Assembly (NCBI GenBank): GCA_031763025.1
Contig: JASSKH010000002.1
Coordinates: 14,873,468 to 14,937,467, forward strand
Origin: Macrocystis pyrifera
Lineage: Eukaryota > Sar > Phaeophyceae > Laminariales > Laminariaceae
Reading direction: 5' to 3'
DNA length: 64,000 nucleotides
Shown piece after piece: positions 1 through 64,000 of this stretch (positions within the stretch are counted from its first letter, which is position 1; every line of letters starts with the position of its first letter). A program made the position numbers and the translations under genes. The notes under the pieces were generated by a model. The model did not search any database. It saw only the letters and a list, made by a program, of their open reading frames with translations, and had not been told where the DNA came from.

Positions 1-1146
1 CTCCGATTCTGGATGTACATGCCCTCCACGACAACATCCCCGTGGCCGACCAGAGCCCATCGACAGACGACTCTCCTACCGCACCAAAAGCCCCGTGCCC
101 ACAGCTTCTTGCACGCCTCAACGCCGACCAACGGGAAAGCTTCCTCGACCTCTGGGAATGTCTGCCGTTACACCTACGCGACGTCAACTTCGACCTGCAC
201 GGTTCTAGATGAACCCCGTCGGTGATCAACAACCTGAGAGACGTCCTCTGCGAATTCCAGGACGTCTTCTCCACCACCAAGACTGACTTCGGCTCGTGCC
301 CGCTCATGCCGTTCAAGATCACCGTACCCCCGGAAGCCCAACGGCTCGAGCTCCTTTCAGCGTACACCTACACGCTGGAGTACCGGAAGGGCACGGCCAA
401 CGGCAACGCCGACTTCCTCTCCCGGCTTCCCCAACCAGCCACCGACGCCGACCGCACCGGACGCAACCGCCGCACTGGCCCCGACACCGTCGGCATCTAC
501 CTCATCCGCCCCTGCGGCTTCGCGCCGAACGACCCTTCCACCCCGGGTATCGGCTTGGGTGGGCTCGTGTCCCCCCCTTCCGGACCCATCCCAACCGTCC
601 AGCCGCTCCCCTTCACCGACGACGACTTCCGCGACTTTCGCCTACTCGGACCACGTATGGAGCACCCCACCCTTTCCCCCGCAACCCACACCTTCCTCGG
701 GCCTATTGCGACCCGCGACTCCACCACCGGACAGCTTGCCGGCACCGAGAATGCCGCCGTGAACACCGGAGCTCCTCCAGGCTCGGCTTCCATGCCGTCC
801 GTCGTCTCTCCGCCGCCCACCATTGGCGCCACGACACCAGCCCTTCCAGGTCTGATATCTTCTCGGACCCGCCATCGCGTCGCCGCTTCCGCGGGAACCC
901 CTCGGCCTACAGCCGACTACCGGTTTGGACGCCGACCGCCACCCAAGCCATTGGCGCCCACTACGCAAAGATCGACCCCCTCAACAACGCCCTCTCCGCC
1001 GGCACCAACACCACCGGTAGTGCCCCGTCGTCGAACCCGATGACGACCCCTACCTCCCTGCCTACGTCGGGCACTACACCTACAAAGACTGGGCGCGAGA
1101 AAAACGCGCGGAGCCCCTGTGCTGCGCCACCATCCGCTTCCTGTCG

Positions 1147-2823
1147 TTGGACTCCCCCAGCCCGACGCCGCACGACCTCCTGGACTTCATCCCCCCGGCC
1201 CGGCGCCCACAACTTTCGGACGTCCTCACTCTTGCCTCCAAAAGCAAGCTACACCGTACCGACGACGAGACCGCCCTCCTGGTCCAACGACCACCCACAA
1301 CCTCATCCGGGAACAGCCTACCACCACCCGCCCCCTCTACCCCACGCGTCTACGTGCCAATGTTAATGCGCCCTTGGGTGCTGAACACATGCCACGCCAC
1401 CACCTCTCTACACCTGGGAGTCACCCGAACGGTCCGCATGTTGGCACGTTTCTTTTGGTGGATTGGCATGGACGCTTCCGTCCGCTGGTGGATCCGCCGT
1501 TGCCTTCAATGCCAGGCGCGGAAGACCTCCCGGCACACCATTCGTTGGCCCATCCTTTCTCTTCTATTGCCCAACGGGCCTGGCATCACCGTCAGCGTCG
1601 ACTACTTCGGGCCCCTGCCGCTCACGCCGCGCGGGAACGTCCACATCCTCCTCTTCACAGACCGCTTCAGCCGCCGCGCCGATATGTATGCCGTTTCAGC
1701 GGCACAGTTCACGGCCGCCGGCACTGCCGACATCTTCCTGAACGAGTACATCCCTCTCTGGGGGTGCCCGGTTACACTTCTCTCCGACAACGGACTACAC
1801 TTCACCTCCAAGCTTGTGAACATCGTCTACGAACGCCTTGGCATCCACAAGGTCAACACCAGCTCCTACCACCCCTGCACCAACGGCGGCGTCGAGCGCG
1901 TCAACCACGTACTGGCCCAAATGCTCTCTATGGTTGGCAACGAACAGCAGACCGACTGGGACGTGCTGCTCCCACACGTGTCGTCGGCCTACAACAAGTC
2001 CGTGAACGCCGCCACAGGGCTTGCACCTAACGAAATCCACATGGGCCGCCTTCCTCACCTCCCGCTCTCGGTCTTCGAACCCGACAATATCGGCGGTCAC
2101 CAAAGCCTGGACCGCGATCACCTGGTTTACATCAACCTCGCCACCGACCGACAACGACGCGCCTATTCCCTCGTCCGCGAACTACACCGACTCACCGTCT
2201 CGCGTCTTCAGCGCCGCAATGCGCCCATCATGGCCGCCCTCCTAGCATCCCCCCCCTTCACCGTAGGCGGCTGGGTTTGGGTCTACAACTCCGCCTCAAC
2301 CATCCGCCAAGGCGTCAAAACGGGCACCGACGCAACCGTCCTCAAGACGAAGCTTTCCCTGAACTGGAATGGCCCCTTCAAGGTCCTCGCCGTAGGGCCG
2401 ACGCCCGCCTCAAACACCCCCGACAATCGCCCCCTTCACGACAAGCTACGTTTCCTCGACCTTCCATCCGACCTCCCGGGACGGGACTCCAAGCCACGCG
2501 TCTCCGTCCAACGATGCAAACCTTGTCGGAACCCCAACGACACCAGCGACATCCCCAAGCATCTGCCCGCGGACCTTACTACATACGTGCTCACAGCTTC
2601 TGCCGCCAAGTCCCCCCCTTACCACGTCACCGTCGACGACGTCACTCCTCCACCGGAACGCCTCGAGGTCGAGCAAATCACTGACCATCAACTCGTACGC
2701 GGCCGCGGCGGGGTCATCGCCGTTCTGTACGAGACTCACTGGACTGGACTTCTCAGCCCCTCTTGGGAACGCGAGCTGGACCTTCAACACTTCCGGCGCC
2801 ACATCCTACTGTACTGGTCATGA
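1147..2823 (+). CDS. Ty3 integrase with GPY/F module and chromodomain
   Basis: The 558-residue open frame shows an HHCC zinc module (His83, His89, Cys119, Cys122), then an RNase H-fold integrase core with the acidic triad Asp152, Asp214 and Glu250. The spacing between the last two is 35 residues, the classical D35E signature. A GPY/F-type module lies near residues 375-415 (Gly-Pro-Phe at 409-411) and a chromodomain near 507-556, with the aromatic and acidic pattern of HP1-like folds. Family knowledge: the integrase joins cDNA ends to host DNA, and the chromodomain steers insertion to modified histones. The first methionine is probably not a true start, because such integrases are released from a polyprotein. 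It lies upstream of the Tudor-like frame. Confidence 0.9.
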   Translation: MDSPSPTPHDLLDFIPPARRPQLSDVLTLASKSKLHRTDDETALLVQRPPTTSSGNSLPPPAPSTPRVYVPMLMRPWVLNTCHATTSLHLGVTRTVRMLARFFWWIGMDASVRWWIRRCLQCQARKTSRHTIRWPILSLLLPNGPGITVSVDYFGPLPLTPRGNVHILLFTDRFSRRADMYAVSAAQFTAAGTADIFLNEYIPLWGCPVTLLSDNGLHFTSKLVNIVYERLGIHKVNTSSYHPCTNGGVERVNHVLAQMLSMVGNEQQTDWDVLLPHVSSAYNKSVNAATGLAPNEIHMGRLPHLPLSVFEPDNIGGHQSLDRDHLVYINLATDRQRRAYSLVRELHRLTVSRLQRRNAPIMAALLASPPFTVGGWVWVYNSASTIRQGVKTGTDATVLKTKLSLNWNGPFKVLAVGPTPASNTPDNRPLHDKLRFLDLPSDLPGRDSKPRVSVQRCKPCRNPNDTSDIPKHLPADLTTYVLTASAAKSPPYHVTVDDVTPPPERLEVEQITDHQLVRGRGGVIAVLYETHWTGLLSPSWERELDLQHFRRHILLYWS

Positions 2824-2865
2824 TCACCAACCCAGCACCGCCAGACGAACCGCCTCTACCGCCAG

Positions 2866-3234
2866 ATGCGCATCGGCGCCGCTCACCGCGAACTGGCGCG
2901 ATCTCAAGGACAAATCTTCCTCGCCCCAGGCTACGCCTTGGTCTCCCGCAGCCTTTGGCTCCACAACTTCAGCACCACCATCCTACCCTCCGGAGCACAC
3001 ATATGGTACAAGGCGCGCGACGGCCTTTGGTGGCTGGGCAAGGTCGCTCACAGCTCACCCCCTGACGCCTCTTCGGGAACTCCGCCGGAGCCTTCACCGG
3101 GAAGCTCCTACATCGTCCGGTTCCTGGACGACCCCGGCCCGATCAAGATCGACCTCCAACCCGCCCGCTACACTACAGCACGGAACGCCGTATACGGATC
3201 GTGGTGTCTTCAACTCCTGGGAATGGAACCCTAG
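2866..3234 (+). CDS. Ty3 C-terminal Tudor/Agenet-like domain
   Basis: A 122-residue frame follows the integrase-chromodomain frame closely. Its core has a WYK-x-RDGLWWLGK segment, a spacer of about 25 residues, a VRFLDDPGPIK segment and then PARYTT and GSWCL. The aromatic and acidic spacing resembles Tudor or Agenet reader folds, but this is inference from pattern. The same block is found in the other two Ty3 elements of the window (near 30330-30560 on the minus strand and 57750-57950), which argues that it is a real module of these elements. A role as a second chromatin-binding module next to the chromodomain is plausible. Confidence 0.6.
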   Translation: MRIGAAHRELARSQGQIFLAPGYALVSRSLWLHNFSTTILPSGAHIWYKARDGLWWLGKVAHSSPPDASSGTPPEPSPGSSYIVRFLDDPGPIKIDLQPARYTTARNAVYGSWCLQLLGMEP

Positions 3235-4862
3235 CACGTGGGGTGCTGCGGAACTCTGATGTGTCCCTCGGAACCCCCACCGTTTCCACTCCCCCCCCTG
3301 GTTAGCCTTAGTTTAGTCTTTTGTTAGTTCTGGATATTTGGTTCTGGTTAGTCTGCAATATCTTAAGAGTAGTTCTTCAGGGTTAGTCTTCAATAGTCAT
3401 CAGCAGTCATCTTCTTGGGAGTGTTTGTTTCCATCTACCGCCTCCGGTATAGCTTGACCGACCCCGTGTTGGCTACCGATCCGAGGCCGTGTATGTTTCT
3501 TTTTTGGGTGTGTTTGGGAGTATCATCGTCCCCCCCGCCCCCGTTTGTTTTTCTTCTTATCGCCTACGGCTCCCGTGTAACCTCCTCACGTTCAGGCCAC
3601 TGACTCGTAGCGATACCTTCATTTGCATTTGTGTTTGTACTCCACTAGCCTACAGCCAATTATCGGCGATATCACGCCGAGGTAAAATCGTGTTGTAGCC
3701 TGAGCTGTGCTCTGACCTTAGTCGACTTCCGCCGACCCGTGTTTCAGACGGTCCTCGAGCTAAGCCTATATCGAGCTTCCAGCTCACCCGTGTTTCTTCC
3801 ATGTTTGACAAGTAGGGTCCCGATAGCATTGCCGCCCCGGAAGGTCGCTGAGTTATCGGCCATACATAAGCGGTTCGGACATGATCGATTTCTCCTGACC
3901 TGTGTCCAGCTTTTTGTCTGTTTTCTGGTCCCGATGGTATTTCGTTTTCTCTTTCCATTTTCTTCCTCTTTTCTTCTTGTTCGGTATTCCGCACATCCCT
4001 CTGTCCTCTGGCAAACGACACCAAGTTTGCTGTCGCCCCGGTTGACCGAGTTGCACACGCTAGTGTTTGGGCCCCGCGCTATCTACTACTTCGAACTGCA
4101 CGCATTCGGTCGATTTTCTTGCGGATTTTCTTGCCGCCACCATCTTTGAGATTGTTTTTGTTGAGTTGCCTACCTTGCTACGTTTGCTGGTATTGTTCAC
4201 ACCACGAACAGGTCTCCGATACGCCGCGTTGTTTGTTGCGCCTCTCGGTTTTAGTAGTCCCTAGTGCACGCAGCCCTCATAGCACCCTAGCTGTGTCCCT
4301 TCTGTCTCGCGTGATGTCTGCCATGTTAGGACCTTCGCCACAAGACAAGGCATGGCGCCTAGCGGATATATATATATGTGTGTTTTTGAATTGTGATCAC
4401 TGTCTCCTTTTAGAGTCTCCTCGTTTGCCAACCCGGTTCAGCGAACAACCCTTTCGTACCTCCTTGGACCCCAGACAATGGCTCCAGTAATACGCTTGTA
4501 CGTCCCTTCTTTTGCCTTCACTTCGGTCTTCATTTTCTTCTTTAGCCTTCGCTACGGTTTCTGTCTCCTTTTGCGTTCCTCTTTCTTTGTTTCCATTTTG
4601 GGTGATTTCTACTTTCGCCTCTGCTTTGAGTTCTGTGTCTCTCTCTCCTTTAGTCTCCCTTTCAGTGGTTGTTCTCAGCGAACACCCCCTCTTCGTAGTG
4701 TTTGGGTTTTATTACGAGGTGTGGGGGGATCTATAGCCTCATTTCTTTTGTTTCGAATAGCCGCATCTTCGACCACCTTTTTCCTGGCCGTTTGGGATGA
4801 ACTTTGTCATCACCCTCCGATCATCTTGTGGTCTGCACAAACGACTATTCAGGGTGGGCTAA
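3235..4862 (+). other. 3' untranslated zone of family 1 Ty3 element
   Basis: About 1.6 kb between the last coding module and the 3' LTR. It is pyrimidine-rich and full of short C+T-rich frames, with no domain recognised. The minus-strand element has a closely similar zone at 28702-30300. A purine-rich stretch just before the LTR (near 4851-4862) is a candidate polypurine tract. A minus-strand frame at 3650-4024 has a closely similar counterpart in the other copy. Confidence 0.6.
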
Positions 4863-5361
4863 TGTGATATGAGTAGAGTATTCATGGGTCATAGATATAG
4901 ATAATACATTGCAGTCTTGTAGTCTCACGAATACGAGAATAGTCCAAAGAATGGATTAACCCGGCGGATATCCCGTTAGTCGAGAGTATCGTTATTTTAG
5001 GAATGTTCCCTAGGGCGGATAGCCCGTTAGACGAGAGTAATGTTCCTTGACGCAGATAGGACTACGAAGTGAGAAGTTCTTATATTAGCAGAAGAACGAT
5101 CGGTAGCCATAGGAAAGTTCTGTTGGAGTACATCAGATAAGAGGAATTTAGGAGAGCTTGTGGTGTGGGGTGGGACGAGTATATCTGGGCGTCGAGTCCC
5201 GCCCCCCTACCTCTCACTTCTCTACCAGAGCACCTCCTCAGCTCTCGCCATCAATAAGAAGATCTAAATCAGAAGAAGCGAAGCACTGCTTTCCAGCTGC
5301 CAGAACAACCTGCGTCCCTTGCCACTACCCTTACCACTACCCTAGAGCGGGCCCCGCATCA
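4863..5361 (+). repeat. 3' LTR of the left family 1 Ty3 element
   Basis: 499 bp, starting TGTGATATG and ending near GCATCA. It matches both LTRs of the minus-strand element (28203-28701 and 40624-41110) along its length, including the A/T-rich start and the segment with paired CTAACGGG / CCCGTTAG repeats. The downstream flank continues into the palindrome arm, so this is the insertion junction. Confidence 0.88.
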
Positions 5362-6420
5362 CAGCAGCATTCGCTTCCGATTTCGTCTTGAATTTAGGCT
5401 CGGAGTCCACACGCCTTCGCTTTCCTGGTTTCGTGCTTGCTTTTTCGACCGCTTTCCTCGACGGTCGCGCGAGCCGGCCTCCGACCGGTGTTCTCCCGTG
5501 CGCGCGTCTCGGAGTCTCGCGCCGCCGACGAGCGCGGCGACCCCGAAATCGAGGGATATTTGCTGCGGGGAGGAGATACGGACGTTCTATTTCTTCTCTC
5601 CTGGAATTTGAGTTCCCAGTCGTTCTAAAGGTCCAAGGGTGGTACGCATGAACGCGTGAACAGCAGTCGTGTACTCAGGATCTGAACGATTTTTTATTGG
5701 TTCAAACTGGCAGTCCCGTTTTCGACCACGAACTCGAAGAATATGGAGAGGAGACACGGACGTTCTATTTTTCGCGGTCCTGGAGATTTGTTTCGCTGTT
5801 GTTGCTCCGCAAAGAGAGACCGACTTGATCTTATTGTATTGTAGTTCTTTCCTATCCGAGGTTCGATTCTCGGCCTTGCTGATGCTACCGCTTTATACTC
5901 CCGACTCCTTTATTCTCCTGACTCCTTCGGTTTGCGGGCCGCCATCGGCCTGTTCGACCCCCTCGGTCTTGCCGTACTCGGTGGCTGTCTTCCCTTGCCC
6001 CCCTCTCTTCGCGAGTCGACTACACGCGCCTTCCCGGGGTATCGCGCCGCTTTTGCAACCAGATCGTTGGATAAAAATCGGCACGCCATTTGTTTTCGCC
6101 GGAGGGACGGGATGGAAGTTGTTGGAGAGTATGAATTCGACCGAGTGTGGTCGATAAGAAAAACAGACCAATCACATCGGAGGATATCATACAGGTGGTC
6201 GTACATGCCCGGACTGTCTACTGCTGCTGCAAGGTTTGATCTCTGGAGGCGCATTGATATACGAGTACTACTTCGGCAGCAATAGTACAGCAGCTAGTAG
6301 TAGTAGTTCAGAGGTATTCTACTTGGAAGATGTACAAAGCAAAACCAAATATCCATAACAAGCGCGCCCGATGAGCGTGTCTGACGTATCACGCAATAAC
6401 GCAGCTTCCAAACTTGCACA
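5362..6420 (-). repeat. Palindrome left arm, outer block Q
   Basis: This block is the reverse complement of 21590-22960 and 25140-26190, with only scattered differences. No coding function is recognised. It carries a tRNA-like T-arm motif (GGTTCGATTCTC, near 5860) in all three copies but no matching acceptor or anticodon arms. Its outer end is cut by the Ty3 LTR that ends at 5361. Confidence 0.85.
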
Positions 6421-6785
6421 CTTCGGACAGATCAGCTCACGGTAGCTCGAACTAGCTCTTTAAGGAGCTAGCTAACCGGTGAGCTACGTGAGCTACATGA
6501 GCTGCGCATGTTTTCCTGGCTTGTGCTATAGGAGGGTAGCTCATCTGCACATGTTTTCAAAGCTTGAGCTATAGAGGATAGCTCATCTGCACATATATGT
6601 CCAGAGTGAGCTATAGGAGCTACATGAGCTAGCTCATCTACCTCCGAGATGAGCTATAGGAGCTACATGAGCTACACATGTTTCCCCTGGCTTGAGCTAT
6701 AGGCGGTAGCTCATCCGCATATGTTTTCGAAGCTTGAGCTATAGGCGATAGCTCATCTGCACATGTTTTCGAAGCTTGATTTGGG
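6421..6785. repeat. Degenerate tandem array with GAGCTATAG motif
   Basis: A run of about 50-60-bp units. Each contains GAGCTATAGG, a TAGCTCATC(T/C)GCACAT segment and usually TGTTTTCGAAGCTT. The units contain self-complementary AGCT blocks. It stands where the other palindrome copies have a different middle segment, so it is specific to the left arm here. No gene is seen. Confidence 0.75.
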
Positions 6786-6901
6786 CGGATGCTGCAAGCT
6801 GACATGTTGTCTGCTCCTGCTGCTGCTGCTGCTTCGGTAGTGCTGCTGCAGATGTTGCGGCTACGTCTGCACACAGCAGCAGCAGCAATGGTGCTGTTGT
6901 G

Positions 6902-6965
<64 letters not shown>

Positions 6966-7232
6966 ACTGCTATCGCTTTCATGTGCAAATGAGAGGCCAT
7001 CTCTCCTGCACAAGCACCGTTGGCAGTAGGTACAACTCGCCGTAGATAGGTTGGTATGATACTTCGGCGTGGGTATGGGGTACTACTTGGCAACTGGGCA
7101 GATAAAGGGCAGCAGTACTATGGTCCACAAAATGCAAGTAATCTCAGTTCTGAGAAATGTGATAAACCTCTCAGATCTGAGCTGACTTCTGCCCCCTCCA
7201 GGACAAAGATCAATAGTATCGATGGTTTCCTG
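6786..7232 (-). repeat. Palindrome left arm, inner block R, first piece
   Basis: Reverse complement of about 19980-20390 and 23270-24440 (the latter interrupted). It contains a long uninterrupted CTG run (6903-6965, 21 units), while the aligned place in the other two copies has only 4-5 units. It ends at the 8-bp target duplication of the hAT-like element and resumes at 13013. Confidence 0.85.
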
Positions 7233-8499
7233 TAGAGCCTGGTTTCACCTAAAAATCGGGGGGGTGTATGATATCTATATATACCCCCCGAAAAAACATG
7301 ACTCAGTCATAAAAGTTGATATTTCTTAGTCATGTCCATATCACGGGCATTTTCTGATATATCGCTATGATATGTGATATATGCAGGGTATATGATGATA
7401 CCATGTCATATATCGTGTGATATATCATATATATAGTGCAATATCATATATAACGTTATATATCATGTACCTTGTATATTGTGATATGTCACTTTATATC
7501 TGCCCTATATATATCGTGATTTCGTGTGCTATTATCACCTATATCTGTACGTCACCGCCGTGTCACATCGGTACTTGCTCGTGGTTGGGGCCTGTGCTAC
7601 ACTGATGGTAAGGCACTGGCTCGGTACTTGGCGATCTGTGCCCGCTACGTACTACCCGGCACACCAAAAGCATGAATGATGATACAGCAACCCTTTCTCC
7701 GCGAGGATATATTGCATGTAGATGTGTGGCTGCACTTGACGATGTCGAAGGCGACTGCTGTAGCTGTGGCTTGCCTGCGGCCGCAGGCGATGGCGCGTTC
7801 GACTCGCTCATCGCGGATCAAACCCGCACGACAGGAAGACAGCAGCGGGCACCGGCCCTGGTACGTCCCCTCTTGTGTGTGCGTCACGCTTCGTACTCGT
7901 ATACCAGGTATAATATACTGCACGTATATTCCGCCCAAAATGTACGCCCGAAAGACGCAAGATATATCGTCAAGACAGCAAGTGGTCATATTATGACGCA
8001 TATCGGATAGCTATATCACGTATTTCACCTCATATAGGCCGATATATCATCTTATATCACCTTATATAGGCCGATATATCTCTTCATAGCGGACGTATAT
8101 ATCATACAAGGTTCCCCTCCGGGAGGTGCCGTATTAATAGGGGAGTGGCGCAAGAGGGAAATAATAATACTAGTATGAAACCCTGCACACTAGTTTAGAA
8201 GTACAGCATTTGCACCCACCCATCATTTTAACGTGAAGAACACACACAACATATTTTTGAGGACAGACTATTATACTGATGTTGGCGGAATTAGTGTGGG
8301 ATCAATACTACAATAATAATATATAATAGGGTATCGGTAAGTGGAGATAAATTGATCCAGCTGACTCGCGGCGATTAATTCGTAAGTACATTAAAGTTGC
8401 GCGAGGTCGAGGTTGCGCCAAAATACTTTGTGACCGGCTGAGTAATAAGGTGAAGCACATACATACATACTGGTACTACAATATATATGTTCCCCCAAG

Positions 8500-9340
8500 A
8501 TAAATGTTTCCGGGTGCTCAGGGTAATATCAAGGTTTCACAGGTAAATATGTGCTCGAGAACAAATCGTAGTCCCGAGCACTGAGAGTATTGGAATACTG
8601 GCGGCAAAACTACTGCGAGTACTGAGAAGGCCCAAATACTGAGAGTAATGAGAGTGTGAGCAGTACCGAACCCCGAGAATACAGGTTGCTTAAAGTATGT
8701 ACCCGCAGTAGTATCGAAACACGAAATAGATAAATACTTGGGGGTGAAGGCAATATATGCGCAGTACCGAACCTCTCGAGATACTAAGAGCATTCGCAGT
8801 CATGCATAATGTTATACTTCGAAGTATCGAAATACTGGCAGACTGCTTTGATTGCTCAAGTTTTGTCTCCAGCGAAAGTAGTTTGCTCCAACTCCCACTC
8901 GTGTGGGACTATCTGGGTGTGTTTTGTGCCGAACGGCGGGCCTGAGACTTGTCGACACGGTGCACAACGGTTGAAGTATACTTCATACTCGAAGTATACT
9001 GGGCATATTGAGGGTATTTCATTACTGCGAGTGCTGAGTCTCGCAGAAGAAGCAGCAGCACGAACACTACCAACGGACGAAATAAATACTGCTATAGACT
9101 CGTAGTACTTACTGGTATACTTGTAGTACCCGCGGTACAGAAGCCCGAAGAAAGTATACGCAGTAGTATCTACAGAAGAACCTCAAAATACTGCGAATAT
9201 ATATACTCGCAGTATCGGTATCTCGAGCACAAAAACCCCGAAATACTGCGAGTGAGTGTACGAAGTACCTATCTATACGGTAATAGCAGCAGTATTTTCT
9301 CGAACATACTTTGCTTTACTCCCAAGTATTCGGAGTACGT
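8500..9340. repeat. Degenerate AGTACT/GCAGTAT-rich repeat inside the hAT-like element
   Basis: Many irregularly spaced copies of ATACTGCGAGTA-like and AGTACTGAGA-like words on both strands, with GAAGTATC variants. There is no fixed period and no convincing gene. Similar words recur at 20500-20900 and 24560-24900. It may be an old satellite or a repeat-grown spacer. Confidence 0.5.
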
Positions 9341-9828
9341 AGTAGCTGTGAAATGTTGAGATATGAACGCACGCCACACGCAAGCGCGCCCAAACTCTTT
9401 AATTTGGGCTAAAACACACACAAGCATGTACTCAATCATATTACACACGTTCAGAAAAGCAAGGTGTGGACGAATGTATTATTATTACTGCTGTAGTACT
9501 CTGTTATAGTCCTGGTGCAAAAATAGTCAAAAGTGAAATAAAAAAAAAACGTGGATGGTGCAAGTCGAACCTCGGAAACGAAAATAAATGTTATCCATCG
9601 CAGTATAAACGTATACGCTAGAACAGGGCTCTCGTACAACTGGCATGCCGTGCACGATCTCCTACATACAGCAGTAGTAGAGTAGCTTGTGCAGGTACGG
9701 CTGCAAATTCAGCAGTACTGCTGTAAAATGCAACGCGTGGAACGTACGTGTACTGATCCCCTTTCAGCTACTGGCTCTAGGATCTATCAGTCAGCAATAC
9801 ACTGCAATCAGAACTACTGTATACAGTA

Positions 9829-10529
9829 GAGTGTCTGCGCATAATATTTTTGTTTATCAAGGATTTCCGTCGGAAAGGTAATCATAATCGAAAGCCTTTC
9901 GGCATGCGCATAATCGTAGACGAAAAACAGCTAAATATTGGATTCTTATGTTTGAAAAAAAAAAAACACTTGCGGCAGCGGCAGCACTTTTTTTTGTACC
10001 AAACGAGCCGAACACAACAAGAAGTCGTGCAAGCAGCAGCAGTACCCACCTGCAGCAGCAGCAGCAGCAGCTGCTGCTGCGGGAGCAGTAAGCAGCAGCA
10101 AGCACTAACAGGCAGAAGTGCGATCTATCTTGCGCTCCTCGACACTCGCTGTGCAAGCAACGCCGCCACAACGAGAAGATCGCCCTCCTTCTTCGTCGTC
10201 CTCTCTGGCCGAAAAGGGGTCGAAGATCAGGGGCGTGGCGGCAAGTGTGCACGTGCTTGCAGCACCAGCACAGCGCCTGCGACAGCTCTTGCAGCAGCGC
10301 TTGCTTGAGCAAGCTCTCTCGCTTCCAGCAGCACTTGCTCGCAGCAGCGCTTGCTTGAGGCAGCTCTCTCGCTTCCAGCAGCGCTTGCTCGCAGCAGCGC
10401 TTGCTTGCAGCAGACCTTGCTTGTGTGCAGCAGCGCTCGCTTGCAGCAGCGCTTTTGTTTGCAGCAGCGCCTACTCACCGCAGTGCTTGCTTATTGCCGC
10501 AGTGTTTCCAGCAACAACAGCACTTACTT

Positions 10530-10565
<36 letters not shown>

Positions 10566-11625
10566 CACTATATGCAGTAGTAGCAGTAGTCGGTGACGTA
10601 CAGCAGCAGCAGCAGCACCTACCTAATAGTACCTGCTGCTGCTGCAGCAGCAGGCAGCAAAGGCATGCAGCATCAGCGGCAGCAATTCTTCTCGCAAAAC
10701 CCCGCCGGTAGCTGACACATGGTCCGAGGGTCCGAGGCCACTCTCGGGGCAAGCTTGGCCAATCCAAAGCGTCCGGAGAGTTTTCGGCCAACAGAATGCA
10801 GCGATCGAATCTCATATCATACAAATATGGCTCTAGTATAATATGCTATCCAAAAATGCATAACTTCGTCATTTTTATGCAAATTTGATTAGGATATTTG
10901 ATTAGTCGTCGGTAACGGGGGAATAGATAAGCAAAATTCGTAATATTAGAGTGTCTGCGCATAATATTTTTGTTTATCAAGGATTTCCGTCGGAAATGTA
11001 ATCATAATCGAAAGCCGTTCGGCATGCGCATAATCGTAGACGAAAAACAGCTAAATATTGGATTCTTATGTTTGAAAAAAAACACTCGCGGCAGCGGCAG
11101 CACTTTTTTTGTACCAAACGAGCCGAACACAAGAAGTCGTGCAAGCAGCAGCAGTACCTACCTGCAGCAGCAGCAGTAGTACCTACCTGCAGCAGCAGCA
11201 GCAGCAGCAGCAGCTGCTGCAGGAGCAGTAAGCAGCAGCAAGCACTAACAGGCAGAAGTGCGATCTATCTTGCGTTCCTCGACACTCGCTGTGCAAGCAA
11301 CGCCGCCACAACGAGAAGATCGCCCTCCTTCTTCGTCGTCCTCCCTGGCCGAAAAGGGGTCGAAGCGGCGAAGATCAGGGGCGTGGCGGCAAGGGTGCAC
11401 GTGCTTGCAGCACCAGCAGCGCCTGCGACAGCTCTTGCAGCAGCGCTTGCTGGAGGCAGCTCTCTCGCTTCCAGCAGCGCTTGCTTGCACCAGCGCTTGC
11501 TTGCAGCAGACCTTGCTTGTGTGCAGCAGCGCTCGCTTGCAGCAGCGCTTTTGTTTGCAGCAGCGCCTGCTCGCCGCAGTGCTTGCTTATTGCCGCAGTG
11601 CTTCCAGCAACAACAGCACTTACTT

Positions 11626-11658
<33 letters not shown>

Positions 11659-12078
11659 CACTACATGCAGTAGTAGGAGTAGTAGTCGGTGACGTACAGC
11701 AGCAGCAGCAGCAGCAGCTGCAGCAGCACCTACCTAATAGTATCTGCTGCAAAGGCATGCAGCATCTGCGGCAGCAATTCTTCTCCGCCGGTAGCAGACA
11801 CATACATGGCCCGAGGGTCCGAGGCCACTCGGGGCAAGCTTGGCGAATTCAAAGCGTCCGGAGAGTTTTCGGCCAACAGAATGCAGCGGTCGAATCTCAT
11901 ATCACACAAATATGGCTCTAGTATAATATGCTATCCAAAAATGCATAACTTCGTCATTTTTATGCAAATTTGATTAGGATATTTGATTAGTCGTCGGTAA
12001 CGGGGGAATAAATAATCAAAAGTCGTAATATATTTTATTTTGCGCAGACACTCTATTCTTTCTTTTGCGCAGACACTC
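9829..12078. mobile_element. Tc1/mariner-like CAG-rich element, outer copy A (holds copy B)
   Basis: The outer termini are GAGTGTCTGCGCA and TGCGCAGACACTC, flanked by TA (9827-9828 and 12079-12080), as expected for Tc1/mariner-type insertion. After removing the inner copy the element is about 1.1 kb. The interior is dominated by CAG/CTG runs, with a GC-rich core of GCAGCGCTTGCTTG repeats. No transposase is seen, so it is a non-autonomous derivative. Confidence 0.78.
10949..12053. mobile_element. Tc1/mariner-like CAG-rich element, inner copy B
   Basis: A second copy of the same family, 1105 bp, with the same inverted termini and its own flanking TA pairs (10947-10948 and 12054-12055). It lies in a TA a few tens of bases inside the right end of copy A. 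The leftover tail of A at 12056-12078 aligns to the last bases of B. Internal sequence is highly similar to copy A and differs mainly in CAG-run length. Confidence 0.8.
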
Positions 12079-13012
12079 TAGTACTGCTGTAAGTAAGTAC
12101 ATTTGTACGAAGGCTGCTGTACGAATGAGCCGCAGTACGATCATCCATACGCACAAGGTGTGCCCTGCTGCTGCTGCTGGGCAGCAGGGTTGGTTGTGGT
12201 GCTGTAGGAAGCTGGAGGCAAGCACGCTCTGTGCACTGCTGTGGGTATTGTTCTCTAGGCGGTGGTCCGTGCTCCGTGCAACAACCCCAAAAAAATGTCG
12301 TATGGGATAATTTTTGTACGTCCATGCTGGGTACACACGGATAAAAAAAAATATGGCAGACGATGGAATGCGGACGACAGGCTCCGACAGAGACACAACC
12401 AACCACAGCAACACTGCGCATATGGTTGTGTCGAACACGCACGGCGTGTGGGCGGCAGCGTTGGAACGATGGGATCTGTGCATGTTGTCTGTTGTGTGTT
12501 GTGTACCTGGTATATGCCTGTGAGCTGTGTGCTCACAGCTCATGATGAGAGCCAGGGGGAGAAAAGAGAGAGCATGAATATGTACCGATACGTACGTACA
12601 AAATAAGGCCTCTTGACTGAAACCAGGGAAATCGTCTTATCCACTCCCGCCGGAAAAAAATATTTAAACGCCTGCCACGCGCTTCAGAGTGCACGGATCG
12701 CGCCGAGACCTAGACCAATGTGTCCAGCAGGGCTTCCCGTGTCCGTATACTTACTGTTTTGCCTAAAAGTGCTCGTGCGAAGAGAAAAGTTGGCAAAAGT
12801 ACGAAAATTTGACAAATATACGTATACATATACCAAATATATCATATCACCTTTTAGTCACATCGTGCTGAAAGCCCCTAGATATAGCGATGTAATACGA
12901 TATTATATATATCGCACGTTCCGGCGAAAAAAAAACATGACTAAGTACTATGGAAATATCATATCGTATAGGGGGTGTATATAGGGTAGCCCTATACTGA
13001 TACCAGGCTCTA

Positions 13013-13085
13013 GTTTCCTGCCCCATAATAGTAGACGGTTCTGATTTTTCGGCTTCAGAGATCGCTGAAAAAAAAACGAAACAAC
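13013..13085 (-). repeat. Palindrome left arm, block R, middle piece
   Basis: Continues block R after the hAT-like element and aligns to the reverse complement of about 19918-19987. It stops at the next insertion and resumes at 16180. Confidence 0.8.
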
Positions 13086-13278
13086 ATAGGGTTTCCCCGT
13101 ATTTTTTACAAAACGCCGTGAAAGAACGTCGCGGAGAACGTCGTCTCAGTTCATAAAATATCGTCGTGAAGTTCGCCGTGACGTTTGAAGGACAGTTTGG
13201 CGAGTAGTCTGCGAAAGTTATGGAGATCTCGCCGCTCGTGCCTTTTCGTGAACAACGAAGGCCCGCGCTTAAAATTGA

Positions 13279-13372
13279 ATATCAACTATTTAATCAGTCG
13301 AACTCACAGCTGACGTATTTTATAAATTTTGAAATACGTCAGCTGTGAGTTCGACTGATTAAATAGTTGATA
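13279..13372. repeat. Head-to-head pair of the GTCAGCTGTGAGTTC repeat
   Basis: An almost perfect inverted repeat with arms of about 40 bp around an A/T centre (ATAAAT). Each arm is the 3' portion of a dispersed repeat (here Z2) that recurs at 21430-21510, 25015-25080, 27110-27200, 48600-48690 and 51270-51325. The DNA could form a strong hairpin. Confidence 0.75.
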
Positions 13373-14521
13373 CTCAACTTTGCAAGCTGCGTAATACGCC
13401 TCGTCTATATTCCACTTTTACCTAATTTTACAATTATTGTGACAAAATTTATAAAATTGAACGCATGCTCCGCAAAAAAGTAAAATCCCACGCACGCACG
13501 TTACCATTCAAGATAGGGTACGTAATCGTCTCGCCAAACTGAGGATTCGAAGAGGAATCATTGTCCGGCATACTCTCTTGGCGGTGTCTTGGTTAGAGGC
13601 TGGATGTCGACGAGTAGTTTTGATTGTTGGAGGAGGTAATGTGTTGTATCGGGGAGTGGTGGTGCTGGTCGCCGATAAACTGTTGTCGAATTGCAGCAAA
13701 AGATTTTACAACCCAGGTTCTCTTTTTCCGTGGGACACTGATGACATGGAAACGGTAGTTATCCCCGCGGGTGTGTGAAGATAGAAGCTTTCGTTTAACA
13801 AAAGTGGTACGAGTCCTTACGGACGGCGGGCAGGTTGGGGTAAAATAGTAGTGCGTTGCGACCGTGCATGTCTGCGTGTAAATTCACATACGGCGGCCCC
13901 AAGTTCGTACAGCAGACGTTGTGCGCAAGGGAGGAGGGAGGTTCACACGTCTGTGAGAGTTTGTGGTCGTGAAATCCAATTTCCTACATTTATTTACAGT
14001 ATGCCGATTCGCGCATCCCTGATGCTCTCATCACCTGTAACTCATGAACCCGCATCTATCTCATGACACGGTTAACAGCTGCTAAACTGGCGCTACTGCC
14101 ATTGTACACCCCTTCCATTCGTGGGTCCAATCACGCGTGTGTTGTTTACTGGATGCCTGAAGGTCGTACAGCAGCAGTTGCCCCACACACGAGTACATAA
14201 AGCAAACAGCAGTACGTACTTCCTACCAGGTGTCATACCTCGTATCTGGTCATTACAGCAGTAGTATCTTCAAAAACGCAAAATCACGTAGGCAGCGATC
14301 TTCCGTGCATGTAGCTTCGTACATCATACGAACGCCATATGCTCCGAATGACCCGCTACATACAACCCCAAGCATAATATCCTGCTGCGGTACCGCCGCC
14401 TGCGTTATTCCCCCCCTGCTCATCCTCGTCCTTGTAATCTGCCTCCTCCACCCCGCTCGAACCTCCAACCACTGTGACAGCAGCAGCTCCCCCACCCCTC
14501 GTGCTCACAAATTACAACTAA

Positions 14522-15514
14522 GGGCCACTCCTAACGAACAAAAAAAATCACGATTCGTGAGATTTTTGTCGTGAATCGTGATTTTTTTGTCGTGAATCAC
14601 GACAAAAAAAATCACGATTCATGACGCCAATTTTTTTAGCTTTTCCCTAAAATAAACAAAATCACGATTCGTGACATTTGTCGTGTCTCAAAATACGCCT
14701 GATCAAGGCACTACGCAACCCACGTGCACCAACGGTATCCGATGGTCGCTGTAGGGGCATGGCAGACTCTGCTTCGTACGCCGCTTGTGGACAACGGGCG
14801 GCTACCCAAAGACACCGCTGGGCGCGGGCTAACGAGGAGGTTGTGGCCTCGAAATTTCCAGGAGGAGGAGCCACTGCTGGAAGACAAACGCGAAAATGAC
14901 CTGGGGATGTCACAGGCCAGGCCGGGCTGACGGCCTGCGAGATGGAATCTCGCGAAACGAGCTTGGCCGACGGCCGGTGAAGTTGGAATCTCGCAGGCTG
15001 GGTCAGGCTTCGGCCCGCAATTCGAATATGTCACGGGCTGGGCCAGGTGCGGACGGCCCAGCCCGGCCTGGCCGTGCCCCACTCTCGAGAGTTTGCTCCA
15101 CACCCCCAAAAAACGTTGGGTTTGAAATATCAGTGCGCGAAATGGTACTGGCCGAAATCAATTGGAAATCGAACCAGCTGTAAATATTATCGTCTCGTCG
15201 ACCCTGGTGGCATCCAGGGGAGTCTCTGGCCAGTAGTCAATCGCGAGGGAAATGATGGAAAACGCGCGCGGTTCACGCAGCTTGCAAAGTTGAGTATCGA
15301 CCGATCTGCCGATCGGTTGAACTCACAGCTGACGTGCTTTCTTAGTTTCTTATAAAAAAAAAATATCAGAACTTTAACTATTTGAAAATATCACGAAACG
15401 CGACGTTTTTCGGCTTTTTTCGTTAGAACTGAAATGTCACGGATCGTGATCTTTTGGCATGCCTAAAAATCACGAATCGTGATTTTTTTTTTTTCGGTTC
15501 GTTAGGAACGGCCC
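14522..15514. mobile_element. Harbinger-like MITE, copy 1
   Basis: Inverted ends GGGCCACTCCTAACGAAC and its imperfect reverse complement are flanked by TAA (14519-14521 and 15515-15517), the 3-bp TWA-type target of PIF/Harbinger elements. Just inside the ends are long A/T blocks with TCACGATTCGTGA palindromes. The centre (about 14700-15110) is unlike the ends: GC-rich, with GGCCGGGC and CGGCCCG motifs. No transposase is seen. It contains a short non-LTR-like insertion at 15134-15360. Confidence 0.78.
15134..15360 (+). mobile_element. 5'-truncated non-LTR-like copy (family Z)
   Basis: A 227-bp insert ending in an A-rich tail and flanked by the 9-bp duplication AAATATCAG (15125-15133 and 15361-15369). 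Harbinger-like copy 2 has the uninterrupted site near 24160. It matches the 3' half of the longer insert at 20963-21427, so the 3' end is shared and the 5' end varies, as in LINE or SINE copies made by target-primed reverse transcription. No coding is seen. Confidence 0.72.
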
Positions 15515-16179
15515 TAACTCCGGTGAGAGTCCCAGCGAGCCAATTTGAAAACTATCACTCAGACGCACAGAAGAGCTGTTGCTCCCGGTCGCCCTCATTG
15601 GCCCAGCGCCACCCCCCTCCACCCCCAGTCCGGCATGCTGCGGCTCTCCATACCCTTCGCGACGGCCTAGGCTCTGCGAGGTGCGAGTGCGAAGGGAATG
15701 TCTTGCGCTCGCTGTTAGTGTGGTTGCATGCCCCTTGCTGCGTGCACCCGAGGACAATGTCATGTTTCCGTCGACAAGAAACTCAACAGGCGATCAGCGC
15801 AGAGCTGTACATGGGTCGCACCCAAACAGAAAGCAGTATCTCCTGCGGTGCCGGCCGGCCCCACGTTGAAGCGGTATTGTCGTCGTGGTATACACTGCTG
15901 CTGTGGATTGCTTTCAGCGACCCAGATGAGGGATGCCAAGGTTAGGATATATATGGAGCAGGGGGGGATGGGCTGGGTGCGGTCTGTTCGCAGCTGTTCA
16001 TCCTCACGACGAAAAAAAACAGGCCGTAAAAGTACCTCTCGTGAGATTTTTTCGTCGTGGTAAAATTCCCAGATTTTCGTATTTTTGCGGATAATAAAGC
16101 GGCGTAACCTCGAGACGTCTTTTTTTTTTTTCCCAGACGACGATCTTCGCGACGTTTTTTTTTCACGGGGAAACCCTAT

Positions 16180-16440
16180 AAACGTCGCAAAAAAAAAATC
16201 CTGAAAGTCAACTAAAAGTTGGTCAATAGTATTGCGAGTGAGACAAGGCTGAGAACTGAAAACTCGGCATTGCCGTTTTCCTGCATCACTTGGCATTGAC
16301 CTGATCAGATCATCATGTTCGTACTATTTATAAGATCGAATGGCGTATTTATACTGCTAAAAAAAGTGATCACGAATTGGCACTGAGGTATATTTCCCTA
16401 TCCGGAGCATGGGTGCCGGCAGGCACCCATGCGAAGCTCT
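16180..16440 (-). repeat. Palindrome left arm, block R, apex-proximal piece
   Basis: Reverse complement of the start of the right arm (16464-16483 continuing at 18827). It carries two short nested palindromes, including ATGGGTGCCGGCAGGCACCCAT close to the apex. Confidence 0.85.
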
Positions 16441-16463
16441 TGTACGTATACGTATAAGATACG
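16441..16463. other. Apex spacer of the large palindrome
   Basis: A 23-bp spacer rich in TACGTATAC separates two exactly complementary arms: GCGAAGCTCT ends at 16440 and AGAGCTTCGC starts at 16464. Once the LTR element at 16484-18821 is set aside, the right arm continues GCCGGCACCCATGCTCC and mirrors the left arm. It marks the turning point of an inverted duplication of several kilobases. Confidence 0.82.
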
Positions 16464-16483
16464 AGAGCTTCGCATGGGTGCCT

Positions 16484-16700
16484 TATTCGTTGTGCCTCTT
16501 TAGCTTGACAGTTACGTGCCGGTTCGGGATATTGGCATATTGTGCATTATGGGATTCTTGACATCTGGGTGTTATGGGATGACCCACAATGTCACTTCTG
16601 CTGTCCCTACCACTGCTGGGAGATAATAATAAACGACCTGAATCATCAACTCATCGATTGTCTGGGTGTCTTGACTACCTGTGCTTGGGGCTGACGAACA
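16484..16700 (+). repeat. 5' LTR of W1
   Basis: 217 bp, from TATTCGTTGTGCC to GCTGACGAACA. It matches 18600-18821 and, in reverse complement, 44244-44475 and 46460-46673. Confidence 0.8.
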
Positions 16701-18599
16701 CTCTAGAGTCGTTGGTACCGACGCTGCCTCATCATGGGTGATGAACTTGATGATCTTAGAGCCGTAGTCTCGGAGCAGGGCCTTGCTCTCAGAGAGTAAG
16801 GCACAGCGGAAGTCCGGCAGGGAGCAGGGGCTACCTGCCGTAGATGCTGTGTCGCCATCGTTGGATCGCTTCGACGATGGCACGGTGGAGCCGGGAAAGC
16901 GAAGGGGAGATGTTTCCGGTGCAGGGCTGCGGGCCACTACAGCGACAGTCGCACCGCAAAGCTCTGCGAAAGGTGTGGTGGGAGAGGACACGAGAGCAGC
17001 AAGTGCGCATCGCCGGCGGACGTGGATGAATCGCCGGCGGCGGCCGTGTTTGCGATGGTGGGGGATCCCGGAGATGATGTGGAGACGACGGCGTTTTAGG
17101 GGCACAGCAGCTAAAAGCCCTACGGCGGACAACCGTAGGCACCTCCGCCGTGTGTTGCGAGCGGGGGACTTCAAGTCGTACGACATTTATTTGTTATACG
17201 CACTCCACTTCAGAGGTTGTGGAGGCAGCAGATATGGGGTTATCGCTCAGCGAGGGTACATGTCTGCATGCGAATTCCGCGAGAAGCCGCACCGCCGCCA
17301 GCCGTGTGCAACCCTACCGGGGGGTGTTAGGTGGGGCAAAGTCGCGCGGCATAATAGCTGCGTGCATTCTGCTGTTGTTAAAAAGCGGTGGCAGGAAACG
17401 GGCGTGGGGTAATCGTGGACTGTCTGCAGCAGTACCAAATAACGATGGGGTTTCGTCCGGGTGGCAACAAGCGAGCAGATCTGGGTGTTTCGTCAGCAGG
17501 AGCTTCATGCAAGGTCCGGCAACATCGCGGGGCGGAGGGGGTAGGTCTGGTCATCATGGTGTGATTTCGTAGGAATGAATGGTGAATTTAATTTTACGAT
17601 GGATACACCTGTCGATCGAAATTATTATTTTTTTGGTTGAGTGAGGTCCATATATTTGCGGCCAGGGTGGAGAAACCGTAGATAGTAGACGATGCATCAT
17701 CTGCGATTCTTCGTTCTGGGTGGTATACGTAGCCTTTTTCGCCTGGTAGCTTCGAAACGTATTTTCATGTTCAAATCAAACAGTCTTTGTAAATCCGAAA
17801 AACTTGTAGTGTTTTTCTGGTGTAGACAGGACCAGATGGGGCCTGGTAGAAATGAAATGCATAATCGTAGCGGTATGGAGAAATAAGGGTACGCTGATAC
17901 ACCAAAGGGAGGTGAGGTGTATTGCTGGTATTGGCGGTGGCTACTGATTATATTGAATTTTGCGGGTATCTTTTATTTTTGGCAGTAGACTACTGCCTGC
18001 AAAATAAAGGAGGGTGAGTATATTCATGGTTGATTGGTTGTTCTGCCAACAGTATCATTTTGCGAATACTTGTTCGCATCGGAGAAAAGTGGAACATATT
18101 TTCTGCGAATGATCGAATAGTTTTCGTAGCTGGGAGGGCTTAAGCTGTTCGTGTCGAAAGTAGTAGCGGCATTTTATTGTTTCTTTATTCGATTATTAGG
18201 AGCTACTGGGTAGCGACTATTATTTTTCGGGTAACTTTAGCGCCAGATAAATTCTAATTTTACAAGTGAAAAAGGACGTGTGCTATCTCGCATTACCGTT
18301 ACGATCTGAGAATTTATGACGGGAGTAGGGGGCAAAAGGAGACTTTTGTCCGGGGGAACGGGGTTCTCCGCGATCTCTGGCATTGTACTTTTCACCTTAG
18401 TTTTTATTATATTGGCGTGGATATATTGTAATATCGTCTACAATTGCAATATTTCTCTGTGGGGAGAGTGAGAGGTTTTTGCTCACAGGGGTGGGTTTCC
18501 TCGTTCTTTTCGATTTTTTTGCTTGTGGGTGTGGTTTAGGTCATGGAGTTGTGTGTTGTTGTCTTGGTCCGTAAATGTTACGTAAAGAGTCAGGGAGGG

Positions 18600-18821
18600 T
18601 GTTCGTTGTGCCTCTTTAGCTTGACAGTTACGTGCCGGTTCGGGATATTGGCTTATTGTGTCACATATATTGTGATTCTTGACATCTGGGTGTTATGGGA
18701 TGACGCACAATGTCACTTCTGCTGTCCCTACCACTGCTGGGAGATAATAATAAACGACCTGAATCATCAACTCATCGATTGTCTGGGTGTCTTGACTACC
18801 TGTGCTTGGGGCTGACGAACA
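18600..18821 (+). repeat. 3' LTR of W1
   Basis: 222 bp, from TGTTCGTTGTGCC to GCTGACGAACA. The start and end form a short inverted pair (TGTTCGT / ACGAACA). It is followed by the target duplication TGCCT. Confidence 0.8.
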
Positions 18822-18991
18822 TGCCTGCCGGCACCCATGCTCCGGATAGGGAAATATACCTCAGTGCCAATTCGTGATTATTTTTTTTAGCAATATAAAT
18901 ACGCCATTCGATCTTACAAATAGCACGAACATGATCAGGTCAATGCCAAGTGATGGAAGGAAAAAGGCAATGCCGAGTTTTCAGTTCTCAG

Positions 18992-19845
18992 GCCAGATCT
19001 TATGCAATTTTTTTTGAGGTGATTATATGGCTGTTTACGGAGGCTTCGGGGTATCTAGTCCCGTTTCTGATCAGATTTTATCAAAATCACGTCTTATGGG
19101 GCCTGTTTGGTGGAAAAAATGTTCCTCCGAGATTTTATCACTCATGAAATTCCAGGAAGTGATTTTTTTTGACAGCCTTTTCTGATCAACTCTGAAAGTG
19201 ATAAAATTTGCTTTTGCACAAGACCTCGGAGGCATTGTACAATTTTGTATAGGTTACAGACAGGGCTCATGATGGGTCACGACGCTACATGCTTGGTTAG
19301 TCTTGTACACAGCTGGGCTCCAGCACTTGTGCATCGGCCACTACGGAGAGAGAGGGAATCAATACCTTGGCCACCATCGCGTCCCTTGCTGCCGCCCAAC
19401 TGCAGCTGCTCTAGGCAAAACAACTTTGGATACGAATAGGACGAGACTACAGCAGTATCAAAACAATCTAACGTTCTTTTTTTCTGACTACGACGGCCGC
19501 AAGCAGCTCATGCTCCGCGAGAGCGAGAGCTCCTTGCTGGTCCAGCGACCCCTTACGCAGCTCCCCAGGAGGTTCCACGTTCCGTTCCTTCCTTGGAGGA
19601 GCTGGTGGTGAAGGTTGATCGCCCAACCCGGCGTGAACGACTCGTTCGTGTCGTGGTCCACGTACGTAGAGTTCAAGGAAACTTCAAGATCTCGGTTCTG
19701 TTCTTTTTTTTTTTCTCCCATGAAATAAAACCAAAAACACCATAAGACGGCACATGGCGCACCGATCTGGTGTGGCTTTTTGCCGCAGGAAAATCCGACT
19801 TCCTGCCTTTTTCAATCACTCAAAAAATATTGCATAAGATCTGGC
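18992..19845. mobile_element. 854-bp TIR element with GCCAGATCTTATGCAA ends
   Basis: 16-bp inverted termini with exact flanking CTCAG (18987-18991 and 19846-19850). The third copy keeps the empty site at about 23131-23146. Subterminal inverted similarity extends into a GTCTTATGGG-type motif on both sides. No transposase is seen. The 5-bp target duplication does not settle the superfamily. Confidence 0.78.
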
Positions 19846-20962
19846 CTCAGCTTTGTCTCACTCGCATTACTATTGACCAACTTTTACTTGACTTTCATGA
19901 TTTTTTTTTGCGACGTTGTTTCTTTTTTTTTTCAGCGATCTCTGAAGCCGAAAAATCAGAGCCGTCTACTATTATGGGGCAGGAAACCATCGATACTATT
20001 TATTGATCTTTGTCCTGGAGGGGGCAGAAGTCAGCTCAGATCTGAGAGGTTTATCACATTTCTCACAACTGAGATTACTTGCATTTTGTGGACCATAGTA
20101 CTGCTGCCCTTTATCTGCCCAGTTGCCAAGTAGTACCCCATACCCACGCCGAAGTATCATACGCACCTATCTACGGCGAGTTGTACCTACTGCCAACGGT
20201 GCTTGCGCAGGAGAGATGGCCTCTCCTTTTCACATGAAAGCGATAGCAGCAAGCAGTAGCAGCAGCAGCACAACAGCACCATTGCTGCTGTGTGCAGACG
20301 CAGCCGCAACACCAGCAGCAGCACTACCGAAGCAGCAGCAGCAGCAGCAGCAGCAGCAGACAACATGTCAGCTTGCAGCATCCGCCCAAATTAATGCGAG
20401 TACAGGACGCGTTACGCGTATTTTTACCAACCAGTGTAGGCGCATTATCTACACTGGTATGAAATACGTCATCATGACTACAGGCAGTAATCGCAGCATA
20501 TATTCCGAGATTCTGCGAGTAGGAGCAGTATCATACACCTGATACCTGATACTTGGTACCTGATATCGATCGGCAATACAGAACAACCTGACAACCGCAA
20601 AGTACACTGCGAGCATGGGCTGAATTATCAGTGTGAATCCCGAATTATTCAGGTCGGATACACGTGAAGCACACGCAGCACAATACCCCCAGCACCACAC
20701 AACCCCGATATACTGCGAGTACTCGCAGTGGAAGCAAACAGTCTCGAACCTTCGATTACCTCCAGTAGTAGTGCTCGCCGAAATAACTTGACGTGTTTTC
20801 ACCAGAAATTGGTAATGCGAACATCTTATCTTGCAGTAGTAGTGTACCGGTACCTGGTAACGAAGGATCGTATCTTAAAGCGGGACTGTATGAAATAAAC
20901 AGTATCTTAAATTTATTTATTAAGTAACAGTAGATACCCGGCAGCTGGATATGATTTTATAA

Positions 20963-21427
20963 GAAACTAAGAAAGCACGTCAGCTGTGAGTTCAACCGAT
21001 CGGCCGATCGGTCGATACTCAACTTTGCAAGCTGCGTGAACCGCGCGCGTTTTCCATTAGTTCCCTCGCGATTGACTACTGGCCAGAGACTCCCCTGGAT
21101 GCCACCAGGGTCGACGAGACGATATTACTTACAGCTGGTTCGATTTCCAATTGATTTCGGCCAGTACCATTTCGCGCACTGAAACAGCAGATCGACACGT
21201 GAGGGCCGGGGTACACAAGACAGTCGAAAGTTGGTTTACAGCAGTTCACACGTGACATACACACCAAGACACCGGAAATTTCTTAGTACTCCCTGTAAAT
21301 GTTGCAGCAGGTCTTGACGTACAAGTACGTGTTTTTGATGAATCTCACTATCGTACATGTTCTTGGCCTCTTCTGCTCTTGATATATGAAAAGCACAGCA
21401 AGCACACACCTGTAAAATAGCAGAAGG
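20963..21427 (-). mobile_element. Non-LTR-like element, family Z, longer copy
   Basis: A 465-bp insert flanked by the 11-bp duplication TGATTTTATAA (20952-20962 and 21428-21438). The third copy has the empty site near 25010-25020. On the minus strand it ends with GTTTCTTATAA and has no inverted ends, as for LINE- or SINE-type insertions. The copy at 15134-15360 shares its 3' half. A 63-residue frame at 21076-21267 matches nothing I recognise. Confidence 0.7.
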
Positions 21428-21868
21428 TGATTTTATAAATTTTGAAATACGTCAGCTGTGAGTTCGACTGATTAAATAGTTGATACTCAACTTTGCAAGC
21501 TGCGTAATTGAAAAAAGTGAAAACCGTCTGCTGTGAGTACGACCGATTAAGTGGTTGAAACTCAAGTTTGGAAGCTGCGTTATTGTGTGATACGTCAGAC
21601 ACGCTCATCGGGCGCGCTTGTTATGGATATTTGGTTTTGCGTTGTACATCTTCCAAGTAGAATACCTCTGAACTACTACTGCTGTACTGTTGCTGCCGTA
21701 GTAGTACTCGTATTTCAATGCGCCTCCAGAGATCAGACCTTGCAGCAGCAGTAGACAGTCCGGGCATGTACGACCACCTGTATGCTATCCTCCGATGTGA
21801 TTGGTCGGTTTTTCTTATCGACCACACGCGGTCGAATTCATACTCTCCACTCTCTAACAACCTCCATC

Positions 21869-22208
21869 CAGTAGTGGACAAACCTTGATAGTACAGTAGA
21901 TTTTCCTGGGGTAGCTAATTAGGCACTCTGATTGGCTAGGGGTATGTTTTACACGGCTTAATAAACTTTCGAGTCTATCCCTGCCACAGCATCCCGAGTC
22001 ATCCCGAGTCAAGCTAGAGTCTTCTCAAGCTAAGCATCCACGCCGGCCGAGGCAACCTAGAGTCTTAACAAGCACAGCATGCCAGCACTGACCACTGGCA
22101 TTAGGGTTCGGGTTCGGGTTAGGGTTATGGTTCGGGTCGGAGGGTCGGCTTCAGGCGTCCAGCACAAAACCCCCATAAAGATCCACTATCAAGGTCTGTC
22201 CACCCCTC
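21869..22208. mobile_element. 340-bp hAT-type MITE with telomere-like tract
   Basis: The ends CAGTAGTGGACAAACC and the reverse complement of a GTGGACAGACC variant form an inverted pair. The 8-bp duplication CCTCCATC lies at 21861-21868 and 22209-22216, and the empty site is in the third copy near 25433. The interior holds a GGGTTCGGGTTAGGGTT-type degenerate tract (22101-22138). Termini and target length fit hAT. Confidence 0.82.
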
Positions 22209-22995
22209 CCTCCATCCCATTCCTCCGGCGAAAACAAATGACGTGCCGATTTTTATCCAACGATCTGGTAGCAAGAGCGGCGCGATACCCCGGGAAGGCG
22301 CGTGTAGTTGACTCGCGAAGAGAGGGGGGCAAGGGAAGACAGCCACCGAGTAAGGCAAGACCGAGGGGGTCGAACAGGCCGATGGCGGCCCGCAAACCAA
22401 AGGAGTCAAGAGAATAAAGGAGTCGGGAGTATAAAGCGGTAGCATCAGCAAGGCCGAGAATCGAACCTCGGATAGGAAAGAACTACAGTAATAAGATCAT
22501 GTCTGTCTCTCTTTGCGGAGCAACAACAGCGAAACAAATCTCCAGGACTGCGAAAAATAGAACGTCCGTGTCTCCTCTCCATATTCTTCGAATTCGTGGT
22601 CGAAAACGGGACTGTCAGTTTGAACCAATAAAAAATCGTTCAGATCCTGAGTACACGACTGCTGTTCACGTGCCACAATTGGACCTTTTAGAACGACAGG
22701 GAACTCAAATTCCAGGAGGGAAGAAAATAGAACGTCCGTGTCTCCTCTCCGCAGCAAATATCCCTCGAATTCGGGGTCGCCGCGCTCGTCGGCGGCGCGA
22801 GACTCCGAGACGCGCGCACGGGAGAACACCGGTCGGAGGCCGGCTCGCGCGACCGTCGAGGAAAGCGGTCGAAAAAGCAAGCACGAAGCCAGGGAAGCGA
22901 AGGCGTGTGGATTCCTAGCCTAAATTCAAGACGAAATCGGAAGCGAATGCTGCGCTCTCAGGCGTCGGGAATCATTGTATATATATTTACAAACA

Positions 22996-25900
22996 GGAAA
23001 TATACCTCAGTGCTAATTCGTGATTATTTTTTTTAGCAATGTAAATACGCCATTCGATCTTATAAATAGTACGAACATGATCAATCACGTCAATGTCAAG
23101 TGATGAAGGAAAAAGGCAATGCCGAGTTTTCAGTTCTCAGCTTTGTCTCACTCGCATTACTATTGACCAACTTTTACTTGACTTTCATGATTTTTTTTTG
23201 CGACGTTGTTTCGTTTTATTTTCAGCGGTCTCTGAAGCCGAAAAATCAGAACCGTCTACTATTATGGGGCAGGAAACCATCGATACTATTTGTTGATCTG
23301 TGTCCTGGAGGGGGCAGAAGTCAGCTCAGATCTGAGAGGTTTATCACATTTCTCAGAACTGAGATTACTTGCATTTTGTGGACCATAGTCCTGCTGCCCT
23401 TTATCTGCCCTGTTGCCAAGAAGTAGTACCCCATACCCACGCCGAAGTATCATACCAACCTATCTACGGCGAGGTGTACCTACTGCCAACGGTGCTTGTG
23501 CAGGAGAGATGGCCTCTCATTTGCACATGAAAACGATAGCAGCAGTAAGGGCCACTCCTAACGAACAAAAAAAATCACGATTCGTGAGATTTTTGTCGTG
23601 AATCGTGATTTTTTTGTCGTGATTTCACGACAAAAAAAATCACGATTCATGACACCAATTTTTTTAGCTTTTCCCTAAAATGAACAAAATCACGATTCGT
23701 GACATTTGTCGTGCCTCAAAATACGCCTGATCAAGGCACTACGCAACCCACGCGCACCAACGGTATCCGATGGTCGGTATAGGGGCATGGCAGACTCTGC
23801 TTCGTACGCCGCTTGTGGACAACGGGCGGCTACCCAAAGACACCGCTGGGCCCGGGCTAACAAGGAGGTTGTGGCCTCGAAATTTCCAGGAGGAGGAGCC
23901 ACTGCTGGAAGACAAACGCGAAAATGACCTGGGGATGTCACAGGCCAGGCCGAGCAGACGGCCTGCGAGATGGAATCTCGCGAAACGAGCTTGGCCGACG
24001 GCCGGTGAAGTTGGAATCTCGCAGGCTGGGTCAGGCTTCGGCCCGCGATTCGAATATGTCACGGGCTGGGCCAGGTGCGGACGGCCCAGCCCGGCCTGGC
24101 CGCGCCCCACTCTCGAGAGTTTGCTCCACACCCCCAAAAAACGTTGGGTTTGTGATATATCAGAACTTCAACTATTTGAAAATATCACGAAACGCGACGT
24201 TTTTCGGCTTTTTTCGTTAGAACTGAAATGTCACGGATCGTGATCTTTTGGCATGCCTAAAAATCACGAATCGTGATTTTAATTCGGTTCGTTAGGAATG
24301 GCCCTAAGTAGCAGCAGCAGCAGCACAACAGCACCATTGCTGCTGCGGTTGTGTACAGACGCAGCCGCAACATCAGCAGCATCACTACCGAAGCAGCAGC
24401 AGCAGCAGCAGCAGCAGACAACATGTCAGCTTGCAGCATCCGCCCAAATCACTCTAGTACAGGACGCTTTACGCGTATTTTACCAACCAGTATACGCGCA
24501 TTATCTACACTGGTATGAAATACTCCATCATGACTACAGGCAGTAATCGCAGCATATATTCCGAGATTCTGCGAGTAGGAGCAGTATCAAACACCTGATA
24601 CCTGATACTTGGTAGGTGATAGCGATCGGCAATACAGAACAACCTGACAACCGCAAAGTACACTGCGAGCATGGGCTGAATTATCAGTGTGAACCCCGAA
24701 TTATTCAGGTCGGATACACGTGAAGCACACGCAGCACAATATCCACAGCACCACACAACCCCGATACACTGCGAGTACTCGCAGTGGAAGCAAACAGTCT
24801 TGAACCCTCGATTACCTCCAGTAGTAGTGCTCGCCGAAATAACTTGATTGACGTGTTTTCACCAGAAATTGATAATGCGAACATCTTATCTTGCAGGAGT
24901 ATACCGGTACCTGGTAACGAAGGATCGTATCTTAAAGCGGGACTGTATGAAATAAATAGTATCTTAAATGTATTTATTAAGTAACAGTAGATACCCGGCA
25001 GCTGGATATGATTTTATAAATTTTGAAATACGTCAGCTGTGAACTGATTAAATAGTTGATACTCAACTTTGCAAGCTGCGTAATTGAAAAAAGCGGAAAC
25101 CGTCTGCTGTGAGTACGACCGATTAAGTGGTTGAAACTCAAGTTTGGAAGCTGCGTTATTGCGTGATACGTCAGACACGCTCATCGGGCGCGCTTGTTAT
25201 GGATATTTGGGTTTTTTGCTTTGTACATCTTCCAAGTAGAATACCTCTGAACTACTACTGCTGTACTGTTGCTGCCGTAGTAGTACTCGTATTTCAATGC
25301 GCCTCCAGAGATCAGACCTTGCAGCAGCAGTAGACAGTCCGGGCATGTACGACCACCTGTATGCTATCCTCCGATGTGATTGGTCGGTTTTTCTTATCGA
25401 CCACACTCGGTCGAATTCATACTCTCCAACAACCTCCATCCCATTCCTCCGGCGAAAACAAATGACGTGCCGATTTTTATCCAACGATCCGGTAGCAAGA
25501 GCGGCGCGATACCCCGGGAAGGCGCGTGTAGTCGACTCGCGAAGAGAGGGGGGCAAGGGAAGACAGCCACCGAGTACGGCAAGACCGAGGGGGTCGAACA
25601 GGCCGATGGCGGCCCGCAAACCAAAGGAGTCAGGGGAATAAAGGAGTCGGCAGTATAAAGCGGTAGCATCAGCAAGGCCGAGAATCGAACCTCGGATAGG
25701 AAAGAACTACAATACAATAAGATCAAGTATGTCTCTCTTTGCGGAGCAACAACAGCGAAACAAATCTCCAGGACCGCGAAAAATAGAACGTCCGTGTCTC
25801 CTCTCCGTATTCTTCGAGTTCGTGGTCGAAAATGGGACTGTCAGTTTGAACCAATAAAAAATCGTTCAGATCCTGAGTACACGACTGCTGTTCACACGTT

Positions 25901-26215
25901 CATGCGTGCCACCCTTGGACCTTTTAGAACAATAGGGAACTCAAATTCCAGGAGGGAAGAAAATAGAACGTCCGTGTCTCCTCTCCGCAGCAAATATCCC
26001 TCGGGTTCGGGGTCGCCGCGCTCGTCGGCGGCGCGAGACTCCGAGACGCGCGCACGGGAGAACACCGGTCGGAGGCCGGCTCGCGCGACCGTCGAGGAAA
26101 GCGGTCAAAAAAGCAAGCACGAAGCCAGGGAAGCGAAGACGTGTGGAATCCCAGGCTAAACTCAAGACGAAATCGGAAGCGAATGCTGCGCTCTCAGACG
26201 TCGGGAATCATTGTA
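22996..26215 (+). repeat. Third copy of the R-middle-Q unit
   Basis: Direct tandem repeat of the right arm, starting at GGAAATATACCTCAG and ending after GGGAATCATTGTATA. It lacks the insertions found in the right arm and instead has the Harbinger-like MITE at 23549-24304, so it dates those events relative to the duplication. No gene is recognised. Confidence 0.85.
23549..24304. mobile_element. Harbinger-like MITE, copy 2
   Basis: 756 bp with the same GGGCCACTCCTAACGAAC ends as copy 1 and TAA duplications (23546-23548 and 24305-24307). The empty site is in the right arm near 20245-20262. It is very close in sequence to copy 1 but without its nested insert. It includes the same GC-rich centre (about 23730-24140). 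Confidence 0.8.
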
Positions 26216-27109
26216 TACCAGGTATATATTTATATCTAAAACTTGAGAATATCGCGATATTTGACATTTAGAGCCAAATTATGTGCCTCACGAGTTTTAT
26301 ACGGACGTCGGGTATAGCGATATTGTCGCCATACGTGGTCCGCAACACACAAATATATGCTTGGGGTATTTTTACCCCAAGCATATATTTGTGTTCTTTT
26401 TTTTGTTGGTAGAGCCGGATTTGGCGGACAAAATTGGAAACAGCCTGTCCCCTCTACTCGGTCATCCGATCATTACCCTGCCAGCAAGCACCACAACAGC
26501 AGCAGCAGCAGTGGTGGCCGCCACGACTTGGTTGAATGAGTACGGCAGACGGGTGCTCCCTTGGTCGGGGAGAGGCGGATGCACGGGATGCCCCGGTTCA
26601 GCGGCTCCAGCACAGCACCCAGTGCTCTGGCTGGGCGTCTTTCTGCCGGAGTTGCCCCAAACCCATGTCCCCAACACCGCACTCCCCACCTCATCCGGGA
26701 ACAAGCGGGTAGCGCCAACCCGACCTTTAGTTTTTGGCGGACACGTCTCAGCACGAGCACGAGACGCACCATCGTCTATGCCAAGAGCCAAATCCATGGT
26801 GTACGCGGGCGCTGTAGCCTGCCGAGCTAAGTAGAGAAGCAGCTGCAGCAGCAGCAGCGACGTCCTCCAGCCCATGCGAGCTCTACGTGTTTGTGCATTT
26901 GCCGCCTTTTTTTATTTCACCCATGTTTTATCTCACGTCGTTCTGGCAAGAAACCCGATATTGAGTTTTATATCGAGGGATTTGCGTGTACGAAAATCGC
27001 GATATTGAATCCGGCGCAAAGAGTCGAACTATCACCCTCTGTTGAGTTTTATATATGTCTATATATACAGGCATTTAAACCACCTCAATTCGTCGGAGCA
27101 TGTGGGCTA
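26216..27109. other. Interval with a long hairpin; no recognised gene
   Basis: A/T-rich edges with ATATCGCGATATT-like words surround a GC-richer centre (about 26430-26880). A frame at 26283-26834 (183 residues) is Ala/Pro-rich, matches no domain I know and starts inside the A/T-rich part, so I do not call it a gene. Around 27062-27105 a short segment matches, in reverse complement, 60965-61005. Confidence 0.45.
26346..26395. repeat. Near-perfect long hairpin
   Basis: Arms of about 22 bp (ACACAAATATATGCTTGGGG and its complement) flank a 4-5-nt T loop, followed by a T-run. Small-RNA precursors and miniature foldback elements look like this. Nothing in the sequence decides between them. Confidence 0.7.
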
Positions 27110-27389
27110 AATTTTATAAACTTTGAAATACGTCAGCTGTGAGTTCGACTGGTTAAATAGTTGATCGTACTCAACTTTGCAAGCTGCGTAATACTCCTCG
27201 TCTATATTCCATTTTCACCTAATTTTACAAGTATTGTGATAAACCGAGCGCGCGTATTCTATATGTGATTCCTTGTCAAAGATATAGGCCAGCGGCTCCC
27301 CTGGATGCTGCCCGGGTCAACAGGACAATTTTAAATAATCATTCTGCGCGCTGATACTATATAACCCGAACAAGGGACATTGATATGAT

Positions 27390-28202
27390 AGGGTAATTGT
27401 TATTGCCCTCGATAAAATGCATTCGAGCGCTGTTCTCGGTTTGCTTGTCTCTTTTTTTGTGAAGTCGCAGGTAGAGTTGTCGAGAGTGACGGGAGAGGCC
27501 AGTCGGAACCAGCACAGACGGAACCCCAGAGTGCTGTGTCTGGCTCAGGCAGAGCATCTACTTGTTGACCATCGGTACCACTTATTATAGTGCTCGGCGG
27601 GGACATATATCCAGCAGTAGCACACGAAGACGGCACGAGCACCCGCACCAGTACCACAGCAATGGGATCGATATCATTGAGATGTAATTGGGGCTGCAGG
27701 GTTGAATACGAGACTGCTGTACCGCGAAATAGTTGTTGGCGAAATAAGAACTGATCTGAGGTGGATGCATGCTCTGGGGGGCAAGAGCTTGCCGCCGGCG
27801 TCTTGCGGAATCCTCCCAAACCTGAAAAAAAGCCCATATTTTGTTGTGTTGTTACACATTCGACAGATTGACGTCTTTTCAACTGCCCGGCTATTATTTT
27901 TGCGAGTACCGAAACATACGACGAGAGGATTGCAAAATACAAATAAAGGCGAGAAGTAGAAAGTAATCAACTAACTGCTCTGTGCTGTTGTTGTAAAATA
28001 CCTACGATAATAGTATTCAATCTTGGGTCATTCTTTTTGCGAGTACCGAAACATACATACGACGAGGATCGCAAAATACGAATAAAGGCGAAAAGTAGAA
28101 AGTAATCAACAAACTACTGCTGCTGTTGTTTTTATAAATTTTGAAATACGTTGTTGTAAAAGACCGACGATAGTTCGTATGCATTTTTTTAGTAGTAGTA
28201 CG
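27390..28202 (+). repeat. Tandem array unit I, P segment and start of B
   Basis: The P segment (from TTATTGCCCTCGATAAA) recurs at 42956-43550 and 43551-44147. The following stretch with GAGTACCGAAACATACGACGA recurs at 48528-48850. It is interrupted by the family 1 Ty3 element at 28203 and resumes at 41111. No gene is seen. A short Z2 fragment (near 28135) is inserted here and is absent from unit II. Confidence 0.82.
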
Positions 28203-28701
28203 TGAAGCGGAGACCGCTCTAGGGTAGTGGTAAGGGTCGTGGTAAGGGACGCAGGTGGTTCTGGCAGCTGGAAAGCAGTGCTTCGCTTCTTTAGATTTAG
28301 ATCTTCTTATTGATGGCGAGAGCTGAGGAGGTGCTCTGGTAGAGAAGTGAGAGGTAGGGGGGCGGGACTCGACGCCCAGATATACTCGTCCCACCCCATG
28401 CCACAAGCTCTCTTAAATTCCTCTTATCTGATGTACTCCTACAGAACTTTCCTATGGCTACCGATCGTTCTTCTGCTGATATAAGAACTTCTCACTTCGT
28501 GGTCCTATCTGCGTCGAGGAACATTACTCTCGTCTAACGGGCTATCCGCCCTAGGGAACATTCCTAAAAGAACGTTACTCTCGACTAACGGAATATCCGG
28601 CGGGTTAATCCATTCTTTGGATTATTCTCGTATTCGTGAGACTACAAGACTGCAACGTATTATCTATATCTATAGCCCATGAGTGCTCCACCCATATCAC
28701 A
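28203..28701 (-). repeat. 3' LTR of the full-length family 1 element
   Basis: 499 bp; on the element strand it runs TGTGATATGG to GCTTCA. It contains a small internal duplication (GGTAAGGGTCGT) that the other LTR lacks. A candidate polypurine tract (AGGGTGGGCTAA on the element strand) sits just upstream. Confidence 0.88.
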
Positions 28702-30316
28702 TTAGCCCACCCTGAATAGTCGTATATGCAGACCACAAGATGGTCGGAGGGTGATGACAAAGTTCATCCCAAACGGCCAGGGAAAAGGTGGTCGAAGATG
28801 CGGCTATTCGAAACAAAAGAAATGAGGCTATAGATCCCCCCACACCTCGTAACAAGACCCAAATACTACGACGAATGTTCGCTGAGAACAACCACTGAAA
28901 GGGAGACTAATGGAGAGAGAGACAGAACTCAAAGTAGAGGCGAAAGGAGAAATCACCCAAAATGAAAACAAAGAAAGACGAACGCAAAAGGAGACAGAAA
29001 CCGAAGCGAAGGCTGAAGAAGAAAACGAAGACCGAAATGAAGGAAAAAGAAGGACGTACAAGGGTATTACTGGAGCCATTGTCTGGGGCCCAAGGAGGTA
29101 CGAAAGAGTTGTTCGCTGAACCAGGTTGGCACACGAGGAAACTCTACAAAGGAGACAGCGATCACAATTCAAAAAAAACATATATATATATATATCCGCT
29201 AGGCGCCATGCCTTGTCTTGTGGCGAAGGTCCTAGGATGGCAGACATCACGCGAGACAGAAGGGACACAGCTAGGGTGCCATGAGGGCTGCGTGCACTAG
29301 GGACTACTAAAACCGAGAGACGCAACAAACAACGCGGCGTCTCGGAGACCTGTTCGTGGTGTGAACAGTACCAGCAAACGTAGCAAGATAAGAAACTCAA
29401 CAAAAACAAACTCAAAGACGGTGGCGGCAAGAAAATCCGCAAGAAAATCGACCGAATGCGTGCAGTTCGAAGTAGTAGATAGCGCGGGGCCCAAACACTA
29501 GCGTGTGCAACTCGGCCTACCGGGGCGACGTCAGTCGTGGTGTCGTTTGCCAGAGGACAGAGGGGCGTGCGGAATACCGAACAAGAAGAATGAAGAAGAA
29601 AAGGGAAAGAGAAAACGAAATACCATCGGGACCAGAAAACAGACAAAAAGCTGGACACAGGTCAGGAGAAATCGATCACGTCCGAACCGCTTATGTATGG
29701 CCGATAACTCAGCGGCCTTCCGCGGCGGCAATGCTGTCGGGACCCTACTTGTCAAACATGGAAGAAACACGGGTGAGCTGGAAGGTCGATATAGTCCTAG
29801 CTCGAGGACCGTCTGAAACACAGGTCGGCGGAAGTCGACTAAGGTCAGAGTACAGCTCAGGCTACAACACGATTTTACCTCGGCGTGATATCGCCGATAA
29901 TTGGCTGTAGGCTAGTGGTGTACAAACACAAATGCAAATGAAGGTATCGCTACGAATCAGTGACCTGAACGTAAGGAGGTTACACGGAGCCGTAGGCGAT
30001 AAGAAGAAAAACAAACGGGGGACGATGATACTCCCAAACACACCCAAAAAAGAAACATACACGGCCTCGGATCGGTAGCCAACACGGGGTCGGTCAAGCG
30101 ATACCGGTGGCGGTAGATGGAAACAAACACTCCCAAGAAGATGACTGCTGATGACTATTGAAGACTAACCCTGAAGAACTACTCTTAAGATATTGTAGAC
30201 TAACCAGAACCAAATATCCAGAACTACCGAAAGACTAAACTAAGGCTAACCAGGGGGGGGAGTGGAAACGGTGAGGGTTCCGCGGGACACATCAGAGTTC
30301 CGCAGCGCCCCACGTG
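28702..30316 (-). other. 3' untranslated zone of the full-length family 1 element
   Basis: Counterpart of 3235-4862. On the plus strand a 135-residue frame (29503-29910) has a closely similar partner in the left copy (3650-4024, minus). On the minus strand a 276-residue low-complexity hydrophobic frame (28828-29658) spans the same zone. Neither shows a recognised domain. Confidence 0.5.
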
Positions 30317-31867
30317 CTAGGGTTCCATTCCCATGGCGTTGAAGACACCACGATCCGTATACGGCGTTCCGTGCTGTAGTGTAGCGGGCGGGTTGGAGGT
30401 CGATCTTGATCGGGCCGGGGTCGTCCAGGAACCGGACGATGTAGGAGCTTCCCGGTGAAGGCTCCGGCGGAGTTCCCGAAGAGGCGTCAGGGGGTGAGCT
30501 GTGAGCGACCTTGCCCAGCCACCAAAGGCCGTCGCGCGCCTTGTACCATATGTGTGCTCCGGAAGGTAGGATGGTGGTGCTGAAGTTGTGGAGCTGCGGG
30601 AGACCAAGGCGTAGCCTGGGGTGAGGAAGGTTTGTCCTTGAGATCGGGCCAGTTCGCGGTGAGCGGCGCCGATGCGCATCTGGCGGTAGAGGCGGTTCGT
30701 CTGGCGGTGCTGGGTTGGTGATCGTGACCAGTACAGTAGGATGTGGCGCCGGAAGTGTTGAAGGTCCAGCTCGCGTTCCCAAGAGGGGCTGAGAAGTCCA
30801 GTCCAGTGAGTCTCGTACAGAACGACGATGACCCCGCCGCGGCCGCGTACGAGTTGATGGCCAGTGATCTGCTCGATCTCGAGGCGTTCCGGTGGAGGAG
30901 TGACGTCGTCGACGGTGACGTGGTAAGGTGGGGACTTGGCGGCAGAAGCTGTGAGCACGTATGTAGTAAGGTCCGCGGGCAGATGCTTGGGGATGTCGCT
31001 GGTGTCGTCAGGGTTCCGGCAAGGTTTGCATCGTTGGACGGAGACGCGTGGCTTGGAGTCCCGTCCCGGAAGGTCGGATGGAAGGTCGAGGAAAAGTAGC
31101 TTATCGTGAAGGGGGCGATTGTCGGGGGTGTTTGAAGCGGGCGTCGGCCCTACGGCGAGGACCTTGAAGGATTGTGTGTCATTCCAGTTCAGGGAAAGCT
31201 TCGTTTTGAGGACGGTTGCGTCGGTGCCCGTTTTGACGCCTTGGCGGATGGTTGGGGCGGAGTTGTAGACCCAAACCCAGCCGCCCACGGTGAAGGGGGA
31301 GGATGCTAGGAGGGCGGCCATGATGGGCGCATTGCGGCGCTGAAGACGCGAGACGGTGAGTCGGTGTAGTTCGCGGACGAGGGAATAGGCGCGTCGTTGT
31401 CGGTCGGTGGCGAGGTTGATGTAAACCAGGTGATCGCGGTCCAAGCTTTGGTGACCGCCGATGTTGTCGGGTTCGAAGACCGAGAGCGGGAGGCGAGGAA
31501 GGCGGCCCATGTGGATTTCGTTAGGTGCAAGCCCTGTGGCGGCGTTCACGGAATTGTTGTAGGCCGACGACACGTGTGGGAGCAGCACGTCCCAGTCGGT
31601 CTGCTGTTCGTTGCCAACCATAGAGAGCATTTGGACCAGCACATGGCTGACGCGCTCGACGCCGCCGTTGGTGCAGGGGTGGTAGGAGCTGGTGTTGACC
31701 GTGTGGCTGCCAAGGCGTTCGTAGACGATGTTCGCGAGCTTGGAGGTAAAGTGTAGTCCGTTGTCGGAGAGAAGTGTAACCGGGCACCCCCAGAGAGGGA
31801 TGTACTCGTTCAGGAAGATGTCGACAGTGCCGGCGGCCGTGAACTGCGCCGCTGAAACGGCATACAT
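30317..31867 (-). CDS. Ty3 integrase part, GPY/F module and chromodomain
   Basis: A 516-residue frame. It includes the second half of the integrase core (LLSDNGLHFTS segment and the GGVERV glutamate), a GPY/F-type module and a chromodomain that ends near LLYWS. The first core aspartate and the HHCC zinc module are recognisable further upstream (about 31930-32160). It is close to the left copy at 1147-2823. Downstream, the Tudor-like module is also recognisable (about 30330-30560). Confidence 0.85.
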   Translation of the reverse strand: MYAVSAAQFTAAGTVDIFLNEYIPLWGCPVTLLSDNGLHFTSKLANIVYERLGSHTVNTSSYHPCTNGGVERVSHVLVQMLSMVGNEQQTDWDVLLPHVSSAYNNSVNAATGLAPNEIHMGRLPRLPLSVFEPDNIGGHQSLDRDHLVYINLATDRQRRAYSLVRELHRLTVSRLQRRNAPIMAALLASSPFTVGGWVWVYNSAPTIRQGVKTGTDATVLKTKLSLNWNDTQSFKVLAVGPTPASNTPDNRPLHDKLLFLDLPSDLPGRDSKPRVSVQRCKPCRNPDDTSDIPKHLPADLTTYVLTASAAKSPPYHVTVDDVTPPPERLEIEQITGHQLVRGRGGVIVVLYETHWTGLLSPSWERELDLQHFRRHILLYWSRSPTQHRQTNRLYRQMRIGAAHRELARSQGQTFLTPGYALVSRSSTTSAPPSYLPEHTYGTRRATAFGGWARSLTAHPLTPLRELRRSLHREAPTSSGSWTTPARSRSTSNPPATLQHGTPYTDRGVFNAMGMEP

Positions 31868-33507
31868 ATCGGCGCGGCGGCTGAAGCGGTCTGTGAAGGG
31901 GAGGATGTGGACGTTCCCGCGCGGCGTGAGCGGCAGGGGCCTGATTTAGTCGACGCTGACGGTGATGCCAGGCCCGTTGGGCAAAGGAAGAGAAAGGATG
32001 GGCCAACGAATGGTGTGCCGGGAGGTCTTCCGCGCCTGGCATTGAAGGCAACGGCGGATCCACCAGCGGACGGAAGCGTCCATGCCAATCCACCAAAAGA
32101 AACGTGCCAACATGCGGACCGTTCGGGTGACTCCCAGGTGTAGAGAGGCGGTGGCGTGGCATGTGTTCAGCACCAAGGGCGCATTTACATTGGCACGTAG
32201 ACGCGTGGGTTAGAGGGGGCGGGTGGTGGTAGGCTGTTCCCGGATGAGGTTGTGGGTGGTCGTTGAACCAGGAGGGTGGTTTCGTCGTCGGTACGGTGTA
32301 GCTTGCTTTTGGAGGCAAGAGTGAGGACTTCCGAAAGTTGTGGGCGCCGGGCCGGGGGGATGAAGTCCAGGAGGTCGTGCGGCGTCGGGGTGGGGGAGTC
32401 CAACGACAGGAAACGGATGGTGGCGCAGCACAGGGGCTCCGCGCGTTGTTCTCGCGCCCAGTCTTTGTAGGTGTAGTGCTCGACGCAGGCGAGGAGGTAG
32501 GGGTCGTCATCGGGTTCGACGACGGGCTCCGGAAGGGGCACTGACGGTGGTGCTGGTGCCGGCGGAGAGGGCGTTGTTGAAGGGGTCGGTCTTTGCGTAG
32601 TGGGCGCCAATGGCTTGGGTGGCGGTCGGCGTCCAAACCGGTAGTCGGCTGTAGGCCGAGGGGTTCCCGCGGCAGCGGCGACGCGATGGCGGGTCCGAGA
32701 AGATATCAGACCTGGAAGGGCTGGTGTCGTGGCGCCAATGGTGGGCGGCGGAGAGACGACGGACGGGCATGGAAGCCGAGCCTGGAGGAGCTCCGGTGTT
32801 CACGGCGGCATTCTCGGTGCCGGCAAGCTGTCCGATGGTGGAGTCGCGGGTTGCGATAGGCCCGATGAAGGTGTGGGTTGCGGGGGAAAGGGTGGGGTGC
32901 TCCATACGTGGTCCGAGTAGGCGAAAGTCGCGGAAATCGTCGTCGGTGAGGGGAGCGGCTGGGCGGTTGGGATGGGTCTGGAAGGGGGGACACGAGCCCA
33001 CCCAAGCCGATACCCGGGGTGGAAGGGTCGTTCGGCGCGAAGCCGCAGGGGCGGATGAGGTAGATGCCGACGGTGTCGGGGCCAGTGAGGCGGTTGCGTC
33101 CGGTGCGGTCGGCGTCGGTGGCTGGTTGGGGAAGCCGGGAGAGGAAGTCGGCGTTGCCGTTGGCCGTGCCCTTCCGGTACTCCAGCGTGTAGGTGTACGC
33201 TGAAAGGAGCTCGAGACGTTGGGCTGTCCGGAGGTACGGTGATCTTGAACGGCATGAGCGGGCACGAGCCGAAGTCAGTTTTGGTGGTGGAGAACACGTC
33301 CTGGAATTCGCAGAGGACGTCTCCCAGGTTGTTGATCACCGACGGGGTCCATCCAGAACCGTGCAGGTAGAAGTTGACGTCGCGTAGGTGTAACGGCAGA
33401 CATTCCCAGAGGTCGAGGAAGCTTTCCCGTTGGTCGGCGTTGAGGCGTGCAAGGAGTTGTGGGCACGGGGCTTTTGGTGCGGTAGGAGGGTCGTCTGTCG
33501 ATGGGCT

Positions 33508-35160
33508 CTAGTCGGCCACGGGGATGTTGTCGTGGAGGGCATGTACATCCGGAATCGGAGGGGGATGGGGAGGGGCCAAGGAAGGGTGTCCAAGGGTGGA
33601 AAGTGGTACTTGTACCAGTGGGGAGCAGGAGGTTCCGAGGAGGTCGCCCGGCTCGAGATCGGTAGATCCAGATAGTGGGACCGTTTGGTATCCGTCCGAG
33701 ACGAAAATGGCCGTGTCGGAAAGGGGGTTCTCGCGGGGGAGCATGTTCACCATGTAGTTCCCGGTAAATGCTGGAGCGCCTGACTGACGCGCCAGGTTGA
33801 CCTTGACGAGCTTGGGGGTGGAGGAAAGCGAAATAGCTTCGTTGCCGGCGAATCGGAGGTGGTAGACGTCGTCAGTGGAACGGTCGTCGGGAATGAATGC
33901 TGAGGCTCCGTTGGGGTCATGGTGGTTCAAGGAGAGCTCACCGCGGGTTCGCCGGGGAGGTTGATGGGGGGGGGTGGGCTGTTGCTGGAGCGTGGTATAC
34001 GAGCGTTGCTCGAAGCGCATCCAGCTGTCTCGTCCCAGAAGGATGGGGTGCTGCATGGTTCCTGCAGGAACTACGCAGGCCCACACTGCCAGGGCAGCGG
34101 TGGGGGACTGGAGGCGCATAAACTGGATGCTTAAGCGGATGGAGACGGAGGTGGAGAGGGGAGCTGAAGTGCCGAAACCTCCCCATGAACGGGGGGAACT
34201 GTGCCGTTCGTACGCATCGGTGGCTGCCTGGGAAGCCTTCAGTTGTTCCACCGCGGTTGCGGTGATAAACGACTGGGGCGAGCCGGTATCGAGCAGTGCC
34301 ACGAGTTCGCGGCACGTAGTGGCGGTGGGGCCGCTGCGCACGAGTACGTTCGTCGTGAACGACGCGTCGTCGACGGTAATGATGCCGCATGGTCCGTGTT
34401 CCGGTATCGGCGGGCGGCGGGTAGGGAGGTGGCTGTGGGCTGCGGTGTTGATGGTGGACCCTTGGGCAAAGTGGCTGCTAGGGTAGGCGTCGGGGGTAGA
34501 CGGCGGTAGGAGTGGCCCAAGTGGAGAGGTAGGCGGTTGCCATGGAGGGGTCGGGCTTGTTTCGTGGATGCCGTCGGCTGTGGGGGAGACCCGGGTGGAG
34601 TCGGTGGGGGCGGGTGTTGGCTCCGGGTCGTGAAGATGGGGAGGAAATGGAGGTTGGGCGGAGCGATTGGCGCCGAGGATTTCTCGAACGTCCATCAGTA
34701 TCCTGCTCAGCAGATTCCGACCACGCCAACGCGTCGGGTCGCAGGCGTCCGGATGGTCGGCCTTCAAGTCTATGCCCCAGATGAGGTCGTGTGGGCTGGC
34801 CTCGGCGATGTGCTTGTCGCCGGTTGCTATTAGCTCCTCCCGTAGCTCCGGGTGTTGGCGGAACTTGGAGAAGTTAATGTGGAGGACGATGGTATAGCGG
34901 TGTCGCCACCAGACCATTTCGTCGAAGTCGGAAACGGTTCGCCCAAATGCTTTTTGGCGGGCCGGGTCGCGGGTCGCTTTGATGCGGCGCTCAGTTGTGG
35001 AGTCCCCGAAGAGCGCGGCCTTCTGCGCCATCATCATCTGTTCAGCGCAGTTGTATGTGACGCCATCGTGTTCGATGTCGCACAGGTACCACTGCGAAAA
35101 GACCGAAGAGGAGTCCCAGAAGAAGTGGAAAGATGAGGCGGCCTCTGCGGTGACGTGTGC
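33508..35160 (-). CDS. NADAR (YbiA-like) domain plus retropepsin, Ty3 polyprotein segment
   Basis: From the first methionine (35037) the frame has 509 residues, but the NADAR domain begins upstream in the same frame with FFWDSSSVFSQWY and NCAEQ. Then come KAALFGD, TRDPARQKAFGRTV, KFRQHPELREEL, IWGIDL and WRGRNLLSRILMDVR (to about residue 118), which together cover the whole NADAR pattern of about 150 residues. A Pro-rich linker follows. The retropepsin has LLDTGS (Asp250) and ILLGRD (332-337). Family knowledge: NADAR proteins such as YbiA act on N-glycosidic bonds in riboflavin intermediates or ADP-ribose derivatives. A retroelement role is unknown; reversal of ADP-ribosylation or nucleotide sanitation are possibilities. 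Confidence 0.82.
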   Translation of the reverse strand, partial: AHVTAEAASSFHFFWDSSSVFSQWYLCDIEHDGVTYNCAEQMMMAQKAALFGDSTTERRIKATRDPARQKAFGRTVSDFDEMVWWRHRYTIVLHINFSKFRQHPELREELIATGDKHIAEASPHDLIWGIDLKADHPDACDPTRWRGRNLLSRILMDVREILGANRSAQPPFPPHLHDPEPTPAPTDSTRVSPTADGIHETSPTPPWQPPTSPLGPLLPPSTPDAYPSSHFAQGSTINTAAHSHLPTRRPPIPEHGPCGIITVDDASFTTNVLVRSGPTATTCRELVALLDTGSPQSFITATAVEQLKASQAATDAYERHSSPRSWGGFGTSAPLSTSVSIRLSIQFMRLQSPTAALAVWACVVPAGTMQHPILLGRDSWMRFEQRSYTTLQQQPTPPHQPPRRTRGELSLNHHDPNGASAFIPDDRSTDDVYHLRFAGNEAISLSSTPKLVKVNLARQSGAPAFTGNYMVNMLPRENPLSDTAIFVSDGYQTVPLSGSTDLEPGDLLGTSCSPLVQVPLSTLGHPSLAPPHPPPIPDVHALHDNIPVAD

Positions 35161-35172
35161 AGTTGATGGCGT

Positions 35173-36060
35173 CTATGGTGTTGGGGGTGGGGGGCGACGA
35201 TAATTATTCCTATCGCCGCCTGGCGTCGACGGAGGTAGAGTCAGCAACGATCGAGCGGTGCTGACCGGAACCCTCGTGTTCGCGGGGGAATTGCTCGGCA
35301 AAGCCGAGGTATCGGGGCGGTCCTCGCCGGGGCTTACAAGCCGGGCGGGACGACCCTCAAGCGCCCTATCGTCCAACTTTTGGAGAACAGGGGCATACTC
35401 GCTAGGGGATGCCACACCTGGGGTCCGTGTCCACGCTTTGCGCGAAGCAGGCGAGGAGGACGGGTCAGGGGGCTCAGGGCAGACCCTGGTCGACGTTGGT
35501 CGCGAGTCTTCCGTATTTAAAACGGGACTGTCCCTCGAGCTCAGGGACAGCGGTGGTGTCAACACCGTGGCAGCTGGAGGAAGCCCGTCGTTCGCGGGTT
35601 CAACGCTGTCACAAGAAATGCGCGCATGCTGGAACATGCGCGTATGGAGCGGCCAATATGAGGCAGGCTCAGGGGGCGATGGCCCGGTAGACGAACCAGT
35701 AGTTTCGTGTGAACCGGAACCGCTGGTAGCCGTAATCGTCGAGACGTTTCCCAGGGTAGCAATGTCTGGGGTCTCGGCAATAGTCGGCAAGCAGCGTTGC
35801 TCACCGCCAGAAGACGTCGAGTGGAGCATCCCGGTGGGGCTCGGCGTCTTGGCCTCCTCTCGCCTACACCTCAAGGCAATCACTTGGGCAAGATGATCAG
35901 TGCTTGAACAAGTGGTTGTGAAATGGGCTGGGGTAGGGGGGGGGGCATTGGGGGGCAGGGGTCGGGTAGGCGTGGTGCACGTGATTTGCTCGTGCGTCCT
36001 GGGAGCCTCGGGTGCTCGCAGTAGATGCTGTTGGTGGAGATGGGACAGTTGCTCCACCAT
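35173..36060 (-). CDS. Gag/linker frame of family 1 Ty3 element
   Basis: A 295-residue Ser/Pro/Thr-rich frame between the gag N-terminal part and the NADAR-protease frame. No domain is recognised; the composition suggests a disordered spacer. A cysteine-rich knuckle-like remnant (CPNC with nearby His and Cys) lies just upstream near 36550-36600. Confidence 0.5.
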   Translation of the reverse strand: MVEQLSHLHQQHLLRAPEAPRTHEQITCTTPTRPLPPNAPPPTPAHFTTTCSSTDHLAQVIALRCRREEAKTPSPTGMLHSTSSGGEQRCLPTIAETPDIATLGNVSTITATSGSGSHETTGSSTGPSPPEPASYWPLHTRMFQHARISCDSVEPANDGLPPAATVLTPPLSLSSRDSPVLNTEDSRPTSTRVCPEPPDPSSSPASRKAWTRTPGVASPSEYAPVLQKLDDRALEGRPARLVSPGEDRPDTSALPSNSPANTRVPVSTARSLLTLPPSTPGGDRNNYRRPPPPTP

Positions 36061-36559
36061 CGGCTTGTCCGTTGGTGCGGAAGGTGCCCGGCTGCCGTTG
36101 GTTCGGGTGGGTACTTCGAGTTGGTGCTGCCCGTCCGCATGTTCGCGGGGGCGGCAGGTGCGGGAGTATTGGTCGCGGGGCTATGCAGCGTCAATGCTGA
36201 AGACGAGGGGGCAGGCTCGGTGCGTTGTCGATGTAACAATTGCCCTGGCGACTGTCGGTTGCCGTTGTCGTATGACCAGCCGTTGTTGTGGCGCCAGTTG
36301 TCGGAGCGCCCGTTGTTGCCGCGGTAGTTGCGGGAGTGGTTCTGGTTGGAGCGGTTGCTGTTATAGTTCCGCTGCGGTTGTTGTGATGGTTGCCTCGACG
36401 GCTGTTGTTGTTGTGGCGGTTGGAGTGCCGCTCAAGGTTGTGCTCGTAGTGTCCACGGCGGTAGGAGAGCATCCTTCGTTGCCATTGGCGGTAGGCGTGT
36501 CCGACTGCCGGGCTGAGGATGCCGGACGTGTTGCGAAGCGCAGGGGGCAGGTCTTCATA

Positions 36560-37630
36560 CTATGTCCGTGCCATTGCAGTTGGGGCAGTGGTCACCGTGA
36601 GCTCGTAGGGCTGGGGAGTGGGACACCACGACGTTCCGCCTCCGTCGTGGGCTCCGTGTTGGCTCTCGTCATCAGGCTGCGCGCTCGTGAGGAGGGGGGC
36701 GCTGTCGTCGTGGGGGGCGCTGTCGAGGTGGGAAGGGGCGGTGTCGCCGGCGATGGCGTATCCGTCGTGGGGCGGGTGGTTGGGGGTGTCGGCGGAGCGG
36801 GTCGAGACGGTTGGGTTCCGCACATAGCCGCGGCCGGCGTTCGAGTGAAAATACCGTGGCTCGAGTAAACGGGTATGGGCGGCCCCGACGAACTCGGAAG
36901 AAACACCTTCGGTGGCGGCGCGGGCCAGAACGAAGGTGATCGACGGGTCGCAGTCGGGTGTGAAGAGCCGATATACGCGGTGTGCCTCTAGCGAGACATC
37001 CGAGGCTATCGGGTTGCGTGTACTCTGCATCCAGCGGAGTTTAGCGTCGAGGAAGACCCAGTCATTGGGCTCAAAGCCGAACGTCTGCGGGTGCCGGTGC
37101 CCAGTGGGTATGGGGGCTGGCAAGGGTTGGGCCGGTAGTGGTGCCTGGGACATTGTGGTCCCAGTTTGGTTTTTGGGAGGCTGAGAGGTGGTGGTCCTAG
37201 ACATCGCGGCGGACGTATAGGGTGCACATGGTGAGGAAGGGGTGGGGGGCGGCAGTAACACGAGTAGGAGGTCAGGGCTCTCTTTCGCGAGAAGGAGGAG
37301 CTGCTCGTGGTGGGCTTTGGGGGCCGCAGGGCGCTCACGGAGGGCCGTGGGATCGCCTTGGTAACGCCCCGGATTGAGAGCCAGGGTGGAGGTTTCCTGT
37401 GCGGAGACCTCCGGGTTGATGGTAGGCCCGGCACTGGTCGTGCCTGCTCCCATTGGAGAAGATCCCGATGTGGTGGGGTGTAGCGTGAGGTCGCTCAGAT
37501 TGGTTTCGAAGCCAGGGGTGTCGTCGTCGGTAGCGCGAAAGGCCCTTGCGGCATACCTCGCCTCGCGGGGGTTGGTGGCGTCGGGGGAGTGGGCGCCGGG
37601 CATGTTGATGGAGGAAGCTTTCTCTGCCAT
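36560..37630 (-). CDS. Gag N-terminal frame of family 1 Ty3 element
   Basis: A 356-residue frame starting MAEKASSINMPGAHSP. The first 170 residues are low complexity. A compact capsid-like part (about 190-275) has aromatic and leucine positions (FGFEPNDWVFLDAKLRWM, VYRLFTPDCDPS). The position after the leader and before the knuckle-like region fits Gag. The family assignment comes from context, not from a recognised motif. Confidence 0.6.
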   Translation of the reverse strand: MAEKASSINMPGAHSPDATNPREARYAARAFRATDDDTPGFETNLSDLTLHPTTSGSSPMGAGTTSAGPTINPEVSAQETSTLALNPGRYQGDPTALRERPAAPKAHHEQLLLLAKESPDLLLVLLPPPTPSSPCAPYTSAAMSRTTTSQPPKNQTGTTMSQAPLPAQPLPAPIPTGHRHPQTFGFEPNDWVFLDAKLRWMQSTRNPIASDVSLEAHRVYRLFTPDCDPSITFVLARAATEGVSSEFVGAAHTRLLEPRYFHSNAGRGYVRNPTVSTRSADTPNHPPHDGYAIAGDTAPSHLDSAPHDDSAPLLTSAQPDDESQHGAHDGGGTSWCPTPQPYELTVTTAPTAMART

Positions 37631-40623
37631 GGTTAGGCGGGTGGAACGCTTGTACTGGGGCGGGAAAAGGTTTGGTGGAAGATGGAGAGGGTGGGTAGAT
37701 CCAGGCTTGGATCAGGGTAGGCGGCTACAATACCAACAAACCGATCTAGGGGAGAGAAAGGAGTGACGGTAAGGGCGTACGATAGGGGGTGTTGAGGTTG
37801 TGTGTGCCACGAGTTTAGTGCCCATCGACCATCGAAAGATATTTTTATAGTTGAGGGCATCTAACTAGCGTCAGGCGCCTCGCGTTTGATTGACGGTAGT
37901 CGCGCCCGAGTCACTCAAGTAATATCAGTTGAACATAATTGAACAGAACTCCGTCTGAAATGCCCAATGTTCGTAATGATAACAGGGCGTGACGCTTACT
38001 GAGCGTGGGCAGTGCAAGACCTTTCGTTGGGATACAAATAAGAGTACCCGTAAAGAAAATGTGCAGGTCGAGTCGGGAAAAAAAATGCAGTATGCCGGCA
38101 CTATTTAGTAGCTGCACAGAATATCGGGCGATTCCCTAAACGGTGGGCAGCTTGTCGTTCCGTGGCAAAACAGACAGCAACCCGGTACATTTCGGGGCGT
38201 CGCGAGGTCCGATACGATGTGAGATACTTAGGGTATCGTAGAGGTAGCACAAGTGAGAGAAACAAAAATAAATAACTAGACCCCGGTACGTAAAAACGTG
38301 GAAAAGGGTATCATTCGGCTCCTGTGGGGAGGTCCAATACTCTAATCCGCCGCGAAAAAAAATGTATGTTATTTTGTTTAATTTGGCCAGCATTTAGTTC
38401 ATCACTTTGGAACTGGTCACTGCCCGGGCCATAGTTATTGTGTTCCATATTTGAGCAGCATGCAGCTGCTGTTTTAGTGAGAAGCTGGACAAACAAGGGA
38501 TAAACAGCTATGGAACTCGTTTGTGTAGCCATTGTAGTGTTACAGTTCTAGGCAGTCTCTACCCTGCATTATTTGTAAAAGCGGGTGGGGATGGGATGCG
38601 CTGGAAAATAACACTTGTTACAAACTTGAACAATGTCTACCCTGCTTTGGCTCAAAGTGGGGAAAAAAAAGAAAAAAGAAAACAAACGTCGAAAGCGAAA
38701 CGGGAAAGGGAGGGAAAACAAACACGACCAAACAAAATATTCAGACCAGATCAAGGTAGCGTACCTTCTGTTAATGTAGTACAGCTGGGGGGGGTAGACG
38801 TAAACAGCAGTAGTCAGACAAGGTTGTGGGCGCCATAAAGCCTCGTTGTATCGTTAACGCGGAAGATCGTGCACGTGGGGAGCTGTAGTTGTGCGGCATA
38901 TACCTTATTTCTGGCGTCAAACTGGGAAATTTAGGCGTACACAGGCAGCCGTGGGCCAAGGTTCAGCAAAATAAAGCCGTCTTACTATGTCGTTAACGCT
39001 GGAAAACGTGCACGTAAAGAGCAGCAGTAAAAAAAAAATAAAACAAAAAAATGGAAATAATGGCCGTTGTTTGTATCCTATAGGCTGTAGGGGTGGGGCA
39101 AAAATGTAGCAGAAATCTGGTCAATTTCGGCAACATGCGCCCTGTTTTTGTAGTAAAGGCGCCGCAGGAGGTGCATCATGCCGCTTGTTCTGTACCTCGT
39201 AGGGTAGAAGCAGCGTAAGGATGGGCCAATCTGAAGAGGGGTGCACATATGTACGCTGGTCCCAAAAGAGCTACTACGTGCAACCATATAAGATTCGTCT
39301 GCGAGTATATGCGTTCCTATACGATGGATGTGCGACTCCATCACATCGAGACGGGGGGACCGACCCAATTGTGCATCGTTTGGCTACCTAAATATATGGC
39401 AGGGAACGAGGGGGGGGCACGGGAATTTTCGCTACTATATACGTAATATTATTACTACGTGCCATGGTACCACTATTCACTATTTGTACCTCGCTCGTAT
39501 ACCAGTCTCTGTAGGCCAGTATATGGTTTGAAATCCGGTAACCAAAGGGCATGAAAAAAAATAATGGCTCTTCTCGCTATCAGGGGGTCGCAAGTAAGGT
39601 CAGTCCATACGTATACTATTGCTCGTATCAGGTAAAAAAATAAAAAATAATAATAATGGCCTCTCAAGAACTCGTGGGCGAATATTCCATGCGATGGATA
39701 CCAGCGGATACAATTCGCAATGATGGTCGAGCCGTTTGTACGCTGCTCACAGATGCGTATACTAACGATGGCGTAGTAAGTCACACCACCGGCATACATA
39801 TCACGTACCAAAGAATAAGGTGTCGGTACTGCTGCGTGTTTGTCCTATCAGTACGATAGCAGCTTCTTTGTAGTCGTGGTAAGGGTCAAATACCATACAA
39901 CACGGGTACAAACCGGAAGATGCGGACAAAATGTCTGCGGGCAAGAATGTGCCAGTAGTTCCACCTACAGTAGTACTTACTACGTGCATACCCTTTGAAA
40001 GGGCGGGCATATCGAGGCGGAGGGGTACAAAGGAAAACGCTGCTTGGTTTGTGCGATGAGCACGAGGTCATTTGGGGGGTCTACAGGTGCATTCAACCAC
40101 GTGGAATCCCGTATCGTGGAGGTCATCGACCTCGTCATTGCACGGCGGAGACGGGGCAGAGGGAGCGGAAAAACAAACCTCGATCATCATACTGCTATTA
40201 GCACCAGTACTTATATATCAGGTACTTACTAAGAAAGAACAACAGAGCTTGTTGCACGTACTTGCACGTGCGATTTGACGGTGCCTACTAGGAGGAGAGA
40301 AGCGTCAACTCACCTATACTGGGAGGGGAGAAGCGTCTACTTATGCCACTAGGCAGCTTGTCACGCTCTACACTATAAACGCACTCAGTAACGCAGGTTC
40401 GTAAAAATAAAAAAAGAAGAAAAAACGGAAGAAAAGAGAGTGCAAGAAGAACGAAAGAAACGAGAAACGGGGAACACAAATTAAAATAAATAAATAAAAA
40501 GTAGACTTCAAAACCAGATGCCTCCCGGATAGGGATGGCTCACATGATCGTAAGAAGATCTAGAAGAAGCGCTGCAGTCCCAAGCTTGGCCAGAACATTC
40601 GTTGGATGCGACGACGTCAGATG
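37631..40623 (-). other. Long leader of the full-length family 1 element
   Basis: About 3 kb between the 5' LTR and gag. It has A/T-rich stretches and scattered short frames without recognised domains. No second promoter or inserted gene could be supported. No clear tRNA-complementary primer site starting TGG was found next to the LTR. Confidence 0.5.
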
Positions 40624-41110
40624 TGAAGCGGAGACCGCTCTAGGGTAGTGGTAAGGGACGCAGGTGGTTCTGGCAGCTGGAAAGCAGTGCTTCGCTTCTT
40701 CTGATTTAGATCTTCTTATTGATGGCGAGAGCTGAGGAGGTGCTCTGGTAGAGAAGTGAGAGATAGGGGGGCGGGACTCGACGCCCAGATATACTCGTCC
40801 CACCCCATGCCACAAGCTCTCTAAAATTCCTCTTATCTGATGTACTCCTACAGAACTTTCCTATGGCTACCGATCGTTCTTCTGCTGATATAAGAACTTC
40901 TCACTTCGTGGTCCTATCTGCGTCAAGGAACATTACTCTCGTCTAACGGGCTATCCGCCCTAGGGAACATTCCTAAAAGAACGTTACTCTCGACTAACGG
41001 AATATCCGGCAGGTTAATCCATTCTCTGGATTATTCTCGTATTCGTGAGACTACAAGACTGCAACGTATGATCTATATCTATAGCCCATGAGTGCTCCAC
41101 CCATATCACA
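40624..41110 (-). repeat. 5' LTR of the full-length family 1 element
   Basis: 487 bp, matching 28203-28701 apart from about nine substitutions and the 12-bp duplication. It is flanked on the right by AGTACG and then array unit I. Confidence 0.88.
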
Positions 41111-42898
41111 AGTACGCAATTTTTCAATAGTACTCTTCAGGAGTCCGAGAGCGCAGAACGAAAATTGAATAGGGTGTTTTCGTCGGTACACTTACTATCC
41201 AAAAATGATGTCTCTCCGGCATGCGCTTTATCAATTTCTAAATATAGATCTTCTCGGAAAACGATCAGATGGGTGTCGATGTGCAATAATTTGCAAGTAC
41301 GTACGTGGACGCTGTACTAATCTCTCGTATACGATGGATGAGCGCTGTGCGCTGGCAGGTTGTTCATTGAATTATACCTGGTATGCGAGTACGGAAACAT
41401 ACGATGACAATCGCAAACAAATAAAGGCGAAAAGTAGAAAGTATCCACTGCACTGCTGCCGGCGGCGTCCTACGGTATCCCCCCAAACCTGAAGAAAAGC
41501 CCATTTTTTGCCTTTCGCTGCTGTAAAGACTTGCGATAGTATGCAATTTTTTGGCCATTCGAGACGCAGAGTAGTACTCGTACTGCGTAGATAATTTTGC
41601 TCTGGCACAAAAAGTAACCCACTCCTGTTGTACTGTAAATGCAAATACCTCCTCCTATAGTATGCGAATGGAAACGCGAAGTACACCAAAAAAGTATTAT
41701 TTCGGCTCGTGCCCCGATACACGATAGACGCTCGATCTCGACAGAGACTAAGCCCACGGACAACCCGCGCGGTGGCGGGCAATATCAACTAGTATAGATG
41801 ACGGGTTCGAATCAATGAGGTGGATGAATGCTCTAGGGGGCAAGAGCTTGCCGGCGGCGTCCAACGGTATCCTCCCAAAACTGAAAAAAAGCCAATTTTT
41901 GGCCATTCATTCGAGACGTTTGTTGTACTGAATCATGATGTACTGATAGACACAATACATTTTTTTGCCATTCTGTTATGATACTGCTTGGATACAGCAC
42001 TCTGCAGTACAGCAGTACTCGTCCATAATTTTTCTCTGACACAAAAAGTAACCCACTCCTGTTGTACTCTAAAAAACAGAGACTCAGCCCACGGGCAACC
42101 CGCGCGGTGGCGGGCAAGATCAACTAGTACAGATGACGGGCTCGAAGAAATGAGGTGGATGCATGCTCTAGGGGGCAAGAGCTTGCCGGCTTCGTCCTAC
42201 GGTATCCTCCCAAACCTGAAAAAAACCCATTTTTTGCCATTCGAGACGGATGCAGCAGTAGTAGTACTCATAGCTAATGTTTTTCATCTATTTCGTGCAC
42301 ACCAGCGGCCAATGCGCTGCACTGAGCGTGGGACCCAAGCGTCTGAGCCGACTCTTACTCTTGTATTCATCGCCACTCTTGCACAACAAGACAGCACTAC
42401 AATAATAGCATGCACCTGGTCTGGTGTATAGACGTCTCCCCAACTCGGTATGGGCGTCTGAGCCAACTCTTGTATTCATCCCCACCCTTGCACAACAAGA
42501 CGGCACTGCAGCAGTAGCAGGCACCTGGCCTGGTGTATAACCGTCTCCCCAACTCGGTATGGGACATGGGATATATTGGTATGGTATGTGGGAATATGGT
42601 ATATGGGAATATGGGATATTGGTGGTATGGTATATGGGGATATATATGGGAAAACCACCGTATGTGGTATGGTATGTGTTGACGGTATGGTACGGAAAAA
42701 ACACAGTATATGGTATGGTACGTTTGTGGTATGGTACCATGGTACGATATCGTGGATGTATTATATGGCAAATTTTGCCTTGTGGTATGGTATGTTTCAG
42801 TATATAAGGTCCGTAAGGGTCGAAAACGTCGTACAAATATCAATTGCAACGAGCTTATATATCGGCCATTGGAAAGTGTTCGAAAATATAAGCTTGCG

Positions 42899-42944
<46 letters not shown>

Positions 42945-42955
42945 TAAGATTGTAA
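41111..42955 (+). repeat. Tandem array unit I, B segment
   Basis: Continues unit I after the Ty3 element and corresponds to about 48955-51223. It contains sub-repeats of about 300-330 bp, each with the core GCATGCTCTAGGGGGCAAGA, followed by a TATGG/GGTAT-rich tract (42550-42800) and a GACA microsatellite (42898-42943). No gene is recognised. Confidence 0.82.
42898..42943 (+). repeat. (GACA)n microsatellite
   Basis: About eleven uninterrupted GACA units at the end of segment B. Unit II has the matching tract at 51170-51213 with one internal interruption. Confidence 0.9.
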
Positions 42956-44243
42956 TTACCGCAGCTGAGACTCAGTTTTATAAATTGTTATTGCCCTCGA
43001 TAAAGTGCATTCGAGCGCTGTTCTCAGCTTGCTTGTCTCTGTTTTTGTGAAGTCGGAGGTGGAGTTGTTGAGAGTGACGGGAGAGGCCAGTCGGGACCAG
43101 CACAGACGGAACCCCAGAGTGCTGTGTCTGGCTCAGGCAGAGCGTCTACTTGTTGACTATCGGTACCACTTATTATAGTACTCGGCGGGGACATATATCC
43201 AGCAGCAGCACACACACGAAGACGGCACGAGCACCCGCACCAGTACCACAGCAATGGGATCGATATAATTGAGATGCAATTGGGGCTGCGGGGCTGAATA
43301 CAAGACTGTTGGCCAATGAAAAACGAAACATGAACGGGGAGAGATCTCCAATAATCATTCAGAAAGCTGACGACGCTCTCTTGGCCAAAGCAAAACAAGT
43401 CGGTTGTTTATTACAACAAGTAAACCACAGATTGACAAGATCTTAGAGATCTCTGTACCTCGAAATAGTTGTTGGCGAAATCAGAACTGATCTGAGGTGG
43501 ATGCATGCTCTGGGGGGCAAGAGCTTGCCGCCGGCGTCCTACGGAATCTTACCGCAGCTGAGACTCAGTTTTATAAATTGTTATTGTTATTGCCCTCGAC
43601 AAAATGCATTCGAGCGCTGTTCTCAGTTTGCTTGTCTCTGTTTTTGTGAAGTCGCAGGTGGAGTTGTTGAGAGTGACGGGAGAGGCCAGTCGGGACCAGC
43701 ACAGACGGAACCCCAGAGTGCTGTGTCTGGCTCAGGCAGAGCGTCTGCTTGTTGACTGTCGGTACCACTTATTATGTAGTACTCGGCGGGGACATATATC
43801 CAGCAGCAGCGCACGAAGACGGCACGAGCACCCGCACCACGGTACCACAGCAATGGGATCGATATAATTGAGATGCAATTGGGGCTGCGGGGCTGAATAC
43901 AAGACTGTTGGCCAATGAAAAACGAAACATGAACGGGGAGAGATCTCCAACAATCATTCAGAAAGCTGACGACGCTCTCTTGGCCAAAGCAAAACATGTC
44001 GGTTCTTTATTACAACAAATAAACCACAGACTGAAAATACCTTAGATATCTCTGTACCGCGAAATAGTTGTTGGCGAAATCAGAACTGATCTGAGGTGGA
44101 TGCATGCTCTGGGGGGCAAGAGCCTGCCGCCGGCGTCCTACGGAATCCTCCCAAACCTGAAAAAAGCCCATATTTTGTTGTGTGTTGTTACACGTTCGAC
44201 AGATTGACGTCTTTTCAACTGCCCGGCTATTATTTTTGCGAGT
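42956..44243 (+). repeat. Two tandem P segments of the array
   Basis: Copies at 42956-43550 and 43551-44147 (about 595 bp each) start ACCGCAGCTGAGACTCAG and are nearly identical. They are followed by the start of unit II up to the LTR element at 44244. The aligned segment in unit I starts at 27401. No gene is seen. Confidence 0.85.
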
Positions 44244-46675
44244 TGTTCGTCAGCCCCAAGCACAGGTAGTCAAGACACCCAGACAATCGATGAGTTGATG
44301 ATTCAGGTCGTTTATTATTATCTCCCAGAAGTGGTAGGGACAGCAGAAGTGACATTGTGCGTCATCCCATAACACCCAGATGTCAGGAATCACAATATAT
44401 GTGACACAATAAGCCAATATCCCGAACCGGCACGTAACTGTCAAGCTAAAGAGGCACAAAAAACACCCTCCCTGACTCTTTACGTAACATTTACGGACCA
44501 AGACAACAACACACAACTCCATGACCTAAACCACCCACAAACAAAAAAATCGAAAAGAAAGAGGAAACCCACCCCTGTGAGCAAAAACTTCTCACTCTCC
44601 CCACAGAGAAATATTGCAATTGTAGACGATATTACAATATATCCACGCCAATATAATAAAAACTAAGGTGAAAAGTGAGATCGCGGAGAACCCCGTTCCT
44701 CCGGACAAAAGTCTCCTTTTGCCCCCTACTCCCGTCATAAATTCTCAGATCGTAACGGTAATGCGAGATAGCACACGTCCTTTTTCACTTGTAAAATTAG
44801 AATTTATCTGGCGCTAAAGTTACCCGAAAAATAATAGTCGCTACCCAGTAGCTCCTAATAATCGAATAAAGAAACAATAAAATGCCGCTACTGCTTTCGA
44901 CACGAACAGCTTAAGTCCTCCCAGCTACGAAAACTATTCGATCATTCGCAGAAAATATTTTATGTTCCACTTTTCTCCGATGCGAACAAGTATTCGCAAA
45001 ATGATACTGTTGGCAGAACAACCAATCAACCATGAATATGCTCACTCTCCTTTATTTTGCAGGCAGTAGTCTACTGCCAAAAATAAAAGATACCCGCAAA
45101 ATTCAATATAATCAGTAGCCACCGCCAATACCAGCAATACACCTCACCTCCCTTTGGTGTATCAGCGTACCCTTATTTCTCCATACCGCTACGAGTATCA
45201 TTTCATTTCTACCAGGCCCCATCTGGTCCTGTCTACACCAGAAAAACACTGCAAGTTTTTCGGATTTACAAAGACTGTTTGATTTGAACATGAAAATACA
45301 TTTCGAAGCTACCAGGCGAAAAAGGCTACGTATACCACCCAGAACGAAGAATCCCAGATGATACATCGTCTACTATCTACGGTTTCTCCACCCTGGCCGC
45401 AAATAAATAGACCTCACGTCCGACCAAAAAAAAACAATTTCGATCGACAGGTGTATCCATCGTAAAATTAAGTTCACCATTCATTCCTACGAAATCACAC
45501 CATGATGACCAGACCTGCCCCCTCCGCCCCGCGATGTTGCCGGACCTTGCATGAAGCTCCGGCTGACGAAATACCCAGATCTGCTCGCTTGTTGCCACCC
45601 GGACGAAACCCCATCGTTATTTGGTACTGCTGCAGACAGTCCACGATTACCCCACGCCCGTTTCCTGCCACCGCTTTTTAACAGCAGCAGAATGCACGCA
45701 GCTATTGTGCCGCGCGACTTTGCCCCACCTAACACCCCCCGGTAGGGTTGCACACGGCTGGCGGCCGTGCGGCTTCTCGCGGAATTCGCATGCAGACATG
45801 TACCCTCGCTGAGCGATAACCCCATATCTGCTGCCTCCACAACCTCTGAAGTGGAGTGCGTATAACAAATAAATGTCGTACGACTTGAAGTCCCCCGCTC
45901 GCAACACACGGCGGAGGTGCCTACGGTTGTCCGCCGTAGGGCTTTTAGCTGCTGTGCCCCTAAAACGCCGTCGTCTCCACATCATCTCCGGGATCCCCCA
46001 CCATCGCAAACACGGCCTCCTCCGGCGATCCATCCATGTCCGCCGGCGATGCGCACTTGCTGCTCTCGTGTCCTCTCCCACCACACCTTTCGCAGAGCTT
46101 TGCGGTGCGACTGTCGCTGTAGTGGCCCGCAGCCTTGCACCGGAAACACCTCCCCTTCGCTTTCCCGGCTCCACCGTGCCATCGTCGGAGCGATCCAACG
46201 ATGGCGACACAGCATCTACGGCAGGTAGCCCCTGCTCCCTGCCGGACTTCCGCTGTGCCTTACTCTCTCGACTCGTTCTCAATAGAGTCGCCATCATCTC
46301 AAGCAGTTCAGCAAGTAGAGACGATTTTTGACGCTCCTCCGCGTCTGCGGCTGCTTGTTGTAAAGTTTGGGGAGTAAGGCCCTGCTCCGAGACTACGGCT
46401 CTAAGATCATCAAGTTCATCACCCATGATGAGGCTACGTCGGTACCAACGACTCTAGAGTGTTCGTCAGCCCCAAGCACAGGTAATCAAGACACCCAGAC
46501 AATCGATGAGTTGATGATTCAGGTCGTTTATTATTATCTCCCAGCAGTGGTAGGGACAGCAGAAGTGACATTGTGCGTCATTCCATAACACCCAGATGTC
46601 AAGAATCCCATAATGCACAATATGCCAATATCCCGAACCGGCACGTAACTGTTAAGCTAAAGAGGCACAACGATA
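44244..46675 (-). mobile_element. Small gag-only LTR element W2 (TRIM/LARD-like)
   Basis: Minus-strand relative of W1, with LTRs at about 44244-44475 and 46460-46673. The 5-bp duplication reads CGAGT at 44239-44243 and at 48528-48532, once the later TIR element at 46676-48524 is discounted. The internal part again shows only a gag-like region with a CCHC knuckle pattern. The target is array unit II, and unit I holds the uninterrupted sequence near 27920. It is broken and of moderate age. Confidence 0.75.
45647..46426 (-). CDS. Gag-like frame of W2
   Basis: A 259-residue frame starting MGDELDDLRAVVSEQ. Residues 1-50 are acidic and leucine-rich and look helical, possibly a coiled coil. The rest is basic and low complexity. 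The same nucleotides carry a CCHC knuckle pattern (CERCGGRGHESSKC in W1). W1 has a counterpart at 16738 onward. Assigned to Gag by position and knuckle only. Confidence 0.5.
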   Translation of the reverse strand: MGDELDDLRAVVSEQGLTPQTLQQAAADAEERQKSSLLAELLEMMATLLRTSRESKAQRKSGREQGLPAVDAVSPSLDRSDDGTVEPGKRRGGVSGARLRATTATVAPQSSAKGVVGEDTRAASAHRRRTWMDRRRRPCLRWWGIPEMMWRRRRFRGTAAKSPTADNRRHLRRVLRAGDFKSYDIYLLYALHFRGCGGSRYGVIAQRGYMSACEFREKPHGRQPCATLPGGVRWGKVARHNSCVHSAAVKKRWQETGVG

Positions 46676-47046
46676 GGCCCCGGCCTTTAAGGCTTGCCTT
46701 AAAATTTGCCTTAACGCCCTTTTCTGAAAAGGGCGTGCCTTAAGAGGTGTTTCGAGCCTTACCAGCCTTACTGGGTTAAGGCTCGTTGCCTGACGCTGAA
46801 AGAGGCCTCTCAGAGGCTCTCAAGGCACGTTTTCGGTGATTCTCGCGTACAAAAAAACGCCGTTAGACTGGAACTCCCAAAAATAATAGGGGACAGGGGG
46901 TTTCATATTCGGGTTATCAGCGCACTGTGTGGTGCGCATAATCCAGGACGCCAGCACGCCAGCTCGCCAGGTACCAGGTACTCTTGCAAACACGAAGATG
47001 CTACCCGTCACCTGCCACCTACAACCTACACCTTCGGAGCGGCGTT

Positions 47047-47451
47047 ATGTCTAGCCAACAAGGGAGCCCCGCGCCTCCAGGAAGTAGCGATCCTGCCCAA
47101 GATCGCTCTGGATCTGCTCAGGCCGGATGTTCGCGCGGTGATAACTCGGCTCCTGCTGCGGCTGCTGCGTCAGCTCCAGCTCCTGCTGCGGCTGCTGCAG
47201 CACCAGCTTCAGCACCAGGACAAGCACCGGCGGCAGCCGGCGGCCAGCCTGGCAGGTTCCAGCCGGAATCGCTCACGGCAGCAGGGCAGGGGACGCTCAC
47301 TACATTGACAGTCGACAAGAGGAGCGACCTAGCTATCAACACATTCCTGGCCTCGAGCGCGTTGATTCCCTGCCCTCGTGAACGTACGATAGCTCTAGGG
47401 ATCATCGTAGTGTGCAGTTCATGGATGCACACCATGCACGGTGTTTCGTGA
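47047..47451 (+). CDS. Unrecognised 134-residue frame in element V
   Basis: Starts MSSQQGSPAPPGSSDP. Residues 1-85 are Ala/Pro/Gly-rich; the last 45 (VDKRSDLAINTFLASS onward) are more balanced and end with hydrophobic and Cys residues. No domain is recognised. It could be a cargo exon, a capsid-like gag fragment or a chance frame in GC-rich sequence. No start context or splice signals decide this. Confidence 0.3.
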   Translation: MSSQQGSPAPPGSSDPAQDRSGSAQAGCSRGDNSAPAAAAASAPAPAAAAAAPASAPGQAPAAAGGQPGRFQPESLTAAGQGTLTTLTVDKRSDLAINTFLASSALIPCPRERTIALGIIVVCSSWMHTMHGVS

Positions 47452-47661
47452 ACGGCTGCGCGTGGTTCTGTTGTAGTACATCAAGCGTCGCAGTGATACT
47501 CAGCAAGACCGTACCGGTAGTGCACACTGCGCCACACTTGGCAGGCAACCGGGTACCTTTCGTGTTTGCTGCTTGGGTGGGGATGTACTGTTGTCGTCGG
47601 GCCCGATGCTGAAAATACAATGCCAACACCAAAAATATGTTTAATCGGCGGCAGTGCCGGC

Positions 47662-47748
47662 GTCCCCGGTGGCTTGGTAGGTGGTCCGCGTGCCTGTCAA
47701 GATCAATTTCGTGGGTTCAAGTCCCACCGAGTGCATGCTCATAGGGAC
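47662..47748 (+). ncRNA. tRNA-like pol III unit (SINE head or tRNA relic)
   Basis: An A-box-like TGGCTTGGTAGG (47670-47681) and a perfect B-box GGTTCAAGTCC (47714-47724) are spaced as in tRNA genes. The T-arm GTGGG-TTCAAGT-CCCAC pairs fully, and a T-run follows at 47749. A convincing anticodon stem and acceptor stem could not be drawn, so I call it a tRNA-derived relic rather than a functional tRNA gene. Confidence 0.45.
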
Positions 47749-48527
47749 TTTTTCTTTTAAAAAATTGATAAGCGGAAAGCGCGAAAGCGTGAGTTGGCTA
47801 CATTCGATGAAAATCCACGAGCAGTGGGAATGCTGAACCCTATGCGCGACAAAAATAAAGGCACGTACCGGGGGGGAGAAGGGACGACACCTGTGACCAC
47901 GGCTTGTCCAGAAGACCGTCGAGGGTAAAACTTCCTACGAGTGGGCTGGGAAGTAAAAGTGATGGATAAAAAAAGAAAAGAAAAAGTAATACTAATATTT
48001 TTAGTAGTATACCGCTGCAGCACTTGGTTTTTTTCTTGCATGTGCGCGCATCCACAGCGAGGTCTACCGCGGCATAATACAAGCCTAGGTGGTGAAAACG
48101 CGAGACTTACTTGATAGCTACGAGTAATAAGACTCGTGCGCAAGGAATACATGGACTTTATTGCTTCTTGTTCACGCTACGTGCACACATATTTACCTTG
48201 TGGTTCAAGGGTACACCCATTGAGGTATGCGGCAAAAATATCAGTCAACACTACCGCTATGTACACTACCGCCATGAAGTATGATCTACGTCACGAACCC
48301 GGCACTTCCCTCTCTATTATAGGATGTTCACGCGAGATAATCGTTAAGGCTCACTTAAAGCGTTTTTTAAGGCTCGTGCCTATCTGGTTAAGGTCCGTGA
48401 AGGCGCGTGAAGGCCATTAAGGCTTTTGCCTTAAAACGTGCCTAAACCCCAATTTTTTTAGCCTGCGGCGAGCCTTAGCCATTTGCCTTAACGGGCCTAA
48501 AAGCGAGCCTTAAAGGCCAGGGCCTAA

Positions 48528-51250
48528 CGAGTACCGAAACATACGACGAGAGGATCGCAAAATACAATTATTAAAAAAAAAAAATTGGGTAAAAATGGAA
48601 TATATACGAGGCGTATTACGCAGCTTCCAAAGTTGAGTACCAACTATTTAATCAGTCGAATTCACAGCTGACGTATTTCAAAATTTATAAAAAAAATAAA
48701 GGCGATTTCAAAATTTATAAAATAAAGGCGAAAAGTAGAAAGTAATCAACTAACTGCTCTGTGCTGTTGTTGTAAAATACCTACGATAATAGTATTCAAT
48801 CTTGGGTCATTCTTTTTGCGAGTACCGAAACATACATGCGACGAGGATCGCAAAATACAAATAAAGGCGAAAAGTAGAAAGTAATCGACAAACTACTATG
48901 TTGTTGTAACAGACCGACGATAGTTCGAATGCATTTTTTTAGTATTATAGTAGTATGCAATTTTTCAATAGTACTCTTCAGGTCCTGGAGTATTAGCGCA
49001 GAACAAAAATTGAATAGGGTGTTTTCGTCGGTACACTTATTATCCAAAAATGATGTCTCTCTGGCATGCGCTTTATCAATTTCTAAATATAGATCTTCTC
49101 GGAAAACGATCAGATGGGTGTCGATGTGCAATAATTTACAAGTACGTACGTGGTATGCTGTACCAATCTCTCGTATACGATGGATGAGCGCTGTGCGCTG
49201 GCAGGTTATTCATTGTATTATACCTAGTATGCGAGTACGGAAACATACGATGACGATCGCAAACAAATAAAGGCGAAAAGTAGAAAGTAATCCACTGCTG
49301 CCGGCGGCGTCCTACGGTATCCCCCCAAACCTGAAGAAAAGCCCATTTTTTGCCTTTCGCTGCTGTAAAGACTTGCGATAGTATGCAATTTTTTGGCCAT
49401 CCGAGACGCAGTAGTACTCGTACTGCGTAGATAATTTTGCTCTGGCACAAAAAGTAACCCACTCCTGTTGTACTGTAAATACCTCCTAGAGTATGCGAAT
49501 GGAAACGCGAAGTACACCAAAAAAGTATTATTTCAGCTCGTGCCCCGATACACGATAGACGCTCGATCTGGACAGAGACTCAGCCCAGGGACAACCCGCG
49601 CGGTGGCGTGCAAGATCAACTAGTATAGATGACATGCTCGAATAAATGAGGTGGATGCATGCTCTAGGGGGCAAGAGCTTGCCGGCGGCGTCCAACGGTA
49701 TCCTCCCAAAATTGAAAAAAGCCCATTTTTTGCCATTCGAGACGTTTGTTGTACTGAATCATGATGTACTGATAGACACAATACATTTTTTTGCCATTCT
49801 GTTATGATACTGCTTGGATACAGCACTCTGCAGTACAGCAGTACTCGTCCATAATTTTGCTCTCAATCTCGACAGAGACTCAGCCCACGGACAACCCGCG
49901 CGGTGGCGGGCAAGATCAACTAGTATAGATAACGGGCTCGAAGAAATGCGGTGGATGCATGCTCTAGGGGGCAAGAGCTTGCCGGCGGCGTCCAACGGTA
50001 TCCTCCCAAAACTGAGAAAAGCCCATTTTTTGCCATTCGAGACGTTTTTGTTGTACTGATGTACTGATAGACACAACACATTTTTTTGCCATTCTGTTAT
50101 GATACTGCTGGATACAGCACTCTGCAGTACAGCAGTACTCGTCCATAATTTTGCTCTGACACAAAAAGTAACTCACTCCTGTTGTACTCTAAAAACCCTG
50201 CTGTAGTATGAGAATGGAAACGCGAAGTTCACCAAAACAACATTATTTCAGCTGGTGCGACGATACACGATAGACGCTCGATCTCGACAGAGATTCAGCC
50301 AACGGGCAACCCGCGCGGTGGCGGGCAAGATCAACTAGTATAGATGACGGGCTCGAAGAAATGAGGTGGATGCATGCTCTAGGGGGCAAGAGCTTGCCGG
50401 CGGCGTCCTACGGTATCCTCCCAAACCTGAAAAAAAGCCCATGTTTTGCCATTCGAGACGGATGCAGCAGTAGTAGTACTCATAGCTCATGTTTTTCATC
50501 TATTTCGTGCACACCAGCGGCCAATGCGCTGCACTGAGCGTGGGACCCAAGCGTCTGAGCCAGCTCTTACTCTTGTATTCATCGCCACTCGTGCACACCA
50601 GTGGCCAATGCGCTGCACTGAGCGTGGGACCCAAGCGTCTGAGCCAACTCTTACTCTTGTATTCATCGCCACTCTTGCACAACAAGACAGCACTACAATA
50701 GTAGCATGCACCTGGTCTGGTGTATAGACGTCTCCCCAACTCGGTATGGGCGTCTGAGCCAACTCTTGTATTCATCCCCACCCTTGCACAACAAGACGGC
50801 ACTAGTATAGCCGTCTCCCCAACTCGGTATGGGACATGGGATATGTTGGTACGGTATGTGGGAATATGGTACATGGGAATATGGGATATTGGTGGTAAGG
50901 TATATGGGGATATACATGGGAAAACCACCGTATGTGGTATGGCATGTGTTGACGGTATGGTACGGGAAAAACACAGTATATGGTATGGTACGTTTGTGGT
51001 ATGGTACCATGGTACGATGTCGTGGATGTATTATATGGCAAAATTTGCATTGTGGTATGGTATGTTTCAGTATATAAGGTCCGTAAGGGTCGAAAAAGTC
51101 GTACAAATATCAATTGTAACGAGCTCATATATCGGCCATTGGAAAGTGTTCGAAAATATAAGCTTGCGGACAGACAGACAGACAGATAGACAGACAGACA
51201 GACAGACAGACAAGATTGCAATTACCGCAGCTGAGACTCAGTTTTACACA
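48528..51250 (+). repeat. Tandem array unit II, B segment
   Basis: Direct repeat of unit I (27915-28202 plus 41111-42955). It has three ~300-bp sub-repeats with the core GCATGCTCTAGGGGGCAAGA, the TATGG tract (50820-51075) and the GACA tract (51170-51213). It ends with the start of another P segment (ACCGCAGCTGAGACTCAG near 51224). A Z2 copy is inserted near 48590-48690. No gene is recognised. Confidence 0.82.
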
Positions 51251-51329
51251 CTGAGAACTGAGAATTTTAAATGGCATATTTAATCAGTCGAACTCACAGC
51301 TGACGTATTTCAAAATTTATAAAAAAAAA

Positions 51330-51650
51330 TGGCCCCAGCCATCCACGACGCCGATGCGCCATTCTGATGCAATAATGTAACGACCGTTTGGTCTTCATGT
51401 TTATGCCCCAACGGTCCTTCCAATTCCGCCACGCTCTTCCCAAAGCCCCTCCCTCGTCTCTTCTCTCGTTCGGATTGGGGGGGGGAGTAGGCGCTCTCTC
51501 TCTACGACAATATCAAACAGCTGCTGCACAGACGCTGCAATAACAGCAGCAACGACATAGCTAGCCCCTGTGATCGTACGAGTTCCAACAGATGTGTATG
51601 CTTGCTGTCGGGGTGTCGAGGTGGCTTTGCCTCTCGTTTATAAATACAAC
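51330..51650 (+). repeat. Dispersed repeat, inverted partner of 60640-60955
   Basis: From TGGCCCCAGCCATCC to the CGGGGTGTCGAGGTGG region it matches the reverse complement of 60640-60955 closely. In one copy it is preceded by a Z2 tail, in the other it is followed by sequence also found near 27062-27105. No coding is seen; the family is unknown. Confidence 0.72.
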
Positions 51651-51719
51651 TATAATTACGATTTTTGGGGTCGCTGTCACTTGCTAGCTCTCGGCAGACA
51701 GACCGACTGATAGACAGCT

Positions 51720-51900
51720 CTTCGCAAACAGCCCTTCTTCTTTGAAACAGCCGAACAGCCAAACAACCTTTCTTCCTTCTTTGAAACAGCCAAACAGCCA
51801 AACAACCTTTCTTCTTTCTTCTTCGCCAAATAGCCAAACAACCTTTCTTCTTTCTTTTTCCGCAAACTGCCAACCAATAGACAGCTCTTCGCACGGCGCC
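51720..51900. repeat. Minisatellite with CAGCCAAACAACCTTTCTTC units
   Basis: About four imperfect units of 40-50 bp, pyrimidine-rich (CTTTCTTC) with alternating CAAACAG blocks. Confidence 0.7.
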
Positions 51901-51939
51901 TAAAAGAGGCGTCTCGCCTTCGACGAACGGCATAGATAG

Positions 51940-52280
51940 GTGCAGCTGTCGGCGGTCAAGCTGCTGCTGTCGGTGGCGAACCTGCTGGTGCTGCAACCCC
52001 CGCCTCTCCCTTCTCCACGCCCCCTAAGCTCACCTCCCCTCGTCGAGAGGCGCGTGGTCCTCGCCCTCTGGCAAGAGAGCGGCAACGACAAAGACCGACC
52101 TGGTGCCGGCTGTTGTTTGCGACCAGTGCACAGACCAGCACTTGGTCAAGAACTCCGCGCCTGGTGGCAAAACCGTGGCCTTCGCCACCTGCAAGGATCT
52201 CACGTGCGCTGGTGGCGGGATCATCCTGACAGGGCAACCGACTACGAGTTCTGTGCTCGCCCGATCAAGGAAGGGACTGT
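51940..52280 (+). CDS. Unrecognised reading frame interrupted by the family 2 Ty3 element
   Basis: The frame ends with YEFCARPIKEGTV at the Ty3 insertion. On the far side (58839 onward) the same frame goes on with SYSLEAADSG and meets a good 5' splice-site consensus (GTGAGT at 58868). That would fit an exon split by the insertion. An overlapping frame (52103 onward) has paired cysteines (CDQC, CKDLTC). No family is recognised and no homology can be checked here, so it may be a host exon, a transposon exon or chance. Confidence 0.35.
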
Positions 52281-52558
52281 TGTTAAGATATGGTCTTGTA
52301 TGAGATTGAAAGCCCGGTAACTACCTGGGTTTAGTCACGGGGAACGTATTTGTAGTACTTGGAAGGCGTATCTTAGATGGAAAACCAGGGGTTTTCCAGA
52401 GGAGCACGAGCTTGGTCTCAGTCTCCGCGTGCACGAAAGGAATAAAACTGCTCTTCTTCTATAGCTAAGCAAACAACACATGTGAGTGCAATGTTTACTG
52501 ACTTAAAAGGCAGACCTGTCCAGGGATACAAAGTGTCCCGCAACTCGGGATCTTAACA
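52281..52558 (+). repeat. 5' LTR of family 2 Ty3 element
   Basis: 278 bp, TGTTAAGAT to ATCTTAACA. A possible primer-binding site (TGGCGTCTTCGGC) begins three bases after it. Confidence 0.9.
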
Positions 52559-53637
52559 AGTGGCGTCTTCGGCTTAGGACTTCCGCTTTTTTGTCGGTTT
52601 GCGTTGTTTGTCACTGTTTTTATTTGTTTGCTTTCCTATTGTTGTTGAGTGAGTTTGTTCCGGCCACTGCATGATGGAGACTCAAGAGGTGGAAGGGTTT
52701 GCTTCCCCTCACGGTGGCCGAGCCGCTGAGGCTCCGGGCCCCTCAGTGCCCCACCGCCCAAGGCCCGTCGATGTGGATCGAGCGCCTTGTACAACAGACC
52801 AACAAGTGGAGCACGAGTCTAGGCAGGAGCCCCATCAGAACGACGTGGATCGAGCACCTTGTACAACAAAACATTTTTGAGGAGAAAGAGCTTCGACCGG
52901 AGCCCCCTGACGGGGCCCGAGCAGCCTCCGCTAGACGGACCTCATCCAAGATCCCTTCTGTGCCTCGCTCGGCTGAGCGAGCTCTGTCGCCCAAGACAAC
53001 TGGACGCCCCGGTCCTTCGAGAGCGCGACGCGCGCCACCAGCCAGGCCTTGGGTCTTGCAGCATTGTCTCCCCACTCGTGCCCTCTGCTGTCCAAGCCAC
53101 CTGGAAGCCCCGCTCCGCTGAGCGCGTACCCGGCCCACCCGGGGAGCCAGCTGCGTCTATTCCGGACCGGAGCACGTCGGACAAACTTGGACGCGGCGAC
53201 CTGGAGGCATCCCAGTTGCGATCTGCGCCGCTGGATCTACCTGCTTCGGGGCCAGATGAGAGAGTATTTGAGACTGTTTTTCCGCCTCGCATTCCGCTGT
53301 TGTTCGACTCTGCTCGTACTCGCAGGATGACCACGCGTGATGTTGCCACTCCTGAATTTGTTTTTTCCGTGCCGCGGCCACACGATGGCACCCTGGATTT
53401 CGTTGTTGAGCCTGCTTCCCGCGCTGCTATATTAGGAGCTACAAACAGAGATCCTGGAAATTACAGTGTTGGTTCGAGTTTTCATGCTGCTGATGGCGGG
53501 AGCACCACGGCCGCTCGCGAATTTTTTTTTTCCCGCTCCTCGCCCACACGATGGCACATTGGATTTCAGTATTGCGTCATTTTCGCCCGCTGCCGTAACC
53601 CCCCCCACGCCGATTCCACTGGAAATTCCACTACTGA

Positions 53638-54130
53638 TGCGAGTTTTAATACTGCTGTTAGTGAGGACGATGCTTTTGATAGGCCCCCCCAGTACCGGAG
53701 TGCCCGCTACTGTGACTACCCGAGACGTTTCTGCTGAGCATTCTCGCCCTGATGCGAGTTTTAATACTGCTGTTAGTGAGGACGATGCTTTTGATAGGCC
53801 CCCCCCAGTACCGGAGTGTCCGCTACTGTGACTACCCGTGACGTTTCTGCTGAGAATTCTCGTCCTGATGCGATTTTTAATACTGCTGTTAGTGAGGACG
53901 ATGCTTTTGATAGGCCCCCCAGTACCGGAGTGCCCGCTACTGTGGCTCCCCGTGACGTTTTCTGCTGAGCATTCTCACCCTGATGCGAGTTTTAATACTG
54001 CTGCTCGAGTGGATGGTGTTTTAGATAGGCCCCCCAGTACCGACGTGCCCACTGCTGTAGCTACCCGCGGCGATCCGGTTGAGCATTCTCTTTCCGATGC
54101 GAGTTCTATAGTGCTGTTAGAGGGGACGAG
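53638..54130 (+). repeat. ~115-bp minisatellite in the family 2 leader
   Basis: About four imperfect tandem units, each with GATGCGAGTTTTAATACTGC, GAGGACGATGCTTTTGATAG and CCCCAGTACCGGAGTG blocks. Later units are more diverged. Confidence 0.85.
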
Positions 54131-54292
54131 GCTTTTGATAGGCCCTCCAGTATCGGGGACGCGCCAACACCAACTACACTTGCTGTTAGTACGCATATAA
54201 ACCGCGACAGCCGCCGCCCTATCACGACACCACCTAGGGTCGAGGCTCGCTCCCCAAGTGCTCGTAGTGTCCACCGACTGGCGCGCCAGGCC

Positions 54293-55738
54293 TTGTTCAC
54301 AGCTATACAAGTTGCTGAAGCACAAGCTGCAGCTCCTGCCGCCGCTGTTTTTCTACCCACCACCACCCTGAGAACCGCCATTTTCCGTCCTACCCCGCCT
54401 CGGTGTCCCCCCTGCCCCGGCGTCGCCCTTTGCCCTGGTGTTTTCCGCCCGCCCCGCCTCAGCATGTCACGGACAACAAAAGCATGGGAGGGATCACCCA
54501 GCCCCGCCAGGTCCTCCAGAGGCCTGAGGACTTACGGCTCCTCCCCCACTTCGGGAGCGAGGACACCCGAGCCCGTGGGCCCCACGTCTCTGGACGACGC
54601 CGTGGACTTCGAGCCCCCGGACTCCGAGGACGAGCGGCTGGCAACCGAGAAGGCCGCAGCACCGGCGGCCGAGGACCCGGGCAGTGCCCAAGCGCCCCCC
54701 CAAGTACCAGGGGCGTGGACCTCCCTCTCGCCAGAGGAGCAGGCGGCGGTCATCCAGCGCTGGGCCAACCAGTCCAGCCTCGAAGCGGGGACCACCGCCG
54801 ATCGCCCCGCGCCCGGCCAGGCCGACACTGTCACGGCCGCGCGGGCCCCTGCTGCCACAGACGCCCACCCCGACGTCCTCGCAGCCGAGCAGGCTTTGGC
54901 CTCCGCCGAGGCCCTTGGGGCTGCCTCGGCGACAACGGCTAGCCATCGAGCACGGACGCGTGTATCGGCCGAGCTCGAGGCTGCAGCTGCCGCCCGCGCT
55001 TCCACGGCCGCCGCCGCCATCGCCACGGCTGCCGCCACGGCTTCCGAGGAAGCCGCTCGCTCCACCTCTTGTGCGCGAGACTCCATATCTCGGGCCAGTG
55101 AGGCGCTGCGGGCTGCCCGGGCGGCTGCTTCCTCCGCGACCAGCCGGGCCGGCGAGACGAGGGCATCAACGGAGCACCTTCCACTTGCCTCCACCACCGC
55201 GAAGGCCGCTCCAGCCCCCGGCCTTGGCCCCACGGACCCGCGTTCCCCCGCTGTGCTCGCGATCGACGCCCGGACCAAGCGCCCCGGGGACCTGGATTTT
55301 TTACAGGGGAGTGTCGCCTGCATGGCGGCCGAGCCCAACCCGTGCTTCCCCCCCGAGGAGGCGGCTCTGGTGGTCTCTGCAGCTCGCCGCCTCCGACGCG
55401 AGCTGCCGGCCGAAGGCCTCTCGGTCCACGACGCTAGGCTGGGATTGTCAGACGTCTCCTGGTCGGACCAACAGCTCCAGGCCTACACAATGGCTCTGGT
55501 GGTGAGCCTACGGAGGGCCCATGAAGCGTCTTCCGCTAAGGTTCAATGGCCGAGACCGGCCGCGTACCAGCTTCATTGCAGGCGGCGGGAGCGCGCTGCC
55601 CCCCAGGACCCCCCCCCCTCTTACTCGATCCCGGAAGCTGGATTCCGCCCCACCTCCTCCAGCGGCCACGGGGGAACTGGCGACAGGTCTGTGGCCGGAG
55701 ACCGCGCTCGCAGCCGCGCTGGCGACCAGGCCCGTTAG
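54293..55738 (+). CDS. Gag-like frame of family 2 (Ala-rich helical)
   Basis: A 481-residue frame. After a Pro-rich start, residues about 195-310 are Ala/Glu/Arg-rich and predict a long helix or coiled coil. A compact region follows (about 345-420, with FLQGSVACMAAEP and WSDQQLQAY). Position between leader and integrase tail supports Gag. No zinc knuckle is seen. Confidence 0.5.
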   Translation: MFTAIQVAEAQAAAPAAAVFLPTTTLRTAIFRPTPPRCPPCPGVALCPGVFRPPRLSMSRTTKAWEGSPSPARSSRGLRTYGSSPTSGARTPEPVGPTSLDDAVDFEPPDSEDERLATEKAAAPAAEDPGSAQAPPQVPGAWTSLSPEEQAAVIQRWANQSSLEAGTTADRPAPGQADTVTAARAPAATDAHPDVLAAEQALASAEALGAASATTASHRARTRVSAELEAAAAARASTAAAAIATAAATASEEAARSTSCARDSISRASEALRAARAAASSATSRAGETRASTEHLPLASTTAKAAPAPGLGPTDPRSPAVLAIDARTKRPGDLDFLQGSVACMAAEPNPCFPPEEAALVVSAARRLRRELPAEGLSVHDARLGLSDVSWSDQQLQAYTMALVVSLRRAHEASSAKVQWPRPAAYQLHCRRRERAAPQDPPPSYSIPEAGFRPTSSSGHGGTGDRSVAGDRARSRAGDQAR

Positions 55739-56690
55739 CGCACGAGGTTTGGAGGGGATCCGGCCGGTCCGGACAGCAGGCTCCGCCGGGGCTCGGGCGG
55801 GGAAACGGGTGGCAGTTCGTCTCGGCGCAACGGGACTGGACGGAGAAAAAAACGGTGGAAGGGGAAGGAGCGATCGGGGTGACGGTCGGTACGGCCCGCG
55901 GGACAACTCTGGTCGAGCTACTTCCCCCAGCTCTTCCTCGGACGGCAACACCAGAGCCCCCGTTCCAGCGAAGCACGCCATCAGTAAGAGGCAAGTGATC
56001 CCCTCGCTGACTGGGGTTGCTTCTTCCGCCGCGCGTCTTGGTCGTTTGACCATGCCCGATGACCGCGCCTTGCCTGTGTCATCTAACCTTGCTCACGACC
56101 GAACTTCGGCGATCGACTCCGCCGCCGCTGCCGCCGCGAAACAGCACGCTGCCGACGTACAACGGGCGTACAAACGCCTGGGACTGAAGGATATTTCGCG
56201 CATTTCTGTCTTGCCTTTCCCCTCCTCGATCGACCCTTGCGAGGCCGCACAGCAACTCATGCCTTCGGTAAAGGCCTCCGCCTCTGATATTCTCATGATG
56301 TGCAACGATGGCAGCCATGAAGGCCTTAGTTCTACTAACTGGATCTCCGGTTGGGAGTACCCTCTTAAGAAATCCTTCGCGCGCGCCATCACGCCTGACA
56401 AGCCTACGACCGCCCCTCTCACTACCTTGATGGATGATTTTTTTGGACAGGTGTCGCGCGCCCTCGCAGCAGGATCGTCGGGACCGGAGGCGTTCACGCT
56501 CCTCCTGAGGTTGCTGAGCAACCACTTTGACCGCACCAACACGGGGGCCAGCTACACCAAGTTGCATAATTTTGGCGTGGCTAACGGGACCCCTTTTTGC
56601 GATTTTAGTCGTGCATTGCGAGGGGTGGTGTCCGCAGCGACGGGGACTGAGCGTGTTTGGCACCGGGGGTGGAGGTCGTTTTGGAGGTAG
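55521..56690 (+). CDS. Capsid-like frame of family 2
   Basis: A 389-residue frame overlapping the end of the previous one. After about 180 low-complexity residues comes a well-composed stretch (about 180-370) with KRLGLKDISRISVLPFPS, ISGWEYPLKKSFARAI and LLRLLSNHFDRTNTG. Conserved-looking aromatic and leucine spacing fits a retroelement capsid. Assignment is by context. Confidence 0.5.
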   Translation: MKRLPLRFNGRDRPRTSFIAGGGSALPPRTPPPLTRSRKLDSAPPPPAATGELATGLWPETALAAALATRPVSARGLEGIRPVRTAGSAGARAGKRVAVRLGATGLDGEKNGGRGRSDRGDGRYGPRDNSGRATSPSSSSDGNTRAPVPAKHAISKRQVIPSLTGVASSAARLGRLTMPDDRALPVSSNLAHDRTSAIDSAAAAAAKQHAADVQRAYKRLGLKDISRISVLPFPSSIDPCEAAQQLMPSVKASASDILMMCNDGSHEGLSSTNWISGWEYPLKKSFARAITPDKPTTAPLTTLMDDFFGQVSRALAAGSSGPEAFTLLLRLLSNHFDRTNTGASYTKLHNFGVANGTPFCDFSRALRGVVSAATGTERVWHRGWRSFWR

Positions 56691-56996
56691 TTCGGATGAC
56701 AGTGAACGAGCAGTACCCTAGCTTGATGCCGACGCTGTACCCGGGAGTTTTGGCTACGGTTTCGAGGCCGTTCAGCACTTTGGACGCCATTCGGTTAGCT
56801 TTCGAGACTCTTGCGAATAATAAGACACCTGCCGTCAACGGCGAAAAACATTTTTCTTCGCCTGCTTCTTCGTCGGGTGCGCGGTCATCCGCCCCGTCGG
56901 GGCCCCGGCCCGCCAATATTGGTCGCGGCCAGGGCCGGACGCTTCCCCAGTCGCCTTCTTGGCAGACGGGATCGCGCAATAATCCGCTTGTGATGA

Positions 56997-57686
56997 ATGT
57001 CCACAAATCCGGTCCCCAAATTTGACGTTGGTGGTTGGGTGTGGGTGTACAATACGGCGGCCACCATCCGCCAGGGCGCGAAACCAGACACGGACGCCAA
57101 GGTCCTCAAGGCCAAACTCTCCCTAAACTGGACGGGCCCCTACAAAGTTCTCGCAGTTGGTCCCTGCTCCTCTGCAGACACCCCGGATGGATCTCCTCTC
57201 GGAGCAAAGCTCCTGTATTTGGATCTTCCTTCCGATATGCCCGGCGCCGAGGCTCGCCGGCGCGTATCTATTCAACGCTGCAAGCCCTGTGCCAACCCCC
57301 ACGACCGTGGCGACATGCCGAAGTATCTGCCGGCGGGGTTGACGCAATACGTGCTCAACAATTTCTCCAAGAAATCCCCTCCGTACCACGTCACCGAGGA
57401 CGACGTTTCGACCCCTCTTGAACGACTCGAAGTGGAAAAGATTACTGGACATCAATCGGTTAGAGGTCGAGGCGGCGTCATCGCGGTGATGTACGAGACG
57501 CACTGGAAGGGACTTTCCCGGCCATCCTGGGAACGGGAAATGGACCTTCAGCTTTCTCGCCACGCCAATTTGCGCTACTGGGCCGGCACTCCGAACCAAC
57601 ACCGCCAAACCAATCGCCTGTATCGCCGAATGATAATTGGCGCGGCACAACGGGAGCTTTCCCGGAGTAACGGCGAGCGGTTCTAG
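56997..57686 (+). CDS. Integrase C-terminal tail with chromodomain, family 2
   Basis: A 229-residue frame. The GPY/F module is near residues 10-55 (LNWTGPYKVLAVGP). An RCKPCANPHD segment is shared with family 1, and the chromodomain runs near 140-190 (VEKITGHQSVRGRG, ending near LRYW). The following Tudor-like module is recognisable at about 57750-57950 (DGLWWLGK, FLDDPGPIK). The catalytic integrase core is not seen ahead of it. Confidence 0.8.
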   Translation: MSTNPVPKFDVGGWVWVYNTAATIRQGAKPDTDAKVLKAKLSLNWTGPYKVLAVGPCSSADTPDGSPLGAKLLYLDLPSDMPGAEARRRVSIQRCKPCANPHDRGDMPKYLPAGLTQYVLNNFSKKSPPYHVTEDDVSTPLERLEVEKITGHQSVRGRGGVIAVMYETHWKGLSRPSWEREMDLQLSRHANLRYWAGTPNQHRQTNRLYRRMIIGAAQRELSRSNGERF

Positions 57687-58556
57687 CACCCGGCTATGGT
57701 TGCGTATCGCACGCCGATTGGCTCCGCCGATACAGCAACACTGTACTTCCCAACGGGGCCCACTTTTGGTACAAGGGCGACGACGGTCTGTGGTGGCTCG
57801 GGAAAATCAGCGCAACTACACCGACGGATGGAGTATATTTGGTTCGATTTTTGGACGACCCGGGACCCATCAAGCTTCCCCTTTCTCCGGCGCGCTACAC
57901 GACTTCGACGAGAGCTGTACGAGGTTCTTGGTGTCTGCAAATTCACTTGGCTAGCGCGTTTACACGGGGGGTCCAGCGTAGCGTAGATGAATCTCGAGGT
58001 GCCGCCGTGGATAGCTGAATTTCGCTTCTTGACTGCACTCGTTATTTAGTTATTTTTTGTCGTCTTCCTGGGCCTTGGGGGATGAATTTTTGTCTGCCCG
58101 ATATGTTTCTGGTGTGTGTGTGTTTTTTTTTTTTTAATATTTGAACTGGGTCGGGGATGTATTTTTGCGTATTCGGTCCTGCCGCCCCCGCTCGGTGTTG
58201 GGACGCGCTTCCAGAGTGGTGGACTGGGTATAGGTGGTTCTTGTCGCTCTCCGTGTTATTTTTTCTTTTTGTTCCCGTACGCACTTTTCGCTTTTCCGAT
58301 CATCTTCCTCGCCCCCCCCCCCCGTGCGGGCGGTATGGCGATGGCTTTCATCGACGATTTCTTCCTGCCCCTTAAGGCTAGGTCTTCCCTTTATTTATTT
58401 TTTTCACGTACTTTGCCGGCTTCGTTGCCTCGCCGTTCAGAGGTGTGGGAGTGGGTTTTGAGGAGCCGCATCTTCGACTCATGTTTTAGTTCGTGGAATC
58501 GGGGTTTCCACGAATTTCCCATAATTCTGCATATACGGCTAATCAGAGTGGGCTAG

Positions 58557-58834
58557 TGTTAAGATATGGTCTTGTATGAGATTGAAAGCCCGGTAACTAC
58601 CTGGGTTTAGTCACGGGGAACGTATTTGTAGTACTTGGAAGGCGTATCTTAGATGGAAAACCAGGGGTTTTCCAGAGGAGCACGAGCTTGGTCTCAGTCT
58701 CCGCGTGCACGAAAGGAACAAAACTGCTCTTCTTCTATAGCTAAGCAAACAACACACGTGAGTGCAATGTTTACCGACTTAAAAGGCAGACCTGTCCAGG
58801 GATACAAAGTGTCCCGCAACTTGGGATCTTAACA
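58557..58834 (+). repeat. 3' LTR of family 2 Ty3 element
   Basis: 278 bp, matching 52281-52558 except for about four substitutions. It is followed by the target duplication CTGT. Confidence 0.9.
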
Positions 58835-58868
58835 CTGTCTCGTACTCCCTCGAGGCTGCTGACAGTGG

Positions 58869-60230
58869 TGAGTGTCTTATGTCTATTGTGCACGCTGTAT
58901 GTTGCCAGTACGTTTTTTTTGGGGTTTTCAATTGCCTTTTTGCATACAAACCTACGTCAAAGCGTTTTTTTTTTTTTTTCTGACTCATCCATGCTCGTTC
59001 TTTCCCCTTCGTGCGTTGCGTCGGCTCCTCTGACACACAGTGCACACGAACGCGCACATGCACAACTGTTTGCGGGACGTGAACGAAGGAACAGGGGATT
59101 CAGTTGTCGCCGTCACCGCTGCACCGAACGACGTGAGTGGTGCTGCTACTGTGGTGCATTTTCGGTGCATGCACACGATTTCTGTGTGTACATGTTTGGT
59201 GACCCCACGTACTCATTTTGCTCGTTTTCGGCTGCCGCTACTGCTGCTGCTGCTGTCAGCGCCACGCCATGAGTGTTGCTGCTGCTGTGCACCTGCTTCT
59301 CTTGTGCACTCGCTGCTGCTGTAGTGCTGCTGCGTTGTTGCCGTGCTGTGTACCTGCTGCTCCTGTGCACTTGCCTCTGCTGTATGTAGTGCTGCTGCGT
59401 TGTTGCCGTGCATCATGCTGGAAGCGTACATATTTTCGGATCGTCAATTCCGTAGGTTTCGCGATGGCGGCATACCAGGGTACATGCTTTTTTTCTTCCA
59501 TATTTTCATATCGTTGCTATGCTGCTGCTGCTGCTGCTACTGCCAACGCTGTTGCCAACGCTGCGGCGATTCCTTGCAGCTTCTGCTGCTGCTAATGCTG
59601 TAGCTGCTTCTGCTGCTGCTGCTGCTAATGCTGCCGCAATATCCACTGAATGTTCGTATGTACTCGGATTACTGTTTTTCTTGGTTGTTTTTGTACCCAA
59701 ATGGTTCCTTTTGATCCGTGAAAAAATATTTTTGTCGTTTTGCTCCTGCATTTTGCGCACGTACTGCAATTTCTCGTTTTTGGCTTGGTTATTTTCATAT
59801 ATATCGTTGCTATGCTGCTGCTGTGGTGCTGCTGCGTTGTTGCCGTACATCATGCTGCACTTGTGTGTGTACATATTTCGGTATCGTCAATGAAATTCCG
59901 TAGGTTTTGCGATTGCGGCATACCAGGGCACATACTTTTTTTCTTCCTTATTTTCATATCGTTGCTATGCTGCTGCTGCCAACGCGGATTATTGTTTTTA
60001 TTGGCCATTTTTGTACCCAAATGTTTTTTTTTTTACGTGAAAAAAATATTTTGGTCGTTTTGCTCCTGCATTTTGCGTACGTACTACTTTTTCTCGTATT
60101 TCGTATTGTTGCTATGCTGCTGCTGCGTTGTTGTCGTACAGCATGCGGAGGTGGGTCTATAGTGAGGTACCAAAAATACTTTTCGGACGCCCTCGGGGTA
60201 CATACTTTTTTTCTCCCTTCTTTTGGTAGA
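58869..60230. repeat. CTG-rich interval with diverged tandem units
   Basis: Units of roughly 150-370 bp recur with GTTGCTATGCTGCTGCTG, TTCCGTAGGTTT(C/T)GCGAT and TGCTCCTGCATTTTGCG blocks. Poly-T tracts and CTG runs alternate. Frames here encode Leu/Cys/Ala-rich low complexity only. No gene is supported. Confidence 0.65.
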
Positions 60231-61886
60231 GGCAATTTCGCAGTGTTGGGGCCTGAAACCTTTGTGACGTAGGCCAATCACACACACTAAAACCAACCAA
60301 ATTGTGACAGAATTCGTACGCTAATTGGATGATGACTTGAAGAACCTAGCTTGTCAATTCCGCCGCCCATCGCAGCACGGCACACCTGCCACAGCAGCAG
60401 TCTCTGCAGGAGAAGCGCCTCATGACAGATAGAAAGCTCTGCTCGATGGAGGGAGCATCTGACGACCGCGCAGCAAGCAGCTAGCAGCTGCGACACGTAG
60501 CAAGCACGCCGCCCACAATCGTGTGATGCCACCGGACAACCCCGAGACCGGAGACACAGATCACAGCAGCAGCATGCCCAGTAGAGCGATGGCAAAGCTT
60601 GACAAGCGGTTGCGAGCGAGAACAAAATAATCCAAACGTATAAACGAGAGCCAGAGCCACCTCGACACCCCGACAGCAAGCATATACATCTGTTGTTGGA
60701 ACTCGTACGATCACAGGGACTAGCTATGTCGTTGCTGCTGTTATTACAGCGTCTGTGCAGCAGCTGTTTGTTATTGTCGTAGAGAGAGAGCGCCTACTTC
60801 CCCAAATCCGAACGTGAGAAGAGACGAGGGAGGGGCTTTGGGAAGAGCGTGGCGGAATTGTAAGGACCGTTGGGGCATAAATATGAAGACCAAACGGTCG
60901 TTACATTATTGCATCAGAATGGCGCATCAGCGTCGTGGATGGCTGGGGCCATTTGTAAATATTCCCCATGCTCCGACGAGTTGAGGTGGTTTAAATGCCT
61001 ATGATGTAGCTCTATACAAGATCTTTCGAATGTGGCTGTTGTGGCGGCGAGGTTCCAACTACAGCGCTCTCATGGTGGCGTCGCAGCAGAGAGCACATAC
61101 ATGGCACGGGGCAACAAGACAAAACTCGAAAACCTGAGCGATCCGTATCGAGAATGCCTGCGCAAGCCTTGGAAATGTTCCTTGTCCGCGTGCTCCTCTC
61201 TTTAATGTCTTCGCTGCCGTGCGGACCTGTTCTTCCGACGGTGTGCGGATGACCCAGGCGTTTTTTTTTATGATTGTTCCACAGCCGTCCCGGAGGAAGA
61301 ACCCGCCTCGTTTTTTTATCGCGACGCGAACCTGGAATGCGTTGTCGATGGCCGCTAAGCCTGTTCCCTGTAGCACGTTGAACACGTTTAGTTTGGTTGG
61401 CTTTGGGCTATGACGCCAATTTATTGCAGTTGTATGTACACGAAACGACGGAATACCCACTCCGAAGGAAAGTCTTGTACGTTTGTTTTTTTTGTTCTCC
61501 TCGCAACCGCTTGCTTTGCCATCGCTCTACTGCGCATGCTGCTGCTGTGATCTGTGTCTCCGGTCTCGGGGTTGTCCGGCGGCATCACACGATTGTGGGC
61601 GGCGTGCTTGCTGCGTGTCGCAGCTGCTAGCTGCTTGCTGCGCGGTCGTCAGACGCTTCCTCCATCGAGCAGAGCTTTCTATCTGTCATGAGGCGCTTCT
61701 CCTGCAGACACTGCTGCTGCTGCTCTTGCAGGTGTGCGGTGCTGCGATCGGCGGCGGAAATGACAAGCTAGGCTCTTCAAGTCATCATCCAATCAGCGTA
61801 CGAATTTTGTCACAATTTGGTTGATTTTAGTGTGTGTGATTGGCCTACGTCACAAAGGTTTCAGGCCCCAACACTGCGAAATTGCC
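60231..61886. mobile_element. Foldback-like element with ~410-bp inverted arms
   Basis: Arms 60231-60640 and about 61480-61886 are reverse complements with a few differences. Outer ends begin GGCAATTTCGCAGTGTTGGG. The centre (60641-61479) holds a copy of the 51330-51650 repeat and a 133-residue frame. Possible flanking GAG is too short to trust. The structure fits a foldback or long-TIR DNA element; the family is not assigned. Confidence 0.65.
61059..61460 (-). CDS. Unrecognised 133-residue frame in the foldback centre
   Basis: Starts MGIPSFRVHTTAIN. The middle (KKRGGFFLRDGCGTIIKKNAW, TPSEEQVRTAAKTL) has balanced composition unlike the surrounding low-complexity frames, and the C-terminal part is Cys-rich. 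It could be a remnant of a transposase or a captured exon. I recognise no domain. Confidence 0.3.
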   Translation of the reverse strand: MGIPSFRVHTTAINWRHSPKPTKLNVFNVLQGTGLAAIDNAFQVRVAIKKRGGFFLRDGCGTIIKKNAWVIRTPSEEQVRTAAKTLKRGARGQGTFPRLAQAFSIRIAQVFEFCLVAPCHVCALCCDATMRAL

Positions 61887-63951
61887 CTCCCCGGCGAGAA
61901 GCAGATAGTGTTCCAGTTTTTTTATCCAAATACTCTGCTGTTCCAAATGTAAAAACAGTCTAGAGTTTTGTGTGGGGTCCGGATGTACGGAATGTTAGGA
62001 CTTTGAGGTGGTCCCCCAGCAATCACGCCGCGTTTGGGGACCACACCCTTCCCCCACTCCCGTTGTACCTCCCAATGAGTACGAAACATTGGCAAGGGAA
62101 GCGAGACCGTCTATCCGCGTATCGAACAAAGCAAGGCTTGACCACGCGCGACTGGGCGCGGGCATGATGCAGCAACTAAAGACACGAGGCCCAATGCGTG
62201 CATCCTGGTGTATGCCGTGAGACTTGCGTGTTTGTCGTGCCTGAGGTGAGAGTTATTGTTGCGAATACAAGCACCAGCCCAAAATGGTACCGGGTATGAT
62301 ACCGAAGACAAGATACCCACCAGGTACCTCTGGTATGATACTACAGCAGTAGTAGCAAGCGCACACCAGGTACCTGGCAAGCTGTTGCTGTTGTTGCCGC
62401 GGCCAGATGCGTTGAAGTAGATGCGGCGAGAGGTGTGCACAAGAGTAGAACCCGCCAGATGAGTGCACCGCAAACATCTACCATCGTTGTACGTACGTCC
62501 GACGTGCAGGTCCTGGAGCAGTAGTACCGCCAGTATATACTGCTGTCAAATACGTACGAGTAATGTGAAGAAAACAACAACAGCAGTACGAAAATAGAGA
62601 GAGGTGTCGAGCTACTCTTGTAATAGGGTTGGCAGTACGTACAGGAGTAGTTTCGCGGTGACAAAGGAAATGAACTGGCGCCCTGACTTGTAGGGGGTGA
62701 TGCTTTTTGGCAAGATGAATGACCGGCAGCAGTTCCGTGCAGCTTTCAGGAGTGATGATACCGCGCGGGGCTTGGTAGGGCGAAAGCGGTTGGTCTCGGG
62801 CAGACGTGTTTCGTCGACTGCGATGAGCCTCGCGTGCAGGAGGACTCTGTACATACCCCTTTCGTGCTGGGCTCGATGTGTACGGCACGGGTGCACCTTT
62901 GTTCTCAGTGTTCATGTACTGTGTTCGTTGCTGCCGATTGTGACTCGAAGGGTATCCATTTTCCTGGTAATGATATTCTGGAGTTGGGGTACCCGACGGT
63001 AGACAACCTCCAAGCGGGAAGTGATATTGAACGTACACACACTGTGACCAACGGTACTGGTATTAATAGGAAATAGCGGTGATGACCTCTAGGGGTGGTA
63101 TGCTTTTTAGGCAGCAAGTGTGAATTAGCGTACCTGGGGTACATAGGCCCACCACCTACCGGAGTTTTGTTGCATCGCCATGTACGATACTCACACTGTT
63201 GGTGTTCGTTTTTAGATTCAGCGTCTTTGTTTCAGCTCATGTTGCGAGACCTTTAGTGCTCCCTCTTGCTGCCTGTACCTCGCATGCTGTTGTTTGCTCT
63301 ATTGCGGTTGTTGTTCAGTGTGCTGGCATTATTTTGTGTTTGTTTGAGTGGCGCCTCTCATCTAGCCTTCTCGTGCTGCTGTTTCGCCTCCTGCTGTCTT
63401 CCTGTTTGCTGCTGCTGCTGCGTCTGCTGCTGCCTCCTGCCGAGTGTACTCTGCTGTACAGTTTACCGTTTCTTTGCAGGGCGGATCTTGACAATGGAAA
63501 AACTGCTATTACTGCAGTACGAGTGCAGAGCAGCGATTCTGCGACTGTATATTTACGTGATACATAGAATGTTCCATATATATGTGGTTCATGTTACGCG
63601 CCGTCGGGTCTTGACTGGTAGCTCCTGTTGTACAGCAGTAGTTGTACAGTATACGCGTGTACCGGTAGAGGCTAGTAGTTGTGTACGCGCGCACCGGTTG
63701 AGGGTATTATTAAATAGATGTACATGCGTGCATCGGTTGAGGGTAGTATAGTGATGGCGCATCTTGAACAATGGTCAGGTTAAAAACTGTCTGCAGTACT
63801 GTTTTAACGCACCTTTCCTGTTGCGTTTTTTTTCTGTTGTTGTTGTTTCTTTTTTTCCCTCGCCCTTGAGGTTGGTGCATGCACTCTGTGGAGAGGTGAA
63901 GGTTGGATCCTACCTGGTCGCTCTCCTGCGGAACCACATGAAGAAAACATT
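61887..63951. other. Interval without recognised gene
   Basis: It contains GGTACC/GGTATGATAC repeat words (62280-62390), CTG runs near 63400, and about two 45-bp tandem units with CACCGGTTGAGGGTA (63660-63750). Several short frames on both strands look like chance frames. Confidence 0.5.
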
Positions 63952-64000
63952 ATAAACTCACAGCTGACGTTCTTTCTTAGTTTTTTGTAGAAAAACAAGG
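63952..64000 (+). repeat. Start of another family Z copy at the window edge
   Basis: ACTCACAGCTGACGTTCTTTC followed by TTAGTTTTTTGTAG matches the 3' tail of the Z copies at 15134-15360 and 20963-21427. Confidence 0.6.

Follow-up and report, generated by a model that had tools for sequence, protein, structure and literature searches.

A Ty3/Gypsy family in the kelp Macrocystis pyrifera with a YbiA-subfamily NADAR domain at the start of Pol, and its amplified subfamily without reverse transcriptase

Introduction

The closest described systems come from another brown alga, Ectocarpus, in which Gypsy elements carry a YbiA-type NADAR domain near the N-terminus of Pol; the NADAR–Ty3 fusion itself is thereby already published, and a role of the domain in processing RNA intermediates has been suggested (PMC12477816). 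Gypsy-12_Ec32 of Ectocarpus resembles the kelp elements described below in being a Ty3/Gypsy element of a brown alga with a YbiA-family NADAR near the Pol N-terminus, in the bacterial-like character of its NADAR, and possibly in a chromodomain-like C-terminus (PMC12477816). The kelp elements differ, as compared by description rather than by element sequences, in forming two families and in having an amplified subfamily that lacks reverse transcriptase (RT) and keeps a NADAR-protease part.

NADAR domains have been found in several other settings. Tx1 LINEs of Crassostrea gigas also represent retrotransposons bearing a NADAR, but they are non-LTR elements with the domain in ORF1 rather than Pol, and that domain is described as divergent (PMC12477816). 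In nidoviruses, hepe-like viruses and picornaviruses, as in the kelp elements, NADAR is embedded in a polyprotein together with a polymerase, although these are positive-strand RNA viruses without reverse transcription (PMC9503650). The NADAR of Phytophthora nicotianae (8bau; PMC11543638) shares the fold and matches the kelp domain at 10 of 11 named active-site positions (with F for Y84), but differs in that D86 is replaced in kelp and identity in the structural alignment is 30%, and it is not described as part of a retroelement in the text available. E. coli YbiA (2b3w) and phage and bacterial YbiA-like proteins likewise share the NADAR fold (41–53% identity of the window domain to the 80 bacterial relatives listed), but stand outside a retroelement polyprotein, and some act as antitoxins beside an ART (PMC11125620).

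Several NADAR subfamilies hydrolyse guanine-ADPr in vitro (PMC11125620, PMC11543638). Guanosine-ADPr is hydrolysed in vitro by E. coli YbiA and by a phage NADAR, neither of which rescues cells from DarT1 (PMC11125620). NADAR domains also act on riboflavin intermediates, and soluble ADPr derivatives have been proposed as further substrates, whereas the polyprotein-embedded NADARs of eukaryotic RNA viruses are argued to target mainly macromolecular ADP-ribose (PMC9503650).

Here, we analyze a 64,000-nucleotide stretch of the Macrocystis pyrifera genome (hereafter the window; contig JASSKH010000002.1, positions 14,873,468 to 14,937,467) together with related copies elsewhere in the genome. What is new is that most of the checked copies of the family to which the window element belongs lack RT and have kept NADAR, that is, they constitute an amplified RT-deleted subfamily. 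The available text of the Ectocarpus account (PMC12477816) mentions no NADAR element with RT deleted, and in a full-text literature search of one limited collection, as far as its texts were available, neither the kelp families nor an RT-deleted NADAR-protease form was described.

Results

Structure of the element in the window

The window contains a whole, non-autonomous Ty3/Gypsy LTR element of about 12.9 kb on the minus strand (28202..41110), delimited by an LTR pair and a target duplication. Both LTRs were identified as direct repeats: the 5' LTR begins with TG and spans 40623..41110, its end having been placed afterwards, and the 3' LTR spans 28202..28701. The direct repeats at 28233-28701 and 40642-41110 are identical at 460 of 469 bases (9 differences), and the 5-bp target duplication GTACT flanks the element on both sides, at 41111-41115 and 28197-28201. 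The window copy thus has the LTR pair and short target duplication of a Ty3/Gypsy element.

In the sense of the element, the order is gag remains, NADAR-protease frame, RT stub with RNase H tail, integrase, and a chromodomain-like end, all on the minus strand. The remains of gag (36464..37219) comprise an N-terminal part (36809-37219) and a frameshifted zinc-knuckle part (36464-36611), with about 960 bases gone. Behind them, a stop-to-stop frame of 554 codons plus stop (33508..35172) encodes the NADAR domain (34675..35124; assigned by profile, sequence and fold) and then a probable retropepsin (33988..34386). The RT stub, fused to the tail of RNase H (32801..33423), marks the site of a deletion of roughly 1175 bases. 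The zinc-binding and core parts of integrase (31595..32223) contain a frame break and stops and lie outside the NADAR frame. The chromodomain-like C-terminus (30704..30898) is 97% identical to that of a related copy, L026; the Pfam Chromo matches of both fall below the cut-off (E 0.12 for the window, 0.035 for L026), and none was obtained in the corresponding piece of L028.

An in-frame stop lies 16 codons ahead of NADAR in the window frame, and no ATG precedes the domain; the window copy alone is therefore probably unable to express NADAR normally, and it is doubtful as a gene. A Pfam search of the region upstream of NADAR (35173-36180) gave no match at E 0.01. In five related copies (L011, L013, L015, L017 and L018), some 270–360 codons of open frame precede NADAR.

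The preliminary description of this locus, made from the sequence alone, had placed the NADAR blocks and the DTGS and ILLGRD motifs in one uninterrupted frame. Such a frame exists, but on the minus strand; frame 1 of the plus strand over 33508-35160 contains several stops. That description mentions neither the strand nor the LTRs, and it lacks both the in-frame stop ahead of NADAR and the shared deletion of RT.

The window holds many further repeats. Positions 1-5362 hold another copy of this element in inverted orientation, on the plus strand (95.6% identical to 28202-33560), which runs past the window start; a NADAR match lies about 1.1 kb upstream of the window (14871895 on the contig). Outside the element, an inverted 2-kb repeat pair is found at 16791-18821 and 44244-46268 (97% identical).

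Identity and active site of the NADAR domain

Residues 17-166 of the window frame match the NADAR profile PF08719 at E 4.9e-46 and 157.4 bits (cut-off 35.1), covering profile positions 1-162 of 163, so that the domain proposed in the preliminary description is borne out. Among solved structures, sequence comparison of the window NADAR gave 8bau (1.4e-16), the oomycete NADAR solved with ADP-ribose, and 2b3w (2e-6), E. coli YbiA. The AlphaFold2 model, computed from an alignment that includes 28 bacterial and viral NADARs, has a pLDDT of about 91–98 over residues 11-170, and Foldseek at E <= 0.001 returned the same two structures only (8bau, E 5.6e-11; 2b3w, 1.8e-8). Together, the Pfam and Foldseek matches rule out a chance match or pseudo-domain.

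To compare active sites across 102 genomic copies (see below), the numbering of PMC11543638 was set on the 8bau chain by means of an inferred offset of two, with which the named residue types agree. W89, R93, E125, D130 and W133 are conserved in all 102 copies, as are K50 and R79 in 101 and E43 and K75 in 99. The Y84 position is F in 102 of 102, and D86, the only named position with unlike residues, is replaced by E in family A and by C, R or Y in family B, the unlike ones; 10 of the 11 named positions are thus near-invariant. In an alignment of 29 rows that includes bacterial and viral NADARs, 23 columns are invariant, and the window copy keeps every one of them.

E125 assigns NADARs to the YbiA subfamily, and the equivalents of K50 and E125 in E. 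coli C7 matter for hydrolysis of guanine-ADPr (PMC11543638). The window copy has E125, E43 and K50; with E125 retained, the kelp domain belongs to the YbiA subfamily. The DarT1-associated (BC4488-type) antitoxin NADARs require Asp at this position, where all 102 copies have Glu, and that subfamily is excluded. The P. nicotianae NADAR, the nearest solved relative found here, is reported to be active (PMC11543638).

The protease part

No protease family was matched in the window frame by the Pfam search at E 0.01, and the protease piece searched by itself gave sub-cut-off matches to Asp_protease_2 (E 0.0032-0.023) and Peptidase_A2B (0.005-0.026). The motifs LLDTGS (34279-34296) and ILLGRDSW (34021-34044) are present in the window; DTGSPQ.FI and LGRDSW are kept in families A and B (six rows, one of which reads LGCDSW), and the part sits between NADAR and RT in RT-containing copies. 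A PDB profile search with the protease alignment returned only a Ty3 Gag-Pol chain (E 0.91), and the AlphaFold2 prediction, with pLDDT below 60 throughout and mostly below 50, was unusable. The protease part is probably a retropepsin, a reading that leans on motifs and position more than on profiles; to that extent the NADAR-retropepsin pairing in a Ty3 polyprotein, as first described, is right.

Two families of NADAR-bearing elements

The genome search yielded 1264 first-look candidates. Scores were computed for 150 of these, every one of which exceeded the Pfam cut-off for NADAR; the genome therefore holds at least 150 matches, a lower bound, which rules out a one-off capture. We compared 102 places, namely 101 from the top of the NADAR-score ranking of these 150, a ranking that favors intact domains, plus the window, which was not in that list; seven loci repeating the place of another locus had been dropped. 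The presence of the domain in all 102 disposes of the single capture that the preliminary description had named as its refutation.

The copies fall into family A, with 59 copies including the window, and family B, with 43; the median pairwise difference is 2.1% within A and 3.7% within B. The two families are about 44% different in nucleotides, and the B copies have 45–51% amino-acid identity to the window copy. Across 144 NADAR codons there is no indel among the 102 copies, and stops within these codons occur in 5 of 59 A and 8 of 43 B copies. Distinct NADAR sequences number 50 of 59 in A and 42 of 43 in B, and identical copies may be assembly or segmental duplicates.

Twenty long copies (11 A with the window, 9 B) were compared. 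The 20 long copies drawn from the genome include one place twice and were chosen mostly for long open frames around NADAR, so that their frame integrity is biased. In all 20 compared, NADAR lies upstream of the protease match, the arrangement for which the preliminary description had suggested searching other elements. RT-containing relatives such as L010 and L028 have the order NADAR, protease, RT, RNase H, integrase, chromodomain-like end, and hence the Ty3/Gypsy domain order (protease, RT, RNase H, integrase), which the window copy shows without RT. The RT/RNase H part of one relative is nearest Ty3 among solved structures (4ol8, 209 bits; 7q5b, 208 bits). RT is matched in each of the nine long family-B copies, though in one only partially. 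Where whole pieces align, A and B are about 75% identical in RT and about 62–72% in integrase, and the chromodomain-like stretch, where found, is 64–79% identical. In the family-B copies L020 and L021, the gag-side frame overlaps the pol frame in another frame, which suggests a frameshift between them.

The contig that holds the window (22.0 Mb, 4.1% of the genome) contains 26 of the 150 NADAR matches (binomial P 5e-10). Of the 87 rows whose profile range is 1-162 (mostly A), 21 lie on it, as do 2 of the 48 rows ending at 163 (mostly B). From its size rank, we infer that this contig is Scaffold 2 of PMC10498591, for which a putative female sex-determining region in the gene-poor second half is reported.

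An RT-deleted subfamily

Fifty-one family-A copies (11 long, 40 short) were checked for RT deletion, and RT status is known for 50 of the 59. The same deletion of about 1175 bases, removing RT and most of RNase H, is present in 39 of the 51, so that the window copy and 38 others have no RT of their own; its ends agree within a few alignment bases across all 39. A further 11 copies are continuous at the site, nine of them as seen over only 500 bases there, and one gave no match. One of these RT-bearing copies, L130, has another, smaller deletion of about 116 bases near the same place. That the ends coincide, and that the window copy has LTRs and a target duplication, indicates transposition of the deleted form itself; the coincident ends and the target duplication also rule out loss of RT in the window copy alone after insertion.

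The deletion shifts the frame in all 39 copies, and in 36 of them the sequence that follows it is in a different frame from NADAR. A common TGA lies about 45 codons ahead of the deletion in 31 of 39 RT-deleted and 0 of 11 RT-bearing copies; judged by distance from NADAR, it shares the frame of NADAR in 19 of the 39 RT-deleted copies. The window copy lacks this TGA, and its NADAR frame stops earlier. By the same measure the RT stub is in the NADAR frame in 26 of the 39, and the RT start in only 3 of the 11 RT-bearing copies; many copies are thus unable to make a single NADAR-to-RT chain without a frameshift. Among the 11 RT-bearing copies (for example L119, L123, L128, L131 and L148), the NADAR-RT offset is +2 in five and +1 in three, which could stem from decay or from a frameshift site. 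Of the nine long RT-deleted copies, six have a NADAR frame that stops short of the deletion; in the other three it runs past the deletion but ends outside the integrase frame. None of the nine therefore encodes NADAR and integrase in one open frame. Long frames break near integrase even in RT-bearing copies.

The gag deletion of about 960 bases is common to 8 of the 11 long family-A copies, including the window, and reaches further in one. Its combinations with the RT deletion comprise neither (L010), gag only (L011), RT only (L015 and L026) and both (seven copies); the gap that L015 has at the zinc knuckle is a different one. The occurrence of all four combinations suggests recombination between co-packaged RNAs.

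The "broken pol" of the preliminary description is more aptly viewed as a shared deletion than as a lone breakage. Because the deletion is common to 39 of 51 checked copies and the NADAR frame never reaches integrase in the nine long ones, we regard it as an amplified non-autonomous form that keeps NADAR-protease.

Selection on NADAR

In the test for purifying selection among related copies, as advised in the preliminary description, singleton variants were taken to reflect mostly decay after insertion, variants in at least two copies were taken to have mostly been passed on through replication, and the expected ratio of nonsynonymous to synonymous changes was set from the singleton mutation spectrum. 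Shared variants gave an omega of 0.43 in both families (A: 22 nonsynonymous to 19 synonymous, P 0.007; B: 32 to 28, P 0.001), and singletons were near neutral (1.03 in A, 0.90 in B). Singletons and shared variants differ at a pooled Fisher P of 0.0013 and, by family with codon-based counts, at 0.028 (A) and 0.0004 (B). These counts are subject to recurrent mutation, duplicate copies and the ranking by NADAR score; since identical copies are possibly duplicates, a neutral variant can look shared. The sequence comparison supports the view that NADAR was under purifying selection while the elements replicated.

When the 39 RT-deleted copies are taken by themselves, nonsynonymous changes in NADAR are modestly depleted among shared variants (17 nonsynonymous to 14 synonymous, omega 0.49, P 0.036); among shared variants absent from the 11 RT-bearing copies, the counts are 11 nonsynonymous to 12 synonymous. 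The stretch behind the deletion gave 20 to 9 (omega 1.08). These ratios lean towards selection acting on NADAR and not on the region downstream, but the difference between the two is not significant (P 0.30; 0.16 for NADAR variants private to RT-deleted copies).

Origin of the domain

Among bacteria, 228 of 346 stretches encoded relatives, of which the 80 listed are 41–53% identical to the window domain and thus as close to it as family B. A single-sequence scan for a close viral relative found six stretches that fit a pattern, none of which encoded a relative; the alignment-based viral search found relatives in 84 of 151 stretches, the best 80 at 36–51% identity. Several phage records (for example OP752703, OQ504960 and ON331942) have NADAR/YbiA-like genes annotated as GTP cyclohydrolase.

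Capture of NADAR by A and B independently, from bacteria or viruses, would fit the observation that B is 58–59% identical to some Bacteroidota NADARs (Capnocytophaga, Prevotellaceae) but 45–51% to the window copy of A, and the free 164-row tree, in which A and B each form one clade, leaves their relation in one open fork. For an 82-row subset, however, the tree joining A and B, which the free search had missed, had the higher likelihood (p-AU 0.94), and the two NADARs occupy the same place in Pol with no indel across the 144 codons. We accordingly give two captures only slight credence, and these comparisons favor one capture followed by divergence.

Discussion

A kelp Ty3/Gypsy family has a Pol that starts with a YbiA-subfamily NADAR ahead of a probable protease, and the window copy belongs to a non-autonomous, RT-deleted subfamily of it. 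The sequence further permits the inference, already drawn in the preliminary description, of a role against host ADP-ribosylation or damaged nucleotides. The best explanation overall, which we hold tentatively and at slightly less than even confidence, is that the NADAR of the element is a putative ADP-ribosyl N-glycosidase made with the Ty3 particle, kept by selection, and clearing ADP-ribose or its derivatives. NADAR would be synthesized together with Gag-Pol, or as a NADAR-protease product where RT is deleted; the protease would release it, and it would act in or near the particle. There it could free the RNA or cDNA of the element from ADP-ribose on guanine or from a comparable N-glycosidic adduct; alternatively, it might degrade host-made ADP-ribose derivatives that would block copying. 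RT-deleted copies would borrow RT in trans from full-length relatives and keep NADAR. Against this explanation stand the frame breaks of many copies, the in-frame stop ahead of NADAR in the window copy, the modest depletion among RT-deleted copies, the ranking of copies by NADAR score, and the greater divergence of NADAR than of RT between the families (45–51% as against about 75% identity).

The benefit to the element could instead be metabolic, with NADAR as a YbiA-like N-glycosidase that clears damaged or toxic ribosides such as riboflavin-pathway intermediates, cyclic ADP-ribose signals or ADPr by-products of RNA repair, rather than ADP-ribose on nucleic acids. The action of NADARs on riboflavin intermediates and their proposed action on soluble ADPr derivatives (PMC9503650) speak for this, and the failure of YbiA and a phage NADAR to rescue cells from DarT1 despite in vitro hydrolysis (PMC11125620) suggests that the true substrates may differ. 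The position inside Pol nevertheless points to a role in the particle, as does the case made for macromolecular targets of the viral polyprotein NADARs (PMC9503650), and we consider a purely small-molecule role unlikely. A third reading, in which NADAR is a passenger or serves RNA binding or particle structure without catalysis and is replicated together with its element, would account for the presence of NADAR in RT-deleted copies with frame breaks, for the modest shared-versus-singleton contrast in family A alone (Fisher P 0.028), and for the lack of a significant difference from the stretch behind the deletion. It sits poorly with a catalytic pocket that is near-invariant across 45–51% identity, with the 23 of 23 invariant columns kept by the window copy, and with the omega of 0.43 for shared variants in A and B, and appears distinctly unlikely to us.

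A bolder extension of the preferred reading, namely that the RT-less, largely Gag-less form, whose chief enzyme frame is NADAR-protease, outgrew its RT-bearing parents by providing, or drawing on, de-ADP-ribosylation in shared particles, is in our estimation highly unlikely; if true, it would imply that brown algae have a so far unrecognized barrier against retroelements that is based on ADP-ribose. The literature searched, as far as its texts were available, contained no mention of ADP-ribosylation-based restriction in these algae. The kelp NADAR offers a direct biochemical test case, because its nearest solved relative is a crystallized oomycete NADAR reported to hydrolyse guanine-ADPr (PMC11543638). 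The RT-deleted subfamily represents a natural experiment that shows what a parasite of a parasite retains of Pol, and the retention by retrotransposons of an enzyme that removes ADP-ribose suggests that in brown algae the nucleic acid of retroelements is reached by ADP-ribosylation.
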